Shown here piece after piece: positions 1 through 63,136 of a stretch of DNA of 63,136 nucleotides (positions are counted from its first letter, which is position 1; every line of letters begins with the position of its first letter). A program made the translations under genes and the position numbers. Source of the DNA: a virus. The stretch is taken from the IMG/VR virus record IMGVR_UViG_3300036770_007416, positions 1 through 63,136 of that record. One strand, given 5' to 3'. The notes under the pieces are model-generated. The model saw only the letters and a list, made by a program, of their open reading frames with translations. It was not told the origin of the DNA and made no database searches.

Positions 1-25
1 TAGTAGAGAGTATAGAATGGGTGTT

Positions 26-448
26 TCATTTTTCTGAAATAATTTTTTGTAGTGAAGTTTTGATATTTTTGGTAATTTGTTTTTCAAAGTCCTCCCTTCG
101 TTTTTCAACTTCGTTGTCAAACAATTTGATTAATTGATTCCATGACCTGTCATTCATCAGTACATCATATGCGTACACATGGTTAATAATTTTTACACGA
201 TGGGATTCTAAAATAATAAAAATTTGACTGTTTTCACTTCTAATGTATCTCTTACCCGTAATAGGAGTTAGTAACATTATTGAGTCAGGTTCGTAAATAA
301 ACTTTTTACAAACTGCAATACAGTCCCGTTCATAGATTGACCTTTCCTGTTCGGTATTCAAATACCGAAATAACTTCAAAGCCAGTTTCTGAATGAAACG
401 ACGAAATGTGTGGTTCAAATTTTTCATTACCATTATCTTTGACGACAA
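26..448 (-). CDS. hypothetical protein, 140 aa
   Basis: Function not recognised. The protein is basic at the N-terminus (residues about 8-30, rich in Arg and Lys) and has a charged C-terminal stretch (about 108-140) that looks helical. It has no signal peptide or membrane segment. It is the last minus-strand gene before the left edge, 21 nt beyond the stop of the DUF5872-like gene's neighbour. The first of three closely spaced in-frame Met codons (residues 1, 6, 8) is used here; the later ones are equally possible because there is no ribosome binding site to decide. Its place at the end of a virion block suggests an accessory or structural role, which is only inference. Confidence 0.6.
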   Translation of the reverse strand: MSSKIMVMKNLNHTFRRFIQKLALKLFRYLNTEQERSIYERDCIAVCKKFIYEPDSIMLLTPITGKRYIRSENSQIFIILESHRVKIINHVYAYDVLMNDRSWNQLIKLFDNEVEKRREDFEKQITKNIKTSLQKIISEK

Positions 449-469
449 AGGTAAATCAAACTTTTTAGA

Positions 470-946
470 TTAACAATAGGCTCCCGAACATCTTTTCTTT
501 CCGTCAAGACCTGGTTGTTTTCCTTTACATACTTGTACCGCGTAACCATTTGCATACGCTGAGGGATACACATCGTACTTAGCTTTAGCCGCTGCTTTGC
601 CACGTGCACATAACTTAGTGCCGGTTTTTCTTCTTCCCTCCATTACCGTGAGGTCATCCATCATTACCATATCTTCGTCAGAATCTTGAGTTTCGTTCAT
701 CAAAAAGTCAAAAACTTGGTCCAAATTTTCCTTGGCAACTGTGATGTGGTCATCAGCCCAATCGTGCCCATTTTCCAAAATTTGATGAATCATGTCATCG
801 TCCAACTCTAAAAGCAATTCTGCTTGTCTTTTGATTTGTTCAAGATTACTGAAGAACATATATCTATTGTTCTCGTGTTCTGCCTCAGTGATTGCTTTAC
901 GTACTATTCTTTGAATGTCCGTCTCAGTTAATTTTACGATTTTCAT
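470..946 (-). CDS. putative capsid-targeted virion protein with DUF5872-like C-terminus, 158 aa
   Basis: The C-terminal ~50 residues carry the Cys- and Lys-rich pattern LCARGKAAAKAKYDVYPSAY followed by two more Cys-containing turns, which I recognise from small proteins of T4-like environmental phages (DUF5872-like). The N-terminus (MKIVKLTETDIQRIVRKAI) is an amphipathic helix ending in ITE-A, which resembles the capsid-targeting sequences of T4 internal proteins cut by the gp21 prohead protease after [IL]-x-E. The middle (45-105) is strongly acidic. The ATG overlaps the stop of the upstream structural gene in an ATGA arrangement, so both are probably translated together. The capsid role is inference; no prohead protease is visible in this window. 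Confidence 0.7.
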   Translation of the reverse strand: MKIVKLTETDIQRIVRKAITEAEHENNRYMFFSNLEQIKRQAELLLELDDDMIHQILENGHDWADDHITVAKENLDQVFDFLMNETQDSDEDMVMMDDLTVMEGRRKTGTKLCARGKAAAKAKYDVYPSAYANGYAVQVCKGKQPGLDGKKRCSGAYC

Positions 947-2457
947 TTTTTATTAACTATTTGGAATTGTAATGTGTCTTTATAAATATCTTTCTCCCCG
1001 CTAGTATTTACTCGAATATCAACAAAATACTCATTAGGTATTTTGTCTCTCATATCAAAGATGAAATAATATTCATTAGGTGTTCTGTTTACAGGTGTCC
1101 AATTTTGGACCTGCACCTCTGTAGTCCCCTCCATTACATACACTCGGTAGTATATGTCGATGTTCTGAAGTAGGGTTTGTGCCGTCCATTGTTTTTTAGC
1201 AACTACCCCCACTTTTCGAATTTCAGTGTTAAGGATTTTTTCGTTTTGAAGAATTCCGTAGAAACTAAATCCGAATTTTTCGGGTTCTCTTGACAGGCTT
1301 CCGATGTTGATACCAGCTGTGTAGGCTTGGAGTATAAATTGATTTTGTACATTAGGAAGTGATTGACCATTGATTGTCAATCCTGTCCACACATCATAGA
1401 ATAAACAAGGTACTGGTTGAGCGGTGAATATATTAGGTACTGTCACTTCATAAACACCTTTTGTAACCTGACACGTTGTAAGTCCCGAACCCCCCGTAAC
1501 AACATCACCATTTTGGTCTTCGATATTAACACCAGGTAGATTATCTAAATTGGCGAAATCACCGTTTTGGTAAACATACAAGTAAAGTTTGTTGGTTTGG
1601 TTTTTCAAGAATACGTTTCTGTCATCTTGAATCAAATCATTGTAATCGGTAAGAAGATAAGGTTGGTAGAAGGTTTGGGTGTATTTTCCAAAGAATCCTA
1701 CGGAGTATGAGTCTGTTAATCCTGTGATATTTTCAATATCGGGTTTGTAGGCAATTCCCCATCCTGTAACACCTGTAATCGAACCGTTAAGTATTCCGTT
1801 GATTTCGTTGGTCATATTGAACTGAATGTCTTCGTTACCCAATTCAAAGTGTTGTTCATCAACTATTGTCAGTGCAGAATAGTTTAACCCTGTAATGGAC
1901 AGTTGATTGTTTCTATTATCGTAGATACCAGGGTAAGACCAATTTTTGACAGTTGTTGTTTGATACCAGTTGGATGGTCTTAATGAAAACATTTTGTCAT
2001 TGAATTGTTCCAAGGCACTTAGTTGTCCTGACAATCCGTTCTTGGTGGTTCCAAAATCATTGTAGTCATATCCTACACCCTCATCCCAAAATTGTGGTTC
2101 ACCTGTTGTTCCCGAAAATTTCGGAATTCTGAAAAGTATCAAATCAAATGATGTGGCTCTTTTTCTTCCGTTACTCATACTTGTGTTGAGCAGGTCGTCG
2201 TCAAATGATGATGTGTTGGTCATCATCAATGTATGTGTCATTCCTGTTGTACATCCCGTTGAAATGACCTTATCTGCAATCATTTCTTCAAGACCAATTA
2301 AGTCCAAATCGAAAATAAATCTCGTGAATCCAAAGTTTGGGACAATTAAGTTCGAACTACCAAAGTTCAACTCTACGACAGGGTTTCTGCATGTATTTGT
2401 ATACAAATTCGAAATTAAAGTATTGTTTCGACTAAAATAAGACCTATAAATTGACAT
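943..2457 (-). CDS. virion structural protein (tail/baseplate-like), 504 aa
   Basis: This large beta-rich protein is full of Asn, Thr, Tyr and Phe and has no enzymatic motif. Its composition and position at the end of a block with an OB-fold hub protein suggest a tail or baseplate component. The segment around residues 100-135 (FDLILFRIPKF followed by WDEGVGYDY) and the Asn-rich stretch near 170-185 resemble structural proteins of T4-like environmental phages, but I cannot name a T4 counterpart. A TATTTAT box lies 13 nt upstream of the ATG, so this gene may have its own late promoter. Its stop overlaps the next gene by 4 nt. Confidence 0.75.
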   Translation of the reverse strand: MSIYRSYFSRNNTLISNLYTNTCRNPVVELNFGSSNLIVPNFGFTRFIFDLDLIGLEEMIADKVISTGCTTGMTHTLMMTNTSSFDDDLLNTSMSNGRKRATSFDLILFRIPKFSGTTGEPQFWDEGVGYDYNDFGTTKNGLSGQLSALEQFNDKMFSLRPSNWYQTTTVKNWSYPGIYDNRNNQLSITGLNYSALTIVDEQHFELGNEDIQFNMTNEINGILNGSITGVTGWGIAYKPDIENITGLTDSYSVGFFGKYTQTFYQPYLLTDYNDLIQDDRNVFLKNQTNKLYLYVYQNGDFANLDNLPGVNIEDQNGDVVTGGSGLTTCQVTKGVYEVTVPNIFTAQPVPCLFYDVWTGLTINGQSLPNVQNQFILQAYTAGINIGSLSREPEKFGFSFYGILQNEKILNTEIRKVGVVAKKQWTAQTLLQNIDIYYRVYVMEGTTEVQVQNWTPVNRTPNEYYFIFDMRDKIPNEYFVDIRVNTSGEKDIYKDTLQFQIVNKK

Positions 2458-2470
2458 TTAGTTTTTCTTT

Positions 2471-2477
2471 ATAAATA
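2471..2477 (-). promoter_or_regulatory. TATTTAT box, gene 943-2457
   Basis: Context GATATTTATAAA on the coding strand, 13 nt before the ATG. Candidate -10 element of a gp55-dependent promoter. Confidence 0.4.
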
Positions 2478-3977
2478 TCAATTCAAACGAATATATTGAT
2501 TCAATACTTTTTGGTAGGCGTCATTTAGTTGTTGGACTAAATTTTGAACGGAAGAGCCGTCTTCCGTAATAGAAATGGGGGGTTCACCAGGAAATCCGTG
2601 GGTGTGTGAAACTAAAAATCTAACAATAACATTAAGGAGTTCAAGGAGTTCTTCACCCCTTACTGAACTCGATGTATTTGGCATGATTTGGAGAGCGAAG
2701 GTTTGTTCATCAATCCCATACAAATTGTTGTCGAAATTAATTTTTGCTTTACCAGGTATTTGTGAAAGTTGTGATAAAAGAAAGACGTGTTGGGCTGCCA
2801 TGGCACCATAGGTTTCAGGAAGTGAGTTTGTTTCAATTTTTCTAAAACTTTTTGGTTTGAACTGCACGGGGTCTCCAACCCTATCTTGTTGATAAATTAG
2901 TCCATAACCCCCAATTTTATCTGTTGGAATTAATTTGATACTTGAAAAAACCTTGGTAAGGTTTTGTCTAACCACAGTAAGACCTGTGGTTTGCATTGTT
3001 TGATAGAAGTTGAGAGATGGTCTGTAAAAAATTGGGAATTTTTCATCCAATACATTAAACAAGATTGTACCTTCACCAGTTTTCAACTTCGAATTACACT
3101 CACTAACGAAGTTATTTATGTATTTGATGACATTGTCCAATGACAACATAGTAAAGGTCTGAGAAGCTCTAATAAACTTATAATCCTCAACATTTGTGTC
3201 AACTTTCAAGTTCTGAGATGTTGTAATTCTATTTGGTAAGAGTTTATAGAGTCTTACACTCCCATTGAATAAATCGAATGTGTTTTCGGGATTAACAATT
3301 TCATACTCAATGAGGTAATTAACCTGTACATTCTGTATTTTTGCCTCTGCTTGTTTTACAGTACCCCCAACAGTTGTTTTTGTTTGAAATTTACTAAGTT
3401 GAATAAAGGCTCGGTTTTTATTTCCTACAGGGTCTCTGTCAGAAATTAATTCTCCATTGTATTTTCCCGCCCTCAGTAACACTTCATTTTCCTTGAGAAC
3501 AACGTCCGTTGACCCACGACCCAAAATAGCAACATCTCCAGGGTCTGGAAATACTCCATTTGGGTCAGGGTTTTTATAAGTTCCATCGGGATTTCTCAAA
3601 TTTTTTGCTCCGATTATTTGAACACCCGAAATGTCAGTATATTTTTGAGACTCGTTAAAATTTTCTTGAACTATATTCTGAATTCGGTTAAATGGTCCTT
3701 GGATGTAATATGCATTCAAGAACTGAGCACCATTTGGTTCGTGATAATATATTTGAACTAATTCATCTATTTTTGGGACTGCCCAAATATAAAGTGGTAA
3801 AAGAGAATTAAATACGAAAGGGTCCTTGTCCGTCCAATAATCTTGTGGACCAAAACCTTGATAACTCTTTTGAATTGCAGAAATATCATCCGTAAGCACT
3901 TGAGCTCTTACCCTACCTAAGTTAAGTGGGTCTTGGTTGTCAACAACCACAGCGTAAAACCAAATTCTAGACTGCAT
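2478..3977 (-). CDS. baseplate hub / tail spike-like OB-fold protein (gp5-like), 499 aa
   Basis: The N-terminus reads as a phage hub OB-fold: a short strand (RIWFYAVVVDN), then the GRVRAQVLTDD motif around residues 20-32, then a long Pro/Tyr-rich stretch ending in a strand with YYHEPNGAQFLNAYYI. This layout is shared by T4 gp5, P2 gpV and VgrG spike proteins, in which the domain sits at the tip of the tail tube. The C-terminus (about 445-499) has the SHTHGFPGEPP motif common in phage spike proteins and then a helix. I see no lysozyme domain like that inserted in T4 gp5. It overlaps the small upstream gene by 11 nt. Family-level call; the exact T4 equivalent is inference. Confidence 0.7.
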   Translation of the reverse strand: MQSRIWFYAVVVDNQDPLNLGRVRAQVLTDDISAIQKSYQGFGPQDYWTDKDPFVFNSLLPLYIWAVPKIDELVQIYYHEPNGAQFLNAYYIQGPFNRIQNIVQENFNESQKYTDISGVQIIGAKNLRNPDGTYKNPDPNGVFPDPGDVAILGRGSTDVVLKENEVLLRAGKYNGELISDRDPVGNKNRAFIQLSKFQTKTTVGGTVKQAEAKIQNVQVNYLIEYEIVNPENTFDLFNGSVRLYKLLPNRITTSQNLKVDTNVEDYKFIRASQTFTMLSLDNVIKYINNFVSECNSKLKTGEGTILFNVLDEKFPIFYRPSLNFYQTMQTTGLTVVRQNLTKVFSSIKLIPTDKIGGYGLIYQQDRVGDPVQFKPKSFRKIETNSLPETYGAMAAQHVFLLSQLSQIPGKAKINFDNNLYGIDEQTFALQIMPNTSSSVRGEELLELLNVIVRFLVSHTHGFPGEPPISITEDGSSVQNLVQQLNDAYQKVLNQYIRLN

Positions 3978-4176
3978 TTCTGTTTTGATATTCTTTAAGG
4001 ATTGTATTATAAAGTTCCTCTACTTTGTCCAAGTATAAGCTTAAACCTAAAATATTTTGTTTGGTAGTTTCAAATTCTTCGGCTAACTGGTCCATGGTCT
4101 GTTCCAATCTATTATTAGGGACATTTTTAACATCTTTGGCAACTTCTACCATTACCTTTAATTCTTCTTGTGTCAT
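3967..4176 (-). CDS. small coiled-coil protein, 69 aa
   Basis: A short, acidic and almost entirely helical protein with heptad-like spacing of Leu and Val. It is squeezed between two virion genes, overlapping the downstream hub gene by 11 nt and sharing 1 nt with the end of the large upstream gene, a fit that argues for a real gene. Function unknown; a small assembly factor or chaperone for one of its neighbours is possible but not shown by the sequence. Confidence 0.65.
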   Translation of the reverse strand: MTQEELKVMVEVAKDVKNVPNNRLEQTMDQLAEEFETTKQNILGLSLYLDKVEELYNTILKEYQNRNAV

Positions 4177-6329
4177 TACTTTCCTTTTGCAAAAACTTTT
4201 ATTACTCCCCCCGTTAAAGGTGGTACAATTGCGGTTCCTTCCACTTTTCCATTACGTGTAAATTCATCATATCCCCCTCTTTGAAGTGCGTCCGTAAACC
4301 TCACCATTCTATTTGGACTTCCATCGGGTAATGTGCCTGTTTTTAGCCCGTAGGCTTGCATGTATTCAATAGTGTTGAGAATACCTTTCTCTGGTGAAAC
4401 ACCCGGAAGAAACTCCGTTAAAAACAATAGTGCATCGGACAAAGGATTTGGGAGTCGTGGATTTCCGGCAATCAAACTAAGAACTCTTTGAATTTGTTTG
4501 ATTAAGGACTTACATTCTCGGTAATTTATAAAACCTTGTAATAAGGGTTCAGCATAGTCCAATATACTGTTAATTGCCTTCAGTTGTGCTGACTTAGTTG
4601 TCTTGGCAATGTCCCGAAGAATGTTTCTTAGAAGTAATAATAAGTTCTTTTTAAGAAGATTGAAAAGAAGTTCCAAAAAACGGTTGGCAATCCTACCAAC
4701 AACTCTAAACACAAACTTTCTATTACGTTTGATAAAATCCACTCCATCCGCAATAAGGGGAGACACAAGTTGGTTTATCGTGTTTGCCGAGTTTATCAAG
4801 GTATTTCCCGAAGAAATAATACTGTTACCTGAAGTAATTAATTGATTTGCAAATCCGACTACTTGATTGTTTAAGTACTGACTAAATACAGGAATAGGCA
4901 ATAGAACTTTTGGGGACAAAACAGAGGATACAAGTGCTAAAAATATTTTTTTTAAGAGACTTTCATTGAAAGGATTTGACAAATCAAATCCCACACCACC
5001 AAAACCTGTTTGAGAAAATTGTTGTGGTATGGAATCTAAAATACGTTCTATCTCAGCTAATTGTTGTTCGACAGTTGCGTTAGGGTCTAAGTTTTGTGCT
5101 TGTTGGAGTAAATTACTGTTATTAACAGGAAGTCTGATGTTGTCACAATCAATAAATTCAATTATACCTTGTTTTTGGTTGTTGGACACTGCGTTTATGT
5201 CATTCAATTCTATTTCTGTAAATTCGAAAAAAGAATCGTCGAGGTTGTCAGTTTCAGACAATTTAGCAACCCCTGATACATCAATTTCGTTTGAACCTGG
5301 TTCACATATACCTAAAATTCGATTCAGAATAGCAACGAATTTATTCTGATTTTCTATCTGTTTTATTGAGATGGATTGTGCTGCTAAACCAGTTGCTAAG
5401 TTCAACAAAACCCCTAAGAAAGACTTAGAATCATATAGTTCTATTGACTCGTAGTAGTCTCCAAGTGCACTAATAATTGTATTGGCAGAATATGATAAGC
5501 GTGAAAGTGTAGAACCCGTTGCACCTGATGGGGGAGGACTTCCTTCACGGTCCAATAAAAACACCCTAAAATAATTACCTGATACACCTTCACCATTTTC
5601 TTTAGTGTACTCAATATCGAATATGGGTTGACGACTTCTCCCCTGATAATAACTTGGTGAAAATTCATCTCTAAATGTAACACCAGGTTTTTGCAGGAGT
5701 TGATTCAACTCAAAGTTCATTGGAAATGGGTCTACTCCGGCGTAGTTGTTGTATTGTGCTAGAGATGTGATTCCCGTTGTCTCATAATATAGTTTACCAA
5801 TTTCGGTTTGAGCACTTATTGTTAGATTCTTGTTAAAATCAATGTACTCTAAATTCACATAAATTCCCTCTTGTTGGGGAAGTAAAGAAAGTGAGTTCTG
5901 AGTTTGTAATCCCGATAATGAAAGACCTCTATAGGTTTCCTGTTGGGTACAGTTGAGTGCTCTGAAAGCCTCCTCTTTAATTATGGTCTTAATTTCCCCT
6001 TTCATCTTAAGAACTAAACCGATTAGTTCTTTTCTAATTTGTTGATTGGTATTTGAAAAAGTGGTGCCTGAAGAGCTTTGGTTGATAAGTTGAATTAACT
6101 TTGTATAACTATCTTCTTGGTTTCTTTTGTTGCGACTTTGGTTGGCTTCTACAGAATTTTTTTGACCCGCTAAAATTTGAAAAGATTGTACTAAACTATT
6201 TCCTCTTTGTCTTTCATCCTGTATTTGACCTTGTCTAGACTCATTGTACGCTTGAAGTGCAGAAATTCTGCTTTGGATTTCATTGTATCCACCACTGATG
6301 TCAAATGATTGATTGTTGAAAATTGCCAT
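4176..6329 (-). CDS. large virion structural protein, 717 aa
   Basis: Three regions are visible. Residues 1-120 are helical and Gln/Asn/Arg-rich with coiled-coil character. The middle (about 150-420) is beta-rich with several Gly/Ser/Pro turns. The C-terminal half (about 430-640) has hydrophobic helices, including two Leu-rich runs near 545-590 without charges typical of an enzyme core; these may insert in or pack against other tail parts. No catalytic motif is seen. It lies upstream of the hub-like gene in the same direction, so a tail or baseplate component is likely. I do not recognise the specific family. Confidence 0.7.
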   Translation of the reverse strand: MAIFNNQSFDISGGYNEIQSRISALQAYNESRQGQIQDERQRGNSLVQSFQILAGQKNSVEANQSRNKRNQEDSYTKLIQLINQSSSGTTFSNTNQQIRKELIGLVLKMKGEIKTIIKEEAFRALNCTQQETYRGLSLSGLQTQNSLSLLPQQEGIYVNLEYIDFNKNLTISAQTEIGKLYYETTGITSLAQYNNYAGVDPFPMNFELNQLLQKPGVTFRDEFSPSYYQGRSRQPIFDIEYTKENGEGVSGNYFRVFLLDREGSPPPSGATGSTLSRLSYSANTIISALGDYYESIELYDSKSFLGVLLNLATGLAAQSISIKQIENQNKFVAILNRILGICEPGSNEIDVSGVAKLSETDNLDDSFFEFTEIELNDINAVSNNQKQGIIEFIDCDNIRLPVNNSNLLQQAQNLDPNATVEQQLAEIERILDSIPQQFSQTGFGGVGFDLSNPFNESLLKKIFLALVSSVLSPKVLLPIPVFSQYLNNQVVGFANQLITSGNSIISSGNTLINSANTINQLVSPLIADGVDFIKRNRKFVFRVVGRIANRFLELLFNLLKKNLLLLLRNILRDIAKTTKSAQLKAINSILDYAEPLLQGFINYRECKSLIKQIQRVLSLIAGNPRLPNPLSDALLFLTEFLPGVSPEKGILNTIEYMQAYGLKTGTLPDGSPNRMVRFTDALQRGGYDEFTRNGKVEGTAIVPPLTGGVIKVFAKGK

Positions 6330-6330
6330 T

Positions 6331-6699
6331 CTATTTCATTCTATATGTGGGTTCGTCCGACACATCAGAATCTTTTTCCATCAATTTGTCAATAAGGTCT
6401 TCATCCAATTCTGAAAGTGTAAATGATTCTTGGGTGTTATTGGATTTCTCCCAAATAGAACTTTGTAGTCTCGAAAGACTAAGTTTTTTTTCAACACAAT
6501 CATTAATGATTTTTTGTTGTTTTTCCAAGACAGGACCAATTTCTTTCATATCCTCGGCATCTTTCATCAAGGAAATCATTTTGTTTTGAATTCTGAGTGC
6601 AGTATTTCTCTGTTCAACAAGCTCATTGTATATCTCCTGCATCAAAGACAGGATTGAGTCTTTTGAAAAATTAATTTCTTTTTTGTGTGGACGTGGCAT
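6331..6699 (-). CDS. helical protein of unknown function, 122 aa
   Basis: Predicted to be almost all helix, with a long charged coiled-coil between residues 15 and 85 and an acidic tail. The basic N-terminus (PRPHKKE) could bind nucleic acid or an acidic partner. It ends 1 nt before the large structural gene starts, so it is probably the first gene of that operon; a TATTTAT box sits only 4 nt upstream of its ATG. The role is not identified; scaffold, chaperone or small tail protein are all possible. Confidence 0.65.
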   Translation of the reverse strand: MPRPHKKEINFSKDSILSLMQEIYNELVEQRNTALRIQNKMISLMKDAEDMKEIGPVLEKQQKIINDCVEKKLSLSRLQSSIWEKSNNTQESFTLSELDEDLIDKLMEKDSDVSDEPTYRMK

Positions 6700-6703
6700 A
6701 CCA

Positions 6704-6710
6704 ATAAATA
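6704..6710 (-). promoter_or_regulatory. TATTTAT box, gene 6331-6699
   Basis: Context AGTATTTATTGG, only 4 nt before the ATG; if it is a -10 box the message would start at or inside the start codon. Confidence 0.4.
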
Positions 6711-6745
6711 CTGCTAATTAAATTATCTATAATTTTCAATAAAAG

Positions 6746-7495
6746 TTAAGCTTTCATTCGGATTTGAACAAAAGAATATAATTTTTTGTACTTCTTCATG
6801 GAGTTTCGTATTTCTTTCGTAGATAAATTCGTCATCTCTCTAAGAGATAAAAGTATAATGTTTTTGTTAAATTTGTTATTATCGGCACCTGCAAAGATGG
6901 TTTCATAGTTTTCAAACAAATCAACTAAAGCATATCCTAATTTGACTTCGTTTTCTGAGAGATGTTCTTTATTAATGTATTCTTTCAGTTCATTAAGATA
7001 TGTTTGAATTACAACCTCCATTTCGATAGTGTCCGAATCGATGGTGTACATCATATCAGGTCTTTGTTCCAATGAAATAGAAATGTCCTCGTAAGAGACT
7101 TTTCTATTCATTTCTTTTTGGTCTTTGATGATTTGACCCATCAAATAATTTTTACAAATAGTACCAAAGTACGAATATGCCTTTTTATTTTTCGCAGGTT
7201 TGAACTTGTCAACTTTTGTCATCAAAAAAGAATGTGTATCAACATGAATTTCTCTGAAATCCATGTCTTTACGGTAAAGTTTATATCTACGAATAATAGA
7301 TGAAATCATCTTATCTAAGGGTGCGCGAAGAAATTCATTATAAATTTGATTTTTTTCTTCGTAACTTTCGGCTAAGAGGAAGGCCTTAACAGCCTCTTCC
7401 TCTCTAACATCAAAATAGTTTGTAGTTGTGGCCTTACGTCCCCTTTTTTTTGACGAAACATCCTCGGTTTGTGCCGTTAATGTTTCCAACATCAA
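6746..7495 (-). CDS. gp55: late-transcription RNA polymerase sigma factor, gp55-like, 249 aa
   Basis: A divergent sigma-70-type factor of the T4 gp55 kind, which would direct host RNA polymerase to late promoters. A helix at about residues 55-75 (APLDKMISSIIRRYKLYR) resembles region 2.1/2.2. The stretch at about 95-125, with FKPAKNKKAYSYFGTI followed by CKNYLMGQIIKDQK, is the region 2 signature I associate with gp55 homologues. The C-terminal part (185-249) is helical and includes TNLSTKEIRNSMKKYKK, a possible HTH-like element. The basic N-terminus (KKRGRKATT) is unusual. The ATG overlaps the preceding GT2 gene by 4 nt, so the sigma factor may be co-transcribed with the glycosylation cassette. 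It is the natural reader of the TATTTAT boxes in this window. Confidence 0.82.
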   Translation of the reverse strand: MMLETLTAQTEDVSSKKRGRKATTTNYFDVREEEAVKAFLLAESYEEKNQIYNEFLRAPLDKMISSIIRRYKLYRKDMDFREIHVDTHSFLMTKVDKFKPAKNKKAYSYFGTICKNYLMGQIIKDQKEMNRKVSYEDISISLEQRPDMMYTIDSDTIEMEVVIQTYLNELKEYINKEHLSENEVKLGYALVDLFENYETIFAGADNNKFNKNIILLSLREMTNLSTKEIRNSMKKYKKLYSFVQIRMKA

Positions 7496-8298
7496 TCATT
7501 TGATATCTCAAAATTTATGGTTCTATCTTCTTTGAAGAAGTATTCTTTTTTTGCGGATTGGACCCAAAACTTGACTTCCTCGTCCAACATTTTTTCGTTA
7601 CCGAATTTGTAATTCCAAAACAAAGACCCTTCTCTCATGTTTGTGTGTTTGTATCCTAATCTTGGAATAGACATGATAGAAACTGAATTATAAGTCAGTC
7701 TAAGTAAGAATTCGTAAACGAAGGTTAGTTTAATCGAAGTTTTGAATCCACCAAAATCTTCAATTACATCTTTTCTGATAACCATACCTGAAGATTGAAA
7801 ATTCTGATAATCTTGTAAAATATCATTTGTCAAATACCCAACTTCTTGTGCAAAGTTTGCTGCGAAGACTGCCTCATTGGTAAATCCTGCGAAAGCTCCT
7901 TTCTCATCCGTATCAACCACGATTGGAAGAAAAGCTTGAACCATGGGATAAAACTCCATGTATTTTCTTACATTATCAAACCAAATGTTCGCGTACTCAT
8001 CATCAAATTCAAAGATTGAAACCCATTTTCCTGTGGCGTTTTCAATTCCAAAATTTACTTGTGATGCAAAACTTGGTTGTTTGTCCCAAACAACTTTATT
8101 GACATTCAAGTCACCAAAATCATAACTGTCAATAATTGAGTTTAACTTTTCTTCGGGAGTAACAACAATTACAACTTCTTTGAGTTTTACTTTTTGATTT
8201 TTGATTGATTGAATTGCCTTTTCAAAGTAATCATCAAAGTCCTTAACAACTGATGATTTAATTGGTAGGATGATTGAAATATCTAAAATTTGTTCCAT
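7492..8298 (-). CDS. GT2-like glycosyltransferase (GT-A fold), 268 aa
   Basis: The N-terminus has the GT-A beginning (ISIILPIKSS) and the nucleotide-binding half. Residues about 85-105 give NFGIENATGKWVSIFEFDDE, in which the acidic cluster takes the place of the usual DxD metal and sugar-nucleotide site. Around 155-175 comes a loop with SSGMVIRKDVIEDFGGF, typical of GT2 acceptor-side segments. No membrane helix is seen, so it is probably soluble. It is the last sugar gene of the minus-strand cassette, overlapping the gp55-like gene by 4 nt. Donor and acceptor cannot be read from the sequence. Confidence 0.8.
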   Translation of the reverse strand: MEQILDISIILPIKSSVVKDFDDYFEKAIQSIKNQKVKLKEVVIVVTPEEKLNSIIDSYDFGDLNVNKVVWDKQPSFASQVNFGIENATGKWVSIFEFDDEYANIWFDNVRKYMEFYPMVQAFLPIVVDTDEKGAFAGFTNEAVFAANFAQEVGYLTNDILQDYQNFQSSGMVIRKDVIEDFGGFKTSIKLTFVYEFLLRLTYNSVSIMSIPRLGYKHTNMREGSLFWNYKFGNEKMLDEEVKFWVQSAKKEYFFKEDRTINFEISND

Positions 8299-8300
8299 AA

Positions 8301-9356
8301 TTATTCTTCGAATTTTGAAATTTGTTCTTCCATTGATTTTGCTCTCAAATCAAGGTATGATGTGAAAATTTCGATGACACGATTTTCGAAATCTTCTTTA
8401 GTTGGTAGTTTATTTACAGTTTCTTCGATGTTTTTATACATTTCTTCGGAGATGTTGTCTTCTAACCAATTCTGAGTCCAATCCGCAATAATGTCTGGTA
8501 GAAGAATTTCGTCCTTAATCCAAACACCATTACCCTCGTTCATCCAGTCTGGTACTAAATTAGGAGTCAATCCGATTACAGGTACCCCTACTTTCATCGA
8601 TTCAAGTGGGAATGTTCCGTATCCACTTTGTCTATCAATCCAAACTGACACAAAACACTCTGAAATTGCATTTGCGAATTCATCTTGAGAGAGTCCTCGT
8701 AGGTCTCTGAAGGTAAACCACCTGTATTGTGGAAATCTTAGATAAAAAGTTTTGATAAGATTAATAGTATCTTCTTGTTCTCTCGAATGTACTCCGATGA
8801 TTGGTAATGCCGGTAATTCTCTTTTTTTGAAAGAGTCCGAAATAAAAGGTTCGACTATGTCGTAACTTTGATTTCTCATTACTTTCGCAATTTGATTTTT
8901 TTGGGTTTCCGAAGTAGTAATTGTTTTGTAAAAACCGAACTGATTCCATGTTTGACCGGGTTGTAAAGTTTCTAACATGTACGCATATGATTGTGTCAAA
9001 ACAATTTTTCCACAAGGGAGGTTTTTTACCTGGTCCATCATAAAACCGAATATCTCAGGTACAACTAAAAAGTCTTCTGCAGCTATTTCTACATTCTGAC
9101 CTTCAATTACTTGGTGAGGGATTTCATCCATGTAGTTTTGGTTTAACCACGAAGCAACACCTGTATAGTCTGATTTTTCGTGAAGGATTACAACATTGAA
9201 ACCTTTTGTCTTAAGTGTTAAAGCCATATCATAAATGTATTTGATTGAGGCCTTAGCATTACCTTTTGTATCGTGAATAAAAAAGTAAATTTTTGAATTT
9301 TTGTTCCTTAAATTTTCAATCGAACGTTTTACTTTTTCAATTTGAGATTGCTCCAT
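8301..9356 (-). CDS. GT-B glycosyltransferase (GT4-like), 351 aa
   Basis: Two Rossmann-like halves are visible. The first (about 20-160) begins KIYFFIHDTKGNAKASIKY. The second (about 185-300) contains the ADP/UDP-binding end with SGYGTFPLESMKVGVPVIGL, the counterpart of the EGFGLPxLEAMxxGxPVI pattern of GT4 enzymes. The conserved acidic residue is E within PLES. It lies 2 nt upstream of the GT2-like gene, so the two transferases are probably translated together and may act in sequence. A soluble cytoplasmic enzyme; substrate unknown. Confidence 0.8.
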   Translation of the reverse strand: MEQSQIEKVKRSIENLRNKNSKIYFFIHDTKGNAKASIKYIYDMALTLKTKGFNVVILHEKSDYTGVASWLNQNYMDEIPHQVIEGQNVEIAAEDFLVVPEIFGFMMDQVKNLPCGKIVLTQSYAYMLETLQPGQTWNQFGFYKTITTSETQKNQIAKVMRNQSYDIVEPFISDSFKKRELPALPIIGVHSREQEDTINLIKTFYLRFPQYRWFTFRDLRGLSQDEFANAISECFVSVWIDRQSGYGTFPLESMKVGVPVIGLTPNLVPDWMNEGNGVWIKDEILLPDIIADWTQNWLEDNISEEMYKNIEETVNKLPTKEDFENRVIEIFTSYLDLRAKSMEEQISKFEE

Positions 9357-9357
9357 T

Positions 9358-9636
9358 TTAGTAGTGAGTTATTATTTTTTTATTTAGTAAAGAATTGAAA
9401 GCCAATCTGAAGGGTATTGATAATTCTTTGCTTTTAAATCCTAGTTGTTCATCCCCTTCAGATTGTTCACTCATTATGACATCTAACATCAATTTAACCA
9501 TTTCAAACTTGACGACATTGATTTTATGTTCATTTGTACTTCCACTTAATTCATCGTTAATAATATTTGTCAAATCGATACATTCTTCGATTCTATCGAT
9601 ATCTATGTAATAATTTTCATTCCAAATTGGTATCAT
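9358..9636 (-). CDS. small hypothetical protein, 92 aa
   Basis: Not recognised. Acidic, mostly helical, without Cys or membrane segments. It overlaps the end of the HAD-like gene by 20 nt and is followed after 1 nt by the GT4-like gene, so it is fully embedded in the cassette. No other in-frame Met near the start would avoid the overlap. It may be a small partner of one of the neighbouring enzymes, but nothing in the sequence says so. Confidence 0.6.
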   Translation of the reverse strand: MIPIWNENYYIDIDRIEECIDLTNIINDELSGSTNEHKINVVKFEMVKLMLDVIMSEQSEGDEQLGFKSKELSIPFRLAFNSLLNKKIITHY

Positions 9637-10216
9637 CAGTTATAAAATTTTTTAATTCTTTTAGGTTGTCGATGTTCGGCAGGTTGGTTATTTGAGTATT
9701 ATAAATTGTATTATACTTAATAATTTTTTTATCTGAAGGATGATTTAATAATAAGTCAGGATTTGCGGTAAGTAAAAGGTCAAATTCATCCCAAATTTTG
9801 GGTAAGGTTATTTGATTGTAAAAATAAATTTTCTCAATCTGACACCCAAACTTAGATAAAAAAAATAGGGTCGCAGGCTTTGATTTTCCTATTTCGTCTG
9901 AAATTATAAAAATTTCGTGGTTGTCTCTGTGGTCGACATAAAATTCGTTCAAATCATTAAACGTGTTATATTCTGTTGATGGTGCGTGTCCAAATATTTC
10001 CATACAATGTTCTGTGTACAAAAAATCATAGACTTCGTCATCATCTTTGAACTTTAAGTGATTTTGAATTTTAAGTGAGGTAATTTCAGAAAGTTTTTCA
10101 TAAACAAAATCTCGTTGTTCATTTAATACATTATCAATATAAAATTTTTCGTAGACCTGCTCAATTTTTTTTATGGTATCCCTCAAGACCCCATTTACCT
10201 CAATTGCAATTTTCAT
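9617..10216 (-). CDS. HAD-fold-like protein lacking the nucleophile, 199 aa
   Basis: The start (MKIAIEVNGVLRDT) aligns with motif I of HAD hydrolases and NT5C-type nucleotidases (DxDGVLxD), but both catalytic Asp positions are changed, to Glu and Asn. A later strand IFIISDEIGKSKPATLFFLS resembles motifs II and III (Ser, then Lys), and a strand with DLLLTANPDLL follows. The protein is thus probably a catalytically dead or altered HAD protein, perhaps a regulatory or sugar-phosphate-binding subunit. It overlaps PhoH by 4 nt. Fold assignment is by pattern only. Confidence 0.65.
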   Translation of the reverse strand: MKIAIEVNGVLRDTIKKIEQVYEKFYIDNVLNEQRDFVYEKLSEITSLKIQNHLKFKDDDEVYDFLYTEHCMEIFGHAPSTEYNTFNDLNEFYVDHRDNHEIFIISDEIGKSKPATLFFLSKFGCQIEKIYFYNQITLPKIWDEFDLLLTANPDLLLNHPSDKKIIKYNTIYNTQITNLPNIDNLKELKNFITDDTNLE

Positions 10217-10938
10217 TCGTCGTATTTTTCTAAAATTTTTGTAATTAATGGATTTCGTACCACATCTTTTTGAGAAAACTCATGACACAAAATGGAATTC
10301 ACATTCTTGAATCTTGTAATTGCATCATAAAGACCTGAGTGAGTTTTATCTTTGTATCGGTCGGTCTGTTCCAAATCACCTGATATGAAAAACTTCGAAT
10401 TGAAACCAATTCTCGTCAATAACAATTTCATTTGGTTGGGAGTAGAATTTTGAGCCTCTTCAAAAATCAAAATTGAGTTGTCGATGTTCATTCCTCTCAT
10501 ATACGCCAAAGCAAAAACTTCGATAACCTCAATTTCTTTCAATTTCTCACGCGCATCCTTACCTATAATTTTATTCAGTAGATAATAAGTTGGAAAAATG
10601 TAGGGGTCTAATTTCTCCTCAACGTTTCCCGGTAGGGAACCCAATTTTTCTTCCGCTTCAACAGCCGGCCTTACAATAATAATCTTCTCATAAGGTGTTG
10701 TTGGGTCAACTAATAGGTCGACAGCAGCTTTCATTGCTATGTAACTCTTTCCAACACCTGCAGGTCCCGCACAAATCGTAATCTGTCCATCTTTAAGTTT
10801 ATCATAATATAATCTTTGACTTTCAGTTAAAAACTTTTCTTTAGTTTTTTTCTTCAGAATTGAACATATAATCTCCTTCTTGGTTTTTGGATTTTCTTGT
10901 GCCATGTAGGATGGCGTTGGAGTGGGTTTTTTCCTCAT
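10213..10938 (-). CDS. phoH: PhoH-like ATPase, 241 aa
   Basis: PhoH-family P-loop protein. Walker A is GPAGVGKS at about residues 58-65. The family stretch IIIVRPAVEAEEKLGSLPG follows near 90-110, and Walker B is ILIFEEAQN at about 165 (usually DEAQ, here EEAQ). A sensor-like ISGDLEQTDR follows near 195. The family is common in T4-like phages and is proposed to be an ATPase acting on RNA, with unclear biology. It sits between DUF6165 and a HAD-like gene in the sugar cassette rather than with replication genes. The N-terminal 25 residues are basic and Pro-rich. Confidence 0.93.
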   Translation of the reverse strand: MRKKPTPTPSYMAQENPKTKKEIICSILKKKTKEKFLTESQRLYYDKLKDGQITICAGPAGVGKSYIAMKAAVDLLVDPTTPYEKIIIVRPAVEAEEKLGSLPGNVEEKLDPYIFPTYYLLNKIIGKDAREKLKEIEVIEVFALAYMRGMNIDNSILIFEEAQNSTPNQMKLLLTRIGFNSKFFISGDLEQTDRYKDKTHSGLYDAITRFKNVNSILCHEFSQKDVVRNPLITKILEKYDE

Positions 10939-10940
10939 AA

Positions 10941-11327
10941 TTAATTTTTGTAATCCTCGTAACTTTTTTGTTCTTGGATTTCTGAACCAGCAACTTGGTT
11001 TATTTTATTTTTTATTTCAAACCGTTCATCGTTTGTAAAATAAACCGCCCGAGCTAGTTCAACAAATTTGTCATCAAACTTTTTATTTTTCTCACAAATT
11101 CTAATTTGGTCCTCGATGTTCCAAAGTTTTGTATTTGTAATAATTAAATCGTCATATAAATTAAATAAATCTTTATCATTCAAATAAACTTGAGAACGTT
11201 CGTAAAGAAGTTCATATTCTTTGGTTACTGAACTTAGTTTTGTTGGTTCCGAAATTTTTTGTTTTTTGATGTGAAGTATTGATAATTTATCGAGTAATTC
11301 ACCAAGACTTATAGGGATATTCAACAT
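10941..11327 (-). CDS. DUF6165-family protein, 128 aa
   Basis: Matches the DUF6165 pattern throughout: PISLGELLDKLSILHIKKQKI at the start, a central LWNIEDQIRICE, then FVELARAVYFTNDERFEIKN and a final GSEIQEQKSY. The family is all-helical, about 125 residues, and frequent in bacterial polysaccharide loci, but has no proven biochemical role. The gene starts after a 49-nt spacer downstream of the HAD-nucleotidyltransferase gene, one of the few gaps in this cassette, and ends 2 nt before phoH. Its presence supports the view that this block was acquired from, or mimics, an O-antigen or capsule cluster. Confidence 0.85.
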   Translation of the reverse strand: MLNIPISLGELLDKLSILHIKKQKISEPTKLSSVTKEYELLYERSQVYLNDKDLFNLYDDLIITNTKLWNIEDQIRICEKNKKFDDKFVELARAVYFTNDERFEIKNKINQVAGSEIQEQKSYEDYKN

Positions 11328-11376
11328 AGTGTTTTTTTTACAATGTAGGTGAATTTTCCGAAAAAAAAACTTTTTA

Positions 11377-12741
11377 TTACCTACGAAGAAAATTTGTTAA
11401 ATCTTCTGGTGTACCTAATCCCCACATTTTGGCAATTTCATATGTTCTGATTTCTTTATTATCTTGAATTGCCTCATTAAACACGGGGCACACGTAAAAC
11501 TCATTATTAACCCTCAGATTTTTTTGAATCATTTGTTCGGCGTACTTCACATAATCGGAACCTTTTTTCCAATAATAAACTCCCACTGTTGCTATATCAG
11601 AAATAGGATTTTTTTCGGCAACCTCTGTTACCAAACCGTTTTCATTAACCTTAGCAAATGACCATTTAGGGTGGGATGATTTGAAAGTCACAATACCACC
11701 ATCACAATTGGTCTCCGACATTTTATACATAAATTCATTTGAGTCCCATTCTATGAATTGGTCTGAGTTTGCCATAACTAACGGGTTATCATTATCAATA
11801 TATTCTTTAGCCAAAAGAGTAGTGCTGGCAGCTCCCTCGGTGATACCGTCAACCTCAACGATTTTACAGTTAGGTGAAACCATACCAAGTAAGGTGTCTA
11901 AGTTATATTTTTCCCTGTGTGATTTTTGAACGATGAAAATGTAATTTGCTTTGATGTTCAAGTTTTCTGTTACGACCTTAATCATAGGGTCACCCTCAAC
12001 ATCAATAAGAGGTTTAGGAAAAGTGTATCCCGCTTTTTCAAATCTTGAACCTGCACCTGCCATAGGTATCAGTACATTAAGAGTCTCATCGGTCCATTTA
12101 GGTTTCTTCATTTTGAACTTGTTATTTATTTCATTCAATTTTTTATAGAGGTTTTGGATATTAACCTCTTTGGGGGACTTTACTCTAAGTATTGGTGCGT
12201 GTGTTCTTGCGGCAGCCAAAAGTCCGTAAGGAGAATCCTCCACAATTAAAGTTTCATCCGCAATAACTCCCATTTCAGAAATAACTCTCCAATAGATTTC
12301 AGGATGGGGTTTACTGTTCTTGACATCTTCATTGGATAAGATTTGGTCGAAGTATTCTATGATATTTAATTTGGATAAAACAGTTAGAACTGTTTTTCTA
12401 ATAGAATTACTACAACAAGCAATCTTGAAACCATCCTCCGACAACTTTTTCAGTAGTTCAATCAAGTTATTTTGTGGTTGAATGTTTTTTAATTTTTCGT
12501 TTGTGATTTTTTGTTTGTAATCCCAAATCAAACTATGGTCTTCTATTTTTAGTCCTTTTTCCTGAGTTAACATTTCAAGTTTTTGTTTGGTTTTTAATCC
12601 ATCATATTTTGATAAATGTTCATTCCAAGAAATGACACACTCAGGGGCATGTATTTTCAATGAATCATTCAATGCTTCGAAGTGTAATTGTTTTGCTTCG
12701 ATTAACACACCATCCAAATCAAATACTATTAATTTTATCAT
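11377..12741 (-). CDS. fusion: HAD phosphatase + sugar-phosphate nucleotidyltransferase, 454 aa
   Basis: Residues 1 to about 210 form a beta-phosphoglucomutase-like HAD domain with all motifs intact: FDLDGVLIEA (nucleophile D8 and D10), CCSNS near 109-113, KPHPEIY near 143 and IVEDSPYG near 165. Residues about 218-454 form a nucleotidyltransferase: VLIPMAGAGSRF then the PKPLIDVEG signature, and a later MANSDQF with the metal-binding Asp. The two activities could make an NDP-sugar from a phosphorylated sugar, for example GDP-mannose for the downstream Gmd, but specificity is not readable. It overlaps the GDPD-like gene by 4 nt. Confidence 0.85.
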   Translation of the reverse strand: MIKLIVFDLDGVLIEAKQLHFEALNDSLKIHAPECVISWNEHLSKYDGLKTKQKLEMLTQEKGLKIEDHSLIWDYKQKITNEKLKNIQPQNNLIELLKKLSEDGFKIACCSNSIRKTVLTVLSKLNIIEYFDQILSNEDVKNSKPHPEIYWRVISEMGVIADETLIVEDSPYGLLAAARTHAPILRVKSPKEVNIQNLYKKLNEINNKFKMKKPKWTDETLNVLIPMAGAGSRFEKAGYTFPKPLIDVEGDPMIKVVTENLNIKANYIFIVQKSHREKYNLDTLLGMVSPNCKIVEVDGITEGAASTTLLAKEYIDNDNPLVMANSDQFIEWDSNEFMYKMSETNCDGGIVTFKSSHPKWSFAKVNENGLVTEVAEKNPISDIATVGVYYWKKGSDYVKYAEQMIQKNLRVNNEFYVCPVFNEAIQDNKEIRTYEIAKMWGLGTPEDLTNFLRR

Positions 12742-13190
12742 CGGTATTTTGAAATGTAATCAGAACATATTCCCAAACAATTTATGAGAATATTTTTGTA
12801 AACAGTGTTTTCAGGTAATACCCAAATAGAATTTTCATAAACTTTTTTTCCGGGAAAAACCCACGGTATACCTTTGGAGGTTAGAGTGTAATCGTCGGTT
12901 TGATGCCAAAAACTATGAATTTTAGGATTTGATAACATTTTTGAAAATGCTTCTCGATTTTTCGCGTGACACCATAATTTTTCATTTTCCAAAAACTCTT
13001 CGTTGGTCAAATAAAGCGGTTCGTCATGACCCAAGTAAAATGAGCCATCAACAAACCACACGTCTATTTCAACTTCGTATCCCAAAGACAAAGCCCTTTG
13101 TACATAATCTGGCGAGTTTTCTATGTTTACAATTTTACCATCTATGTTTCCCCGATGTGAAATGTAATGTTTAATTGTTGAATTACGCAT
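12738..13190 (-). CDS. GDPD-like (glycerophosphodiesterase TIM-barrel) protein, 150 aa
   Basis: The start has the phosphodiesterase-like pattern ISHRGNIDG...ENSPDYV, with HRG and EN in place, then GYEVEIDVWFVDG (the E-x-D metal site) and LGHDEPLY (a His). These are the conserved sites of the GDPD/PI-PLC-like barrel. At 150 residues it is shorter than ordinary GDPD enzymes (about 240), so the barrel is minimal or incomplete. Similar short proteins occur in polysaccharide loci. It might act on a phosphodiester-linked sugar decoration; this is inference. It overlaps both neighbours. Confidence 0.72.
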   Translation of the reverse strand: MRNSTIKHYISHRGNIDGKIVNIENSPDYVQRALSLGYEVEIDVWFVDGSFYLGHDEPLYLTNEEFLENEKLWCHAKNREAFSKMLSNPKIHSFWHQTDDYTLTSKGIPWVFPGKKVYENSIWVLPENTVYKNILINCLGICSDYISKYR

Positions 13191-14157
13191 AATATTCCAA
13201 CCAATAATTAATCATTTCATCTATCATAGATTCAAACGTATATTTTGGAGCCCAACCTGTTACGTTCCTGAGTTTTGTAGAATCTCCTTTCAAATCGTGT
13301 AGTTCTTCTGGTCTTAAAAATTTTTCATCCAATTTGACATAATTTTTATAATCCAAACTTAGTTTACTAAATGTGTAGTCACATAATTCTTTTACGGAAT
13401 GTGAGATTCCTGTTGAACAAACAAAGTCATCAGAATCTTTTTGTTGAAGGATTAACCACATTGCTTCCACATAATCTTTTGCGTGTCCCCAATCTCTAGT
13501 TGCCTCTAAATTTCCAAGCTTGAGTTCAGTTGATAAATTGTAGTAAATTTTGACGGCTTCTTTTACAACTTTATTGGTTACAAAATTAGTTCCTCTTCTT
13601 GGTGATTCATGGTTAAATAAAATACCATTCGAAATAAACATGTTATAGGAGTTTCTATAGTTTTTACAAATGTTATATGAAAAAACTTTTGCACATCCGT
13701 ATGGAGAAACAGGTGTCATTGGGGTTGTCTCCCTCTGAAAACCATCTTCATCTATTGAATTTCCAAACATTTCTGAAGAAGACGCCTGATAAATTTTTAT
13801 TCGAGAGTCTATTAATCTAACCGCCTCAAGTAAATTAAGTGTTCCCAAACCAGTCACTTGTGCCGTGTAAATTGGCTGGTCAAATGATATCCGCACGTGA
13901 GATTGTGCGGCCAAATTATAAATTTCTGTGGGTTTGATTTTTTGTACTACAGAAATTAGTGAGGACAAGTCAATCAAATCCGCATAGTGTAATGTGATTT
14001 GACTAAATATTTTATCCAACCTTGCCGTTTGATTTTCACTTACAGAGTTCCTTTTCAAAGTTCCGTGAACTTCATAACCCTTATCCAACAAAAATTCCGC
14101 CAAATAAGAACCGTCTTGACCATTTATTCCAGTTATTAATGCTACATTGGATTTCAT
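13183..14157 (-). CDS. gmd: GDP-mannose 4,6-dehydratase, 324 aa
   Basis: Converts GDP-D-mannose to GDP-4-keto-6-deoxy-D-mannose, the branch point to GDP-fucose, GDP-rhamnose, perosamine and colitose. It is an extended SDR enzyme: NADP site GINGQDGSY at residues 10-18, NLAAQSHV near 82, SSSEMFG near 127, the catalytic Y-x-x-x-K as YGCAK near 153, then NGILFNHESPRRG and RDWGHAKDYVEAMW, both diagnostic for Gmd. Length fits, slightly shorter than E. coli Gmd (about 370). Its product is the substrate of both the ColD-like and the Fcl/ColC-like enzymes encoded just upstream in the same operon. Confidence 0.95.
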   Translation of the reverse strand: MKSNVALITGINGQDGSYLAEFLLDKGYEVHGTLKRNSVSENQTARLDKIFSQITLHYADLIDLSSLISVVQKIKPTEIYNLAAQSHVRISFDQPIYTAQVTGLGTLNLLEAVRLIDSRIKIYQASSSEMFGNSIDEDGFQRETTPMTPVSPYGCAKVFSYNICKNYRNSYNMFISNGILFNHESPRRGTNFVTNKVVKEAVKIYYNLSTELKLGNLEATRDWGHAKDYVEAMWLILQQKDSDDFVCSTGISHSVKELCDYTFSKLSLDYKNYVKLDEKFLRPEELHDLKGDSTKLRNVTGWAPKYTFESMIDEMINYWLEYYA

Positions 14158-14170
14158 TTGTGTAAGTTTT

Positions 14171-14956
14171 TTAATTTAATTTTACATATTCTAATTTAGG
14201 GTTTGCCAAAATTGCAAATGTGGATAAATTCGATTTGCTACAAAGGAGTTTTTTCGTTTTACTCAAAATAAATGTATTAAGAGTTAAGTTTTGAATGTGT
14301 TTTTTTAATTCTTCAGGACTTTTATCATTCTTAAAGAAAGGATTTACCACGTTGTCGCTAGTAGTATCTTCTTCAAAAGATATCACCTTTTCCGAGTACC
14401 TTTTTATAAAAAGGTTCAAGTCCTGTAAATTATCTGACATAACAAAAATATTTTTCCAATCTTTTTCATCAATTATAGAATAGTATTGTTCCAAACTTGG
14501 GGCTGTTATGTGGTGTCCGACTCTCATATCGGTATCTCTTCTGTGAATTGAAATTGTATTTTCTAAGTCCATAGATTCCAATTTAGAATTAAGTTCACTT
14601 AAGAGTTCAGAGTTGAGTGGGAAATATTCTTTAATTACACTTTCAGCACTTACCCTTATGTCATCAGGATAAATTTTTAAGTCATAGTGATTGAAATTAA
14701 CATTACACTCAAACGTTTCTATATTTACATATTCATCACGGTGCGAAATAAAATCTTCTTTGTCCTGTTCAAAACAGACATCAAATAAATTTTCTTGTTT
14801 ATAATGATGTACTTTTGTTAAATCAAAATAAACTTTTAATTCTTCTTCAGGAAATTGTTTTTTTAACGAGATAATTTCAATTACCGCTTCAGTAAAGTAT
14901 GAGTAATAACCTCGGATGTCCGACTCATTTCTGATAGTTTTTACCAAACGCATCAT
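14171..14956 (-). CDS. NodZ/O-fucosyltransferase-like glycosyltransferase, 261 aa
   Basis: A stretch near residues 135-150 reads TISIHRRDTDMRVGHH, close to the H-x-R-R-x-D/T-D motif that binds the GDP phosphate in NodZ, FUT8 and O-fucosyltransferases (GT23-like superfamily). It is followed by a strand IFVMSDN and a later CSKSNLSTFAILAN, matching the SD and S-x-x-S-x-F motifs of that group. These are GT-B enzymes that use GDP-fucose, which fits the GDP-deoxysugar genes on both sides. Divergent overall, so acceptor and exact donor are unknown. It is separated by 1 nt from the ColD-like gene. Confidence 0.7.
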   Translation of the reverse strand: MMRLVKTIRNESDIRGYYSYFTEAVIEIISLKKQFPEEELKVYFDLTKVHHYKQENLFDVCFEQDKEDFISHRDEYVNIETFECNVNFNHYDLKIYPDDIRVSAESVIKEYFPLNSELLSELNSKLESMDLENTISIHRRDTDMRVGHHITAPSLEQYYSIIDEKDWKNIFVMSDNLQDLNLFIKRYSEKVISFEEDTTSDNVVNPFFKNDKSPEELKKHIQNLTLNTFILSKTKKLLCSKSNLSTFAILANPKLEYVKLN

Positions 14957-14957
14957 T

Positions 14958-16121
14958 TTAACTATTGTTCAAAATTATTTTACAAATTAATTCGATTTCA
15001 GTTTCTTCGAGTTGAGGGTGATTAGGTACGTAAATCCCTCTTTCATCAATAATCGAGCAATTAGGTAGTATCATCTCACCATATACTTTTTTATAAAAGG
15101 GTTGTGAACCCATAGAACCAGAAATCAAAGGTCGACAAGCAATACCATTTTCAATTAATTCTTTTATTAAATTCTCCTTTTTTTGCTTATTTTGTGTAAT
15201 AACAGGAATTGCAAAGTTTGCGGTAAACGTGTTTTCGATTTCTTTTGGGAACCATACTTTTGGGGATAAAATTTCTGAATATTTTTTGAAGTTTTTGTTA
15301 CGTTGCTCAATTAATCCATCGATTTTTTTCAATTGATTTAATCCAATTTGTGCCTGTAAATCTGTGCTTCTGAGATTAAATCCTGGTATAAAAAAGGTGT
15401 ACAATGAACTAAAGTCATCACATTGCCATTCTTCTTGTAGAATACGTTGGTTTTCTAAAGGCAAGTCTCTTGACCACCCATGACTTCTAAGTTGTAACAA
15501 TGTGTGGTATATTTTCTCATCGTTTGTTGTAATAACTCCCCCCTCTATTGTACTCATTGTGTGTCCAAAATATGTGGAAAAAGAAGACATTAAACCAAAG
15601 TTTCCTAATCTTTTTCCTTCGAATTTTGTACCTTGAGACTCACAATTATCTTCTAAAAGTATGACATCGTATTTTTCACACAGTTCAGTAACTTTTTTCA
15701 TATCTGGTGAAAGTCCCAACACTGAAACTAATATCAGTGCGGATGGATTCTCATTGATAAAAATTTCCTCCAAATGGTTCAAATCTACAGAAAGATTTTC
15801 AAGATTACAATCAACCAACAAGGGTTTCAAATCGAATTGTAATATTGGGGCTAAGTCAGTTGCCCAAGAAAGGGATGGTACACAGATTTTGTTATTTTTA
15901 AGTAGATTCAAATACTTCAAAGCATACACCATCAAAAGATTTGCTGAAGACCCTGAATTGACAAATACAGAATATTTGGTCCCAATCCATTCAGACCATT
16001 TTGATTCAAATTCTAAAGTTAAAGGTCCTTTAGTCAACCGAGGATAAGTTGATAACCATTCAATTAAACTGTCGATATCTTTATTATCGATTGTGTCTTG
16101 TACTAATTCAATTTTTTTCAT
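14958..16121 (-). CDS. ColD-like PLP-dependent sugar 3-dehydratase, 387 aa
   Basis: A DegT/DnrJ/EryC1/StrS-fold protein (fold type I). It has the usual N-terminal SGSSANLL (residues 56-63), SLSWATD and the PLP-binding LLEDNCES (155-162). At the position of the internal-aldimine lysine it has His187 in STYFGHTMSTIEGG. Lys-to-His at this site is the hallmark of ColD, which makes GDP-4-keto-3,6-dideoxy-D-mannose, and of the E1-type 3-dehydratases, which add an iron-sulfur cluster. The four-Cys cluster motif of E1 is not seen and length matches ColD (388). Substrate would be the Gmd product. It is not a perosamine-type aminotransferase, because that needs the lysine. Confidence 0.85.
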   Translation of the reverse strand: MKKIELVQDTIDNKDIDSLIEWLSTYPRLTKGPLTLEFESKWSEWIGTKYSVFVNSGSSANLLMVYALKYLNLLKNNKICVPSLSWATDLAPILQFDLKPLLVDCNLENLSVDLNHLEEIFINENPSALILVSVLGLSPDMKKVTELCEKYDVILLEDNCESQGTKFEGKRLGNFGLMSSFSTYFGHTMSTIEGGVITTNDEKIYHTLLQLRSHGWSRDLPLENQRILQEEWQCDDFSSLYTFFIPGFNLRSTDLQAQIGLNQLKKIDGLIEQRNKNFKKYSEILSPKVWFPKEIENTFTANFAIPVITQNKQKKENLIKELIENGIACRPLISGSMGSQPFYKKVYGEMILPNCSIIDERGIYVPNHPQLEETEIELICKIILNNS

Positions 16122-17041
16122 TTTCTTAAATTTTCATAATTATTAATGAACCATTCAATTGTTGAATTGATTCCATACTCAAACTTTATAAATTCGAAAT
16201 TCGAGGGGATGTCGGTTTTAGCCGGTTTTCGGAATTGTCCTCTTGGTTTGGTTGAATCGAATAATAAGTCTTCTTCGTTGATTTCAAATTTTTTGCAAAT
16301 TATTTTTGCAACCTCCATAACAGATATTTCCGTTTCATTTATTGCTTGGAAATTATTTTCCGAATTCCAATTTGTTAACGCCCACAGAATGTTATTTGCC
16401 AAATCTTCTGAATGTATAAATTGTCTAAGAGGTGAACCATCACCCCAAATTACCATTTTTTCATTTCGTTGTTTTGCCAAATATGCTCGGTGTATCATTC
16501 CCGGAATTATGTGACTATGGTCAAGATTAAAATTATCGTGTGGACCATAAACATTTGTTGGGACCACGGATATCCAATTTTTTTTCAAAAAACTTCGGAA
16601 AATTTTTGTTTCATAACCCGACAAACGTTTTGCATATGAATACCCTTCGTTGGAGGGGTGGGGTCTTCCATTATCTATTTGGTCTGAAGTTAACGGATAA
16701 ACAATGTTTGTATCAGGAAAAACACAAGTTGATAAGAGGTTTACGAAATTAGGAACTTCAAGTTCAAAGGCGGACTGAAGAACATTTTTGTTAATCAAAT
16801 AGTTTTCTAAAAAAAACCCGTGATTATTACTCGAATTAGCCCCGACCCCACCGACTTTTGCGGCACAGTGGATAATGGTATCTACACCCGAGTTTTTTAC
16901 GTGATATTCAAAATAATCTTTTGTTTTTTTTGCGTCAAATAAATCGACGTCTTTTCTAACGTGATAAACATGTTCATCCCCTAAAATCTTTTTCAAAGCA
17001 CTTCCAACCAAACCGTTAGAACCTGTAACTAATACTTTCAT
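16118..17041 (-). CDS. GDP-fucose synthase / ColC-like epimerase-reductase, 307 aa
   Basis: An extended SDR enzyme with VTGSNGLVGSAL at the start, HCAAKVGGV near 60, the catalytic Ser/Cys in LLSTCVFPD, YxxxK in YSYAKRL and the epimerase His in the SHIIPGM motif. All key residues of GDP-fucose synthase (Fcl) are present. ColC, which finishes GDP-L-colitose from the ColD product, is a homologue with the same residues, so the neighbour decides: with a ColD-like enzyme next door, a ColC role is attractive, but Fcl is equally possible. I chose the second Met (17041) because it gives an ATGA overlap with the upstream gene; a longer form would start at 17053. Confidence 0.85.
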   Translation of the reverse strand: MKVLVTGSNGLVGSALKKILGDEHVYHVRKDVDLFDAKKTKDYFEYHVKNSGVDTIIHCAAKVGGVGANSSNNHGFFLENYLINKNVLQSAFELEVPNFVNLLSTCVFPDTNIVYPLTSDQIDNGRPHPSNEGYSYAKRLSGYETKIFRSFLKKNWISVVPTNVYGPHDNFNLDHSHIIPGMIHRAYLAKQRNEKMVIWGDGSPLRQFIHSEDLANNILWALTNWNSENNFQAINETEISVMEVAKIICKKFEINEEDLLFDSTKPRGQFRKPAKTDIPSNFEFIKFEYGINSTIEWFINNYENLRK

Positions 17042-17820
17042 ATAACTATCCATTTTTCACAATATAAGTCTTTTGTTTCAAGATGTGAATTTGATTTACC
17101 AAACCATTTTTGAGGTGCAATAACTTTTTTATTTTCATTGGTATTGAGCCAAGCACCCCACCAACTAAAACTAGAATTTGCTATTATATTATTTGCACAT
17201 TGAGTCATTAAAAATAATTCTTCAAAATCTTCATTACCTGACACAAAAGTTTTATTTTTTATAAATTCAAAATTTTCTTCACACCAACTTATGTCGTCTG
17301 AAAAAATTAAGAAATCAGTATCATTTCCTACAATATCAATCGCGTTTCTGTAGTAATCCAAGTTTTGATTTTCGTGGAAATCATTTAACCAAACATAATC
17401 ACCCCGTCTTACATGAATTGAAGTTGGTTTTTTTTCAAGAACTTCTTTATACTTGGTTGTAATTTTTTGTTGTGTTTCCTGACCAAATTCAAATAATTCG
17501 ATAATTTCTTGTCGATATGTTTTGAAATATTTTTCACTCTGAAAATATCCATATAGTCGTAAATTACCCTCAACTTGTGGTATTTCTCTAAAAGAAAATG
17601 GACCCTCCCCATACGGTATGTAAGGGATAAGGTCATTGGTGAACTCTATCTTTGAGAATATATTTCCCGTATAATTAGTTAAAGGTTTTTGGGGGGACTG
17701 TATATCATAAGTTTCACAGACGAGTTTTTTTTTATCTCTCAAAGACACAGCATATGCTGTGGCTATTTGAAACATATAATTTCCCAATCCCCCCATCAAT
17801 TTGGTGGAAATTGTATTCAT
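17038..17820 (-). CDS. GT11-family alpha-1,2-fucosyl/colitosyltransferase-like, 260 aa
   Basis: Has the three GT11 signatures: GGLGNYMFQIATAYA at the N-terminus, the donor-binding IHVRRGDYV near 138-146, and ANSSFSWWGAWLN near 215. GT11 enzymes use GDP-L-fucose; WbgN of E. coli O55 is a GT11 homologue that transfers colitose. Its overlap with the Fcl/ColC-like gene is therefore informative: the transferase probably uses the sugar made by the three neighbouring enzymes. Cytoplasmic, GT-B-like fold, full length for the family. Confidence 0.9.
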   Translation of the reverse strand: MNTISTKLMGGLGNYMFQIATAYAVSLRDKKKLVCETYDIQSPQKPLTNYTGNIFSKIEFTNDLIPYIPYGEGPFSFREIPQVEGNLRLYGYFQSEKYFKTYRQEIIELFEFGQETQQKITTKYKEVLEKKPTSIHVRRGDYVWLNDFHENQNLDYYRNAIDIVGNDTDFLIFSDDISWCEENFEFIKNKTFVSGNEDFEELFLMTQCANNIIANSSFSWWGAWLNTNENKKVIAPQKWFGKSNSHLETKDLYCEKWIVI

Positions 17821-17823
17821 TTT

Positions 17824-18621
17824 TTAGAGTGTTTCCAAAAAACTTGTTATTTCACTTTCGATACGTGCTCTGTGGTCGTTGTATTTCATAGATTCCTCGA
17901 AATTGATTTCAACAAATTCCAACATGCTCTGATAAGTTTGTTCATTGATTTGTTTCAATGATTCTTTCAGTTCCTCCAAAGTTTTTACATGAATGATACC
18001 TCTTATATCAAAAAATTCTCCAATGTTTTCACATCCGATGTAGATTGGGACCGTCTTAGTCTGAAAACAATCAATCAATTTTTCAGTGAACCAATTTTTT
18101 GAATTAACATTTTCAATAACAATATGAAATTGTGAATAAAATAATTCATTTTTTACAACATGATTTTTCATATTCCTGAACCCGTCTTCCACACGGAAAA
18201 CTGTATTGATACTATTGTACATATGATAAGGAATGTTTTCAATTTCTGATAAAACATTAGGAATGGAATGTCTAAGGACATGTCCACTACATTGAGTTTT
18301 TCCACCAATCAAAGTTGTTACACAGTATTCCTTTTCTTCGAAGTTGAAATCTTGTACCCAAGTTGTTCCATAAGGGAAAAGTTTGGCGTTGGGACACGAA
18401 CTTAAGATTTGGTCGTCCCAAGTAAGAATCAAATCAAACTTATCACAGTTGTTGATTGCACTTTCTCTGAAACCTGACACCTCATTTGGTTCAATTATCC
18501 ATAGAACTCGTTGAGCTTCTTTGGGTGTTGTTGGAATTCTGTCAACATATAGTTCACAAGGAACTTTTGTCTGAAATTGGATATCCAATCCGAAATTTGC
18601 GATGATAGATAAATTATACAT
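17824..18621 (-). CDS. GT10-family alpha-1,3-fucosyltransferase-like, 265 aa
   Basis: The C-terminal half shows the GT10 signature near residues 165-205: FHIVIENVNSKNWFTEKL then TVPIYIGCENIGEFFD, the GDP-fucose-binding core of bacterial and animal alpha-1,3/1,4-fucosyltransferases. The N-terminal acceptor domain is short and divergent. It lacks the heptad repeats and basic C-terminal tail of the Helicobacter enzymes. A second transferase for GDP-fucose-type donors next to the GT11 gene supports the idea that fucose or a fucose-like sugar is abundant in the glycan made here. Confidence 0.85.
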   Translation of the reverse strand: MYNLSIIANFGLDIQFQTKVPCELYVDRIPTTPKEAQRVLWIIEPNEVSGFRESAINNCDKFDLILTWDDQILSSCPNAKLFPYGTTWVQDFNFEEKEYCVTTLIGGKTQCSGHVLRHSIPNVLSEIENIPYHMYNSINTVFRVEDGFRNMKNHVVKNELFYSQFHIVIENVNSKNWFTEKLIDCFQTKTVPIYIGCENIGEFFDIRGIIHVKTLEELKESLKQINEQTYQSMLEFVEINFEESMKYNDHRARIESEITSFLETL

Positions 18622-18627
18622 ATTAAA

Positions 18628-19398
18628 TTAATTTTTTGTCCAAAATATTCCACATTGGTCTATTATGGTTATTTCTTCCGTGAATGAGTTCACTTCTCTG
18701 AATTTATGAACCGCATTTTTACAATTCGGGATGCAATAATCGTCAATAATTACTCGACCTCCTTTTACGACTTTATGATAACATGAATCGAAAACATCCA
18801 TTGTTGATTTGTACATATCACCGTCCATTCTCAGAACACTGAGTTCTCCGATTGAATCATTGTTTGGTAGTGTGTCTTCAAACCAACCCTCCAAGAAGAT
18901 AACATTTTCATCCAAAGCTCCGTACAACTTAAAATTGTTTTGGACATCCGCCAAAGAAACTCTCAAGAAATCAATGGTATGGTGAGGGTCTCCAGCATCT
19001 TCTTGGACTTGGGGTGGGGGAAGTCCCTTAAAAGAGTCTGCAACAAATACTTTTCTATTCATTCCATAGAGGTCAAAATATTTTTTTGCGAAAATTGAAG
19101 CTCCTCCTCTCCAAACGCCAGTTTCGATAAAATCTCCTTGTATGTTGTTTTCACGTACATAATCCAAAGATTCGTGAAGGTTATTCATTCTCTTTAATCC
19201 AATCATTGTGTGAGCTGAGTGAGGCCAATCTCTACCGTAAAGTCTGTCATCACTTACCTGTCGTGAAATGATTTCCTCCATTTTGGTATCTGTTGGGTAG
19301 ATACCATTTGCAAAAAATTCATCTGTAATTTGTTTGTCACCTACGGTGTCTGTAAGAACTCTTTGTATAAATAAAAGTTTGAGTTTAATATTATCCAT
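18628..19398 (-). CDS. TylF/MycF-family sugar O-methyltransferase-like, 256 aa
   Basis: The family pattern is clear: GDFIETGVWRGGASIF near residues 88-103 (SAM-binding motif I), VFVADSFKGLPPP near 122, LRMDGDMYKSTMD near 190 and GGRVIIDDYC near 213, where the DD pair fits the metal-binding site of TylF/MycF macrocin O-methyltransferases. It would methylate a sugar hydroxyl, either on a nucleotide sugar or on the finished glycan. It lies 6 nt from the GT10 gene in the same operon. Methyl capping of chain ends is a common way to stop extension, but its use here is inference. Confidence 0.88.
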   Translation of the reverse strand: MDNIKLKLLFIQRVLTDTVGDKQITDEFFANGIYPTDTKMEEIISRQVSDDRLYGRDWPHSAHTMIGLKRMNNLHESLDYVRENNIQGDFIETGVWRGGASIFAKKYFDLYGMNRKVFVADSFKGLPPPQVQEDAGDPHHTIDFLRVSLADVQNNFKLYGALDENVIFLEGWFEDTLPNNDSIGELSVLRMDGDMYKSTMDVFDSCYHKVVKGGRVIIDDYCIPNCKNAVHKFREVNSFTEEITIIDQCGIFWTKN

Positions 19399-19402
19399 TC
19401 TT

Positions 19403-19954
19403 TTAGTTTTTTTTGAGGATTGTTAGTCCGTTGTTATTTTGGAAAACTTCATGTATTTGCCAATTTGTATTTTCTGAAAGGAATTCTTCGATTGCTGGCC
19501 ATATACCAACTTCGTTTGGTGTTTCCCCTTTAGTTCTGAAAGTTTCTGTATCGTGAAAAACCAAATATTTTTTTACTTTGTTGTGATGAACTTCTAACTC
19601 CTTTTTTATTTGGGGGTAAGTGTGTAAAGTATCTATAAAAAGTAGGTCACACTCGGGAATTTCGACAGTTCTACTGTCGGAAAGAATAAATTCATAATCT
19701 ATGTTTTTTTCTTTTGCAATCGATTCTACTAAGGGTAAATCAACTGAGTTGTACTCTGATGGGTGCTTATAATCAACAGAGATTAATTTTTTTGGGTTTC
19801 CAAGTAAGAATGCCCATGTAGAAACGATGGTTCTTACTCCCATCTCAACGATGGTTTCACACTCTTCAGAGTAACGCTTCAAAGTAGGTAGATGTTCATT
19901 TATATCACTTGAGGTTCCAACCTTAGTGTCGTATATGCTTTGTAATTGGTCCAT
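19403..19954 (-). CDS. CmcI-like class I SAM methyltransferase-fold protein, 183 aa
   Basis: A short Rossmann methyltransferase. Motif I is IVEMGVRTIVSTW near residue 35, followed by LISVDYKHP (acidic end of strand 2) and DLLFIDTLHTYPQIKKEL near 105-122, which resembles the CmcI/cephalosporin hydroxylase-like and Methyltransf_24 families. A later YLVFHDTETF supplies the conserved HD pair. Full for the core domain but without extra substrate-binding parts. It sits 4 nt from the TylF-like gene, so two different methylations may be made on the same glycan. Confidence 0.75.
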   Translation of the reverse strand: MDQLQSIYDTKVGTSSDINEHLPTLKRYSEECETIVEMGVRTIVSTWAFLLGNPKKLISVDYKHPSEYNSVDLPLVESIAKEKNIDYEFILSDSRTVEIPECDLLFIDTLHTYPQIKKELEVHHNKVKKYLVFHDTETFRTKGETPNEVGIWPAIEEFLSENTNWQIHEVFQNNNGLTILKKN

Positions 19955-19959
19955 TTTTT

Positions 19960-20652
19960 TTAGTTTAATTGATGTTTAAGTTTTACATGTGCGATTTCGT
20001 CCCACATATTTTTATTATACATAGTGCTTATCTGATGAGAATGCATTCTGTTTGTAATTAATGTTTCAGGAACAATAGTGGGTAATCCGTGTTTTTTGTA
20101 TAGTTGATAATACATTTCACAATCCATGAGCATAACCAAATCTTCATCAAAAAGTACGGAATCCTCTTTCCGAAATGATAAGACTGATGGCGAGCTTATT
20201 GTGTTTGTTCCCGTGGGAATATTGTCATTCCATGCGGGGACCATATAATTCGAAAATGTTTTCCCATCATCATGAGTATGATTACAACCGTTAACGACCC
20301 ATTTGGTACCGTCGATGACAAATTTTTCAACAATTTTTTCCAATGCCAAACTTGAGAAAAAAAAGTCATCTTGAAAAAGTATTTTTATGATTTGTCCTTT
20401 AGCGTTAATAATTGCGTTGTTGGTATTAGCGGGCCCATTACCTCTCAAATTTTCATTTTTGAAATAATTTATTTCGAACAAATGTTGGAACTCATCACAG
20501 ATGTTTTTAATTTCATCATTTTGACTGTGGTCAGATATCACAACTTCAAAATCTTTATAAGTTTGTTCTGAAATTTTTTCTAAATTATTTTTTATAAATT
20601 CAACACCTCTACCATATTGTTCCCAAGTTGGTATACAAATAGAAACTTTCAT
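19960..20652 (-). CDS. GT2-family glycosyltransferase, 230 aa
   Basis: Starts with the GT2 opening VSICIPTWEQYGRG, continues with FEVVISDHSQND (first acidic site) and NAIINAKGQIIKILFQDDFF near 80-100, where QDD is the DxD-type metal site. A loop with SSPSVLSFRKED follows. Shorter than many GT2 enzymes but complete to the end of the acceptor domain. No membrane anchor. Donor and acceptor cannot be assigned. Confidence 0.85.
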   Translation of the reverse strand: MKVSICIPTWEQYGRGVEFIKNNLEKISEQTYKDFEVVISDHSQNDEIKNICDEFQHLFEINYFKNENLRGNGPANTNNAIINAKGQIIKILFQDDFFFSSLALEKIVEKFVIDGTKWVVNGCNHTHDDGKTFSNYMVPAWNDNIPTGTNTISSPSVLSFRKEDSVLFDEDLVMLMDCEMYYQLYKKHGLPTIVPETLITNRMHSHQISTMYNKNMWDEIAHVKLKHQLN

Positions 20653-20655
20653 TTT

Positions 20656-21366
20656 TCAGATTTTTTTATACGGAGTTTTATTTCTTATCAAAGTCACTGT
20701 ATTTGTTACATTTGACATGTTGACCTTGTGGTCGTTCAAAGGATTTGATTCATTATAGGTATACAAAACATCTGAAACGAATCTAAAGTGTTGCATTCCC
20801 GACATTTCCAACATTGGGTACATAAACGACAAATCACCCGCCACGGACCAATACTCACCGAATTCATCTTTTAAATCTTTTTCTTCGATTTTTTTCCACA
20901 ACCATGATTTCCAAGTTCTAAGATGTGACAAGGTAAATGCCTGTTTTCTTAAATTCTCGATGGTGTTTGGGGGAGTTGCAAAACCAGGTCTTCCATTATG
21001 ATATGAAAATGAACCACTTGTCATCCAAACGTCCTCTGAATTGTAAATTTCATTAACTTTGGTGAAAACTTTGGAATTTGGTAACCAATCGTCGCCGTCG
21101 ACTTCCACACACACTTCATTATCATCTAAGTTCATATGCCTGATTACTAAATCGTAATTACCAGGTTGATACAACTTTTTTTCGTTTTTGATAAGAATAA
21201 ATCTCGAATCTCCCTTGATAGTTTCTTCGATTTTTTTCTGAGTTTTATCTGTGGATAAATCGTCAAAAATATAACAGGTAAAATCTTTATACTGTTGAGA
21301 CATAATACTGTAAAGACATTTTTCAATATATTCTTCACAATTATATGCGGTTGTCAAAATAGTCAT
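20656..21366 (-). CDS. GT2-family glycosyltransferase, 236 aa
   Basis: MTILTTAYNCEEYIEKCLYS is the typical start of GT2 enzymes; CYIFDDLSTDKT gives the first Asp pair and VEVDGDDWLP near residue 88-97 the DxD site. A C-terminal part with Trp- and Tyr-rich segments probably binds the acceptor. It shares 1 nt with the large bifunctional transferase gene upstream. Soluble and of usual length for a minimal GT2. Confidence 0.88.
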   Translation of the reverse strand: MTILTTAYNCEEYIEKCLYSIMSQQYKDFTCYIFDDLSTDKTQKKIEETIKGDSRFILIKNEKKLYQPGNYDLVIRHMNLDDNEVCVEVDGDDWLPNSKVFTKVNEIYNSEDVWMTSGSFSYHNGRPGFATPPNTIENLRKQAFTLSHLRTWKSWLWKKIEEKDLKDEFGEYWSVAGDLSFMYPMLEMSGMQHFRFVSDVLYTYNESNPLNDHKVNMSNVTNTVTLIRNKTPYKKI

Positions 21367-23000
21367 TAGGACAGTATTTTTAGAAATTCTTCTTTTATTT
21401 GCTTTGCAACATTTTCTGAATAGAACTTTTCGATGTCGGATGGTGGCGATGTTTTTTCTTTAGAAATTATATCTCCACTGTCATTTACTTTGTAAATCCA
21501 ACTATCTTTTCCGCTCATCCAACTTTCAATTGTTGTTCTTCCTAATTGTATACCAGCGGTTTCAAAAGCACCTTCAATAAAAGGTTTCAAATTCCAAGTT
21601 GGGGGGAAATGTTTGATAATTGGGTTCTCTAAATAACTTTTCAAATAAATAGATTTGTCCTCACCCACTAACCAAAGTTCTTTACCTAAGGAGAACGCAT
21701 ATTCAGCAGCATCTTTGATTGCCAATTCTCTCAAATAATCCACTGTTCCGACAAAAAGAATGTATCCACCTTCATTTTTGGGTAAAGTGGGAAACTTACT
21801 TTTGTCGACAGGATTGTAAATCACAGAGATTTTATCTTCAGGTATTTCAAATTTATTTATTAAATGGTCTTTGATTTCAGGTCTAATTGCCACATAACGT
21901 TTAATTGAGTCATGAATAATAGGGTCTTCTAACTCAATTACTTCAGAGTGTATTGTTGCAATTTTGTCAATATTAGGGTATAAATTTATTATCCTTTCAG
22001 CAACGGGTTTATGTTGTATACTGATAATGTCAAAATCAACTTCTCCAATTTTGTATAGTGTTGTTGGTTTGGACAATTCTGGTTTTCCATCGGGGCCCAT
22101 AACCTGCCATTTTCCGTCTCCCATTTTGAACCCTGGGGATTCTTCAAACGATAAACATTTGATACCCTCTTTACGTGCTAAATCCGTGAGTGGACCACCA
22201 ATTTGTGATAAAACAGTCACTTGACAATTTTCTTTTTGAAGTGCCTTTGCTAATTCATAAACGTAAACTTCTGAACCAGTAAAGGTTCTAAAAAACATAC
22301 ACGAAATCAAAACATTCATTTTCCTTTTTGGGTCGAAAGGAATTTTAATTGGTAAATTGTTTTTATATTTTTCAACGAAAATTTGTCTGTTATCTTCCCA
22401 TTGTTGGTTCGTTTGTCCAATAGATTTGTGTGTAATTCGAATGTTGGTAAAAACACCAATTTTTACTCCTTCCAAGTAGTTTTCAACACAAAAAGGTAAA
22501 TCATAAAAATGAAACCCTTTGAAATCTTCAACAAAATTTTTCTTGATTCTTTGTTTGTGTACCGCAATAAAGACACCATCAATAATTGCAACTTCTCGAA
22601 TATCATTTCCTTGATTAGGAGAATATCTACTTTCCCATTTTTTACCACCACTTTCATGATTGACAATTCCAATCATTTTTCTCCTTTCTTCCCACCACAA
22701 TCCTGATTGGGGAAGGTTTGGTGTCCCTGCAACCCCAAGAATTCCGAAATCGTTTTTTTCGAAATTTCGTAAAATTTTGGAGTACCAAGCAGGGGTATCG
22801 AAATAAATATCATCATGACATAAAATCACAATGTCAGATTTTGACTCACTCAAAATTTCATTGTAAACCTCCGAAAGAGACTTATCACCATTGTTAATTT
22901 TTTCAATGACCTCTACATATTTTGGGTTACCCGAAGATTTCTTAAAATATTCTATAAGTTCGGGTTTGTGTGATTTTGTTGAATACCCTATTGTAATCAT
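21366..23000 (-). CDS. bifunctional glycosyltransferase (GT-A + GT4-like GT-B), 544 aa
   Basis: Two enzymes in one chain. Residues 1 to about 225 form a GT-A domain with IVILCHDDIYFDTPAW near 55-70 (acidic metal site) and a Trp/Gly-rich loop; this subfamily often starts MITIGYSTK. Residues about 230-544 form a GT-B domain: MNVLISCMFFRTFTGSEVY, a sugar-nucleotide half with GYILFVGTVDYLREL near 412, and a final TAGIQLGRTTIESWMSG replacing the usual EGFG signature. Fusion of two transferases suggests sequential addition of two sugars. It overlaps dut by 4 nt. Confidence 0.82.
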   Translation of the reverse strand: MITIGYSTKSHKPELIEYFKKSSGNPKYVEVIEKINNGDKSLSEVYNEILSESKSDIVILCHDDIYFDTPAWYSKILRNFEKNDFGILGVAGTPNLPQSGLWWEERRKMIGIVNHESGGKKWESRYSPNQGNDIREVAIIDGVFIAVHKQRIKKNFVEDFKGFHFYDLPFCVENYLEGVKIGVFTNIRITHKSIGQTNQQWEDNRQIFVEKYKNNLPIKIPFDPKRKMNVLISCMFFRTFTGSEVYVYELAKALQKENCQVTVLSQIGGPLTDLARKEGIKCLSFEESPGFKMGDGKWQVMGPDGKPELSKPTTLYKIGEVDFDIISIQHKPVAERIINLYPNIDKIATIHSEVIELEDPIIHDSIKRYVAIRPEIKDHLINKFEIPEDKISVIYNPVDKSKFPTLPKNEGGYILFVGTVDYLRELAIKDAAEYAFSLGKELWLVGEDKSIYLKSYLENPIIKHFPPTWNLKPFIEGAFETAGIQLGRTTIESWMSGKDSWIYKVNDSGDIISKEKTSPPSDIEKFYSENVAKQIKEEFLKILS

Positions 23001-23617
23001 ACTATTCCTGTGCTACCAAATCCATTATCACCTCTTTCTGAGGTTCCTAAACTTTCTTGTTCAACAAATTTAACTTTTTTTCCATTAAAAACGGGACACA
23101 AAACTCCTTGACCTACTTTTGTTCCTTTTTCAATTGTAACCGCCAAATTGCTCATGTTCATAACAATCACCTTGATTTCACCAAGGTATCCACAATCAAC
23201 AGTTCCAGGACTATTTAAGACCATTAAACCTCGATTAATTGCAAGACCACTTTTACTCCGTATCTGAAGTTCTGCACCATCAGGTACTTCAAATGCCAAA
23301 CCTGTTGGGACTAATACCCTTTCAAAAGGTGACAGACACACTTCTTCGGTACTGTACAAATCAAATCCTGAGTCCAAATTATAGGCAAAATTGGGTGCAA
23401 TAGCATCAGGATGAAGTTTCTTGAAAGGTAGTTTGACTTTCATGAATTCTTCTTGAAAAAATTCTCCAAGTTCATCCATCGATTCCTGAGTATCTTCACC
23501 ACTCTCATCCAAATCAGTCAAACTTTGATTTGGATTAAAAGAAAGGTTTTCAATTTCTTTAATAAGTTGGTTCAACTCTTTTACCAACTCATCATCTTCT
23601 TCGTTATAATCACTCAT
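22997..23617 (-). CDS. dut: dUTPase with acidic N-terminal extension, 206 aa
   Basis: Hydrolyses dUTP to dUMP, keeping uracil out of phage DNA and feeding thymidylate synthesis. All five trimeric dUTPase motifs are present: SGFDLYS, RSKSGLA, GTVDCGYLGEI (with the catalytic Asp), a GTKVGQ region and the C-terminal RGDNGFGSTG P-loop-like arm. An extra ~60 residues at the N-terminus are very acidic and probably disordered; this is not part of usual dUTPases (about 145-150 residues). It overlaps the exonuclease gene by 4 nt and the bifunctional transferase gene by 4 nt. Confidence 0.95.
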   Translation of the reverse strand: MSDYNEEDDELVKELNQLIKEIENLSFNPNQSLTDLDESGEDTQESMDELGEFFQEEFMKVKLPFKKLHPDAIAPNFAYNLDSGFDLYSTEEVCLSPFERVLVPTGLAFEVPDGAELQIRSKSGLAINRGLMVLNSPGTVDCGYLGEIKVIVMNMSNLAVTIEKGTKVGQGVLCPVFNGKKVKFVEQESLGTSERGDNGFGSTGIV

Positions 23618-24324
23618 CTTAGAGATTTTAGTTTCATTATTACGTCAACCAATACTTGAACATCACGCTCACAGTATTCGGCAATTTCTTTTAACATTTT
23701 TTTATTCCAATAGGAATCGTGTACTTTAGACCCAACTACCTCACCTTCCTTCGGTGATGGGACTTCCATACAGGCACACAACAAGTCCAATGAACCGATT
23801 GCGGTATATGCACCGAATTGCCAAACTTCTTTTGTATCGATAGCCTTAACTTCCCAAGGCTTGGTATCATAAGACGGAAGAATTGATGGTGGAAGAATAT
23901 TTTGAATCAACATTCTTTTTGCCATCATAGGGATGTCAAAGTTTTTCAGGTTGTGACCACACAACCAAAAGTCCAACTTTCCACATCGGTCAAGAAGAAT
24001 TTGAACTTCTCTCAGAAGTTTGTGCTCATCATCCCCAGCAAATGTTTGTTTTTTTACTGTTCCATTTTCCATGACAAAGGCAACACTTACGCAAACAATC
24101 TTTGCAAATTCAGGGACCAATGCGGCTCTTGTTGCAAAGACAATATTCTTTTGGTCTACCTCAATTTCTTTATCCTCAGGAAATCTTTTGAGGAACCAAT
24201 CGAAGTACTTGTCAAATTGGTCTGCAACACGTGGGTGATTTTTTACCAAATCATCATAATTTTTTTCCAAACCGACAGTCTCGATATCCAAGAAAAGAAT
24301 TTTATGTGTGGGTACTTTAATCAT
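23614..24324 (-). CDS. DnaQ/PolB-type 3'-5' exonuclease, 236 aa
   Basis: RNase H-fold DEDD exonuclease. The four acidic sites are visible: FLDIET at residues 11-16 (D13, E15), GHNLKNFDIP near 117-126, the Asp within AIDTKEVW near 162, and YCERDVQVLVD near 218 (DEDDy type, with Tyr). It resembles the stand-alone predicted exonucleases related to the proofreading domain of family B polymerases. Together with the adjacent dut it forms a two-gene nucleotide/DNA-maintenance island inside the sugar cassette. Confidence 0.87.
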   Translation of the reverse strand: MIKVPTHKILFLDIETVGLEKNYDDLVKNHPRVADQFDKYFDWFLKRFPEDKEIEVDQKNIVFATRAALVPEFAKIVCVSVAFVMENGTVKKQTFAGDDEHKLLREVQILLDRCGKLDFWLCGHNLKNFDIPMMAKRMLIQNILPPSILPSYDTKPWEVKAIDTKEVWQFGAYTAIGSLDLLCACMEVPSPKEGEVVGSKVHDSYWNKKMLKEIAEYCERDVQVLVDVIMKLKSLR

Positions 24325-24334
24325 TTTGTTTTTT

Positions 24335-25549
24335 TTATTTAATTAGACTTTTGTAAAACTCAGCACGGTCAAGGGTAACAATATTCAAATCATATTTTTT
24401 ACTAACTGTCTCGTATAATCTTTCTCCCATGTCTTGTACCAAGTTCGGATTCTTGAGAAGTTTAATAATAAACTTGGACCAGTCGGAGTGATTTCGACTC
24501 TCACTAACAAGAAGCGCGTTACCATCAACAAATTCACCGTTTTTCAAACAATGCTTTAAGTCAATGGTGTAAGGACCCAAATCTGTTGCAATCAGAGCTT
24601 TTTTGTAAAATCCCGCCTCAATGACTTTGAGTTGTGACTTCATCCTGTTGAACATATGATTTTTAATCGGTGCTAAAGATACGTCAAATTTTGCGTAGTT
24701 CTTCGCGTAAGACGTTACAGGAAGAGTCCAAACTCTCCTGTAGGATTCTCCAAGATATTCGGGATACTCCTCTTGAGTATATTTTTTCAGAACTTTTTCG
24801 TATTCAGGACTTACGTAATTGTAATTCTGTGTAAAGATTTTCTCATACGACGCCCAAACTGTTTCCTCGGGTTTAATGGGACGTTTTTTGTGTTCACCCG
24901 TTTGAGCATTAATTTCTGTGATTGTACCCCTCGTATCAAAACCACAAAGAACAAATTGTAATTCCTTGTAGTGTTGACTCAACTTTGCAAATGAACTATC
25001 TAAAAGTTGTAAATCACCCAAGTGGGAAGAACCACCTAACCAACCAACTCGTAATTTATCCGACTCTGTTGTTTTTTCTTTGAATTGTGCCTCGTCAGGG
25101 TTAATTGCGTTTGGAAACACAAAAACATTTTTATTGTACTTTCTAATTTCGTCCGCAAACAAAGGGGTTGTGGTAGTAACGTAATCTGATTGTTTGATAC
25201 TATTAACGATTTTTTCGTTAATTTTGTTGTACATAATTACATCATAGATTGGGTGGTCCTTAGTAGGATTCCAATAATCGTCCATGTCACAAACAGTAAT
25301 AATGCCCAAACTTTTGAGGGTTTCGACTAACTCAAACGACTTTTCGAAATCATTAGTAATACTACGGTGATAAACAACAATTTGAAATTTCTTGAAGAAA
25401 TTCAAATCATTTAAGGGAGGATTCAAATCTATTTCTACATGAAAATCCTCAGGAAATTTATTTTGTAAAAAAATGTGGGGTTCTATGGAACGAAATTTTC
25501 CAACACCAAATCTGTCTGATGGTACTACAAGTACATTAATTTTTGACAT
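24335..25549 (-). CDS. GT4-like GT-B glycosyltransferase, 404 aa
   Basis: Begins with a Rossmann strand INVLVVPSDRFGVGKFRS and continues with a two-domain GT-B layout. The second half starts near 170 with LRVGWLGGSSHLGDLQ, the nucleotide-binding glycine-rich loop, and has APIKNHMFNRMKSQLKVIE near 305-323, a variant of the E-x7-E region. Closely similar proteins are frequent in environmental T4-like phages next to structural genes. First gene of the cassette on this strand, 57 nt downstream of the preceding small virion gene. Confidence 0.83.
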   Translation of the reverse strand: MSKINVLVVPSDRFGVGKFRSIEPHIFLQNKFPEDFHVEIDLNPPLNDLNFFKKFQIVVYHRSITNDFEKSFELVETLKSLGIITVCDMDDYWNPTKDHPIYDVIMYNKINEKIVNSIKQSDYVTTTTPLFADEIRKYNKNVFVFPNAINPDEAQFKEKTTESDKLRVGWLGGSSHLGDLQLLDSSFAKLSQHYKELQFVLCGFDTRGTITEINAQTGEHKKRPIKPEETVWASYEKIFTQNYNYVSPEYEKVLKKYTQEEYPEYLGESYRRVWTLPVTSYAKNYAKFDVSLAPIKNHMFNRMKSQLKVIEAGFYKKALIATDLGPYTIDLKHCLKNGEFVDGNALLVSESRNHSDWSKFIIKLLKNPNLVQDMGERLYETVSKKYDLNIVTLDRAEFYKSLIK

Positions 25550-25606
25550 GAATTCAATTTTAGTTCCCTAAAATATACGAACTCAAATACCAAATGAAAA
25601 GGGGGG

Positions 25607-26191
25607 TTATTGTAATTTTTTGACCTTGGTCAACTTACCCTCGAAGACATGTTTACCGACTTGAAATCTGAAGGCCTCATTTGACTTTTCAGAACTTTCG
25701 GCAATAACACCACTTTCCAATAATACCTCTGTTACTACTTCTTTCAAAATTTTTCTCAAATCTGATGAATTGTTCGACCCAACAGGTTGTTCAACAACTT
25801 GTTTTTTCTGATTACCCATGAGTCTTGCCGCCTTTTCTACAAGCTCATCTGAAAGTGTTACGTTACCACCCATTGATGTTGGTTGTTCGATTGGATGTTC
25901 AATCATTAACTTTTTGATTGCATCGGGTAACTTTGAATTTTTGATTGCGTCTGCCGATGCTGCCGGATAGGGCTTGTTCATAAATTGGCTGGTTGGCATT
26001 GTGGGTGCCGAAGCCATTGGCATTCTTTGTGGAGATTCCGCCAAAAATTCTTGTGGGATGTTGTATTTGACATCAGGTACGTCAAAGTTTTCCATCATGG
26101 GTTGTGACTTTGCCTTAGGGGTACCTCCTTTATCCATCTGTGAATGTCTATCCATAATTGCTTTAGACATCATAATTTTCTCTAAGTCCAT
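25607..26191 (-). CDS. putative virion/scaffold-like protein, 194 aa
   Basis: Low-complexity N-terminal half, rich in Met, Pro, Ala and Ser (residues about 1-100), then a helix with DLRKILKEVVTEVLLESG near 145-165 and a short beta tail FRFQVGKHVFEGKLTKVKKL. The helix-plus-strand C-terminus recurs in unannotated virion proteins of T4-like phages, as far as I recognise it. No catalytic site. It starts 3 nt from the WYL-like gene. A head or core-associated role is inference. Confidence 0.6.
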   Translation of the reverse strand: MDLEKIMMSKAIMDRHSQMDKGGTPKAKSQPMMENFDVPDVKYNIPQEFLAESPQRMPMASAPTMPTSQFMNKPYPAASADAIKNSKLPDAIKKLMIEHPIEQPTSMGGNVTLSDELVEKAARLMGNQKKQVVEQPVGSNNSSDLRKILKEVVTEVLLESGVIAESSEKSNEAFRFQVGKHVFEGKLTKVKKLQ

Positions 26192-26194
26192 AAT

Positions 26195-26575
26195 TTAGAA
26201 TTTTGCTATAATAATAATGTTTGTCATGTCTTTGTCACCAGTTGGATTGAAATTTGGTCTTGGAGTGTTGAAATTTTCTCCTGTTGGCTTGTAAGATAAA
26301 ATCTTGTCCAACTTAAACAATCTCCAACCCGGCATAGGTCTTGTCCCCAAATATCCTCTATGAGAAGCACCCTCGTCGTCCCAAGCTCTAAGTACAAGAT
26401 TTCCTTTTTTACTTCTACCCAACGCAACAGGTTCAATAAGTCTAAGGCCTTTACCACCTGGTTCATCTCCATCGTAATACATTACAATTTTTTGTTTATC
26501 TTCAATAGATTTTCTAACCGAATCCACCGAGGCAATTTCAGTTATCAGAGATTTGAAGATAGAAGTAAGTTTCAT
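26195..26575 (-). CDS. WYL-like domain protein, 126 aa
   Basis: Residues about 25-100 resemble a stand-alone WYL domain, an SH3-like fold that binds nucleic acids or small ligands in regulators: IVMYYDGDEP, then RLIEPVALGRSKKGNLVLRA and PGWRLFKLDKI. The N-terminus (MKLTSIFKSLITEI) resembles the putative capsid-targeting helix of the 470-946 protein. No HTH is present, so it is not a normal transcription factor. It overlaps the next small gene by 1 nt. WYL assignment is by pattern; I am moderately sure. Confidence 0.65.
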   Translation of the reverse strand: MKLTSIFKSLITEIASVDSVRKSIEDKQKIVMYYDGDEPGGKGLRLIEPVALGRSKKGNLVLRAWDDEGASHRGYLGTRPMPGWRLFKLDKILSYKPTGENFNTPRPNFNPTGDKDMTNIIIIAKF

Positions 26576-26880
26576 TAGAAGTTCGGATAAGTTTTGAATT
26601 TGTTGTATTTGTTGATTTTGATATCATCTTTTCTTTCCGCAACGTCCAATGCAGTTCCTGCTTTGTCGTTGTATACATCCAAGTACACACCAGTTCCACG
26701 ACCCATGTTATCACCATCGGCCAATGCTTGTGTGTTATTTACCCCATACTCATCAGCCCCTTGTTGAAAATCGTTTCGGGTAATCAAACGCTTTCTTTCT
26801 ATGTCAGCAATTGCTGTGAGAGTGTTTTGTTCACTTTGACTCAAATCAAGAGGTTCGTAAACATTAGGATTGTTAGCCAT
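26575..26880 (-). CDS. hypothetical protein, 101 aa
   Basis: Not recognised. Hydrophilic, rich in Asn and Asp, with a helical first half and a C-terminal basic stretch (KINKYNKFKTY). It is placed between the WYL-like gene (1 nt overlap) and the next small gene (1 nt gap), so it is translated as part of a compact set of five. Small size and composition fit a minor virion protein. Confidence 0.6.
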   Translation of the reverse strand: MANNPNVYEPLDLSQSEQNTLTAIADIERKRLITRNDFQQGADEYGVNNTQALADGDNMGRGTGVYLDVYNDKAGTALDVAERKDDIKINKYNKFKTYPNF

Positions 26881-26881
26881 A

Positions 26882-27370
26882 TTAAATTTTTGAAATTAAT
26901 TCGTTTATCCGTTTAAGACTTTCAACAACTGTGTGTTCAAAAGTTGCTGTGGCATGTTTTTGAGAAGTGCGTTTGTGTTCCTTAGAAGGTCTCACCAAAT
27001 TTTTTACGTTAGTTTTCAAATCTTTAGATTGTATTGTTGGGTCTTCAATTTGAGTTACTTGTTGATTATTTGTTGTGTTGTTTCTCATATTATTGAGAGT
27101 GTTGTTAACCCATGTTCTCATTAGTACTCCACCATTCAAAATAAAGGAAGGGTCATTGGGCTTACCTTGATAGGTATCAAAAAAATTTTTTATTCTTTTA
27201 AGTTGTTTGTAGGTAATCTTTTCTTGGTTTTGTAATTCTTGATTCCTTTTGTATCCTTCTGTATTCTGTGGTGCAGTTTTCATTTGAGCAAATGAATTTC
27301 TCAAATGTTGCTTTATGTCATTTGGTATTACAACTTCACCTGAACTGGTGTTATAAAGATTACTATTCAT
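26882..27370 (-). CDS. hypothetical protein, 162 aa
   Basis: No family recognised. Asn-, Gln- and Lys-rich. The centre has a helix pair (TYKQLKRIKNFFDTYQG) followed by an Asn/Thr-rich linker, and the C-terminus has a helix starting at FEHTVVESLKRI. The central part resembles small DNA-packaging or capsid-associated proteins only in composition. It overlaps the upstream gene by 8 nt. Confidence 0.6.
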   Translation of the reverse strand: MNSNLYNTSSGEVVIPNDIKQHLRNSFAQMKTAPQNTEGYKRNQELQNQEKITYKQLKRIKNFFDTYQGKPNDPSFILNGGVLMRTWVNNTLNNMRNNTTNNQQVTQIEDPTIQSKDLKTNVKNLVRPSKEHKRTSQKHATATFEHTVVESLKRINELISKI

Positions 27371-28160
27371 CTGAAGAATTGATTAGATTGTTTGGGTTTT
27401 CCTTATCTGAAATTTTACTAATTAAGTCCAAGATTTCTCCTTTGGTCATAACCTCAGATTTTTTTGTTTTGTCAACAAAATCTTTTTTCATTTTTTTACC
27501 CACGAGTATGTCCTCAATAATTTTTGCCATTTGCTCCCTTTGGAGTTTTTTCATTGCCTCTTTTTCTTGAAGACGGATTCTCATGTCACTTCCCTTTTTT
27601 TTCTTTTCTTGAGAAATTTTTGGGTCTTTACCAAATTCAATCGCCCTTTCAACAGGATTATCAACACCCATTTTTTCAAGTGTTTTGACTGTCTCCTCAG
27701 GTGACATGTCTTTTGTTTCTTCATATCCAAAAGCTGCTGACATGTCTTCTTCTTTTACTTCTGATTCTGAATAATAAGTTCTACCACCTCTATAAGACCA
27801 TGCTAAGTAATTACCTGGTTGCGTTGTGGCTTGAACCGTTTGGTCCATAGTCTTTCTTGGTGTTAATCTTGGGTCGAGGATGGGAATGTTCGAATTTGAT
27901 AATGTTCCGTCAGAATTAACCAATTCTTCGATTTCTCCTTTTACCTCTTCTTTTGATTTCTTCTTTTTTGATTTGACCAATTTTTCGAGGTGTGACTTTA
28001 GTGCTTCGATTTTGTCCTTGGGCACTTTTACATAGTCATCTTTCTTTCTTGCCTCGGTCAGAGTATTGGCAACGGAAAACCATAGGTGTCCTCCATCCTT
28101 TTTTTCTCTAAGAAGGAAGTAATAATTTGAACCGAAATATTCCTCGTTTAATTTCAGCAT
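27363..28160 (-). CDS. hypothetical Lys-rich protein, 265 aa
   Basis: The N-terminal 40 residues are compact (NYYFLLREKKDGGHLWFSV), followed by a strongly basic helix with a run of lysines near 62-70 and a charged linker. Residues about 170-265 are highly charged and likely coiled-coil. It is the first gene of the minus-strand set, reading away from the large fibre gene. A TATTTAT box lies 12 nt before its ATG, back to back with the box of the fibre gene. Function unknown; probably virion or assembly-related. Confidence 0.65.
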   Translation of the reverse strand: MLKLNEEYFGSNYYFLLREKKDGGHLWFSVANTLTEARKKDDYVKVPKDKIEALKSHLEKLVKSKKKKSKEEVKGEIEELVNSDGTLSNSNIPILDPRLTPRKTMDQTVQATTQPGNYLAWSYRGGRTYYSESEVKEEDMSAAFGYEETKDMSPEETVKTLEKMGVDNPVERAIEFGKDPKISQEKKKKGSDMRIRLQEKEAMKKLQREQMAKIIEDILVGKKMKKDFVDKTKKSEVMTKGEILDLISKISDKENPNNLINSSDE

Positions 28161-28172
28161 GTTTTTTTATCT

Positions 28173-28179
28173 ATAAATA
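28173..28179 (-). promoter_or_regulatory. TATTTAT box, gene 27363-28160
   Basis: Context GAGTATTTATAG, 12 nt before the ATG. Forms a divergent pair with the plus-strand box at 28193, 13 nt away. Confidence 0.45.
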
Positions 28180-28192
28180 CTCAAGAGAAAGG

Positions 28193-28199
28193 TATTTAT
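28193..28199 (+). promoter_or_regulatory. TATTTAT box, giant fibre gene
   Basis: Context AGGTATTTATCA, 9 nt before the ATG at 28209. Confidence 0.45.
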
Positions 28200-28208
28200 C
28201 ATTAGTTT

Positions 28209-31200
28209 ATGGCATACCAAAATATCAATCAGTACAATTATAGGAAGATTGGCCTGAAACCCGTCAATGAAATTTTAGATTTCTGTTTGGCAGATGATGC
28301 TCGGGATTTCAACCAAGAAGTTATTTTTTCGCCACTTTTGATTGCGGAGAATGATGGAAATAGGATGCCTTTTAATTTTGATTTTAATTCTACAGGTACA
28401 ACCATATCTCCTGTACGACATGAGTTTTTATACGACACAATTGTTTCTCAAAATTATTACAATCCATCAGATATCGACCCGAATTTTTGTGCAAAAACCA
28501 CTGAGATTTGTGACGTTGGTTTAACAGGTATCGACAATGGATTAACAAAAGAAATGTCGGGTATTACAATGACCGCATACACAGGTCTTTATACCACAAC
28601 AGCCGAAACTTTTAATAGATACATCTACGACAGAAGGTTCAAGATGCACCCAATCTCAGGAAACACCACACCTCAAAATCGTTTGTGGAATGACAATTCT
28701 TATTCTTACGGGCTTTCTTATGTAAATGCTGGTGGTGACATCGGAACAGTTGCTCAACTTAACGGTGGATTTTATCAAGGTTTTTACAAGCTTCAAGGTT
28801 ATGACTACCAAGTATTCCCAACTCGTATGAGTCAAGGGTGGACGGTAGAAATGATGTTGAAATATAGGTTTACTGGTGATACAAACGTTGGACTCAACGC
28901 TCGTTATCCTGAAAACAAAGGTATTTTCTTTTTCTTAGGAACAAGAGCGGAAAACAAATTTTATCACTATGCCGATGGCCACCCGTCTTCTGACACAGGT
29001 TACACACGAGTAACTTCAGGACTTACTTGTATGCACACTTGTGGGTGTTCTGTAACGGGAGGTACAGGTGCTGATTGTATTCCTGTCTACCAACCATCAG
29101 GTGTAACATCATCGAATTGTAATTGTGGTTGTCCGTGTAGTTGTTCCACTCAAGCATCTGTCAAGGAATTAGACCCATTATATGATGGAGTATCAAACGC
29201 TATGTCGATACGTTTTAGTGGTGATACTGGTAATCCAAGAGTTTGTGTAAAAGAATATCTAATCACGGGAAGCTGTATCCCATCAGGAACTTGTTTGACA
29301 GGGACTAGTTTTGTGACAGGAGTTACAACCGTTGAGTGGTGTTCGACTCGTGGTATTTTTGAAGATTGTAAATTTACCCCCTACATTAATTTGGAACACT
29401 GGGTTCAGATTGATGCGGTGTTTGAACGGAACGCCTACTTGGATTGTAAAGACCTTGATTATTTGGGGGGTTTAGGTCAAATAGAACAAGAGGTCTTCAC
29501 TGCCACATCGGCCAATAATAGTATCAGTTTAGTAACTGACCCAATTACTCACGAAGAAGGATATTCGGGATACAAACCAGCCAAAACAACACAGGTTGAA
29601 ATCACCGACTTGTGGTTGGAGGAAAGGAAATACAGACTCGGGACTCTGAAAATTTTCGTCAACGGTAAACTCCTTATGGTCTGTGAAGACTTTGAGGAAA
29701 TTATACCAAGACCTCTTAACACATACAAGGAGAGACAAGTTGGTGTTCCATTTAATATTTCGATTGGTGGAGGAACACAAGGACTAAAAGACAACTTAAC
29801 TTTTTCAGGTGGATGTCCTCCTGAAATTTCGGAAATAGTCTATCAACAAGACCCCGAGTGTCTGACAACTGAAGATTTGGATAATACAATTTATTCAGGA
29901 CTGTCAACAAACATTTACCTCGAAGAAATTTTCGGAGGTAGTTTTATCGGAGCCATCAGTGCATTCAGAATGTATGTTGACCCATTAGATGCCTCTGAGG
30001 TTAAACACAACTTCAGACTGCTTCAAAACAAATATGGACTTCTTGACCCTGATTGTCCGAACTGTGCTATTATTGTTCCCGCGAATGACCTCACTTATCT
30101 TGTTATTCCTGACGAAGATTTAGTTTATTTAATCATTCCTGATGATGATTTGGGTTACATTTTGATTCCTGAAAACGACTTAACATATGAAGAGTTGTTA
30201 GGGAATATTGTTGATGTGCAGTCTAATTATTCTCAGGGGTCGATTGTTGGAGATTTTTCTGCAGTTGGTAGTAGAGTTTTCGATGTACCAACAACCATCA
30301 GTTTCACAGTACAACTTGACACACTTACGGGGTCTCCAATAAATGAGGAGGTCAATATCTTTATAGATACGGGTGAGATTTCGGGAACAACTTCTAATGA
30401 AGTCGGTGGTAATTACCGTGATTTGTCTCTTTCGGGTTCTTACTTAAGTCTTAGCGCAAATACTTCAGGTCAGAGTATTAATATTTTCTCATTTACTACA
30501 GGTATAACTTTCGAAGTTCTTGAGACGGTTACTCCAACCCCAACGGTTACAAACACGCAAACTCCAACTAACACGCCTTCAAACACCCCATCAGTAACAA
30601 CTACTCAGACCCAAACAAATACTCCATCAAATAGCCAAACACCAACTAACACACCTTCGAACACACCATCGGGTACTGTAACTCCAACTCAGACCGCAAC
30701 AACTACAATGACACCAACCCCGAGTGCGACAGTTGGGTTGACACCAACCGCAACTGAATCACCAACACCAACTCAGACATTAACTCCAACAAATACTGAA
30801 ACGCCAACAAATACCCCGAGCGAAACACCAACAAATACTCCAACCTCAACTTTTACTCAAACCCCAACTCAAACTTCAACTGAAACCCCAACTAACACAC
30901 CCACATCCACAAACACTGAAACTCCAACCGAGACTCCTACGAATACACCAACTGAGAACCCAACAAATACACCAACCCATACGGCAACTCCAACTCCAAC
31001 ACCAACTTTACCGAATGAAGGATTCTTACTTCAAGAAAATTTGTTTATGATTCTTCAAGATGATGGTTACGGAATTTTGATTGAACCAATTCAAGCAACA
31101 CCCACGCTGACTCCAACACACACTCAAACACCAACACCAACTGTTGGGACAGTGACAATTGAGTTAGAAGGTGAATATTCACCTGGGTCAATTAATGCTC

Positions 31201-32966
31201 TTTACATTGCAACAGCAAACACAACATTGGATTCGGATGTTGAAATATTTTTTGTTGATGTATTAGGTACAACAACAGGTTCTCCAATTTCTCTGAGCGG
31301 TTCCGTTATTATAACTTCAGGTTCAAGTGTTGGAACGAGTTATTATACAATTGCCGGTGATTACGCTGAATTAAACAAAGTTTCAAACTTTAATGAAATT
31401 ACTTATGAAGTTACTGGCTCAAGCATAAATGTTCAAGTTAATACCAATTCTGTTTTTGATGTTACACCTACCCCAACAAACACATCTTCAATCACTCCAA
31501 CACCAACTATAACACCAAGTTCAAATATCGTAACTTCAGGTTTGATAATTCAACTTGATGCCAATAATACAACGAGTTACCCGGGTACAGGTACTTCAGT
31601 ATTCAATTTACAAAGTGGTTCATACACACACACATTAACAAATGCACCATTTACAATTTTGAATGGTATCAAATGTTTTGATTGTAATGGTCTCAGTACA
31701 ACAATTTCAGTTCCTAATGATACAGGTCCAATACTACCTACGACAGGCTATACTTACATAACTTGGGCAAGAATTAAAACAAGTTCTTCAACATACAGAA
31801 CTCTATTTAGAACCTTACCTTCGGACCACCCTATACTAGTTGATATTCTAACTGATAATTTAGGTTTTTGGAATAACGAGACCTCATCATTTACTGACTC
31901 GGGATATGATGTAACACCAATTGAAGACGTTTGGGTTCAATATACAGTTGTTGGTGATTCTTCAAGTAGTATATTCTACATTAATGGTGCACAAGTTGGG
32001 ACTGTTGCTTTGGGGGCGGGTGGAAATACCCATTGGGCTTGGGGTTCAATTGTTGGACAACCTTTCGGATATGTTGCTAACATGTATTTTTACAACAGAA
32101 AACTTTCCTTGGGTGAAATTACACAACAATACGATTTCTTAGCACCAAGATTTGTTGAACCATCTCCAACACCTACCAACACTCCCACTAACACTAATAC
32201 CCCTACTGTTACACCAACAACATCCCCTACGGTTACCCCAACAATTACACCAACACCATCATCAACACCTGCGATTGTAACAAATAATTTACAATTCTAT
32301 GTTTCACCTGAAAGTTACATTGGTTCAGGAACTGTTTGGAATTCCTCCGCTGGTTCAACAGATGCGACTTTATCAGGAAGTCCCACATACAACGTATTGA
32401 GTGGATTCACATTTGACGGTAGTACTTCTTATGGTAGAATACCAAGTGTGAATGGAGTCACGAATTTTACAAACACACAACAATATACTGTCGAAGTGTG
32501 GTTTAATCCTTCAAATGGACAACCAAACTCAGGTGAAGCGGAATTGTTGGAGAAGTGGAATTTGAATAACGAATCAAGATACCCATATACTATTAGATTT
32601 AATGAAGGGGGTAGTAGTATGTTAGTTGCTGTTTTTGATGGTACAGGTCCAGGTTTCCGTAACGTTTCAGTTTCTGGTTTCCCTGTAAACACATGGAGAC
32701 AGATTGTTGCGGTATTTGATTTTGTCGCTGGAACCCTCACAGTTTATAATAACGGTGTTTCGGGTGGTTCAACTAGTTTAGTTGGTGTGGGACAAGTAAG
32801 TAACACAAGTCCTGTAGGTATTGCGGGTAGAGTCGCTCAAGGTACAGGGGCTTTGCAAGTTCCATTCAAAGGTACCGTCGGAATTATAAGAATATACAAT
32901 GCACCATTGACGGCGTTTCAAGTTTTACAAAACTTCAATGCCGATAAAACCAAATACGGACTCTAA
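28209..32966 (+). CDS. giant mucin-like fibre/adhesin with LamG-like domains, 1585 aa
   Basis: A modular virion adhesin. Residues 1 to about 620 look like a beta-sandwich lectin-like region with a Cys-rich insert near 272-315 (CNCGCPCSC). At 626-661 lie three and a half 10-residue acidic repeats. A beta domain follows (about 668-770), then a long Thr/Pro tract (about 774-934), a second beta domain (about 980-1080), short Thr/Pro linkers, and two LamG/ConA-like domains (about 1105-1315 and 1360-1585) with VWFNPS and [10 protein letters not shown] segments typical of LamG. The C-terminal lectin domains probably bind a surface sugar. The first of the plus-strand fibre genes, with a promoter-like box 9 nt upstream. 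Tail-fibre location is inference. Confidence 0.8.
30084..30191 (+). repeat. 30-bp coding repeats, acidic 10-residue unit
   Basis: Three full units and a partial one encode [10 protein letters not shown]-like decapeptides ([36 protein letters not shown]) in the giant fibre protein. The alternating acidic pair and Tyr-hydrophobic strand would form a small stacked beta structure, perhaps metal-binding. Confidence 0.8.
30529..31010 (+). repeat. long Thr/Pro-rich tract in giant fibre gene
   Basis: About 160 codons in which Thr alternates with Pro, Asn, Gln, Glu or Ser ([10 protein letters not shown]-like). Low complexity at both DNA and protein level; the largest such tract of this gene. Shorter ones lie at about 31099-31145, 31462-31530 and 32158-32276, each linking two folded domains. 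Confidence 0.9.
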
Positions 32967-32973
32967 TATTTAT
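32967..32973 (+). promoter_or_regulatory. TATTTAT box, gene 32982-33623
   Basis: Begins on the base after the TAA stop of the giant fibre gene; 8 nt before the next ATG. Confidence 0.4.
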
Positions 32974-32981
32974 AAAATAAA

Positions 32982-33623
32982 ATGCCAAATTTACCCATAT
33001 CCCAATTACCTGACATCTCAACTTCGAGTGCTGGAAGACTTATCTCAACAGGAGAATTTGCCGTTGCCCAAGATGGTACAACATATAAAGTTCCAAGTTC
33101 AGGTCTAAACCCCTATCCTGTTGTTTACGGATTGTTTTCTCAAACAGGAAATAGTGTAACCGTAAGTGGTACTACTTCAGAAACGACAATATTGGGAAGT
33201 GGAACCGGAACACTGAGTGTACCTGCAAATGGTTTTTCAGTTGGTGATAGTTTTCAGTGTATTATCGGTGGAATTTTGGACAATACAAATGATACTCTAA
33301 CAATCAGACTGAAGACTGGCTCTGTTATTCTTGCTGAGAGTAGCGCTTTTGACCCATCATCAGATGAAGATATTTTCTTTATGAACGTATACTTTACAAT
33401 AAGGGCAATCGGTACCACGGGTGTTGCATCAATATCAACTCATGGAAATTTCCAAGTAGTTAAAGGTAACGGACAAGTTTATGGGACCGCGTTTCAAACA
33501 ATAAATAATTCCACTTTCGACACCACAATTCCAAATACTTTGGATATTACAGTTCAATTTAGCAGTGATAACCCATTGAATTTGATTTATAGTGATTTAT
33601 TTGTTTTGAACAAGATATTTTAA
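32982..33623 (+). CDS. fibre/tail accessory protein, 213 aa
   Basis: The N-terminus (PNLPISQLPDIS, then GEFAVAQDGTTYKV) is the short attachment pattern found at the start of many phage tail and fibre proteins. The rest is beta-rich, with GTGTLSVPANGFSVGDSF near 75-92, a motif I know from phage fibre and receptor-binding tips with a jelly-roll or TNF-like fold. No Thr/Pro tract, unlike its neighbours. It starts 15 nt after the giant fibre gene and has its own TATTTAT box. It may be the knob or a cap of the fibre. Confidence 0.72.
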   Translation: MPNLPISQLPDISTSSAGRLISTGEFAVAQDGTTYKVPSSGLNPYPVVYGLFSQTGNSVTVSGTTSETTILGSGTGTLSVPANGFSVGDSFQCIIGGILDNTNDTLTIRLKTGSVILAESSAFDPSSDEDIFFMNVYFTIRAIGTTGVASISTHGNFQVVKGNGQVYGTAFQTINNSTFDTTIPNTLDITVQFSSDNPLNLIYSDLFVLNKIF

Positions 33624-33641
33624 TTTCTTAACAAAAACCTC

Positions 33642-34208
33642 ATGTCTTGTTTATACTACAGAATAACCAATTATAATTCCATCCAAGATGGTTATTATAA
33701 GTGGACAGGTTGTACTGGTAGTGTAAACATTACTCAAATATCCCCTTTATTTTCTGAAAGTATTTGTGCAGAATCAATTACAGTTGAGTTGTATGGTGCA
33801 CCTTTGACAATAGTTAATATGGGTCCTTGTCCATCTTCAACACCAACACCCACGGTTTCACCTTCAGTCACTCCAACAGTGAGTCTTAGTGCGACTCCAA
33901 CGACACAAACCCCCACACCAACAAATACTGTTACACCATCTGTAACCCCTTCTCCCGTTTATGTGAGAAATTTGAGAACGGGTGGATATTTTCAAGATGT
34001 CTGTCAACAAATAAATCAATTTGGTGGGTTTGCCGCTAACGTCACGGTGTATTCAACAAAACCATTCAACCAATTAACAGTCGGAGACCATGTATTTGGT
34101 AACCGAGAGTTAACGATACCACCAATCGGAGCAAACTTTACAATTTCTGATGGGGTAAAAATTATTCAGATAAGTGGAACACTAATAATCAATACCGGTG
34201 TTTGTTGA
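33642..34208 (+). CDS. mucin-like virion protein with Cys module, 188 aa
   Basis: Three parts are seen: an N-terminal Cys-containing domain (residues 1-64, starting MSCLYYRITNYNS) shared with the protein at 36206; a Thr/Pro/Ser tract (about 65-105); and a C-terminal module (about 107-188) with VC and a final GVC. The C-terminal module is the simplest copy of the ~80-residue unit repeated in the next two genes. It has no own promoter-like box in the 18-nt gap, so it is likely co-transcribed with its neighbour. Function: fibre or decoration, by inference. Confidence 0.72.
   Translation: MSCLYYRITNYNSIQDGYYKWTGCTGSVNITQISPLFSESICAESITVELYGAPLTIVNMGPCPSSTPTPTVSPSVTPTVSLSATPTTQTPTPTNTVTPSVTPSPVYVRNLRTGGYFQDVCQQINQFGGFAANVTVYSTKPFNQLTVGDHVFGNRELTIPPIGANFTISDGVKIIQISGTLIINTGVC
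33835..33955 (+). repeat. Thr/Pro/Ser tract in gene 33642-34208
   Basis: About 40 codons of the TPTVSPSVTPT type joining the N-terminal domain to the Cys module. Ser and Val are more common here than in the other tracts. Confidence 0.85.
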
Positions 34209-34232
34209 TAAAAACTAATTCGAGATTTTGAG

Positions 34233-34239
34233 TATTTAT
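34233..34239 (+). promoter_or_regulatory. TATTTAT box, gene 34244-36142
   Basis: Context AGTATTTATTG, 4 nt before the ATG; another candidate for a leaderless message. Confidence 0.4.
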
Positions 34240-34243
34240 TGTT

Positions 34244-36142
34244 ATGGCTTTAGGTATAAGAATTTTAAGTGAAAATTTAAGCGGACAAACTGTTAACGTT
34301 ACTTACTTACCATCTTCAGGTGGAACAATCGATTTGGGTACTCAAGTTATCCCGTTCAATTACTTAAGTTCTTACTACTTTGGACTCTACGAGGTTTACT
34401 CACCAACATATGGATATACCTACACCTTGGAAGTACCAGGTCCATCACCTTCTCCTACGCCCACTTCAACAGCAACACCAACGCCAACGCCAAGTGTAAC
34501 GGTAACAAATACACCAACAGGAACGCCAACATCAACACCTTCAACAACACCAACTAATACTCCAACTGAAACCTCAACACCCACACCGAGTCCTTCAAGA
34601 GCTACGTTCTTGGTATATTCGGGTACATCGGCCATCGATGCTTGTGAAAGAATTGTATCTACGGTACTTTACGGAGACAACAGTCAATTTGATTTGAACA
34701 CCCAATTCTTCAACACACCAACAGGACCATCAACAATTGATTTAACAGGATATTACAGTTATAACTCGTTGATTGTTGAATTGAACTCTTTGGGTGTGGA
34801 GATAGGTGGCTACAGTATTTGTCCTACAGTAACAAGTACAGTTACACCAACTCAAACTGAGACGCCAACACAGACCCCATCACAAACGCCAACACAAACG
34901 ATTACTCAAACACCAACAAGAACACAGACTCCAACACCTTCAATAAATTACTATACGTATTTTGTTGGTTCAGGTTCAACTTTTGATGATGCATGTTATA
35001 ACTTTGTGGGTTCACCATTCAACATTTATGCACCTTTATCTGCGGGTATCGGACCAAACGTGTTCGAAATTGTTTATGAAACAGGTGGTAATCCACCAAC
35101 AAACCCAGTTGGGGACGGATTCTATTCTAATGGAATCTACGTATTTGAAGTAAGCGGAGGTCAAGGTGAAATTATTTTCTTGGACCCAAATGGTTGTTTA
35201 GATGCACCAACACAAACACCAACTCAGACTCAGACTCAGACTCCAACAAACACTCAGACTCCAACACAAACTCAAACACCGACTAATACTTCAACACAAA
35301 CACCGACAGCAACACAACCAAATAGAACTGCCTTTAGCGTATACAGTGGTACATCAATTATCGAATCTTGTTCTGAGGTTAATACCCCAGTGACAGTATA
35401 TGGTAACAATTCAGTATGGGGAGATGTCACCGCAATTTTGAATGTACCTACAGGTCCCGCAACGATTGACATGACAGGGTTCTATAATTTCGGAGGAATT
35501 TCAATCGAAGTTGATTCCACGGGACAGTTGGTTTCGGCCTCTTTATGTATAACTCAAACACCAACACATACACCAACTCCGACAACAACACCATCTGAAA
35601 CACCAACTCAAACACCTACCGAAACTCCGACAAATACCCCGTCTGAGACACCAACTCAAACACCTACAGAAACACCTACCGAAACTCCGACAAATACCCC
35701 CTCTGAAACACAAACTCAAACACCTACGGGAACACCTACAGAAACCCCAACTCAGACACCAACAGAAACACCCACGGGAACACCTACAGGAACCCCAACG
35801 CCAACTCCGACAATACCAGCTACAGTCCAAATTAAAAACGAAAATACTAATGGTGCAATTATAAATTCTATTGGGGCCGCTGGTAATTGGGCATTCTCTC
35901 CCACTCCGTCTTTCCCTATTTTATTTGGAGAAACTGGTTTTAGTTATTTGACTCAAAATATTTTAAGTGGTGACATACTTACTTACGATATACAAGGAAC
36001 TAGCGGACCAACTTTTACTTTGACCATCCTGAAGAATGGTATCTTTGTAGATAGTATTACTAACACAGTTCCGTATGCAGACGCTTATGTATTTACAGAA
36101 AGTTTCTTGATAACGGATATATTAACAATAACTCTTACTTGA
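34244..36142 (+). CDS. mucin-like multi-module virion protein, 632 aa
   Basis: Beads on a string: an N-terminal beta domain (1-64), then Thr/Pro tract, Cys module 1 (about 119-192), tract, Cys module 2 (about 236-320), tract, Cys module 3 (about 360-433), a long tract (about 436-525) and a C-terminal beta domain (527-632). The modules share a central x-A-C or E-S-C and end with a Cys after a Gly/Ile strand, so each may hold one disulfide. The tracts alternate Thr with Pro, Gln, Asn or Glu, as in mucins. The TATTTAT box is only 4 nt before the ATG. Very likely a long extended fibre or decoration protein. Confidence 0.75.
   Translation: MALGIRILSENLSGQTVNVTYLPSSGGTIDLGTQVIPFNYLSSYYFGLYEVYSPTYGYTYTLEVPGPSPSPTPTSTATPTPTPSVTVTNTPTGTPTSTPSTTPTNTPTETSTPTPSPSRATFLVYSGTSAIDACERIVSTVLYGDNSQFDLNTQFFNTPTGPSTIDLTGYYSYNSLIVELNSLGVEIGGYSICPTVTSTVTPTQTETPTQTPSQTPTQTITQTPTRTQTPTPSINYYTYFVGSGSTFDDACYNFVGSPFNIYAPLSAGIGPNVFEIVYETGGNPPTNPVGDGFYSNGIYVFEVSGGQGEIIFLDPNGCLDAPTQTPTQTQTQTPTNTQTPTQTQTPTNTSTQTPTATQPNRTAFSVYSGTSIIESCSEVNTPVTVYGNNSVWGDVTAILNVPTGPATIDMTGFYNFGGISIEVDSTGQLVSASLCITQTPTHTPTPTTTPSETPTQTPTETPTNTPSETPTQTPTETPTETPTNTPSETQTQTPTGTPTETPTQTPTETPTGTPTGTPTPTPTIPATVQIKNENTNGAIINSIGAAGNWAFSPTPSFPILFGETGFSYLTQNILSGDILTYDIQGTSGPTFTLTILKNGIFVDSITNTVPYADAYVFTESFLITDILTITLT
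34438..34600 (+). repeat. Thr/Pro tract 1 of gene 34244-36142
   Basis: Links the N-terminal beta domain to Cys module 1. Further tracts of the same gene are at about 34837-34948 and 35206-35320, each about 37 codons, between modules. Confidence 0.88.
35551..35818 (+). repeat. Thr/Pro/Glu tract with 60-bp periodic DNA repeats
   Basis: About 90 codons ([16 protein letters not shown] type). At DNA level a 30-bp block is identical at 35611-35640 and 35671-35700, a 60-bp period, a sign of recent tandem duplication. Confidence 0.88.
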
Positions 36143-36182
36143 TGAATTTTTCCCGAAAAAACAAATTTAAGCTCAGGACTAA

Positions 36183-36189
36183 TATTTAT
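36183..36189 (+). promoter_or_regulatory. TATTTAT box, gene 36206-37414
   Basis: Context AATATTTATAA, 16 nt before the ATG, in the 63-nt gap between two mucin-like genes; the rest of the gap shows no structure. Confidence 0.4.
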
Positions 36190-36205
36190 AATATAAAAAA
36201 CAACA

Positions 36206-37414
36206 ATGGCTTGTAGAAAATATATTTTGACCAACAACACTTCATCGAATGGAGTTTATTCTTATCAGGAATGTTCAAATCAACTGTGGATTTATGACAT
36301 TCTCTTACCAGCCGGTTCAGTCAACAACATTTGGTTGACAGAAGGAACTTTTAACACCGCAATGCCTGCAATCGTTACTTTTACGGACTTGGGACCTTTT
36401 CCATTCGTCGTTACACCAACATCTACCGTAACAAGTACTCCAACGCCAACAATGACCCCAACTCAAACTCAAACACAAACTCCAACCCAAACACAAACTC
36501 CAACTCAAACCGAAACACCGACCCAAACCTCAACACAAACACCTTCGGCCACCACTACCCTTACAGCATCACAAACTCAGACACAAACTCCAAGTCAGAC
36601 CGAAACACCAACCCAAACCCCAACTCAAACTCAGACACAAACTCCGAGTCAGACAACCACCCAAACTCCAACAAATACACACACTTCAACTCAGACCATG
36701 ACTCCAACTCCGAGTGTAACACCACCAATAAGGACCGCATTTTTAGTTTACCCAGGTTCAACGTTAGTTGAATCTTGTAGTCAAACATTATCACAAATCA
36801 CTGTTTACGGAAATGATGCTGTTTGGGGAGACGTGACAGCAGTGCTTGATGTACCAACTGGACCAGCAACTATTAATATGACTGGTTTCTACAACTTCAA
36901 TGGTATTAGTATCGAGGTTGATAGCACGGGTCAATTCGTTAACATTTCTACATGTGTAACACCAACACAAACAACAACAAACACATCAACTCCAACGGAA
37001 ACACCAACCAACACACCGACACCAAGTGAATCACCGACTCAGACTCCTACATCAACTGAGACACCGACTCAGACTCCTACATCAACTGAGACACCGACTC
37101 AGACGCCAACTCAAACCGCAACACCAACTGAAACAACAACTCAGACACCAACACCAACACCAACAATATCTTATTGGGTTTATACTTTGACATCAGGAGC
37201 AACCGCGAACGATGCGTGTACAAGTGTAACAACATATACAATTTATTCGAGTTCATCGTTCCCTCAAGGACCAACAGTTGGGGAATTCTTATTCCTTGAT
37301 TCAGCACTGACTAATCCTGTAAATAACGGATGGTGGGGAGACGGTTCTTCCGCATTCGAAACTGATGACACCATAGGTTCACCAGGACAAATATTAACTG
37401 AAGACCCTTGTTAA
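36206..37414 (+). CDS. mucin-like virion protein with two Cys modules, 402 aa
   Basis: The N-terminal domain (1-68, MACRKYILTNNTSSNG) pairs with that of the 33642 protein. A long Thr/Pro/Gln tract (about 70-173) follows, then a Cys module (about 175-250) almost identical in layout to module 3 of the preceding protein, including VWGDVTAVLDVPTGPATIN, a second tract (252-322) and a last module ending in the final Cys. Near-identity of modules between two genes points to recent duplication. The transcription unit ends at a strong terminator 8 nt after the stop codon. Confidence 0.75.
   Translation: MACRKYILTNNTSSNGVYSYQECSNQLWIYDILLPAGSVNNIWLTEGTFNTAMPAIVTFTDLGPFPFVVTPTSTVTSTPTPTMTPTQTQTQTPTQTQTPTQTETPTQTSTQTPSATTTLTASQTQTQTPSQTETPTQTPTQTQTQTPSQTTTQTPTNTHTSTQTMTPTPSVTPPIRTAFLVYPGSTLVESCSQTLSQITVYGNDAVWGDVTAVLDVPTGPATINMTGFYNFNGISIEVDSTGQFVNISTCVTPTQTTTNTSTPTETPTNTPTPSESPTQTPTSTETPTQTPTSTETPTQTPTQTATPTETTTQTPTPTPTISYWVYTLTSGATANDACTSVTTYTIYSSSSFPQGPTVGEFLFLDSALTNPVNNGWWGDGSSAFETDDTIGSPGQILTEDPC
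36412..36725 (+). repeat. Thr/Pro/Gln tract of gene 36206-37414
   Basis: About 105 codons dominated by Thr-Gln and Thr-Pro pairs. The second tract of this gene is at about 36958-37170. Confidence 0.88.
37032..37104 (+). repeat. perfect 30-bp tandem repeat, 2.4 copies
   Basis: Units at 37032-37061 and 37062-37091 are identical, followed by 13 matching bases. In frame, encoding the decapeptide TPTQTPTSTE. Such perfect units can expand or contract by slippage without breaking the frame. Confidence 0.92.
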
Positions 37415-37421
37415 ATTTACG

Positions 37422-37449
37422 ACCCCTCTTTTGAGGGGTTTTTCTTTTT
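37422..37449 (+). terminator. Rho-independent terminator after mucin-like gene block
   Basis: Stem ACCCCTC/GAGGGGT (37422-37428 with 37433-37439), loop TTTT, followed by a U-rich run interrupted by one C. It separates the Thr/Pro-rich virion genes from the GT60 operon, so substrate-like proteins and modifying enzymes are likely transcribed as separate units. Confidence 0.85.
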
Positions 37450-37503
37450 CTGATATTCAGTTTGTAATCTTATTGTTTATTTTTTTTGTAAAAAATTGGA
37501 TTA

Positions 37504-38751
37504 ATGAAAATATTTGTTCAGATTGCCTCTTATAGAGACCCCCAACTTGTTCATACGTTAAAGAACATGATTGAAAATGCTAAACGACCAAAAAACCTAA
37601 GAATTGGTATTGCAAGACAGTTTAGCCCCGACGATAAATTTGATGATTTAACCGAATACGAAAAGGATAAAAGATTCAGAATTCTGAATATCCCATACCA
37701 AGAAGCGCAGGGTGTTTGTTGGGCACGTAACTTAGTACAACAACTTTATGAAGGGGAGGAGTACACACTTCAAATTGATTCTCATATGAGATTTGCCCCG
37801 AATTGGGACGATGAGATGATTAAAATGATTAAGCAACTTCAGAAGAAAGGTCACAAAAAACCTCTGTTGACTGGTTACGTTTCTTCATTTGACCCTGACA
37901 ATGACCCGGCAGGAAGAGTTCAAGAACCTTGGAGAATGGTGTTTGATAGATTTATACCTGAGGGTGCAGTATTCTTTTTACCTGAGACGATACCAGGTTG
38001 GAGAGATTTGAAAGAACCAACTACTGCAAGATTTTATTCGGCCCACTACGCATTTACATTGGGACAATTTTCCAACGAAGTTCAACACAATCCGAATTAT
38101 TATTTTCATGGTGAAGAAATTTCGATTGCTGCTAGAGCATATACTTGGGGTTATGATTTGTTCCACCCCCATAAGGTTTTGATTTGGCACGAATACACAC
38201 GTAAAGGAAGAACCAAACAATGGGATGATGACAAACAATGGGTTGACCGAAATAATAAATCACACCTCACCAACCGAAAGTTGTTTGGTATGGACGGTGA
38301 AATTCAAGAGGGTCATGATGGACCATTTGGATTTGGAACTGAAAGAACGTTGAGAGATTACGAAAAGTATTCAGGTTTGTTGTTTGAAAAAAGAGCGGTA
38401 CAACAATATACTTTGGACAAACATTATCCACCAAACCCCTACAACTACGAAACTGAAGAAGATTGGAAGAAAGACTTTGCTCAAGTTTTCAAACATTGTA
38501 TTGATGTAGGTTACCCTAGTGTGCCTGAAACTGATTATGATTTTTGGGTTGTTGCTTTCCACGGAGAAGATGATTCCACATTATTCAGAAAAGACGCCGA
38601 CAAGGCAGAGATTTCAAGAATGATGAATGACCCTGACAAATATTGTAAGATTTGGAGAGAATTCCAAACCACGCAAAAACCTAAGTATTGGGTTGTGTGG
38701 CCTCACTCAGAATCTAAAGGTTGGTGTGACCGTTTAACAGGAAATTTGTAA
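37504..38751 (+). CDS. GT60-type polypeptide GlcNAc-transferase-like enzyme, 415 aa
   Basis: Has the GT60 (Pfam GlcNAc) pattern in order: KIFVQIASYRDPQL at the start, RNLVQQLYEGEEYTLQIDSH near 79-94 with the DSH metal site, HMRFAPNWDDEM, then FHGEEISIAARAYTWGYDLF near 201-220 and VLIWHEYTR. Characterised eukaryotic members, in Dictyostelium and Trypanosoma, attach GlcNAc to hydroxyproline or Thr of proteins, including Thr/Pro-rich mucins. Here the gene directly follows four genes for Thr/Pro-rich virion proteins, past a terminator. It is a cytoplasmic GT-A enzyme without a membrane anchor. Substrate is inference, but the match of enzyme family and neighbouring substrate-like proteins is striking. 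Confidence 0.85.
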   Translation: MKIFVQIASYRDPQLVHTLKNMIENAKRPKNLRIGIARQFSPDDKFDDLTEYEKDKRFRILNIPYQEAQGVCWARNLVQQLYEGEEYTLQIDSHMRFAPNWDDEMIKMIKQLQKKGHKKPLLTGYVSSFDPDNDPAGRVQEPWRMVFDRFIPEGAVFFLPETIPGWRDLKEPTTARFYSAHYAFTLGQFSNEVQHNPNYYFHGEEISIAARAYTWGYDLFHPHKVLIWHEYTRKGRTKQWDDDKQWVDRNNKSHLTNRKLFGMDGEIQEGHDGPFGFGTERTLRDYEKYSGLLFEKRAVQQYTLDKHYPPNPYNYETEEDWKKDFAQVFKHCIDVGYPSVPETDYDFWVVAFHGEDDSTLFRKDADKAEISRMMNDPDKYCKIWREFQTTQKPKYWVVWPHSESKGWCDRLTGNL

Positions 38752-39479
38752 TGGACTTAAATAATATTTACAAATACGTTGTCAATTTAGATAGAAGAAC
38801 TGACAGGATGGAATCCATAAAATTTGAAATGGATTACATTGGTTGGGAGTATGAAAGGTTTAGTGCAATTGACACTAATAGTCACGGTGGTTGTTCTTTG
38901 TCACACATTGAAATAATAAAACAAGCAATCTCGAAAGGGTTGGATGAAGTGATGGTTATTGAGGACGATTGTTCGGTTATGCCCTATGCAAAGTCTTTGA
39001 TAGAAAAAATTACCTCAGATACTGAAGGTACTGAATATGGTATTTTGAACTTATCACCAACACTTAATCGTCCTGTGAATAAAAGTGAACGACATAGTAC
39101 TTTATTGGATTTAACAAATTTCCCACCAATGATGGAACATCATAGAGGAATTTTTGCAACAAACATGATTGTCTATCATCATAGTATTTACGATGAGGTT
39201 TTGAAATTGGAACCAAGAGAATTTTTGGGATACTATGCAATAGATGATTTCATTTATCAATTTGTTATGAGTAAACACCAAAGTTATGCACCTGTTTTAC
39301 CAATTGCACCACAAATAAGTGATTGGTCGGATGTATCTCACGGTAACTATAATAATTTTTACACTCAAACTTATAATTGGAATCAATATTCTCCAATAAA
39401 AATTCCTTCCGAATTTCTCAATCTTGGATACAATATTCAAACTAAACAAGAAAAACTTTTTCACGATATTTCTTTATGA
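38751..39479 (+). CDS. GT25-family glycosyltransferase, 242 aa
   Basis: GT25 signature: IYKYVVNLDRRTDRMESI at the N-terminus, GGCSLSHIEIIKQA near 45-58 and VMVIEDDCSVM near 66-76 with the EDD metal site. Members include LPS beta-galactosyltransferases and collagen hydroxylysine galactosyltransferases (GLT25D). It shares its first base with the GT60 stop region (the ATG overlaps TAATG), so the two enzymes are coupled. A second step on the glycan begun by GT60 is a reasonable inference. Confidence 0.88.
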   Translation: MDLNNIYKYVVNLDRRTDRMESIKFEMDYIGWEYERFSAIDTNSHGGCSLSHIEIIKQAISKGLDEVMVIEDDCSVMPYAKSLIEKITSDTEGTEYGILNLSPTLNRPVNKSERHSTLLDLTNFPPMMEHHRGIFATNMIVYHHSIYDEVLKLEPREFLGYYAIDDFIYQFVMSKHQSYAPVLPIAPQISDWSDVSHGNYNNFYTQTYNWNQYSPIKIPSEFLNLGYNIQTKQEKLFHDISL

Positions 39480-40357
39480 AAACTAAATTTATTACATGTA
39501 TTTACAGTGACCTAAACGGTACTGAATTAGGAGGAAGACCTGGCAGAGGAGGACATTATAGATGGAGTTTAATGTCCTTACTTAAAATGACTGATGCAGA
39601 TTTTGTTTGTTACACTTCTGATAGAGAGTACGAATCACTCATTGAGTTTTTTTATAATATGCACAATGTTTCACCTCAAAAATTGGAAATCAAGGTTTTT
39701 GACATTACAAAAACACGACACGCAAAAAGACTCAATGAAATAAAACAAGTCGATTTGATTAAGTGGGGTGATAGATGTTTAGAAATACAATATGCGAAAT
39801 TTGAATGGTTTGATTATGAAGATGGTTCGTATGACAACTATTTTTGGATTGATGCTGGTCTATCACATACAGGTTTAATTCCAAACAAATATTTGATTGG
39901 CACCCATCCTGAAAGGAGATATTACGATTCAACTTTGTTTAACAATGAATTTTTGAAAAACTTAATAGAATTCACTGGTGATAAATTTTTCATGATAGCA
40001 AAAGATAATGAAAGAAATTATTGGTCAGGCACTGTAGACCCCAAATGGTACAATCAATACGACAGGTCCTTACACGTTGTTGGGGGTTTGTTTGGGGGAA
40101 AAAGAGAACAATGGAGACAAATGGTAGATTTATTTGACAATTATCTGTCACAAATAATGGAAGTAGATAGTCAACACCCTTATGAGGAATTGATTATGAC
40201 TTTGATATTTTTCAATCATCCTGATTTGATTAGTAAAAAGTTATTTGACGTTTGGTGGTCTCCTGACTCTGGCATAAGTGGTTTACAAGAAGATTTCTTT
40301 ATTATTAACAGAAGTTTCTATAAAATATTTGAAGAGTTTAATGGAATATATGAATAA
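39476..40357 (+). CDS. HtrL/YibB-like protein, probable GT-A glycosyltransferase, 293 aa
   Basis: Resembles the HtrL/YibB family, in which a Rossmann-like N-terminus (KFITCIYSDLNG) is followed by an F-W-I-D-A-G motif, here YFWIDAGLSH near 121-130, corresponding to the DxD-type site. C-terminally comes HVVGGLFGGKREQW, the family's second conserved patch. Members occur in LPS and capsule loci and are treated as glycosyltransferases, though few have been tested. It overlaps the GT25 gene by 4 nt. Confidence 0.78.
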   Translation: MKTKFITCIYSDLNGTELGGRPGRGGHYRWSLMSLLKMTDADFVCYTSDREYESLIEFFYNMHNVSPQKLEIKVFDITKTRHAKRLNEIKQVDLIKWGDRCLEIQYAKFEWFDYEDGSYDNYFWIDAGLSHTGLIPNKYLIGTHPERRYYDSTLFNNEFLKNLIEFTGDKFFMIAKDNERNYWSGTVDPKWYNQYDRSLHVVGGLFGGKREQWRQMVDLFDNYLSQIMEVDSQHPYEELIMTLIFFNHPDLISKKLFDVWWSPDSGISGLQEDFFIINRSFYKIFEEFNGIYE

Positions 40358-42020
40358 GGTAACTTTTGTAACGGGACTTTGGAACATAAAAAGGGACCAA
40401 CTCTCAGAGGGTTGGTCTCGCTCATTTGAGCATTATTTGGAAAAGTTTGACCAACTTCTAAAAATAGAAGCAAACCTTATCATATTTGGTGAAAAGGAAT
40501 TAGAAGATTTTGTGTGGGAAAGAAGAAATCGTGAAAACACACAGTTTATTGTTCGTTCAACAGATTGGTTTGTCAATGACTTCCACACAAAAATACAATC
40601 AATTAGAACAAACCCCGATTGGTACAATCAATCAGGTTGGTTACCAGAATCAACCCAAGCAAGACTTGAGATGTACAATCCACTTGTTATGTCTAAAATG
40701 TTTTTACTTAATGATGCTCGAATCTTTGATAATTTTGATTCATCCCATCTTTTTTGGCTTGATGCCGGTATAACAAACACTGTACATCCTGGTTATTTTA
40801 CTCACGATAAGATTCATGAAAAATTTGACAAGTTGTTTAATAAATTTGGATTTATTGCGTTTCCTTATGATGCCGAGAGAGAAATACATGGATTTTCATA
40901 CCCCAAAATAAATCAATATGCGGGTGGAAATGTAAAGTTGGTTTGTCGGGGAGGAATTTTTGGTGGTACTAAAGATTCTATCAGTGATGTGAACGGGATT
41001 TACTACAATGTGATGAACCAAACACTGAACGATGGTTACATGGGTACTGAAGAATCTTTGTTCAGTATTCTTCTCTACAGACACCCCGATATTTTTGATT
41101 ACTACGAAATTGAGTCCAACGGACTAATTGGTAAATTTTGTGAGGATGTGAAAAACGATACTCATAAAGTAAAAAATATACAAGGAAAAACATCTTATTC
41201 AGATTTGAAGTTTGACAATAGTGCTCTATATGTAATAACATTTAACAGTCCAAAACAATTCGAGACACTCTTGAAATCCATGGAGTTATATGATAGAAAC
41301 TTTATTGATAAACCCAAAAAGTTTTTATTGGATAACTCATCAGATTTGACAACTACGGAAAGGTACATTGAATTGTGTGAGGAATATGGATTTGAGCACG
41401 TAAAGAAAGATAATTTAGGAATTTGTGGTGGTCGTCAATGGATTGCAGAACACTCTCACGAAAACAAATTTGATTTTTATTGGTTCTTCGAAGATGATAT
41501 GTTTTTCTACGGAGGACAGGACCAAGTTTGTAAAAACGGATTTATTAGAAAAATTGATGATTTGTACAACAAATCTCTTCAGATTACGAAGAATCACTCC
41601 TTGGATTTTCTGAAACTTAATTTTACAGAATTTTACGGAGACAATGGTACCCAATGGTCATGGTACAATGTACCCCAAAACGTCAGGGAGGAATATTGGC
41701 CCGAAAAACCTACATTACCAGTTCAAGGTTTGGACCCGAATGCTCCACGAACGAAGTTCAATGAAATCAGGTCATACAAAGGTGTTGCATTTGGAATTGG
41801 TGAAGTTTATTATTGTAACTGGCCACAAGTTGTCACAAAGTATGGTAACGAAAAAATGTTTTTGACAACAAAATGGGACAGACCTTTTGAACAAACATGG
41901 ATGAGTTACATTTATCAAGAAACTAAAAAAGATAATATCAAACCAGGTTTGTTGATGGCAACACCCACCGAACACGATAGATTTGAATTCTACGATGGAA
42001 AACTAAGAAAAGAGTCCTAA
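40350..42020 (+). CDS. HtrL/YibB + GT-A fusion glycosyltransferase, 556 aa
   Basis: The N-terminal half (about 1-275) is a second HtrL/YibB-type domain: NKVTFVTGLWNIKRDQL, LFWLDAGITNTVHPG near 132-146, and a CRGGIFGGTKDS patch. The C-terminal half (about 290-556) begins SALYVITFNSPKQFETLLKS, as in a GT2-like enzyme, with FYWFFEDDMFF near 377 as the acidic metal site. Two transferases in one chain again suggest processive addition. The start was set at 40350, where ATG overlaps the previous stop; ATG at 40341 and an upstream frame from 40278 are alternatives, but the latter lies inside the previous gene. Confidence 0.8.
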   Translation: MNKVTFVTGLWNIKRDQLSEGWSRSFEHYLEKFDQLLKIEANLIIFGEKELEDFVWERRNRENTQFIVRSTDWFVNDFHTKIQSIRTNPDWYNQSGWLPESTQARLEMYNPLVMSKMFLLNDARIFDNFDSSHLFWLDAGITNTVHPGYFTHDKIHEKFDKLFNKFGFIAFPYDAEREIHGFSYPKINQYAGGNVKLVCRGGIFGGTKDSISDVNGIYYNVMNQTLNDGYMGTEESLFSILLYRHPDIFDYYEIESNGLIGKFCEDVKNDTHKVKNIQGKTSYSDLKFDNSALYVITFNSPKQFETLLKSMELYDRNFIDKPKKFLLDNSSDLTTTERYIELCEEYGFEHVKKDNLGICGGRQWIAEHSHENKFDFYWFFEDDMFFYGGQDQVCKNGFIRKIDDLYNKSLQITKNHSLDFLKLNFTEFYGDNGTQWSWYNVPQNVREEYWPEKPTLPVQGLDPNAPRTKFNEIRSYKGVAFGIGEVYYCNWPQVVTKYGNEKMFLTTKWDRPFEQTWMSYIYQETKKDNIKPGLLMATPTEHDRFEFYDGKLRKES

Positions 42021-42025
42021 CAAAG

Positions 42026-42032
42026 TATTTAT
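42026..42032 (+). promoter_or_regulatory. TATTTAT box, gene 42039-42437
   Basis: Context AGTATTTATCT, 6 nt before the ATG, just after the stop of the fused transferase gene. Confidence 0.4.
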
Positions 42033-42038
42033 CTTTGT

Positions 42039-42437
42039 ATGGAATTTTTTATTAGAAAGAATGCAACACTACCTGTACTTAAAATGCAAGTAGTTCAAGA
42101 TGGACGTAGTAGTTATGGTGACACCATGGAATTTTTGGAACTATCCACCATTTTCTTTTCGATGGTCAACGTTCAAACAGGTATTCCCAAAATTGTTGGT
42201 GCCCCTTGTTCGATTGTAAGTCTAATTCCAAATGAGTTGGGTGCTCCTGTAGAATATTACATATATTACCAATTTACCACACGAAACACTGACACACCTG
42301 GTAGGTACCAAGGTCAATTCTTAATCAAGAACACTGGTTTACTCGGAACTCAACAAGGAAGTTTAATAGTTCCAATACGAGAGGAGCTCTACATTAACGT
42401 AGAGGATAGTTTTATTTCAGAACAAGCTTGTTGTTAA
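42039..42437 (+). CDS. small virion-type protein, 132 aa
   Basis: Beta-rich protein; the segment FFIRKNATLPVLKMQVVQDG at the start resembles the N-terminal domain of BppU-like phage baseplate upper proteins and other tail-attachment domains. It contains GRYQGQFLI near 85-95 and ends in SEQACC. A TATTTAT box lies 6 nt before its ATG. The gene stands between the glycosyltransferase set and the polymerase. A tail or fibre-anchor role is inference. Confidence 0.6.
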   Translation: MEFFIRKNATLPVLKMQVVQDGRSSYGDTMEFLELSTIFFSMVNVQTGIPKIVGAPCSIVSLIPNELGAPVEYYIYYQFTTRNTDTPGRYQGQFLIKNTGLLGTQQGSLIVPIREELYINVEDSFISEQACC

Positions 42438-42464
42438 TTTGACTCACAGACTTTAGTCTTTTAT

Positions 42465-42471
42465 ATTTATC
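42465..42471 (+). promoter_or_regulatory. TATTTAT box, DNA polymerase gene
   Basis: Context TATATTTATCA, 68 nt before the ATG, the longest leader among these boxes. The leader itself shows no strong hairpin or ribosome binding site. Confidence 0.3.
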
Positions 42472-42539
42472 ATTGAATGAGTAAGACAAATTCCACAAGG
42501 TGTGGAAGATAATGTGTCACTCGGTAAAATATTGAAAAT

Positions 42540-45341
42540 ATGATTGACGAAGAAGTTATCAAGTCATTCTTAGAGGGTAATGACCCTGAAGAATTTATCG
42601 TGGCGTGTGAGTTTGACTACGTCTCTGATTCCATTTACAAAATCAAGGAAATTCCTGGCAAAGGAAAAGAAATACGAAAGGATACGTTTATCCCTTTCTG
42701 TTGGGTTGGTGATTTACACAACATGGGATTTTACAAAGATTCCAAAGGATTACAAAAAGAGGCGATGACAAAACATGGAATTGTCATTACAAAATTAGAT
42801 ACCCACGGTGACCCCCGAATGGAAAAAGGGTTAACTTATATGGTTAAGTCTTTGAAGGGTTACCGAAGTCTAATTCAGTTTTTTCGTGAGGGTGGAGCAG
42901 ACCCTTGGGGAGATAAGTTCCGAGAAAAAATTCTTATTCTCCCCCCCGTCGAACAATACTTTATCTCCAAAGAAAAACGTCTTTTCAAAGGATATGAGGA
43001 CTATGATGAGGTAACTCGGCTTGTATATGACTTGGAGACCACCTCACTCGAACCTAAAGACGGACGCATCTTCATGATTGGTATCAGAACCAACAAGGGG
43101 TTCAATAAGATTATCGAATGTATCAATGAGGAGGACGAAAAAAAGGGTATCTTAGAATTTTTTGATATTATCAATCAAATCAAACCAAGTATTATCGGTG
43201 GATACAATTCGGCAAACTTTGACTGGTATTGGATTTTTGAACGTTGTCGTATCTTGGGTATCGAAATACGTAAGGTTGTTAAGTCACTTCACCCACAACA
43301 TTCCATTTCTCAGAAGAAAAACATTCTCAAATTAGCTAACGAAGTTGAGGATTACATGCAAACCTCGATTTGGGGTTACAATGTAATTGATATTATCCAT
43401 GCTGTTAGACGAGCTCAAGCCATCAACTCGTCAATCAAGTCTGCGGGTCTGAAATATATTTCTGAATTTATCAATGCGAAGGAACCCGACCGAGTTTATA
43501 TCAACCACGATAGTATCGGTAAGATGTATACGGAGAAAGAAGAGTATTGGCTCAACCTTAAGAATGGTGAGTATCGTAAAAAGGGTTCTTTTGAAGATTT
43601 GGACAAGAAGTTTCCTGACACTTATTTGTTGACAAACGGTGCAGATATCGTTGAACGATATCTTCAAGATGACTTGGAGGAAACTTTGAAGGTTGACAAG
43701 GAATTCAATCAAGGTTCTTTTCTTCTTGCTGCGATGATTCCGACAACGTATGAGAGAGTTTCAACTATGGGAACTGCAACCCTTTGGAAGATGCTTATGC
43801 TTGCTTGGAGTTATAAAAACAATTTGGCAATTCCCGCTAAACAAAGTAAAACAGATTTTGTTGGTGGGCTTTCTCGACTTCTTAAGGTTGGGTACTCTAA
43901 AGACGTACTCAAACTTGACTTCTCTTCCCTGTATCCATCTATTCAGTTGGTGCACGATGTATTTCCACAATGTGATGTGACAGGTGCGATGAAGGGGATG
44001 CTCAAATACTTCCGAGATACCCGTATCAAGTACAAAGAATTGGCTGAGGAATATTACGAAATAGATAGAAAAAAATCCGAATCTTTCGGAAACAAACAAC
44101 TTCCCATCAAAATCTTTATTAACTCGATGTTCGGTGCACTATCAGCACCACAGGTGTTTGCATGGGGGGATATGTATATGGGTGAACAAATCACTTGTAC
44201 AGGTCGACAATATCTTCGTCAGATGATTAAGTTTTTTATGGCTCGTGGGTATACCCCCCTTGTTATGGACACGGATGGTGTAAACTTCTCACTTCCTGAG
44301 GGTGCGACCGAACGAAAGTATGTTGGTCGAGGCTTGAATTGGAAAGTCAAAGAGGGTAAAGTTTACGAAGGGGCTGAAGCGGACGTGGCCGAATACAACG
44401 ATATTTTTATGAGAGGGGAAATGGCTTTGGACACAGATGGTGTTTGGCCTTCGTGTATTAACCTTGCTCGTAAGAACTATGCGGTTATGGATTACAAGGG
44501 TAAGATTAAACTTACTGGTAATTCAATCAAGTCAAAGAAACTTCCTGGATACATTGAAAAGTTTTTGGATATGGGGATTAAGATGTTATTGGAGGGTAAG
44601 GGTAAAGAGTTCGTAGATTACTATTACGAATACTTGGAGAAGATTTACAATCAACAGATTCCTCTTGCTCAGATTGCTCAAAAGGCTAAGGTTAAGCAAA
44701 CCCTTCAGGATTATAAAGTTCGTTGTACACAGACCACAAAAGCGGGGTCTTTGATGTCAAGACAAGCCCACATGGAGTTGGCAATTCACCACAAGATGAA
44801 TGTCAACTTGGGGGACGTAATTATGTACGTCAATAATGGGGAGAAAGCTTCTCATGGTGATGTTCAAAAAGTCCCAGCAAAAAAGTATTCTGACTTACAA
44901 CGTAAAAGACATTTTGATAAAACAGGAGAAGTTCTTCAGGATGTCGAATCAAGAATCCAACTTAATTGTTACATTTTGGACCCTGCAGAATTGGAACAAA
45001 ATCCTGACATGACAGGGGATTACAATGTCGCTCGTGCGGTTACCACCTTCAACAAACGTATTGAACCTTTGTTGGTTTGTTTCAAGGACGATGTTAGAAA
45101 CAATCTTATTGTAAACAACCCTGAGGACATGGGTATCTTCACCGCTAGTCAGTGTGAACTAATAAACGGATATCCGATGGGACCTGGTGACCAAGATGAA
45201 CTTGACGAGGTTATGACTATGTCTGATGGTGAAATCAAATACTGGGAAAAACGAGGTCTTTCATCGGATTACATGTACGATTTGGCGGAAGAAGGTTGGG
45301 AGCAGTATATTTACCAATATGAAACTGAAACACATAGTTAA
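42540..45341 (+). CDS. gp43: family B DNA polymerase (gp43-like), 933 aa
   Basis: Replicative polymerase with proofreading. The exonuclease sites are Exo I VYDLETTSLEP near residue 161, Exo II GGYNSANFDWYW near 219-230 and an Exo III candidate at RYLQDDLEE near 367-375. Polymerase motif A is LDFSSLYPSI near 458, motif B KIFINSMFGALSAP near 523 and motif C MDTDGVNFS near 575, where DTDG replaces the usual DTDS. Length is close to T4 gp43 (898). The 103-nt leader has a TATTTAT box 68 nt upstream. The downstream 95-residue gene overlaps its end by 23 nt. Confidence 0.97.
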   Translation: MIDEEVIKSFLEGNDPEEFIVACEFDYVSDSIYKIKEIPGKGKEIRKDTFIPFCWVGDLHNMGFYKDSKGLQKEAMTKHGIVITKLDTHGDPRMEKGLTYMVKSLKGYRSLIQFFREGGADPWGDKFREKILILPPVEQYFISKEKRLFKGYEDYDEVTRLVYDLETTSLEPKDGRIFMIGIRTNKGFNKIIECINEEDEKKGILEFFDIINQIKPSIIGGYNSANFDWYWIFERCRILGIEIRKVVKSLHPQHSISQKKNILKLANEVEDYMQTSIWGYNVIDIIHAVRRAQAINSSIKSAGLKYISEFINAKEPDRVYINHDSIGKMYTEKEEYWLNLKNGEYRKKGSFEDLDKKFPDTYLLTNGADIVERYLQDDLEETLKVDKEFNQGSFLLAAMIPTTYERVSTMGTATLWKMLMLAWSYKNNLAIPAKQSKTDFVGGLSRLLKVGYSKDVLKLDFSSLYPSIQLVHDVFPQCDVTGAMKGMLKYFRDTRIKYKELAEEYYEIDRKKSESFGNKQLPIKIFINSMFGALSAPQVFAWGDMYMGEQITCTGRQYLRQMIKFFMARGYTPLVMDTDGVNFSLPEGATERKYVGRGLNWKVKEGKVYEGAEADVAEYNDIFMRGEMALDTDGVWPSCINLARKNYAVMDYKGKIKLTGNSIKSKKLPGYIEKFLDMGIKMLLEGKGKEFVDYYYEYLEKIYNQQIPLAQIAQKAKVKQTLQDYKVRCTQTTKAGSLMSRQAHMELAIHHKMNVNLGDVIMYVNNGEKASHGDVQKVPAKKYSDLQRKRHFDKTGEVLQDVESRIQLNCYILDPAELEQNPDMTGDYNVARAVTTFNKRIEPLLVCFKDDVRNNLIVNNPEDMGIFTASQCELINGYPMGPGDQDELDEVMTMSDGEIKYWEKRGLSSDYMYDLAEEGWEQYIYQYETETHS

Positions 45342-45606
45342 CCTGTCTGTTGACAACCCTGATGCAGACTTTTGGATTATTCGTCGTGGTAATGCCCGTC
45401 AAGTTGGTCGACCTACTCGTGAATATTCTCCCGAACATATTGGGGTAACAGTAACTCGTCCTGACTTGGTTTTGTCTGATTATCTTTTCTATGTTTTTGA
45501 GTTCTTGGCAAACAACGGAGTTTTTACCGAAATTGCTCAAGGAACCACGGGTCTAAAAAGTATCAGTATAAAAGATTTGAAGAATATTCCTCTTAAGACT
45601 GCTTAA
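45319..45606 (+). CDS. TRD-like protein (HsdS-fragment-like), 95 aa
   Basis: A short protein with DLVLSDYLFYVFEFLANNG near 50-70 and IAQGTTGLKSISIKDLKNIP near 72-92. This resembles the closing part of a target-recognition domain in type I specificity subunits (HsdS), where a helix is followed by a G-x-T-x-x-x-I-x-x-x-L-x-x-I-x-(I/V)-P motif. It is about half a TRD and has no repeat or partner TRD. The start at 45319 was chosen because upstream codons lie within the polymerase gene in another frame. Function unknown; DNA binding is inference. Confidence 0.6.
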   Translation: MKLKHIVNLSVDNPDADFWIIRRGNARQVGRPTREYSPEHIGVTVTRPDLVLSDYLFYVFEFLANNGVFTEIAQGTTGLKSISIKDLKNIPLKTA

Positions 45607-45928
45607 GTCCGTCTGAAGATATAATATACCAAGTTCCGGCACAGAAACGGAATTCTACACATGCACCTTTGTCAATTAGAATTTCATCATATTCTTCATC
45701 AATTTTTCCCATATCAGGAATAATAAGGACTTTAGTCATAGCTTTGATTACTGTGTGGTCTGTGGAAAGGCTATCTAATCTTACTTTTGAGGAGTTTACA
45801 CCTCTTATTACAATACAGGCTTCTCCGTGGGTTTCATAAAAAGGTTCTGAAACAACAGCGGTCTCTGAGGTGGTAATTATTTTACCATTAATTATTCTTT
45901 GTGAGGGGGTGTTTTTGATTACTGACAT
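45593..45928 (-). CDS. hypothetical virion-type protein, 111 aa
   Basis: Not recognised. Beta-rich with a C-terminal CVEFRFCAGTWYIIS segment that looks like a small beta barrel; similar short barrels close fibre or decoration proteins. It converges on the TRD-like gene, and the two coding regions overlap tail to tail by 14 nt. Gap to the next gene upstream is 4 nt. Assigned to the virion set because of its neighbours only. Confidence 0.55.
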   Translation of the reverse strand: MSVIKNTPSQRIINGKIITTSETAVVSEPFYETHGEACIVIRGVNSSKVRLDSLSTDHTVIKAMTKVLIIPDMGKIDEEYDEILIDKGACVEFRFCAGTWYIISSDGLKQS

Positions 45929-45932
45929 GGTT

Positions 45933-46310
45933 CTATACTTCTACAGATACTGTGAAATTTATTTTTTTGGTTTCGTCTTTCATAGTTGCTACAATATCTG
46001 TAACCATGACCCCAACAAAACCTGAGGTTTGGTATGTCCCGTCTTGTTTGAATTTTCCCTGAATGTCGAAATAATACTTCACAAATAAAAGTTCCAAAAA
46101 ATCTAACTGCGAGTTGATTTCTTTGAATTGTTCTCGAAGTTCAAGTCCGTCAAAATAACTTTTGGATTCAATATCACATTCATATCCCAAAATTTTGTCT
46201 CCTTGGGAACTTATCCAAAATTTTTTTATTTCAAACTTAGTGTCTGGGTTTTCTTTTTTACCCTTCAAATCCAACAAGTGTTGAAACACTTCCATCATTT
46301 TTTCTTTCAT
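45933..46310 (-). CDS. hypothetical protein, 125 aa
   Basis: No known family seen. A helical N-terminal part with KEKMMEVFQHLLDLKGK, followed by beta strands and a C-terminal strand pair ending FTVSVEV. It starts just 1 nt from the neck-protein gene, a position where T4-like phages often keep tail-completion genes, but the sequence does not match one I know. Confidence 0.55.
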   Translation of the reverse strand: MKEKMMEVFQHLLDLKGKKENPDTKFEIKKFWISSQGDKILGYECDIESKSYFDGLELREQFKEINSQLDFLELLFVKYYFDIQGKFKQDGTYQTSGFVGVMVTDIVATMKDETKKINFTVSVEV

Positions 46311-46311
46311 G

Positions 46312-47430
46312 TTATATCACATAAATTTGACGAGGCATTGCCCTGAACTTCATTTGTTTGTTGAGGTTTTCTGCCAAAAGTGCTTCTTTCTCCATTTGTT
46401 TTTCAGGACGTAATCTTTCCAACCTGAGTTTCAATTCTTCCTCTAACTTACTTTTTTCGTCTTTCGCTTCTGTTTGTAAAGACGCATAGTCCATCTGAAC
46501 TTCACTATCAGGTGTTTTAAGATTTCCGCTGAACTTACCTCTGACTCGAGCTAATGTTTCTTTAGCGTATGCGGTAAACCATTTTCTCACCCACTGTTGT
46601 GCAGGTACATTCAAATCTTCCCAACTAAGTTCCTCAATAGGAACATCTGATGGTAACTTTATTATATCAGGATTATCCTTAATACATTGGGCTCTACTGT
46701 CTCCGTCTACGTCATAGTACCAATACCATACAGCTTTACCAGTGTATTCTGAGTAGTTACTCCAAGAAAAGTTTGAACCAGGTGCGTTGTATAGTGTAAC
46801 CAACCTTTTTCCATCAGGAAGACCCGTGATTTTATAGGTCAACGCACCACCGAGAATTCTATTCAAGATGTTTGCCTCTTGATATCTGAGTAAGTAATCG
46901 AAACCACTTAACATAAAGTAAGAACCCGCAGTTCCTATTTGAGCATAACCAGCTTGGTTGGCACCTAATCCTAAACCACCGAATCCATAGTCAGTTGTAC
47001 CCCAAAGAGCTAAGTTTTGGAATGGTTGGTTAGAGAACCACAGAAGTTCGTTAATTTCTCTTCCTGCAGGAATTTCGTAAGATTGTGTATTGGCACTCAG
47101 GACAAAATAGTCTTTTTTCAAAACGTATGGACCAGTTGTCTGAAGTCCAACAATCTTAGAATATGCATAAGTAAATTGATTCTCAAGGTTGAAAGTACGA
47201 GTCACAAGTGCTCGTGCAACTGATTGTTCTTTCATGTTGAGGTTAACCAAGTTAACCCAATTCGATTCAATCAACCAATCAAGAGTGTATTGTTCGTAAT
47301 CTTGAATGGATAATTCCATCAAGGAATCTAACATATCATCTTCCAATTCAACTGACCTCAAGGGTGCACCGAGTTGGTGACGAAGTCTTGTATAAATTCT
47401 TGTTCTTTCGGGTTCAGGTATTACAGCCAT
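46312..47430 (-). CDS. gp13-like neck / head-completion protein, 372 aa
   Basis: The N-terminus has the neck-protein pattern: a helix RTRIYTRLRHQLGAPLRSVEL followed by a helical pair with DSLMELSIQDYEQYT, close to the gp13 homologues of marine T4-like phages. The middle is Gly/Tyr/Phe-rich beta sheet and the C-terminus (about 300-372) is a long charged helix. T4 gp13 is 309 residues. It would help close the head after packaging and join it to the tail. The TATTTAT box is only 4 nt before its ATG. Confidence 0.65.
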   Translation of the reverse strand: MAVIPEPERTRIYTRLRHQLGAPLRSVELEDDMLDSLMELSIQDYEQYTLDWLIESNWVNLVNLNMKEQSVARALVTRTFNLENQFTYAYSKIVGLQTTGPYVLKKDYFVLSANTQSYEIPAGREINELLWFSNQPFQNLALWGTTDYGFGGLGLGANQAGYAQIGTAGSYFMLSGFDYLLRYQEANILNRILGGALTYKITGLPDGKRLVTLYNAPGSNFSWSNYSEYTGKAVWYWYYDVDGDSRAQCIKDNPDIIKLPSDVPIEELSWEDLNVPAQQWVRKWFTAYAKETLARVRGKFSGNLKTPDSEVQMDYASLQTEAKDEKSKLEEELKLRLERLRPEKQMEKEALLAENLNKQMKFRAMPRQIYVI

Positions 47431-47434
47431 ACCT

Positions 47435-47441
47435 ATAAATA
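47435..47441 (-). promoter_or_regulatory. TATTTAT box, neck-protein gene
   Basis: Context AGGTATTTATAGG, 4 nt before the ATG at 47430. Confidence 0.4.
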
Positions 47442-47447
47442 CCTCGA

Positions 47448-48974
47448 TTATTTCAAATCGTAGAGAAGTGACTTTTTGTTAAAAACGTAATTACCGTCGA
47501 CGATTTTTGATTTGTTTTCGAAAACAACAACTTTTCTACCTTTGACAAAAACCATCCAATCAACGTTGTATTTCGCGACTTCTCCTGTTTTGGTTATCAT
47601 CAATTCATCGTTACGTTCCAAAATTTCATCGAATCCTTTTACTTGAGCGGTTTTTTTCACACCCTCAATTACGATTTCCATATCAATTTTTTTCACTGCG
47701 TCAATTACTTTTCCCCCACCCGCAGTCTGAATAATTTTCGCATTAGGTAGTGACTCTTGAAGTCTTACCGCCGCTGTTTTTTCTCTACGGTTTCCTATGT
47801 TACCTTTTTCTTTGAGGGTATTCATAAGGGAATGAAACGTTTGACTGTTTGTATCGAATATTCTTGTCTGGTATTTTTCAATGTAGTCACACATTCTTTT
47901 CATTTCCTCAATCTGAGTCTCGGTGTCTGTTGTAGCAAAATTCAGAGGTTTTTGTCCAAGTGTTTTGGTTATTACTCTGTTGAGGTCTCTTGCCATTATA
48001 CAAGCCGCCGAATAGTTTGTATTCAGGTAGTTGATAACACTATGACCAGGTTTTTCCAAATCAAAAACACCAGGTAGGTTCCCCCCCTCTTTTTTGGTGT
48101 GGTAGTTGTCTGCAAACATTGACCTTAGAACTTGGTCGATTGTTGTTCTGTATAGTGAACGGGCGATTGAATTGTAATTGAAAAGATTTCTGAAAACTTC
48201 AATTTCACTTCTCGAACATGCTTCTGATTTTGATTCCATTAGGATTGATTCTAACTCTTTGGTTTCTAATAATTTTGTCTGTGTTTTAACAAGATACATA
48301 CCCTCAACAAAATCCCAATTGACGACGGTCCAAAAGTTTTTGATGTATTCATCTCTTTTGTTTTTGTATTTGAGGTAATATGCATGTTCCCACAAATCTA
48401 AGCCCAAAAGTGGATATCCGCCGCCTTCGATAATGTTCATAAGTGGATTATCTTGATTGGGGGTGGACATGATTTTCAGAGTACCTTTGTTGGTCAGCAC
48501 AAGCCACACCCACCCTGAACCAAATCTTTGTTTGGCAATCTCTTCAAATTGTTTTTTGAATTTTTCGTAAGTGCCGAAGTCTTTTTTAATTTTCAGAAGT
48601 AGTTCCTTCCCAATTCTTTGTGGGTTGGGTGAGAGCATGTTCCAAAAAAGTGCGTGGTTGAATGCTCCCCCTGCGTTATCTCGGATGGCTTTGGGGTACC
48701 TTGAAATGTTTCTGACTATTTTTTCAAGTTCGTGGTCTCCTTTTCTTTTACTCAAAAGAGTATTGAGTTTATCTACGTAACCTTTGTAATGTTTGTTGTA
48801 GTGAACGTTCATTGTTTCTGAGTCAATGAATCTTTTCACTGCGGAATAACTATAGGGTAGTTTTTCGATTCCTATTTTTTTCCCTTCAATCAGTAAATTT
48901 TTGGCAGTTTCTCTTTTTTGTTCGTGGAGGATTTGTGTTTCTATTTTTTTCACCTCTTCTTGTATATGTTGCAT
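47448..48974 (-). CDS. Fe/Mn superoxide dismutase fused to a nuclease-like domain, 508 aa
   Basis: Residues about 35-232 form a complete Fe/Mn-SOD. Metal ligands are H58 in MNVHYNKHYKGYV, H107 in GGAFNHALFWNML, and D193 and H197 in GLDLWEHAYYL; the second-shell Tyr66 is present. The stretch STPNQDNPLM places the outer-sphere Gln as in Mn-type enzymes. Residues about 235-508 form a second domain of unknown family; its end has IDMEIVIEGVKKTAQVKGF and later VDWMVFVKGRKVVVFENK, resembling the D...(E/Q)xK core of restriction-endonuclease-fold nucleases. SOD genes are rare in phages and this fusion is new to me. It sits between the neck and helicase genes. Confidence 0.85.
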   Translation of the reverse strand: MQHIQEEVKKIETQILHEQKRETAKNLLIEGKKIGIEKLPYSYSAVKRFIDSETMNVHYNKHYKGYVDKLNTLLSKRKGDHELEKIVRNISRYPKAIRDNAGGAFNHALFWNMLSPNPQRIGKELLLKIKKDFGTYEKFKKQFEEIAKQRFGSGWVWLVLTNKGTLKIMSTPNQDNPLMNIIEGGGYPLLGLDLWEHAYYLKYKNKRDEYIKNFWTVVNWDFVEGMYLVKTQTKLLETKELESILMESKSEACSRSEIEVFRNLFNYNSIARSLYRTTIDQVLRSMFADNYHTKKEGGNLPGVFDLEKPGHSVINYLNTNYSAACIMARDLNRVITKTLGQKPLNFATTDTETQIEEMKRMCDYIEKYQTRIFDTNSQTFHSLMNTLKEKGNIGNRREKTAAVRLQESLPNAKIIQTAGGGKVIDAVKKIDMEIVIEGVKKTAQVKGFDEILERNDELMITKTGEVAKYNVDWMVFVKGRKVVVFENKSKIVDGNYVFNKKSLLYDLK

Positions 48975-48990
48975 CGTTAATATTTTTTCT

Positions 48991-48997
48991 ATAAATA
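48991..48997 (-). promoter_or_regulatory. TATTTAT box, SOD-fusion gene
   Basis: Context ATTATTTATAG, 16 nt before the ATG at 48974. Its presence puts the SOD fusion in the same expression class as the virion genes. Confidence 0.4.
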
Positions 48998-49012
48998 ATA
49001 GAAAGCAACCGA

Positions 49013-50767
49013 TTATCTTCTTTGATTGATTAAGTTTAAGATTTCTTCTACCACGGTGGTCTCATCGGATGTGTCTCCCATTACGGTTGCTATTATTTTC
49101 TTTTTGTTGTTTAGTATGTCGTAAATTATTCCCTCGATTGTATTTTCGAATATTGGGTAGTACACCAAGACATTGTTTTTTTGTCCGTATCTGTAGGCTC
49201 TGTCCTCTGACTGACTGTGGTCAGACGGGAGAAAAGACAGGTCATTCATAATCACCGCTTCTGCTGCTGTAAGAGTAATTCCCACACCAGCTGCTTTGAT
49301 GTTTCCAACAAAAACTTTGACTTTTTCATCCTGTTGAAATCTATCAACAGAATCTTGACGTTGTATTTTACTCATTGACCCGTCAAGTCTAACCGCACTT
49401 TTTCCGAAATGGTTGTAAATGGTCTCCAAGGATTTTGTGAAGTTACAAAAAATGATAACTTTTTTTCCTTGTTCGATTATGTTTTCGGCAAGTTCGATGG
49501 TATGTTGAGTTTTCTCTTCAGCAATAATCTGTCTGACTTGGGTAAGTTTGGTAAACTGAATAGAAAGGTTTTTGCTTTCCTCGGGGTTCTTGTCGTACCA
49601 ATTGTAGTAATCACCCATAAGCTCCTCATATACTTTTGAACGAAGTCTAAGATAAACTGGTGTGATTATTTTATCAGGTAAATCCAAAACGTCTTCCTTC
49701 AAACGTCGGAGTACTGTTGAGGAGGTTCTGTCTCTGAGTTCCTCTAAGTTCGAGGCTCCCATTACGTTCCAAATTTTTCTTGGACCCACCCTAAATTGAA
49801 ATCCCGAACAATATCTAACAACATAAGCCATCCAATTTTTTGCCACAGGAGAATCAACCAAACTCAACAGATTGAAATAGTTGATTGGTCGAGAAGTCAT
49901 GGGCGTACCTGTCAACAACCAAAGTCGTTCAATGTCTCTAACCAAATCATTGATTAATTTAGTACGTTGAGCTTGAACGTTTTGAATGTAGTGTGCCTCA
50001 TCAATTATTACCAAATCAAAATTTGATTTGAGTATAATAGAATTTTTTTTGTCTTTCGAATCGTGAAAATTTTTAATGATGTCGTAGTTCATTATTACAA
50101 TCTCCGAATCTTCGGAATAATTTTTTCCTTCACAAACGTAACTGGTCTTATCAGAGTAAAGTTGGTATTCCCGTTGCCAGTTAATCTTCAAAGACGCAGG
50201 ACAAATTATCAAAATCTTTTTAGCACCAGTTTCCAATGAAGCAATAATCGTTGAGGTGGTTTTACCCAATCCCATATCGTCCGCCAAAATGTATTTTTTG
50301 TTTTTCAAAAGTTGCTCGATTGCAACCTTTTGGTGGTCCAATGGTGGTCGGTGTGAATACTTAGAATAATCTATTTCGCCAATTTCAATTTTATTGTCTT
50401 TGATGATTGCCGCTTTGGGAAGCCACATCTCTGACAATTCTTCATTTTCAAAAAACTTCCCCCAAATGTGATACGCTTTGTCTTTCTCAGCCAAAAGTTT
50501 TTCAATCCACATCTTTTCAGGGATTGTCATCATGAATTTGTCGTTAGCAATTTTATTTGCGAAATAAGAATCCAAGACCACCCACTTTTTGGCCACAAGG
50601 GGGGTTTTATTGTGATTGGCTATGATATATTCGGACTGACTGCGCGTGGGATAAAACTTAGAGTTTTTTTCAAGTTTTACCTTTAACCCCAAGATATAGT
50701 TATTGGCCCCTTGATAGTTCTCCAAAAGTGAGATGGCCTTGGATTCTATTGTTATAGATTCATTCAT
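49013..50767 (-). CDS. SNF2-family DNA helicase/translocase (UvsW-like role), 584 aa
   Basis: SF2 ATPase of the SNF2 type. Motif I is DDMGLGKTTS near residue 163, motif Ia ILIICPASLKINWQREY, motif II DEAH (IIDEAHYIQN near 258) and motif III LTGTPMTSRP. The second RecA domain has IIFCNFTKSLETI, AGVGITLTAA and motif VI QSEDRAYRYGQ. It is close to the SMARCAL1/HARP-type helicases used by phages for fork remodelling and recombination, a job done by UvsW in T4. Full length, all motifs intact. It reads away from the plus-strand neck genes. Confidence 0.92.
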   Translation of the reverse strand: MNESITIESKAISLLENYQGANNYILGLKVKLEKNSKFYPTRSQSEYIIANHNKTPLVAKKWVVLDSYFANKIANDKFMMTIPEKMWIEKLLAEKDKAYHIWGKFFENEELSEMWLPKAAIIKDNKIEIGEIDYSKYSHRPPLDHQKVAIEQLLKNKKYILADDMGLGKTTSTIIASLETGAKKILIICPASLKINWQREYQLYSDKTSYVCEGKNYSEDSEIVIMNYDIIKNFHDSKDKKNSIILKSNFDLVIIDEAHYIQNVQAQRTKLINDLVRDIERLWLLTGTPMTSRPINYFNLLSLVDSPVAKNWMAYVVRYCSGFQFRVGPRKIWNVMGASNLEELRDRTSSTVLRRLKEDVLDLPDKIITPVYLRLRSKVYEELMGDYYNWYDKNPEESKNLSIQFTKLTQVRQIIAEEKTQHTIELAENIIEQGKKVIIFCNFTKSLETIYNHFGKSAVRLDGSMSKIQRQDSVDRFQQDEKVKVFVGNIKAAGVGITLTAAEAVIMNDLSFLPSDHSQSEDRAYRYGQKNNVLVYYPIFENTIEGIIYDILNNKKKIIATVMGDTSDETTVVEEILNLINQRR

Positions 50768-50824
50768 TCATTAGTCTCGTATTTTTCACGAGCGTAATAT
50801 GGGTAAATATAATGTTCATTAAGG

Positions 50825-50831
50825 TATTTAT
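50825..50831 (+). promoter_or_regulatory. TATTTAT box, gp14-like gene
   Basis: Context AGGTATTTATCA, 13 nt before the ATG at 50845; it decides against the upstream start at 50812. Confidence 0.45.
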
Positions 50832-50844
50832 CAATATATCAGTT

Positions 50845-51360
50845 ATGGCAGAAAGATTAGTTCCAATTACGCGGTTAGGTAAATTCTTCGGTGGTGAGGA
50901 TTTTGAACTTGATACGTCCATGGGTCAAGAGTGGCTCGAGGGTGATATGAATTTCACTGTGGTACTGTATCGTATTGACCGATATAAAACCCGTGTCGAC
51001 GATGTTTATGGTGAATCACCCGAAGGTGGAATACAATTCTTGGCTCCTGTGGAGTTAAAAGGTTATGTTCAAATTCTTGCACCTAACGCACAAAGACTTG
51101 GAACTTCTCGAATTGAACAAAATGAGCCTGGTAATCTACGATTCTCAGTATACCAATCTTACTTGGACGAACTCGGTGTGGATATTCAATACGGTGACTA
51201 CATCGGATACTACGAAACCGAAAGCAAAGTACGATACTACTCAGTTGCCGACGATGGTCGTGTTGTCTCTGACAATAAACATACTTATGGAGGTTACAAA
51301 CCGTTCTACAGAACAGTAATTGCGACCCCTGCCAGTCAAAACGAATTCTTTGGAACCTAA
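50845..51360 (+). CDS. putative neck protein (gp14-like), 171 aa
   Basis: The first Met with a TATTTAT box 13 nt upstream is at 50845; an in-frame upstream start (50812) would lie inside that box and is rejected. A region RVDDVYGESPEGGIQF near 47-62 resembles the YGE segment of gp14 neck proteins, and the next strands (LKGYVQILAP, IQYGDYIGYYE) fit a small beta-barrel. It is joined by a 1-nt overlap to the gp15-like gene and precedes the sheath, as gp14 does in T4. The assignment rests mainly on position. Confidence 0.5.
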   Translation: MAERLVPITRLGKFFGGEDFELDTSMGQEWLEGDMNFTVVLYRIDRYKTRVDDVYGESPEGGIQFLAPVELKGYVQILAPNAQRLGTSRIEQNEPGNLRFSVYQSYLDELGVDIQYGDYIGYYETESKVRYYSVADDGRVVSDNKHTYGGYKPFYRTVIATPASQNEFFGT

Positions 51361-52424
51361 TGGCACTACCTAAAGTCCCTATATTCAAAACTCAAATCAA
51401 ACCCAACATCGATTTGGTTCCACCCAAAACTTTGTCGGCGAGAAGAGAACAACTCCTTCAGTACATAAATGAAGATGGTACTTACCTCCCCAAAAGTGTT
51501 TTACATGCCGATTTGGATGGGGGAATGTTGGAATTTGTTATGGGGGAATTAAAAACAACGGTTTCAGGTAAAGATATCAGTGTGGTTGACAAAATTATCA
51601 CCAATCAACGGTGGTCACAATTTACTGAAACATGGAATTTCAAAGACCAAGATTTCAACGTACAACTGCCATTTATAACAGTGGTACGTCAACCTGAGGT
51701 GAAGTTTGGTACGAATCCATCCACACAATATACTATTCCTAATAGGAAACAGTTCTATTATGCCCGTGTCCCAACTTGGAACGGAAACCAAAAAGGATAC
51801 GACATTTATACAATCCCACAACCAGTACCTGTTGATATCAATTATAGTGTAAAAATTATTTGTAACAGGATGAGGGAGTTGAACACATTTAATAAGAATG
51901 TTTTACAAACTTTTTCTTCTCGTCAAGCGTATACGTTCATCAAAGGTCAATATGTTCCAATTATTATGAACAATATTTCAGATGAATCTGTAATCGATAT
52001 CGAAAGACGAAACTACTACATTCAGAGTTATGATTTTACAATGCTTGGTTATTTGATTGACGAAGAAGAATTCCAAGTCAAACCAGCAATTTCAAGAGTC
52101 CTTCAATTGGTTGAGGTTGATACCCAAGTTGCTCAAGGGCTACGAGCTCGACAGTTCCCTGAAAACCCCGATGAGTTTATCTATGATTTGTACTATACAC
52201 CTAGCAATAGTGTAATTGTTGACGACCAAGTTGATTATAGAATCGACCTTAGTTTGATTGGTACAGACAATGTTGACAATTATTTTGTATACATCAACGA
52301 TGATTATTACGGACAAAATGTGTCAAATATTCAACTCAATACAGGAGATTTATTTAGAGTTGAAATTACAAAGACAACTGTAGGTCAGGAGGCTAATGTA
52401 AAGTTCCAAGCTAAGCTTGTTTAG
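51360..52424 (+). CDS. putative tail sheath terminator (gp15-like), 354 aa
   Basis: The N-terminal 60 residues are an extension. From about 65 the pattern resembles T4 gp15: a strand LPFITVVRQPEVKF, later PVDINYSVKIICNRMRELNT near 155-174, then QTFSSRQAYTFIKG and RRNYYIQSYDFTMLGY, which match in order the central sheet and helix of gp15. T4 gp15 is 272 residues and forms the ring that ends the sheath and tube and contacts the neck. The gene's place next to the sheath supports this. Family assignment by pattern and order only. Confidence 0.6.
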   Translation: MALPKVPIFKTQIKPNIDLVPPKTLSARREQLLQYINEDGTYLPKSVLHADLDGGMLEFVMGELKTTVSGKDISVVDKIITNQRWSQFTETWNFKDQDFNVQLPFITVVRQPEVKFGTNPSTQYTIPNRKQFYYARVPTWNGNQKGYDIYTIPQPVPVDINYSVKIICNRMRELNTFNKNVLQTFSSRQAYTFIKGQYVPIIMNNISDESVIDIERRNYYIQSYDFTMLGYLIDEEEFQVKPAISRVLQLVEVDTQVAQGLRARQFPENPDEFIYDLYYTPSNSVIVDDQVDYRIDLSLIGTDNVDNYFVYINDDYYGQNVSNIQLNTGDLFRVEITKTTVGQEANVKFQAKLV

Positions 52425-52585
52425 TTTTCCCCATAGATATCTTTCTTGTCACCACACTTATCCAAGATGAGTTTTTCTAAAAACTTATACATTTTCAAAC
52501 CATTTTTTTCACAATAAGTTTTCAAGACCTTGTGAGTCTCTGGTGAAATTTTTAGGTTCTTAATGTCTTTAGTGGTGTTTTTCAT
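52421..52585 (-). CDS. small ribbon-helix-helix-like protein, 54 aa
   Basis: A complete ORF on the minus strand between the gp15-like gene and the sheath gene, overlapping the end of the former by 4 nt (stop to stop). The sequence has a basic start, then LKISPETHKVLKTYCEKNG and MYKFLEKLILDKC, which follow the strand-helix-helix pattern of Arc/MetJ-type (RHH) small DNA-binding proteins. The length fits. Good codon continuity over 54 residues in a region without another gene supports that it is real. It could act as a regulator of the adjacent late promoter; this is inference. Confidence 0.6.
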   Translation of the reverse strand: MKNTTKDIKNLKISPETHKVLKTYCEKNGLKMYKFLEKLILDKCGDKKDIYGEN

Positions 52586-52664
52586 AGGGAGAAAAAAGGT
52601 AGAAAAAAATCTTACTACTTAATAATACGTATTCAAAAGTAAAGTTTTTTGTATTGAAATCAAA

Positions 52665-52671
52665 TATTTAT
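52665..52671 (+). promoter_or_regulatory. TATTTAT box, tail sheath gene
   Basis: Context AATATTTATCT, 36 nt before the ATG; the leader is A-rich without a Shine-Dalgarno motif. Confidence 0.45.
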
Positions 52672-52707
52672 CTTAAAAATAAAACCGAATAAGAAAAATT
52701 TAGAAAA

Positions 52708-55700
52708 ATGTTTTTTCAATTAACTTCTCAAGCAAACCAAAAGGTCTTCGTATCTCCTGGAGTTTACACATCTGAAACTGATTTATCATTTGTTGCTCAG
52801 AGTGTTGGTGTAACAACTTTGGGTATTGTAGGTGAGACTCTCAAAGGTCCTGCTTTCGAACCAATTTTCATTACCAACTACGATGAGTTCCAAACATTCT
52901 TCGGAGGAACGGTACCAACAAAATTTATCGGAACTCAAATTCCAAAATATGAAGCCGCTTACATTGCCAAAGCGTATCTTCAACAATCAAATCAACTATT
53001 TGTTACTCGTATCTTGGGTTTATCAGGATATGATGCGGGTCCTTCATGGAGTTTGCAGGCGGTAGCAAACGTAGACAGTGCCTTCATCGGTATCGACACA
53101 TCAATTGCAACTGTTTCATTCACTGCTAATTTTTCCGGTTTTACTACAGGTAATACAGTGTCTTTTGGTTCAGGTCTACCAGCACTTCTTTCGAATAATC
53201 TCTCAACATCTTACACTTTGATTGATGGTTCAACTTCAACATATAGTAGAGATGTATACAACTTCGCTACAGATATTATTGCGGCTAATTCAGTATCAGG
53301 AAATACCGCCGTTGGTTATGGTTCAATTCCGAGTGTGGATTACAATACTTTGGCTTCGACCTATCCGAATGTTAACAACGAATTTGGTTGTGACAATTTG
53401 AGTTTGTCCTTCGCGGATTTGTCCAATGGAAATAATGACCCTTGGTACTACGCAACTTTTGACCCAACTACAGGAAATAACTACTCAGGGTATTCTTGGT
53501 ATTACTCAGTCACAAATTTCTTTACTGCGGCAACACCTTCAGTGGCAAACAACTACTTCTTTTCAGGAACTGTTACTGGTCAATTGTACACTTATTCAGG
53601 ACAAGCATACTATGATTGGAACAACTTAATTTTGGCAACAGTTCGTTCAAGAGGTATTTCAATTTATGATGCAAACGACCATGGTCCTCAATATCAAGTT
53701 ACAGGTCTTACTGACTTGAACTTGGTATGTACAGGTCCTTACTCGGGAATTTCCCAAAGTCCATTTGCAACATTCTTGTTGAGTGGTACAACCTACCAAG
53801 GAAATCCGTTTAGTTTTGAGGCGTCTTTTGATTCAACAAACTCCAACTACATTACAAAGGTGTTGGGTGTAACCAACTTTGCTAAACCAAGAACTGATGT
53901 TCCAATTTACGTGGAGGAATCATATCTTGGATTATTGAATTACGGATTTAACAAAGGGTACGTTCGTGGGGTCAAATGTGATTTGATTGCATTACCTGAG
54001 GCAAGAGATAAAACCTCAACAACTTCAATTGCTTGGTTCTTGGACCAATACCAAACACCTAAAACTCCATTCCTTGTTTCTGAACTTCGTGGTAATGTTG
54101 TTTACAATCTCTTCCGATTCATGACAATAAGCGATGGTAATTCCGCTAATACAGAGGTGAAAATCTCGATTGCGAATATTTCTTTCAGTAATCTTACGTT
54201 TGATGTTTTAGTTAGAGATTTCTTTGACACGGACGCTAACCCAGTAGTTTATGAAAAATTCACCAACTGTACTATGGACCCCACTAGTAACAGTTTTGTT
54301 GCTAAGAAAATCGGTTCTTCTGATGGTGAATATCCGTTAAACTCGGCTTACGTAATGGTTGAACTCTCTGATGAATACCCTGTAGATGCATTACCTTGTG
54401 GTTTCTATGGTCTCGAAGAAAGAGTTTACGAAAGTACCGCTAACCCTTCTCCTTTCCCAATCATCAAAAACAAGTATTTCTTCCCAGGAGAAACTATCTT
54501 TGACCCACCATTCGGAACAAGTGCGGGAGGAAGTAATATAACTTCATCCTCGGGTGACATAGTCAGAAGAACTTACTTAGGTATTTCATCTCAGTTTGGT
54601 ATCGACACTGATTTGTTACAGTACAAAGGAAAAAAGAATCCAGTTGTGGGATGGGATTTGGCAACAACTTCTGAACCTTGGAACTACCAAACAAAAGGTT
54701 TCCACATGGACTCAGGTGCAACAATTATTCAGATTGCTAACTCACAAATAACTAGTGGTACTCCAGCGTTCGTCTGTGGTGTTGCTAATTTCAGTGATGA
54801 ACCTACAGACCAAGCGAATCCTTATTACTTCCTTTACTCAAGAAAATTCACCACTGTATTCCAAGGTGGTTTCGATGGATGGGACATTTACAGAGAGTTC
54901 CGTACAAACCAAGATAGATTTGCTTTGGGAGCTTCAGGTTATTTACAAGGTGCTACTCCTACTCAACGTTATCCAACGGCTTCGGGAGATGGTACATTCA
55001 AGAGAATTGTTATTGGAGATAATACTCAAGATTTTGCTAACACCGACTATTACGCGTACTTGTTAGGTCAACTAGCGTTTGCGAATCCTGAGTCAACAAA
55101 CATAAATGTTTTTGCTACACCTGGTATCGACTACGTGAATAATTCTAATTTGTGTGAGTTGGCAATTGGTATGGTTGAGAATGAAAGAGCGGATGCGGTT
55201 TATATCGTTACTTCTCCTGACTACAACATGTATACACCTGATGGAGGTTCTCAATATGAAATTATCTATCCACAAGAGGCGGTGGATAATCTTGACCAAA
55301 CAGGAATAGATTCATCATACACCGCAACGTATTACCCATGGATTTTGGAAAGGGATACGGTTAACAACACTCAGTTATACATTCCACCAACAGGTCAAGT
55401 TTGTAGAAACTTAGCACTTACCGATAACATTTCCTTCCCATGGTTCGCTTCGGCGGGTTACACAAGAGGTCTTGTAAATTCAGTAAAGGCAAGATTAAAA
55501 CTGACTCAAGAGGATAGAGACACTCTTTACCAAGGTAGAATTAACCCAATCGCAACATTCTCGGACGTTGGTACTGTAATTTGGGGTAACAAAACACTTC
55601 AGATTAGAGATTCGGCACTTAACAGACTGAATGTTAGAAGACTTCTACTTCAAGCACGTAAGTTAATTTCGGCAGTAGCTGTTAGATTGTTGTTCGAACA

Positions 55701-55932
55701 AAACGATGAAATCGTGAGACAACAATTCTTGGATTCTGTAAATCCAATTTTGGACGCAATCCGAAGAGACCGTGGTTTGTATGACTTCCGTGTGACAGTG
55801 TCTTCAACTCCTGAAGATTTGGATAGAAACACCTTAACAGGTAAGATTTATCTTAAACCAACGAAGGCACTCGAATTCATAGACATAGAATTTTTGATTA
55901 CACCAACTGGTGCATCTTTCGAAAATATTTAA
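52708..55932 (+). CDS. gp18: tail sheath protein (gp18-like), 1074 aa
   Basis: Contractile sheath subunit. The N-terminus has VFVSPGVYTSETDLSFVAQS and a GIVGETLKGPAFEPIFI strand, the conserved start of sheath proteins, and the C-terminal ~150 residues carry NVRRLLLQARKLISAVAVRL and DFRVTVSSTPED, the sheath core that binds the tube. Between them is a large beta-rich insert; at 1074 residues it is much longer than T4 gp18 (659), so extra surface domains must project outward. A TATTTAT box lies 36 nt upstream and a strong terminator directly follows. Confidence 0.93.
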   Translation: MFFQLTSQANQKVFVSPGVYTSETDLSFVAQSVGVTTLGIVGETLKGPAFEPIFITNYDEFQTFFGGTVPTKFIGTQIPKYEAAYIAKAYLQQSNQLFVTRILGLSGYDAGPSWSLQAVANVDSAFIGIDTSIATVSFTANFSGFTTGNTVSFGSGLPALLSNNLSTSYTLIDGSTSTYSRDVYNFATDIIAANSVSGNTAVGYGSIPSVDYNTLASTYPNVNNEFGCDNLSLSFADLSNGNNDPWYYATFDPTTGNNYSGYSWYYSVTNFFTAATPSVANNYFFSGTVTGQLYTYSGQAYYDWNNLILATVRSRGISIYDANDHGPQYQVTGLTDLNLVCTGPYSGISQSPFATFLLSGTTYQGNPFSFEASFDSTNSNYITKVLGVTNFAKPRTDVPIYVEESYLGLLNYGFNKGYVRGVKCDLIALPEARDKTSTTSIAWFLDQYQTPKTPFLVSELRGNVVYNLFRFMTISDGNSANTEVKISIANISFSNLTFDVLVRDFFDTDANPVVYEKFTNCTMDPTSNSFVAKKIGSSDGEYPLNSAYVMVELSDEYPVDALPCGFYGLEERVYESTANPSPFPIIKNKYFFPGETIFDPPFGTSAGGSNITSSSGDIVRRTYLGISSQFGIDTDLLQYKGKKNPVVGWDLATTSEPWNYQTKGFHMDSGATIIQIANSQITSGTPAFVCGVANFSDEPTDQANPYYFLYSRKFTTVFQGGFDGWDIYREFRTNQDRFALGASGYLQGATPTQRYPTASGDGTFKRIVIGDNTQDFANTDYYAYLLGQLAFANPESTNINVFATPGIDYVNNSNLCELAIGMVENERADAVYIVTSPDYNMYTPDGGSQYEIIYPQEAVDNLDQTGIDSSYTATYYPWILERDTVNNTQLYIPPTGQVCRNLALTDNISFPWFASAGYTRGLVNSVKARLKLTQEDRDTLYQGRINPIATFSDVGTVIWGNKTLQIRDSALNRLNVRRLLLQARKLISAVAVRLLFEQNDEIVRQQFLDSVNPILDAIRRDRGLYDFRVTVSSTPEDLDRNTLTGKIYLKPTKALEFIDIEFLITPTGASFENI

Positions 55933-55940
55933 TATCTTTG

Positions 55941-55971
55941 GGGTGGGAAAACAAATTCCCACCCTTTTTTT
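55941..55971 (+). terminator. Rho-independent terminator after tail sheath gene
   Basis: Nine-base-pair stem GGGTGGGAA/TTCCCACCC (55941-55949 with 55956-55964), loop AACAAA, then seven T. It lies 9 nt after the sheath stop codon and before the HAD-like gene, so the sheath is probably made from a mostly monocistronic message, as fits its high copy number. Confidence 0.9.
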
Positions 55972-55983
55972 GCCATTTAGTAA

Positions 55984-56805
55984 ATGAAAACTAAACTACA
56001 GGACACTTTCAAAAGTGGAACACCGGACCTTAAGTACTATGCTTTTGATTGGGACGACAATATTGTTTTAATGCCAACCAAAATCATTTTGTTAAATGAT
56101 AAGGGAGAAGAGGTAGAAATGTCAACTGAAGATTTTGCAGAGTATCGTTCAAAAATCGGAAAAGATAATTTCGAGTACAAAAATAATTTGATTGTTGACT
56201 ACGCTAAAAACGCATTTCGTAACTTCGGTGTAAAAGGGGATGATAAGTTTTTAAAGGAGTCTCTCAAAGCTAAGGTTGGACCTGCGTGGAACGATTTCAA
56301 AGAAGCCGTTAACAATGGGTCTATATTCGCTATTATAACCGCACGAGGTCATAACCCAAATACCATCAAAAAGTCAATTTTCAACTTCATACAGAAAAAT
56401 CATAACGGAATTTCTAAGTCTGAACTTATAAAAAATCTAAAAAAATATAGAGATTTTGTCGACGAAGAAGAAATGTCTGAAGATGATATGATTAAATCTT
56501 ACTTAGAGTTAAATAGATACAACCCTGTAAGTTTTGGGGTAGAAGATGAAGCGGTTTCTCCTGAGGAAGCCAAAGTCAGAGCCATGGCAGATTTTGTTAA
56601 TTATGTAAAAATAATTGCAGCTAGTTTGCAAAAAAAAGCATTTCTTAAAAAAGATATTGCTAATAAATTTATTCCTAGAAAACCAGTTATAGGCTTTTCA
56701 GATGATGATGAAAGCAATGTAAAAAAGATTAAAGATTATTTCAAAAGCATCAAAGAACCAATTAAGACATATTCAACTAAAGGAGGAATAAAAAAAGAAT
56801 ACTAG
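55984..56805 (+). CDS. HAD-like phosphatase between sheath and tube genes, 273 aa
   Basis: HAD motifs are present: YYAFDWDDNIVLMPTK near residues 18-33 (D23 and D25 as nucleophile and acid), FAIITARGHN near 115-124 (motif II Thr), then a basic helix and VIGFSDDDESNV near 234-245 (motif IV DDD). A charged insert (about 130-200) forms the cap. T4 has no such gene between the sheath and tube genes. Its substrate is unknown; a nucleic acid 3'-phosphatase, nucleotidase or protein phosphatase are possible. Placed after a terminator, it may have its own expression control. Confidence 0.75.
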   Translation: MKTKLQDTFKSGTPDLKYYAFDWDDNIVLMPTKIILLNDKGEEVEMSTEDFAEYRSKIGKDNFEYKNNLIVDYAKNAFRNFGVKGDDKFLKESLKAKVGPAWNDFKEAVNNGSIFAIITARGHNPNTIKKSIFNFIQKNHNGISKSELIKNLKKYRDFVDEEEMSEDDMIKSYLELNRYNPVSFGVEDEAVSPEEAKVRAMADFVNYVKIIAASLQKKAFLKKDIANKFIPRKPVIGFSDDDESNVKKIKDYFKSIKEPIKTYSTKGGIKKEY

Positions 56806-56874
56806 AACTAGATTACATAAGCAAGAGTAAAATTCTGAAAAAAAAAGTCAAGAGAAAAAATATTGTCATGGGTA

Positions 56875-56881
56875 TATTTAT
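56875..56881 (+). promoter_or_regulatory. TATTTAT box, tail tube gene
   Basis: Context TATATTTATAA, 37 nt before the ATG; leader is A-rich, as for the sheath gene. Confidence 0.45.
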
Positions 56882-56918
56882 AATAAAAGATAAAAGTAAA
56901 AAAAACTAAGATATTACC

Positions 56919-57407
56919 ATGGCGGATTTATTAATGAAAATGCCGATTCCTTATGAACCAAAAAGACAAAACAGGTTCATACTAAGGTTTCCTTCATCAT
57001 TAGGTATTAATGAGTGGTTCGTAGAGTCAACGGCACGTCCTCACATAACCATTACACCTACTGAAATTCAATTCTTGAATACCTCAACGTTTGTTGCGGG
57101 AAGATTCAACTGGCAAACGATTCCAGTAACTTTCCGTGACCCCATCGGACCTTCAGCCGCTCAGGCACTTATGGAATGGGTACGTTTACACGCAGAATCT
57201 GTGACTGGACGTATGGGTTACGCTGCGGGATACAAAAAAGACATCGACCTTGAAATGTTGGACCCAACAGGTGTAGTTGTAGAAAAATGGATTTTGTACG
57301 GTACATTCTTAACTGATGTTAACTTCAACACTTTGAATTATTCTCAAGATGGATTGGCAACAATCTCTGCTACTCTGAGAATGGACCGTTGTGTATTGAT
57401 ATACTAA
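56919..57407 (+). CDS. gp19: tail tube protein (gp19-like), 162 aa
   Basis: Length is nearly identical to T4 gp19 (163). The N-terminus PIPYEPKRQNRFILRFPSSL is the tube-protein pattern, followed by a beta barrel with the segment STARPHITITPTEIQF and later VTFRDPIGPSAAQALMEW, both conserved in tube proteins of T4-like phages. It polymerises into the inner tail tube. TATTTAT box 37 nt upstream. Confidence 0.94.
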   Translation: MADLLMKMPIPYEPKRQNRFILRFPSSLGINEWFVESTARPHITITPTEIQFLNTSTFVAGRFNWQTIPVTFRDPIGPSAAQALMEWVRLHAESVTGRMGYAAGYKKDIDLEMLDPTGVVVEKWILYGTFLTDVNFNTLNYSQDGLATISATLRMDRCVLIY

Positions 57408-57411
57408 TTTC

Positions 57412-57418
57412 TATTTAT
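57412..57418 (+). promoter_or_regulatory. TATTTAT box upstream of terminator and gp26-family gene
   Basis: Context TCTATTTATTT, 59 nt before the ATG and 24 nt before the terminator stem that lies in between. Confidence 0.3.
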
Positions 57419-57442
57419 TTACTTTTATCAAACAGTATATTT

Positions 57443-57477
57443 AACCGTAGAGCCATACTCTACGGTTTTTCTTTTTT
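57443..57477 (+). terminator. Rho-independent terminator after tail tube gene
   Basis: Ten-base-pair stem AACCGTAGAG/CTCTACGGTT (57443-57452 with 57458-57467), loop CCATA, then a U-rich run that ends right at the ATG of the gp26-family gene. A TATTTAT box lies just upstream of the hairpin (57412), so a transcript started there would cross the hairpin before the next gene; read-through may set the low level of gp26. Confidence 0.88.
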
Positions 57478-58221
57478 ATGGACCAAGATACACAAAATTA
57501 CGGACAACAAAACTTTACCCTTCCTCATGATGTGGTTCAACTACCATCTAAGGGAACTTTTTATAAAAATAAAAAGAGTTCAATCAAAGTGGGTTACCTC
57601 ACAGCAAGTGATGAAAACATTTTACTTGCTGGTGGTAAGGACATGACATTAAACTTATTGAGGGCAAAGATATACGAACCAGGTCTTCGACCTGAAGAAC
57701 TTTTGGAAACCGATATTGAGGCAATATTGATTTTTTTGAGAAACACAGCCTTTGGTCCTGATATAGAACTGAACTTAACAGACCCAGTCACAGGGAAAAA
57801 ATTCAAAGCCACCGAAAGACTCGATGAATTGAACATCCAACACGGACAACAACCCGCAGAAGACGGTACATTCTCCACAAGACTACCGATGTCTGAAAAA
57901 ACAATCAAAGTAAAACCAATCACGTATGGAGAGAGTATTGAAATTAGTAATATGGTAGACACTTACCCACAAGGAAGAGTTGCACCAGTCAGAACTTGGA
58001 GACTTCAAAAAGAAATTGTTTCAGTAGAGGGAGTGACAGACAAAACTGAAATTCAGAAATTTGTGGAATCAATGCCATTGGCAGATTCTAAACACATAAA
58101 AAAATTCTTAAATGAAAACGAACCCCGCTTGGACCTAATCCGAGTGATTATTGCCCCATCAGGAGAAAAGCTGAACGTGAATATCGGCTTTGGGGTGGAC
58201 TTTTTTCGCCCTTTCTTCTGA
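57478..58221 (+). CDS. gp26: gp26-family baseplate/tail assembly protein, 247 aa
   Basis: The N-terminal half matches the T4 gp26 baseplate family (Pfam T4_baseplate): VVQLPSKGTFYKNKKSSIKV, VGYLTASDENILL and LLETDIEAILIFLRNTAFGPD. T4 gp26 is 208 residues. In many phages genes at this position, just before the tape measure, code for tail assembly chaperones. The stop codon (58219-58221) lies inside an ORF in the +1 frame, see the next entry. It begins immediately after a terminator hairpin whose U-run abuts the ATG. Confidence 0.82.
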   Translation: MDQDTQNYGQQNFTLPHDVVQLPSKGTFYKNKKSSIKVGYLTASDENILLAGGKDMTLNLLRAKIYEPGLRPEELLETDIEAILIFLRNTAFGPDIELNLTDPVTGKKFKATERLDELNIQHGQQPAEDGTFSTRLPMSEKTIKVKPITYGESIEISNMVDTYPQGRVAPVRTWRLQKEIVSVEGVTDKTEIQKFVESMPLADSKHIKKFLNENEPRLDLIRVIIAPSGEKLNVNIGFGVDFFRPFF

Positions 58222-58360
58222 GTATCGGCAAAACCAAATTGATGAATTTTATTATCTCTCTCAATTTTTCGGAGTTTCCTACTCGGATTTTACGGTTATG
58301 CCAATATTTGTCCGAAAGTATCTTCTTAATAAATGGATTGAGGAAAAACAGAAATCCTGA
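58181..58360 (+). CDS. +1-frame tail-chaperone-like extension ORF, up to 59 aa
   Basis: Open frame in the +1 phase across the end of the gp26-family gene, without an ATG before residue 40 (V-M-P). Its sequence looks like the C-terminal part of tail assembly chaperones: EYRQNQIDEFYYLSQFFGVS, then FTVMPIFVRKYLLNKWIEE, the 'MP-x-x-x-R-x-(Y/W)' signature common in such proteins. If expressed by a +1 shift at TTT-C (58204-58207), the fusion would have about 293 residues. A TTG at 58190 could be a separate start. It lies directly before the tape-measure-like gene, as G/GT and E/E' pairs do. Confidence 0.6.
   Translation: MSALGWTFFALSSEYRQNQIDEFYYLSQFFGVSYSDFTVMPIFVRKYLLNKWIEEKQKS
58204..58207 (+). 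promoter_or_regulatory. candidate +1 programmed frameshift site
   Basis: The zero frame reads GAC-TTT-TTT-CGC. A tRNA-Phe on the second TTT can re-pair without mismatch on TTC one base downstream, while CGC, likely a rare codon in this AT-rich genome, waits in the A site. The next +1 codon is GCC. No stop-codon-driven site (like that of prfB) fits as well at the TGA itself. Confidence 0.4.
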
Positions 58361-58367
58361 TTTAACC

Positions 58368-58374
58368 TATTTAT
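58368..58374 (+). promoter_or_regulatory. TATTTAT box, tape-measure-like gene
   Basis: Context CCTATTTATCT, 25 nt before the ATG and just after the stop of the +1-frame ORF. Confidence 0.4.
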
Positions 58375-58399
58375 CTAGAAGAAACAAGTAACAAAAAAA

Positions 58400-60022
58400 A
58401 TGTTTTTTCAAAACACAGGAGATAATCAAGGTAGTGAGAACTTTGCAGACCGTATCAAAGAAGGTATTAAGGAGTCTGTAAATCTACTCGGAAACATTGG
58501 ACGTATCCAAGATGGTATCACCAACATCAACCGTGGATTTGGTGAAACTCGTGAAAGATATCAAGAATTTTCTAGAGTTGTCTCTGACAGTGTTTCAGAT
58601 ATCACACGATTAGGTGGGGGTGTTGCGGACATTGCTACGACAATAGAACAAATAGGTGTGGGTGCGAGAAGAAACGTAGTCGCTTCCAAAGAAACGTTAT
58701 TGGAGATTTTCGCCACCCAAAAATTTTTGGGACAAACTGTTGCGGGTATAGTCGAAAATTTTGCACAAATAGGTGTAGATTCTTCTATGATTGCTGAAAA
58801 CGTAGAAAACTCCGTTAATTACGTAAGAGGAATAGGACTTAATGCAATAACCATCATGAGTGACGTTTCTGCCAAAATGGATTTGATGAATAGATTCAAT
58901 TTCCAAGATGGTGTTTTAGGTCTCACAAAAATGGCTGCGCAGGCTTCAATGTTGAGATTTGATATGCAAAAAACCGCAGATTTTGCAGACAAGGTTATGA
59001 ATCCTGAAGGTGCAATTCAAACGGCTGCGGCATTCCAAAGACTTGGAGTTGCTTCAGGAGATTTAATTGACCCATTTGTTTTGATGGACAAATCAATAAA
59101 TGACCCTCAGGGACTTCAAGACTCACTAATTGACCTTACAAGACAGTTTACTTACTTCGATGAACAGGCTCAACAGTTTAGAATTAATCCTGGCGGGGTT
59201 AGGTTGATGAAAGAACTTGCTGAGGCTGCGGGTATGACGTATTCCGAGTTTTCCAAAACTGCAATATCGGCGGCTGACTTAGATAGAAGGTTATCTATGA
59301 TAAACTTTGAAATAGAGGCACCTGAAGAAGATAAACTTCTCATTGCTAATATGGCAAAAATGGGTGAGGGTGGTCGTTACTTCGTAGAAATTGAAGATAA
59401 GGGTCAAGTCGAATTGGGACAAATAACTCAGGAAGAGTTCGGAAAGTTAAGAGAATCATTTGAAGAACCAAAAACAATTGAAGAAATTCAAAGGAGTCAA
59501 TTGGATACGTTCAGGCAGGTATCCAACGATATTATAGCCTTACCATTGAGAATTGGATATGCTCTTGCGGGCCAAACAGGACTCGTTCGTGGTATCGAAA
59601 CCTTAAGGTTTGAAACAGACAAATTAGCCGAAAGATTTTTAGGCGAACAAGGATTCGGAACATCACAAGATTTTCGTGAAGGGTTCGAAGGTATGGGAGA
59701 TAAATTAATTGGAGACTTAAAAAGTGTCATTGCTGGTGAAATGACCACCACAGAGTTTCAGGCGAGTGCTATGTCGGCAATACGTGGTAATACTTCCCTT
59801 TTTCAAGAACAAGACAGAAGAAGAGGGTCCGCAGCAACAATTCAGACCGAAAGTAAAGTTGAAGTAGATGGGGATATAGTTATTCGGGTAGAAGCACCCA
59901 CAACTTTAAGTGAGCAACAAATTGATAGTATATTCAGTAAAAGAGAGGTACAAGAAAAAATATACCAAATAGTTTCGTCACAGGCTGATGTCGCTATTAG
60001 AAAATCTAAAAATAACAACTAA
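58400..60022 (+). CDS. tape-measure-like tail protein (gp29-like), 540 aa
   Basis: A long helical protein beginning with Gln/Asn-rich and coiled-coil segments (residues 15-130: KEGIKESVNLLGNIGRIQDG, then SVSDITRLGGGVADIATT), rich in Ala, Gly, Met and Ile. This composition, its size (T4 gp29 is 590) and its place after the gp26-family/chaperone pair point to the tape-measure protein, which sets tail length and is ejected with the DNA. A segment LMKELAEAAGMTYSEFSKTA near 270-290 is shared with homologues in environmental phages. TATTTAT box 25 nt upstream. Confidence 0.7.
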   Translation: MFFQNTGDNQGSENFADRIKEGIKESVNLLGNIGRIQDGITNINRGFGETRERYQEFSRVVSDSVSDITRLGGGVADIATTIEQIGVGARRNVVASKETLLEIFATQKFLGQTVAGIVENFAQIGVDSSMIAENVENSVNYVRGIGLNAITIMSDVSAKMDLMNRFNFQDGVLGLTKMAAQASMLRFDMQKTADFADKVMNPEGAIQTAAAFQRLGVASGDLIDPFVLMDKSINDPQGLQDSLIDLTRQFTYFDEQAQQFRINPGGVRLMKELAEAAGMTYSEFSKTAISAADLDRRLSMINFEIEAPEEDKLLIANMAKMGEGGRYFVEIEDKGQVELGQITQEEFGKLRESFEEPKTIEEIQRSQLDTFRQVSNDIIALPLRIGYALAGQTGLVRGIETLRFETDKLAERFLGEQGFGTSQDFREGFEGMGDKLIGDLKSVIAGEMTTTEFQASAMSAIRGNTSLFQEQDRRRGSAATIQTESKVEVDGDIVIRVEAPTTLSEQQIDSIFSKREVQEKIYQIVSSQADVAIRKSKNNN

Positions 60023-60025
60023 TTC

Positions 60026-60032
60026 TATTTAT
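60026..60032 (+). promoter_or_regulatory. TATTTAT box, large tail protein gene
   Basis: Context TCTATTTATAG, 14 nt before the ATG at 60047. Confidence 0.4.
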
Positions 60033-60046
60033 AGAATAAAAGAATA

Positions 60047-63000
60047 ATGGCCAGTCCACTCGATTTTCCTAGTTCAGAGGTCTTCAGAAAAAAACTTATT
60101 GTAAGAAACTTAGTTCCTTACAAAAAGACTCCTGGTTTACCGAGTGCCCCATTTCAATATGAAGTAGTACAGAGAGATTTATCTCCTGTTGATTCCAACG
60201 ATGCTCTTATTGACACACCTGTATTGGCTAATGGTTTATACCCACTCAATCAATATGGTGCTGACGGTGGTTACAAACAAGTAAGAGATGTTAACATTTT
60301 ACAAAACACCCGTAGTAACGAAGGTGAATATGGATACCAAGATGCTAACATAATCGATGAAGGATTCATTGCAGCACAAACGGGTTTCCCTGGAGTGGCA
60401 CCGGCTTGGAAACCCCTTAACGCATATGCCAGTACTGACCAATTAACTGACGCGGCTGGTTTTTTCGGTAGTTTAGAAATCTTAACTCAAAATAACGGAA
60501 GGAGTTCAAACGCTCAACCTTATCCTAATTTCAATTCTTCTTCGTACTCAACAATTAGTTTAATGTTGAATCCTGACCCTCAAGGTTCAAATGGTTTATT
60601 GTCGAGTGATTCTTATTTGGCAAAATTAGGTGCAACAAACCTAAAAAAACAAATCGAATATAATATTGGTCGAGAAATTAGACGTAACACTTTGGGACGT
60701 GCTAATTTTCTTAACGTAAATGGTGGGGAAGATATACTTGCATTCATTAATGGAAGGGTACCTTTATTAGAACCAAACTGGACAATTACTGAGGGTTCTA
60801 CAATTATTGGTGCTGCTGCGGGATTGTTGAATAGAATATCGGGTTCATATGCACCGTTTTCAGTCATACCAGGACAATATTTTGACCCACAAATCAATAG
60901 TGGTATACCTACAACGGGCCAACAGTTAGCTTCGGCATTTTTAGGCGCAAACTTAGCGGCTGGTATTGGTAGATTTTTTGCAAGACTTAATTCTCAGTCA
61001 AACTTAAGGGGGTCACAACTGTTCCTTGAAAATACTGGCGGAGGTCAACGTTCTCAACTATTCAAAAATTTAGATTACAACCTCTACAAGCCGGGTTACG
61101 ACCGACCGATTTTCGACCGAGTTGCTGGTGCTCTACAAGGTAGAAATACAAATAATGGGGAATATTATATTGGAAGTGTAAAAACGGAACCATCACAGGT
61201 ATTCTCACCTTCTGGTGATGTTCCTGTTGACCAATTTGGTAGAGAAATTCAATCTCCTGTTTATGGACCACAAGAGTTGGCTCAACTTTATGAGGGACCT
61301 GGACAAGCACTTAACTTGGGTGCTAACGGGCCAACATACAGTAGTGGTGGTGATATTGTGGGTGGGTTCACTTGGGTGTCTCCGAAGTTTAAGGGCAATG
61401 CGGGAAAGTATGTTGGATTGGGTGGAGACCCAATTGCCGAAGACCCTGACTTTAGACCATCTGCCTACCAACCAACAGAATCTACAGAATTCCAATTCAG
61501 ACAAGGGTCGATTATGGATGATACCCAACGTATCATTGACTCACAGCCAAGAGGAGGTAGAAGACTTCAACATGTCGGAAACGCAATTGACCAAGTATCG
61601 AAAGTGTTTAATGATGGGTATAAAGAAATCACAAAAGGTTCAAGAGTTAGAAGATATATTGGTGAAATCGGTGCCGAAGTGGGAATTGAATATTGTAGAA
61701 TATTCCAAAAAGATACTCCGTACCTACAATACAATGACCTTCAAAAAACTGATGGTATAACCACCGAAGGAAGAAGATTCGCTTATTCGATATTTGACAA
61801 AACTTACAACCTTAATATTGCCCCCAATAAAAGAGAAGGTGGACAAGACTCTACAAATATTATAGGTGGACCTGAGGGATATGCTAAAAAGTATATGTTC
61901 TCTTTAGAAAACTTGGCTTGGAGGACTTCGAACAGACCAGGTTTAACAGTTTCTGACTTACCTGTGTGTGAAAGAGGTCCAAATGGGGGTCGGGTTATGT
62001 GGTTCCCACCATACGGATTACAATTTAACGAGTCTGTAAGAGCATCGTTCAAATCAACTGATTTTATCGGTAGACCAGAACCTGTATTTACCTACTCCAA
62101 CACTTCTAGGTCGGGAACCCTTAATTGGAAGATAGTTGTCGACCACCCATCAGTGCTCAATATGTTGGTCAACAGAGTCTTAAACGACACCACCTTGAAA
62201 CAAAGGGCAGATGAAATTTTGGATTCTTTCTTTGCGGGATGTAGGAAATACGACCTTTATGAATTGGCAAGAAAATATTACACCGTTAACCCAAATGACA
62301 TTTTTGAAATTCAACAAAGATTGGAAACTAAAAATGTCACAAGAGAAGAAGTTCAGTATTATACAAGAACTATTCAAAGTGGGGGATTCAATACAACAAA
62401 TGGAGGTACTGCAGGGGTTTCAACTATTGCTGGAAGTTCTTCCTCACAGGTGGCAAATTCGGGATACAATTACCAATCGATAGTCAATTTTGGTTTTTAC
62501 TACGACAATGATATTCCTAAACCACCACCAGCTCAAACAACGAGCTTTCAGGGTTACTGGGATGCATACACTAGTCAATCGAATAAATCTAAATATCAAT
62601 CTAAAAGTACACCTTTGGGTCAGGCAACGAATGTTGCGAATTTCTTTACTCAAGTTGTTGAGGGAAACAAACAAGCTATTGATGTTGCCCTACGTAGCTT
62701 GAGTGACGACTTAACGAATGACCCAAGCGCGACCGCAACAATTTTATTGGAAGGAACGGCTTCGGCGCCACAAAAAGTGGATTACAACCAAAGATTATCT
62801 GTAAGAAGAAATGATGCGGTAATACAATACATTGCATCCATTGGTAACTTAGGTAGTTTGATAGACGTACAACTGTTCATTCAACAAAGAGCGTCTGGTG
62901 AAACTTCAACAGTAACTGTAAAGGGTGTAAACCAAACCGAAAATTTTGGAACCTACAATTGTGCGAGTGTTGTTGATGGTGCCGATAACCTTTCAAGTGA

Positions 63001-63136
63001 TGAGTTAATTTACACCATTAACGCAATGGCTTGTAGAAGAACTTCGATTGCCAACATTTCATATAACCCGTCAACCAAAATAGAAGAGGTTACTTCAACT
63101 GATGAAATACCTTTCTATAACACAGAAATCATTGAA
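60047..63136 (+). CDS. large tail/baseplate protein with OmpA-like segment, partial (≥1030 aa)
   Basis: Runs in frame to the window's end; the C-terminus is missing. The N-terminal ~590 residues are Asn/Gly/Pro/Tyr-rich and without known motif. Near 651-708 is a segment with MWFPPYGLQFNES and GRPEPVFTYSNTSRSGTL, similar to phage tail proteins of the XkdP/gp53 type. Near 896-930 LLEGTASAP and YNQRLSVRRNDAVIQYI resemble the OmpA-like peptidoglycan-binding domain (the N-x-x-L-S-x-x-R-x-x-x-V pattern). A peptidoglycan contact at the baseplate would suit infection. It follows the tape-measure gene by 24 nt with a TATTTAT box between. Confidence 0.7.
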   Translation, partial: MASPLDFPSSEVFRKKLIVRNLVPYKKTPGLPSAPFQYEVVQRDLSPVDSNDALIDTPVLANGLYPLNQYGADGGYKQVRDVNILQNTRSNEGEYGYQDANIIDEGFIAAQTGFPGVAPAWKPLNAYASTDQLTDAAGFFGSLEILTQNNGRSSNAQPYPNFNSSSYSTISLMLNPDPQGSNGLLSSDSYLAKLGATNLKKQIEYNIGREIRRNTLGRANFLNVNGGEDILAFINGRVPLLEPNWTITEGSTIIGAAAGLLNRISGSYAPFSVIPGQYFDPQINSGIPTTGQQLASAFLGANLAAGIGRFFARLNSQSNLRGSQLFLENTGGGQRSQLFKNLDYNLYKPGYDRPIFDRVAGALQGRNTNNGEYYIGSVKTEPSQVFSPSGDVPVDQFGREIQSPVYGPQELAQLYEGPGQALNLGANGPTYSSGGDIVGGFTWVSPKFKGNAGKYVGLGGDPIAEDPDFRPSAYQPTESTEFQFRQGSIMDDTQRIIDSQPRGGRRLQHVGNAIDQVSKVFNDGYKEITKGSRVRRYIGEIGAEVGIEYCRIFQKDTPYLQYNDLQKTDGITTEGRRFAYSIFDKTYNLNIAPNKREGGQDSTNIIGGPEGYAKKYMFSLENLAWRTSNRPGLTVSDLPVCERGPNGGRVMWFPPYGLQFNESVRASFKSTDFIGRPEPVFTYSNTSRSGTLNWKIVVDHPSVLNMLVNRVLNDTTLKQRADEILDSFFAGCRKYDLYELARKYYTVNPNDIFEIQQRLETKNVTREEVQYYTRTIQSGGFNTTNGGTAGVSTIAGSSSSQVANSGYNYQSIVNFGFYYDNDIPKPPPAQTTSFQGYWDAYTSQSNKSKYQSKSTPLGQATNVANFFTQVVEGNKQAIDVALRSLSDDLTNDPSATATILLEGTASAPQKVDYNQRLSVRRNDAVIQYIASIGNLGSLIDVQLFIQQRASGETSTVTVKGVNQTENFGTYNCASVVDGADNLSSDELIYTINAMACRRTSIANISYNPSTKIEEVTSTDEIPFYNTEIIE

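What the first reader, a model, noticed from the sequence alone, without database searches (positions are those of the whole stretch)
28209..42020. Possible self-glycosylation system: mucin-like phage fibres next to a GT60 polypeptide GlcNAc-transferase-like enzyme
Seen: four virion-like genes (28209, 33642, 34244, 36206) with long Thr/Pro-rich tracts, then a terminator, then an operon of GT60-like, GT25-like, HtrL/YibB-like and fused HtrL-GT genes. Known: characterised GT60 enzymes of Dictyostelium and Trypanosoma cruzi attach GlcNAc to hydroxyproline or Thr, in the latter on Thr/Pro-rich mucins. Inferred: the phage O-glycosylates its own mucin-like fibres, starting with GlcNAc on Thr and extending with the other enzymes. 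Glycan-coated fibres could resist proteases, hold an extended shape, or bind or evade host lectins.
Basis: partly seen in the sequence, partly recalled or inferred. Interest (0 to 1): 0.93.

Follow-up and report, generated by a model that had tools for sequence, protein, structure and literature searches.

The report
Phage module for mucin-like protein glycosylation
This large aquatic-type phage carries threonine/proline-rich, mucin-like proteins directly beside an enzyme that looks like the one that starts sugar chains on mucins, and the same pairing recurs in many other large phages and some bacteria, so these viruses probably coat their own particles with sugar; the sugar itself has not been shown.

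Summary
Four ORFs (28209, 33642, 34244, 36206) carry 797 residues of Thr/Pro tract; a terminator-like hairpin and a glycosyltransferase operon follow. The 415-aa protein matches PF11397 (E 1.3e-67), its DSH triad is invariant in 35 of 35 aligned viral sequences, and its AlphaFold model (pLDDT 91.5) is closest, among solved structures compared, to polypeptide GalNAc-transferases (Z 22.2).

TPTxTPTxT tracts occur in 47 of 49 GT60-bearing virus records of 60 kb or more, against 2 of 18 random ones; PF11397 is in 0 of 100 random records. In close relatives a tract ORF ends within 3 kb 5' of GT60 in 52 of 55 loci, never 3' (0 of 79). Between GT60 and a conserved HtrL-GT fusion lies a variable cassette. 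Only three of 50,697 phage records have this enzyme; one, XacN1, has reported virion glycoproteins. A few bacterial relatives pair GT60 with Tat-like Thr/Pro-rich ORFs, one with an eCIS locus.

Best reading: cytoplasmic mucin-type self-glycosylation of virion proteins. Sugar, linkage and function are not shown, and some exceptions exist. New variant of a known kind.

The parts
28209..32966 (+). 1585-aa virion-type protein: conserved N-terminal part, Thr/Pro tracts (767-941, 957-987, 1081-1107, 1312-1360), LamG/ConA-like domain(s); putative glycan acceptor
32982..33623 (+). 213-aa ORF without tract, lying among the tract genes
   Evidence: no family hit
33642..34208 (+). 188-aa ORF with 50-residue Thr/Pro tract; putative acceptor
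34244..36142 (+). 632-aa ORF with four Thr/Pro tracts (265 residues); putative acceptor
36206..37414 (+). 402-aa ORF with three Thr/Pro tracts (200 residues); putative acceptor
37421..37440 (+). terminator-like hairpin between tract genes and GT operon
37504..38751 (+). GT60-like glycosyltransferase (PF11397), DSH at residues 92-94; proposed initiator
38751..39479 (+). GT25-type glycosyltransferase; its family is in 28 of 41 GT60-to-polymerase intervals
39476..40357 (+). HtrL-like protein, related to next ORF (E 6e-7); its family is in 31 of 41 intervals
40341..42020 (+). HtrL_YibB-GT fusion; its family is in 41 of 41 intervals, also in XacN1/CM1/RAS14 and, by eye, on a Saprospiraceae contig
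42039..42437 (+). conserved small protein of unknown function at operon end (41 of 41 intervals)
7492..25549 (-). second cluster: three GT2-type GTs, a GT2+GT4 two-domain protein, two GT4-like ORFs below Pfam cut-off, GMD (13183-14157), epimerase that I read as GDP-fucose synthase (16118-17053), GT11 (17038-17820), GT10 (17824-18621), DegT aminotransferase, TylF methyltransferase, HAD-nucleotidyltransferase, with other genes among them; possible donor and extension enzymes

Best explanation
The phage makes mucin-like virion proteins and glycosylates them itself in the host cytoplasm before or during assembly. The GT60-like enzyme puts the first sugar (most likely GlcNAc from the host's UDP-GlcNAc) on Thr residues that alternate along the T-P-T-x tracts. 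A variable set of enzymes (here GT25, HtrL-like and the HtrL-GT fusion, possibly also the GDP-fucose/fucosyltransferase cluster) then extends and caps the chains. The tracts become stiff, sugar-coated rods on the tail or baseplate, and the variable cassette lets related phages change their coat. Shown here: tracts, family, DSH, predicted fold, gene pairing, variable cassette. Inferred: acceptor, sugar, linkage, place in the virion, benefit.
For: PF11397 E 1.3e-67; DSH invariant in 35 of 35; the 28 best rows of the structural comparison are all polypeptide GalNAc-transferases (best Z 22.2, rmsd 3.4, 275 aligned), first other protein Z 19.3 over 186 residues. Tract ORFs per 100 kb: 9.85 (80 near loci), 8.27 (80 distant loci), 0.20 in 272 random viral loci (5 ORFs). 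Tract ORF within 3 kb 5' of GT60: 52 of 55 near, 36 of 72 distant; 3': 0 of 79 and 0 of 76. Dereplicated at 80% identity: tract ORF in 30 of 50 loci, within 3 kb 5' in 16 of 46, against 5 of 272 random loci with any tract ORF. Tract pattern in 47 of 49 GT60+ records of 60 kb or more against 2 of 18 random (Fisher 2e-11). Reverse test, records chosen by tract: PF11397 in 19 of 40, 15 of the 17 of 60 kb or more, which collapse to 9 of 10 groups of near relatives; 0 of 100 random records. GT60-to-polymerase interval: 36 families and 13 arrangements in 41 loci, HtrL-GT in 41 of 41. XacN1 ORF334 is a 47.5% identical relative; its tract gene ORF325 directly follows two baseplate wedge genes, and its authors report at least two glycoproteins (PMC5852040, passages). 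Four bacterial GT60 loci have a Tat-like Thr/Pro-rich ORF close by.
Against: No chemistry. L165 has a homologous fibre with 305 tract residues but no GT60 downstream or in its 64-kb record. Four of 100 random records have the tract pattern without GT60. G056 has GT60 but no tract pattern in 219 kb and no tract among its eight most S/T/P-rich ORFs; G137 has GT60 and no tract pattern. In distant relatives the tract is within 3 kb 5' in only half, and in bacteria a T/P/S-rich ORF is near in only 14 of 80 loci. A terminator-like site separates tract genes and GT60. The HtrL-GT C-terminal region resembles DNA glucosyltransferases (phrog_842 E 8e-6; TAGT E 0.005, below cut-off). XacN1's authors saw no tail fibres by EM. 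Relatedness of the records inflates the Fisher values.
Confidence: 0.76

Rival explanations
1. The GT operon remodels the host's surface polysaccharide (superinfection exclusion or capsule modification) and sits by the fibre genes because both concern host recognition.
For: A jumbo-phage review files phage GT/NDP-sugar clusters under capsular polysaccharide modification (PMC7824862, passages). GT25, GT10, GT11 and HtrL families are known from LPS loci (recalled). The cassette varies between relatives, as surface-modifying genes do.
Against: Does not explain why a constant enzyme is of a polypeptide-transferase type, why it sits 3' of tract-bearing ORFs in particular (52 of 55 against 0 of 79 on the other side), or why a few bacterial relatives lie beside Tat-like tract proteins.
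Confidence: 0.12
2. The enzymes glucosylate modified bases of the phage DNA, as T4 glucosyltransferases do.
For: HtrL-GT C-terminal region matches phrog_842 beta-glucosyl-HMC-alpha-glucosyltransferase (E 8e-6) and, below cut-off, TAGT (E 0.005).
Against: No base-hypermodification gene was recognised among the window proteins scanned: 30 with Pfam, 20 with PHROGs, out of 71 listed ORFs of 100 aa or more. GT60 and an HtrL-GT-like ORF lie together on a Saprospiraceae contig with, by eye, a uvrB-like gene, beside a tract protein.
Confidence: 0.05
3. Thr/Pro tracts are bare spacers typical of large aquatic phages; GT60 is inherited beside them without acting on them.
For: Tracts occur without GT60 (L165; four of 100 random records). 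Many records are relatives, and viral and bacterial GT60 lines mix in the tree.
Against: The pairing holds across GT60 clusters down to 80% identity, though weaker, and in XacN1/RAS14-type phages at about 52% identity. Three tract-bearing random records without GT60 have other glycan genes adjacent or within about 4 kb of the tract gene (GT32-type; GMD-like epimerase plus GT32-type; GMD); no control was run for that and the fourth was not examined.
Confidence: 0.1

Closest known systems
GT60 polypeptide alpha-GlcNAc-transferases (Dictyostelium/Toxoplasma Gnt1; T. cruzi mucin enzyme)
   Same: Pfam family over cut-off, DSH, GT27-like predicted fold; cytosolic action and mucin-type acceptors have precedent (PMC8724618 and PMC6939170, passages)
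   Different: phage gene; no prolyl hydroxylase recognised among the window ORFs scanned; donor, acceptor and linkage unproven; variable cassette next door
Mycobacteriophage virion glycosylation (Freeman 2023; paper not held, cited second-hand in PMC12619734, passages)
   Same: glycans on phage virion proteins, with phage-encoded GTs (the latter recalled)
   Different: there the glycans are at C-termini of capsid and tail-tube subunits; here long Thr/Pro tracts and a GT60-type initiator
Autonomous glycosylation of chloroviruses and mimiviruses (PMC4691112, passages)
   Same: virus-encoded GTs and, in chloroviruses, a GDP-fucose pathway
   Different: eukaryotic hosts; Vp54 glycans or collagen-like proteins, not Thr/Pro mucin tracts
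Xanthomonas phage XacN1 glycoproteins (PMC5852040, passages)
   Same: ORF334 is a 47.5% identical GT60-like enzyme; authors propose that phage GTs make the glycoproteins
   Different: GT60, mucin tracts and their pairing are not mentioned in the passages read; glycosylated ORFs not named there

Membership tests
GT60 (PF11397) | match to the family profile over its cut-off | tested here: met
   229 bits against cut-off 21; that PF11397 corresponds to CAZy GT60 is recalled
GT60 (PF11397) | DxH-type metal site (DSH) | tested here: met
   D92, S93, H94 invariant in 35 of 35 and in the XacN1 and RAS14 proteins; metal binding itself not tested
GT60 (PF11397) | GT-A fold like polypeptide GalNAc-transferases, without the ricin-like lectin domain | tested here: met
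   model pLDDT 91.5; Z 22.2, rmsd 3.4, 275 aligned; Pfam finds no lectin domain even at E 10; no solved GT60 relative found by sequence
GT60 (PF11397) | alpha-GlcNAc transfer from UDP-GlcNAc to Thr or hydroxyproline of a polypeptide | not testable with these tools
   needs enzyme assay
Mucin-type domain | long Thr/Ser/Pro-rich tracts with densely spaced hydroxyls, kept at protein level | tested here: met
Mucin-type domain | dense O-glycans on the tract | not testable with these tools
   needs glycoproteomics
Virion self-glycosylation by phage GTs | GT genes in the phage genome, consistently paired with candidate virion acceptors | tested here: met
   with the exceptions listed
Virion self-glycosylation by phage GTs | glycan found on virion proteins | not testable with these tools
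   glycoproteins reported for XacN1 by its authors (supplementary figure not seen); none for this phage
Phage DNA glucosylation | hydroxymethyl-base synthesis genes beside the GTs | tested here: inconclusive
   none recognised among window ORFs scanned; the window is a fragment and not every ORF was scanned
Skp1-type hydroxyproline glycosylation | prolyl-4-hydroxylase acting before GT60 | tested here: inconclusive
   none recognised among the 30 window ORFs scanned with Pfam; a 2OG-Fe(II) oxygenase lies near the tract gene of G071, which lacks GT60

The most novel reading that the evidence does not exclude
Prokaryotes and their viruses have a general cytoplasmic mucin-type O-glycosylation module: a GT60 initiator, a Thr/Pro-rich acceptor and an exchangeable extension cassette closed by an HtrL-GT. 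It is used on phage tails or baseplates, on Tat-exported (partly T9SS-sorted) bacterial surface proteins and on an extracellular contractile injection system, and is homologous to the protist pathway that starts mucin and Skp1 glycans.
Probability: 0.45. Interest if true: 0.92.

Novelty: new variant of a known kind. Interest (0 to 1): 0.82.

Why it matters
Glycosylated phage structural proteins have rarely been identified (so the XacN1 paper), and phage-encoded glycosyltransferases are commonly read as DNA or host-surface modifiers (passages). A recognisable acceptor tract plus a recognisable initiator would let one predict from sequence which phages wear glycan coats and where, with a natural library of chain-diversifying enzymes next door. 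It would extend GT60-type mucin initiation, studied in protists, to bacteria and their viruses, and offer soluble cytoplasmic enzymes for making mucin-like glycoproteins in E. coli. It makes a clear, cheap test possible: one enzyme, one tract peptide, one mass spectrum.

Tried and rejected
AlphaFold of the N-terminal 699 residues of the 28209 protein failed (pLDDT 38.5), so no fold search was made and its virion place stays inferred. The PDB gave no sequence relative of GT60, so residue-level mapping onto GalNAc-T active sites was not done. A query meant for the folded part of 34244 took in the tract instead; it was kept as the tract-anchored set. Fucose as a core feature was rejected: GT11 is over cut-off in 9 of 50 GT60+ records (window included; a tenth below cut-off) against 0 of 50 random, so it is a variable extra. 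A DNA-repeat origin of the tracts was rejected by codon use. Host: viral and Bacteroidota GT60 lie among each other and the window's clade falls in one starred group with Saprospiraceae proteins (tree of 66 of 70 chosen rows, four bacterial rows lost by a length limit or no hit), which suggests but does not prove a Bacteroidota host. L465 and L491, titled Planctomycetaceae and Gammaproteobacteria, have near-identical enzymes and may be viral contigs binned with bacteria. A first random control (152 loci) gave 1 tract ORF; the second sample (120 loci) gave 4 loci with one, so the pooled figure (5 ORFs in 2463 kb) is used; of the five, two (L219, L565) are of the TPTP type by eye.

Papers: searches for phage + GT60 + glycosyltransferase (0 papers), bacteriophage + mucin-like + glycosyltransferase + threonine (none by title on phage virions), bacteriophage + fucosyltransferase + glycosylated + tail fiber, threonine/proline-rich fibre terms (none on this by title), and phage-encoded/virion/O-linked/jumbo terms (among them the XacN1 and large-DNA-virus papers) found no report of this pairing in the held library; most subscription papers and all bioRxiv preprints are outside it. 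No paper was read whole: passages were seen of PMC12619734, PMC10202952, PMC8724618, PMC6939170, PMC5852040, PMC4691112 and PMC7824862; all others are listings. Two papers listed for eCIS and glycosylation were not read.
Full report
Observation. The tracts add up to 797 residues, 40% Thr and 19% Pro with only 7 Lys+Arg, and Thr recurs at every second position (248 of 311 neighbouring Thr pairs). Thr codon use inside and outside the tracts is the same in the window and similar in 22 other loci, so the pattern is held at the protein level. The record is a 63-kb linear virus record; tail-sheath (below Pfam cut-off), tail-tube and baseplate-hub matches mark a contractile-tailed phage. No close cultured relative was found through the DNA polymerase: 35 of 50,697 records matched, none over 80% of the query, and the ten rows listed are at 22-27% identity.

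The enzyme. The 415-aa protein matches PF11397 with 229 bits (cut-off 21) and PHROG 24687, a phage glycosyltransferase family. In an alignment of 35 viral sequences down to 46% identity the DSH triad is invariant. AlphaFold with that alignment gave pLDDT 91.5. Foldseek's best matches are human GalNAc-T4 and GalNAc-T2 (E about 3e-10). In the second-look alignment the first 28 rows are all polypeptide GalNAc-transferases (Z 22.2, rmsd 3.4, 275 aligned, down to Z 19.6); the first other protein has Z 19.3 over only 186 residues and the next other one Z 18.0. A shared fold does not prove function, and other GT-A enzymes also score well, but the closest solved relatives are the enzymes that start mucin glycans. 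Reviews state that GT60 enzymes are polypeptide alpha-GlcNAc-transferases which differ from the GalNAc enzymes mainly by lacking the ricin-like domain, that one acts in the cytosol on Skp1, and that Dictyostelium mucin domains carry O-alpha-GlcNAc, some with evidence of a fucose cap (PMC8724618 and PMC6939170, passages).

Pairing in viruses. Tract ORFs occur at 9.85 and 8.27 per 100 kb in these two sets and at 0.20 per 100 kb in 272 loci drawn with arbitrary DNA words (5 ORFs in 2463 kb). Where at least 3 kb of 5' sequence is held, a tract ORF ends within 3 kb 5' of the enzyme in 52 of 55 near loci (50 on the same strand, median gap 91 bp) and 36 of 72 distant loci (all 36 on the same strand); on the 3' side in 0 of 79 and 0 of 76. 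After clustering enzymes at 98, 90 and 80% identity, a tract ORF is in the locus in 82 of 108, 54 of 78 and 30 of 50, and within 3 kb 5' in 52 of 89, 36 of 71 and 16 of 46.

At whole-record level, 47 of 49 GT60-bearing records of 60 kb or more carry the TPTxTPTxT codon pattern (I chose one record per evident duplicate by eye, and near relatives remain). One of the two misses, G117, has a tract ORF by the protein scan (L039). One search covered 22 handles: 11 lie in GT60-bearing records and 10 of these have the pattern, G056 being the miss; G058 and G059 of them are also in the set of 49, G057 appears to be a longer copy of another member, and G053/G054 are alike. For the control I gave 50 of the 152 first-sample loci and 50 of the 120 second-sample loci, mostly those with longer records: the pattern is in 3 of 50 and 1 of 50, PF11397 in 0 of 50 and 0 of 50; among the 18 of 60 kb or more the pattern is in 2. 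Fisher's test of 47/49 against 2/18 gives 2e-11, to be read with the relatedness of the records in mind.

The reverse test started from the tract: 44 loci, of which 40 records were searched (L050, L166, L168 and L171 left out). PF11397 is in 19 of 40, and in 15 of the 17 of 60 kb or more. By nucleotide similarity seven of the 15 are near copies and the two misses share 3.6 kb, leaving 9 of 10 groups. Of the two misses, G035 breaks off inside the tract gene (L202), but G001 does not (L165): there the fibre is followed by unrelated genes. In a third, polymerase-anchored set of 80 loci, 33 have both features, 39 neither, 7 the enzyme alone (all with less than 1.5 kb of sequence 5' of it) and 1 a tract alone at the contig edge. 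Of 11 records that I picked from the 40 without a local enzyme, 4 have PF11397 elsewhere.

The cassette. In 41 loci (window included) with both GT60 and polymerase in view, the HtrL-GT fusion and the small protein before the polymerase are in 41 of 41, while the whole interval holds 36 families in 13 arrangements (near copies included, 24 of 41 share the window's arrangement). So the first and last enzymes are constant and the middle is exchanged, as expected if a common core glycan is decorated differently. The same three phages, XacN1, CM1 and RAS14, are the only ones of 50,697 records found with GT60 (tblastn) and the only ones in which HtrL-GT is matched over at least 80%. The window adds a second cluster with GMD, a GDP-fucose-synthase-like epimerase, GT11, GT10, DegT and TylF; GT11 is not general (9 of 50 against 0 of 50).

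A cultured relative with virion data. XacN1 ORF334 is the GT60-like enzyme (47.5% identical). Its gene ORF325 (9.9 kb) has Thr/Pro tracts in the part examined and directly follows baseplate wedge genes ORF323 and ORF324 on the same strand. [quoted passage not shown] the supplementary figure was not seen and the glycosylated ORFs are not named in the passages).

Bacteria. One scan of GTDB species genomes gave 252 relatives, best 80 kept. A T/P/S-rich ORF lies within 3.5 kb in 14 of 80. In four of these (L456 Saprospiraceae, L463 Jiulongibacter sediminis, L482 Vicinamibacterales, L506 an unassigned bacterium, by record title) the ORF has a twin-arginine-like N-terminus (my regular expression, not a signal predictor); L456 also has a T9SS sorting domain and, by eye, the GT60 + HtrL-GT pair. 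Tat exports proteins finished in the cytoplasm (recalled), which suits a soluble cytoplasmic initiator. In one Sphingomonas MAG, GT60 sits in a contractile-injection locus (GPW_gp25, eCIS_core) next to a large ORF with a Pro/Thr tract; L508 looks alike only. No random bacterial control was run, and some of these contigs may themselves be viral.

Mechanism and limits. The simplest account is cytoplasmic mucin-type glycosylation of virion proteins, then assembly; the pairing, the family, the fold and the constant/variable operon all fit. What is not shown: that the enzyme is active, its donor, whether Thr or hydroxyproline is the acceptor, that all four tract proteins are in the virion, and what the coat does (protease resistance, stiff extension, adhesion or lectin evasion are all open). 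Results that do not fit are listed under evidence against; the most pointed are L165, the tract-positive random records, G056 (which has a Ser/Gly/Thr repeat instead) and the DNA-glucosyltransferase resemblance of HtrL-GT.

Verdict. The finding stands and is broader than stated. Virus-coded virion glycosylation is known, so this is a new variant of a known kind: mucin-type acceptor tracts plus a GT60-type initiator, recurring in large phages, for which the searches named above found no description. After checking, the pooled random density rose from 0.07 to 0.20 per 100 kb and the reverse test became 9 of 10 groups; neither changes the odds.

Noticed in passing
window 47448-48974 (-): 508-aa protein whose residues 37-224 match both domains of Fe/Mn superoxide dismutase (E 4e-40), followed by about 280 further residues.
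   Followed up: no
window 52708-55932 (+): Tail-sheath-like protein of 1074 aa whose recognisable sheath part (just below Pfam cut-offs) starts only at about residue 790.
   Followed up: no
L505 (Sphingomonas MAG), 318-12331: GT60 gene inside a contractile-injection (eCIS-type) locus next to a 1205-aa ORF with a Pro/Thr tract and a glycoside-hydrolase-like domain; L508 looks similar only.
   Followed up: partly
L450:18108-19475 (-), record G056; L039:3-1007: Ser/Gly/Thr repeats (SGSSGTSG) in GT60-bearing phage records, possibly another acceptor type; G056 has no Thr/Pro tract pattern.
   Followed up: partly
L453:15519-16115; L451:9073-18480; L452:2428-3420: Three tract-bearing random records without GT60 have other glycan genes near the tract gene: GT32-type, a GMD-like epimerase with a 2OG-Fe(II) oxygenase and GT32-type, GMD.
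   Followed up: partly
window 11377-12741 (-): HAD phosphatase-type domain fused to a sugar nucleotidyltransferase-type domain, possibly a two-step nucleotide-sugar enzyme.
   Followed up: no
window 14171-14956 (-): Unassigned 261-aa protein in the sugar cluster with a HRRDTD stretch that recalls fucosyltransferase motifs (recalled; no Pfam hit at E 10).
   Followed up: no
G018:C1:55612-57749; L376, L378, L381, L397: Some phage records carry two GT60-type genes.
   Followed up: no

Follow-up and report, generated by a model that had tools for sequence, protein, structure and literature searches.

A probable programmed +1 ribosomal frameshift in the gp26-family tail assembly chaperone gene of a virus from IMG/VR and its relatives

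The gp26-family tail assembly chaperone gene of the virus record IMGVR_UViG_3300036770_007416 very probably undergoes a programmed +1 ribosomal frameshift. We infer frameshifting in this phage, and its direction on the ribosome, from which frames are open and how well these are conserved, from the constraint on codons at the shift site, and from the homology of the C-terminal part (TAC-C) among relatives. The stretch analysed, positions 1 to 63,136 of the record (63,136 nucleotides), is referred to as the window. A sequence-only reading of this DNA had described a gp26-family ORF (57478-58221) that overlaps an ORF in the +1 frame (58181-58360), and the overlap, coordinates, and phase were correct. 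The features of the locus are as follows.

57478..58221, + strand: TAC-N, the predicted short tail assembly chaperone of the gp26 family, 247 aa, with TGA at 58219-58221 as its stop (PF12322, PHROG 150, AlphaFold model).
58181..58360, + strand: +1-frame ORF carrying TAC-C, open to 58357, stop at 58358-58360 (homologous +1 peptide in 269 loci).
57478..58357, + strand: TAC-NC, the predicted fusion of 293 aa, with TTTC (58204-58207) read as one Phe (translation and fusion profile).
58192..58195, + strand: conserved GGGG, a candidate 5' stimulator, five bases 5' of TTT TTT.
58201..58207, + strand: putative shift site TTT TTT C(GC), with TTT TTT at 58201-58206 and CGC at 58207-58209 (site codons and following base conserved across 178 representatives).
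58208..58221, + strand: dual-coded stretch GCCCTTTCTTCTGA, frame 0 RPFF-stop and +1 frame ALSSE (CCT TTC TTC nearly invariant).

The gp26-family ORF ends in GAC TTT TTT CGC CCT TTC TTC TGA (58198-58221). The majority of ribosomes would stay in frame from TTT TTT through the TGA and produce the 247-aa TAC-N; others, whose P-site tRNA-Phe is paired with either TTT, would slip by +1 base. Re-pairing in the +1 frame takes the first codon from TTT to TTT and the second from TTT to TTC, and DFFALSS results from either. Slipped ribosomes would then read GCC CTT TCT TCT GAG and continue through about 50 residues of TAC-C, the useful part of which runs from GCC at 58208 to 58357 (the peptide of the +1-frame ORF, 58181-58360, reads ...TFFALSSEYRQNQIDEFYYLSQFFGVSYSDFTVMPIFVRKYLLNKWIEEKQKS), to yield the 293-aa TAC-NC as the rarer product. 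We infer both this rate and a chaperone role for the products; by analogy with lambda gpG/gpGT, TAC-N would be the form that coats the tape measure protein, and TAC-NC the form that recruits tail tube subunits.

By itself, an open +1 frame is weak evidence for recoding, and conservation is the deciding evidence. An equally open +1 frame follows 12 of the 80 long ORFs in the window; some of these frames will belong to genuine downstream genes. The -1 frame at this locus happens to be open likewise (58116-58391). A profile trained on +1 peptides from relatives, with the window outside of the training set, scored the window's second ORF at 65.8 bits and gave its -1 frame no score. By frame length alone, the window and two further loci (L249 and L278) would count as -1, an assignment that profile scoring ruled out. 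In a six-frame translation of the whole window, the gp26 and TAC-C profiles matched these two ORFs only. Searches of Pfam and PHROG with the C-terminal peptide alone returned no family below E 0.01.

Among IMG/VR sequences, 26 relatives were found, two of which were truncated. The +1 phase and, almost unchanged, the stretch TTTTTTCG(C/T)CCTTTCTTC were kept in all 24 near relatives with an intact end (TAC-N identity 61-100% aa), whereas in L027 and L028 the stop is displaced by two codons. Three wider scans, together with named phages, yielded 287 loci with a gp26-family ORF. Scoring of the second ORF with the TAC-C profile, which was trained on +1 members such that their scores are partly by construction, assigned 269 of these loci to the +1 class, 12 to the -1 class, and one (RM378) to a weak +1 class, with five truncated; +1 loci comprise 269 of the 281 that are classifiable. 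The profile built from +1 peptides also finds the second ORF of -1 members (best E 1.3e-8), and in those the match is solely in the -1 frame. In most relatives of the window, the -1 frame is shut no more than a few codons from the stop and only the +1 peptide is conserved; no conserved -1-frame second ORF was found in the window's clade. Past the TAC-N stop, substitutions among close relatives number 2040, 1023, and 3574 at +1-frame positions 1, 2, and 3, respectively, similar to the frame-0 pattern upstream (1591, 1111, and 4031). This third-position excess beyond the stop is a +1 codon-position bias and supports TAC-C as a putative coding sequence.

The conservation of phase bears directly on the possibility that the true gene occupies one frame and that a sequencing or assembly error divided it here, a reading for which the homopolymer at the junction could be cited. 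However, the same phase is seen in 269 loci from many metagenomes and from the isolates SP-15, LIS04, immuto, Mel-JY01, and SagM-GXN1, and the 0-frame stop is kept in relatives; an error is already refuted and retains a negligible probability. The sequence-only reading had proposed an alignment of relatives and had named a one-frame fusion through an indel as the outcome that would point to such an error. Overlap and phase proved to be kept (in the 24 intact IMG/VR relatives and in 269 of the 287 loci), and an in-frame fusion of the second part was found in none of the 287.

Constraint on the site was evaluated in 178 diverged representatives that share <30% of 12-mers outside of the last 60 bases. 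The site codons are TTT TTT in 145 representatives, TTT CTT in 24, and TTT CTA, CTT TTT, and TTC TTT in three each, and the base after the site is T in 102, C in 75, and A in one. Expressed by position, the first codon is TTT in 172/178, the second is TTT or CTT in 175/178, and the next base is T or C in 177/178. Re-pairing in +1 in the P site is possible at one or both codons in every representative (178/178), and the TTT-to-TTC slip that had been suggested from the window holds across the set. In the window's branch (R-type; 74 representatives), the Arg after the site is encoded by CGN in 74/74, whereas AGA/AGG comprise 71% of Arg codons elsewhere, with p-values for codon constraint that ignore kinship among representatives. 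The C of these CGN codons is what TTT-to-TTC re-pairing requires. The A-site codon is TGG or CGN, and the rare codons CGG and CGC are over-represented but also fix the +1 residue. The constancy of CCT TTC TTC 3' of the slip is attributable to dual coding.

A -2 frameshift at the second TTT, as in the phage Mu counterpart, would reach the same frame with one Phe added (DFFFALSS). This is a known route in tailed phages (PMC5009743), and re-pairing of the second codon two bases back is possible in the window and in 148/178 representatives (147 and L047). Yet -2 re-pairing fails, and +1 re-pairing is possible, in 30/178 representatives with TTC TTT, TTT CTT, TTT CTA, or CTT TTT sites, and the constraint to T or C at the base after the site is needed for +1 but not for -2. 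We consider a -2 shift unlikely. Slippage of RNA polymerase on the T run would yield mRNA that lacks one U or has gained two and is then translated normally, and the T6 run of the window and the T7 runs of many relatives (TTTTTTTGG) would be suited to it. Same-phase relatives that carry the second ORF, however, include those with three-T runs (TTTCTTTGG in 23 representatives, TTTCTATGG, and TTCTTTCG), and the constraint on the next base, being in phase with the codons, is in keeping with slippage by the ribosome instead, which makes slippage by the polymerase very unlikely. Since -2 re-pairing fails in 30 representatives and three-T runs occur, neither process explains the clade; the window's own T6 permits -2 and, in principle, polymerase slippage.

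The programmed +1 shift was also weighed against TAC-C being translated independently, as a small protein from a start codon of its own, as might be thought from databases in which short genes named 'hypothetical' or 'baseplate hub assembly catalyst' are annotated at this position. The annotated starts fall within the conserved beginning of TAC-C or beyond it, and the usable stretch (<=15 codons past the slip) is without ATG in 98/178 representatives and without ATG, GTG, or TTG in 33/178. The absence of a good start for the second part, remarked on previously for the window, extends to its relatives, among which there is no consistent start codon. A separate protein would, moreover, leave unexplained why codons 5' of the site are constrained, and we regard it as extremely improbable.

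Upstream of the proposed +1 shift site, the Gly codon at -3 is GGG in 73/74 R-type representatives, against a background of 10% of Gly codons elsewhere. This Gly lies outside of the dual-coded stretch and is read in frame 0 only, and the constraint therefore points to a nucleotide signal. The GGGG is a candidate stimulator that matches no known stimulator, and we claim no mechanism for it; a search downstream of the site found no 3' RNA structure (mean z -0.5). The +1 site of prfB is CTT TGA with an upstream AGGGGG. The sites described here resemble it in that CTT then T occurs in 29 unique loci and a G-rich element lies upstream. They differ in that the zero-frame stop is away from the slip site, such that no stop codon occupies the A site, and in that GGGG is spaced 5-8 bases from the slip codon, as compared to 3 for the Shine-Dalgarno-like element of prfB.

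The assignment of TAC-N to the gp26 family is based on matches to Pfam PF12322 (T4_baseplate; E 7.7e-8, 32.7 bits, exceeding the cut-off of 24.5) and to PHROG 150 'baseplate hub' (E 3.2e-9), and PF12322 is matched by 44/44 aligned relatives. In an AlphaFold model of TAC-N (pLDDT 85), the best match by VIA-align was 2OB9, the tail assembly chaperone of HK97 (Z 5.6, 82 residues, rmsd 3.8 A), followed by the small phage-type proteins 3klu, 3fgx, and 5ir0; all four have Z 4.3-5.6 as compared to <=2.5 for unrelated rows, values that, being below 8, may reflect a mere common arrangement. Foldseek alone compared the model with 2OB9 at E 0.91 (prob 0.60), and among viral models the matches were gp26 and hub proteins. 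These comparisons of models support, short of proof, a chaperone fold for TAC-N. A structure model of the fusion made without an alignment had pLDDT 34 and was discarded, and when the fusion profile was searched against PDB sequences, only chance Rab-like matches were returned (E 0.03 and worse).

The window carries a contractile-tail module comprising sheath, tube, the gp26-family gene, a likely tape measure, and a large structural gene, as follows.

52708-55932: tail sheath, 1074 aa.
56919..57407, + strand: tail tube protein, gp19-like, the upstream neighbour (PHROG 4542, E 2e-24).
58400..60022, + strand: likely tape measure protein, 540 aa, the downstream neighbour (position and profile comparison).
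60047-63136: large structural gene that runs off the window end.

By itself, the tape-measure candidate had no Pfam or PHROG match, and BLASTP against the tape measure of immuto found nothing. Its profile, however, aligns with that of the same-place gene of the immuto-like group (98.3%, E 2e-14, 254 columns), which is annotated as tape measure in immuto, and 58400-60022 is likely to encode a tape measure. TAC-N is encoded between the tube and tape-measure genes, as expected of a tail assembly chaperone and as annotated in immuto and SP-15. The proposed order of short form, fusion, and tape measure is thereby borne out, with the tube upstream and the likely tape measure downstream.

Several other features of the module were observed. 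The sheath domain is recognised at residues 753-1072 only, and the ~700 residues upstream form an N-terminal or inserted part of unusual size. The 60047-63136 protein has a weak OmpA-like match at about residues 877-932 (E 0.0036, below the cut-off), as if the tail bore a peptidoglycan-binding domain. Between the sheath and tube lies a 273-aa gene (55984-56805) whose product carries, close to its N-terminus, a DWDD motif (YAFDWDDNIVLMPT) that recalls HAD-type phosphatases, but has no match in Pfam or PHROG. A second TTTTTTCGC is found at 28324-28332, near the start of a 1585-aa ORF (28209-32966) with a Laminin_G_3 domain at its C-terminal end.

In T4, two separate genes, 26 and 51, are present. 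No second full-length gp26-like gene was found in the window, which is a 63-kb fragment. T4 gp26 and gp51 are paralogues (BLASTP E 2e-6) and match the family profiles weakly, and the TAC-C profile did not match the gp51 C-terminus. Genes 26 and 51 of T4 are reportedly named in the 2022 work of Vladimirov and colleagues, with which this paralogy agrees. Lambda gpG/gpGT and P2 E/E' share with the window the order of short form, extended fusion, and tape measure, and the production of two products from one start; they shift -1, unlike the window, and no sequence similarity is expected.

According to papers that cite it (PMC10885494, PMC12846349), Vladimirov et al. 2022 (Virology 566:9-15) identified T4-like tail assembly chaperones. 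Those of the gp26/gp51 type belong to the same family as TAC-N of the window, with a short form and a C-terminally extended long form, the same TAC-C signature MP..R, and, in several groups, frameshifting at a poly-T site close to the 3' end. As described in the citing papers, some T4-like phages have a short and a long gene, and T4-like TAC-N genes carry poly-T signals that are published as -1, as opposed to +1 in the window's clade. Going by these accounts, the chaperone role of gp26/gp51 is already known, and the suggestion from the window that gp26-family proteins are tail chaperones holds as a reading but is not new. Frameshifting of +1 in tail genes is likewise known. In this gene pair, shifts of -1, -2, or +1 are all used by tailed phages, and the myovirus HSTV-2 very likely uses +1, with T4 then an exception (Atkins et al. 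2016, PMC5009743). The haloarchaeal HSTV-2 and the Listeria phages PSA, A118, and A500 are reported as +1 cases in tail genes, as is proposed here (PMC5009743); PSA, however, does so on proline codons in structural proteins, and HSTV-2 is not known as a member of the gp26 family.

The gp26 loci of jumbo phages and cyanophages (PA5oct, PBECO4, RaK2, GAP32, S-H25, and Bellamy) have homologous TAC-N and TAC-C and the same Phe-Phe, but slip -1 on T TTT TTY, whereas the window's clade slips +1 on TTT TTT Y. The +1-fusion profile aligns over its whole length, the Phe-Phe junction included, with these -1 fusions (99.8%, E 5e-30). In a tree of 45 TAC-N proteins, shift direction needs two changes, perhaps one, as compared to about 11 for shuffled labels. 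The window groups on the +1 side with phages of Flavobacterium, Rhodothermus, Microcystis, Bacillus, Listeria, and Streptococcus; jumbo phages and cyanophages form the -1 side. One -1 locus, L035 (LR756511), is on a long branch that groups weakly among +1 phages and has a long proline- and glycine-rich linker between the slip site and TAC-C; it is a possible second switch of direction. The earlier expectation that a +1 shift would be unusual in a T4-like phage needs correction: the named jumbo phages and cyanophages use -1, but +1 is no single oddity and is the rule in a large clade (269/281). We lean toward the interpretation that the gp26 family includes an ancient, widespread +1 lineage, with a 5' GGGG in the window's branch and sister groups that shift -1 at the homologous Phe-Phe, and that direction switched once or twice while the site and both products were kept. 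As far as we found, a large, old +1 gp26 lineage has no earlier report; Vladimirov et al. 2022, known through citing papers, may mention +1.

Gene finders mostly end at the 0-frame stop, and TAC-C is either missed or called as a small gene with no relation to gp26; examples are immuto, SP-15, Atu_ph07, and cyanophages. In named phages, the small genes annotated after gp26 as 'hypothetical protein' or 'baseplate hub assembly catalyst' (L030:4857-4967, L033:4797-4916, L034:4735-4875, L036:4921-5043, L043:1836-1940, and L049:2199-2369) are pieces of the frameshifted TAC-C. Recognition of the probable +1 frameshift would correct the annotation of hundreds of phages. The family may also be informative on signals that set +1 efficiency outside of prfB and antizyme, and the use of +1 and -1 shifts at a homologous site in one family would constitute a natural experiment on the evolution of recoding direction.
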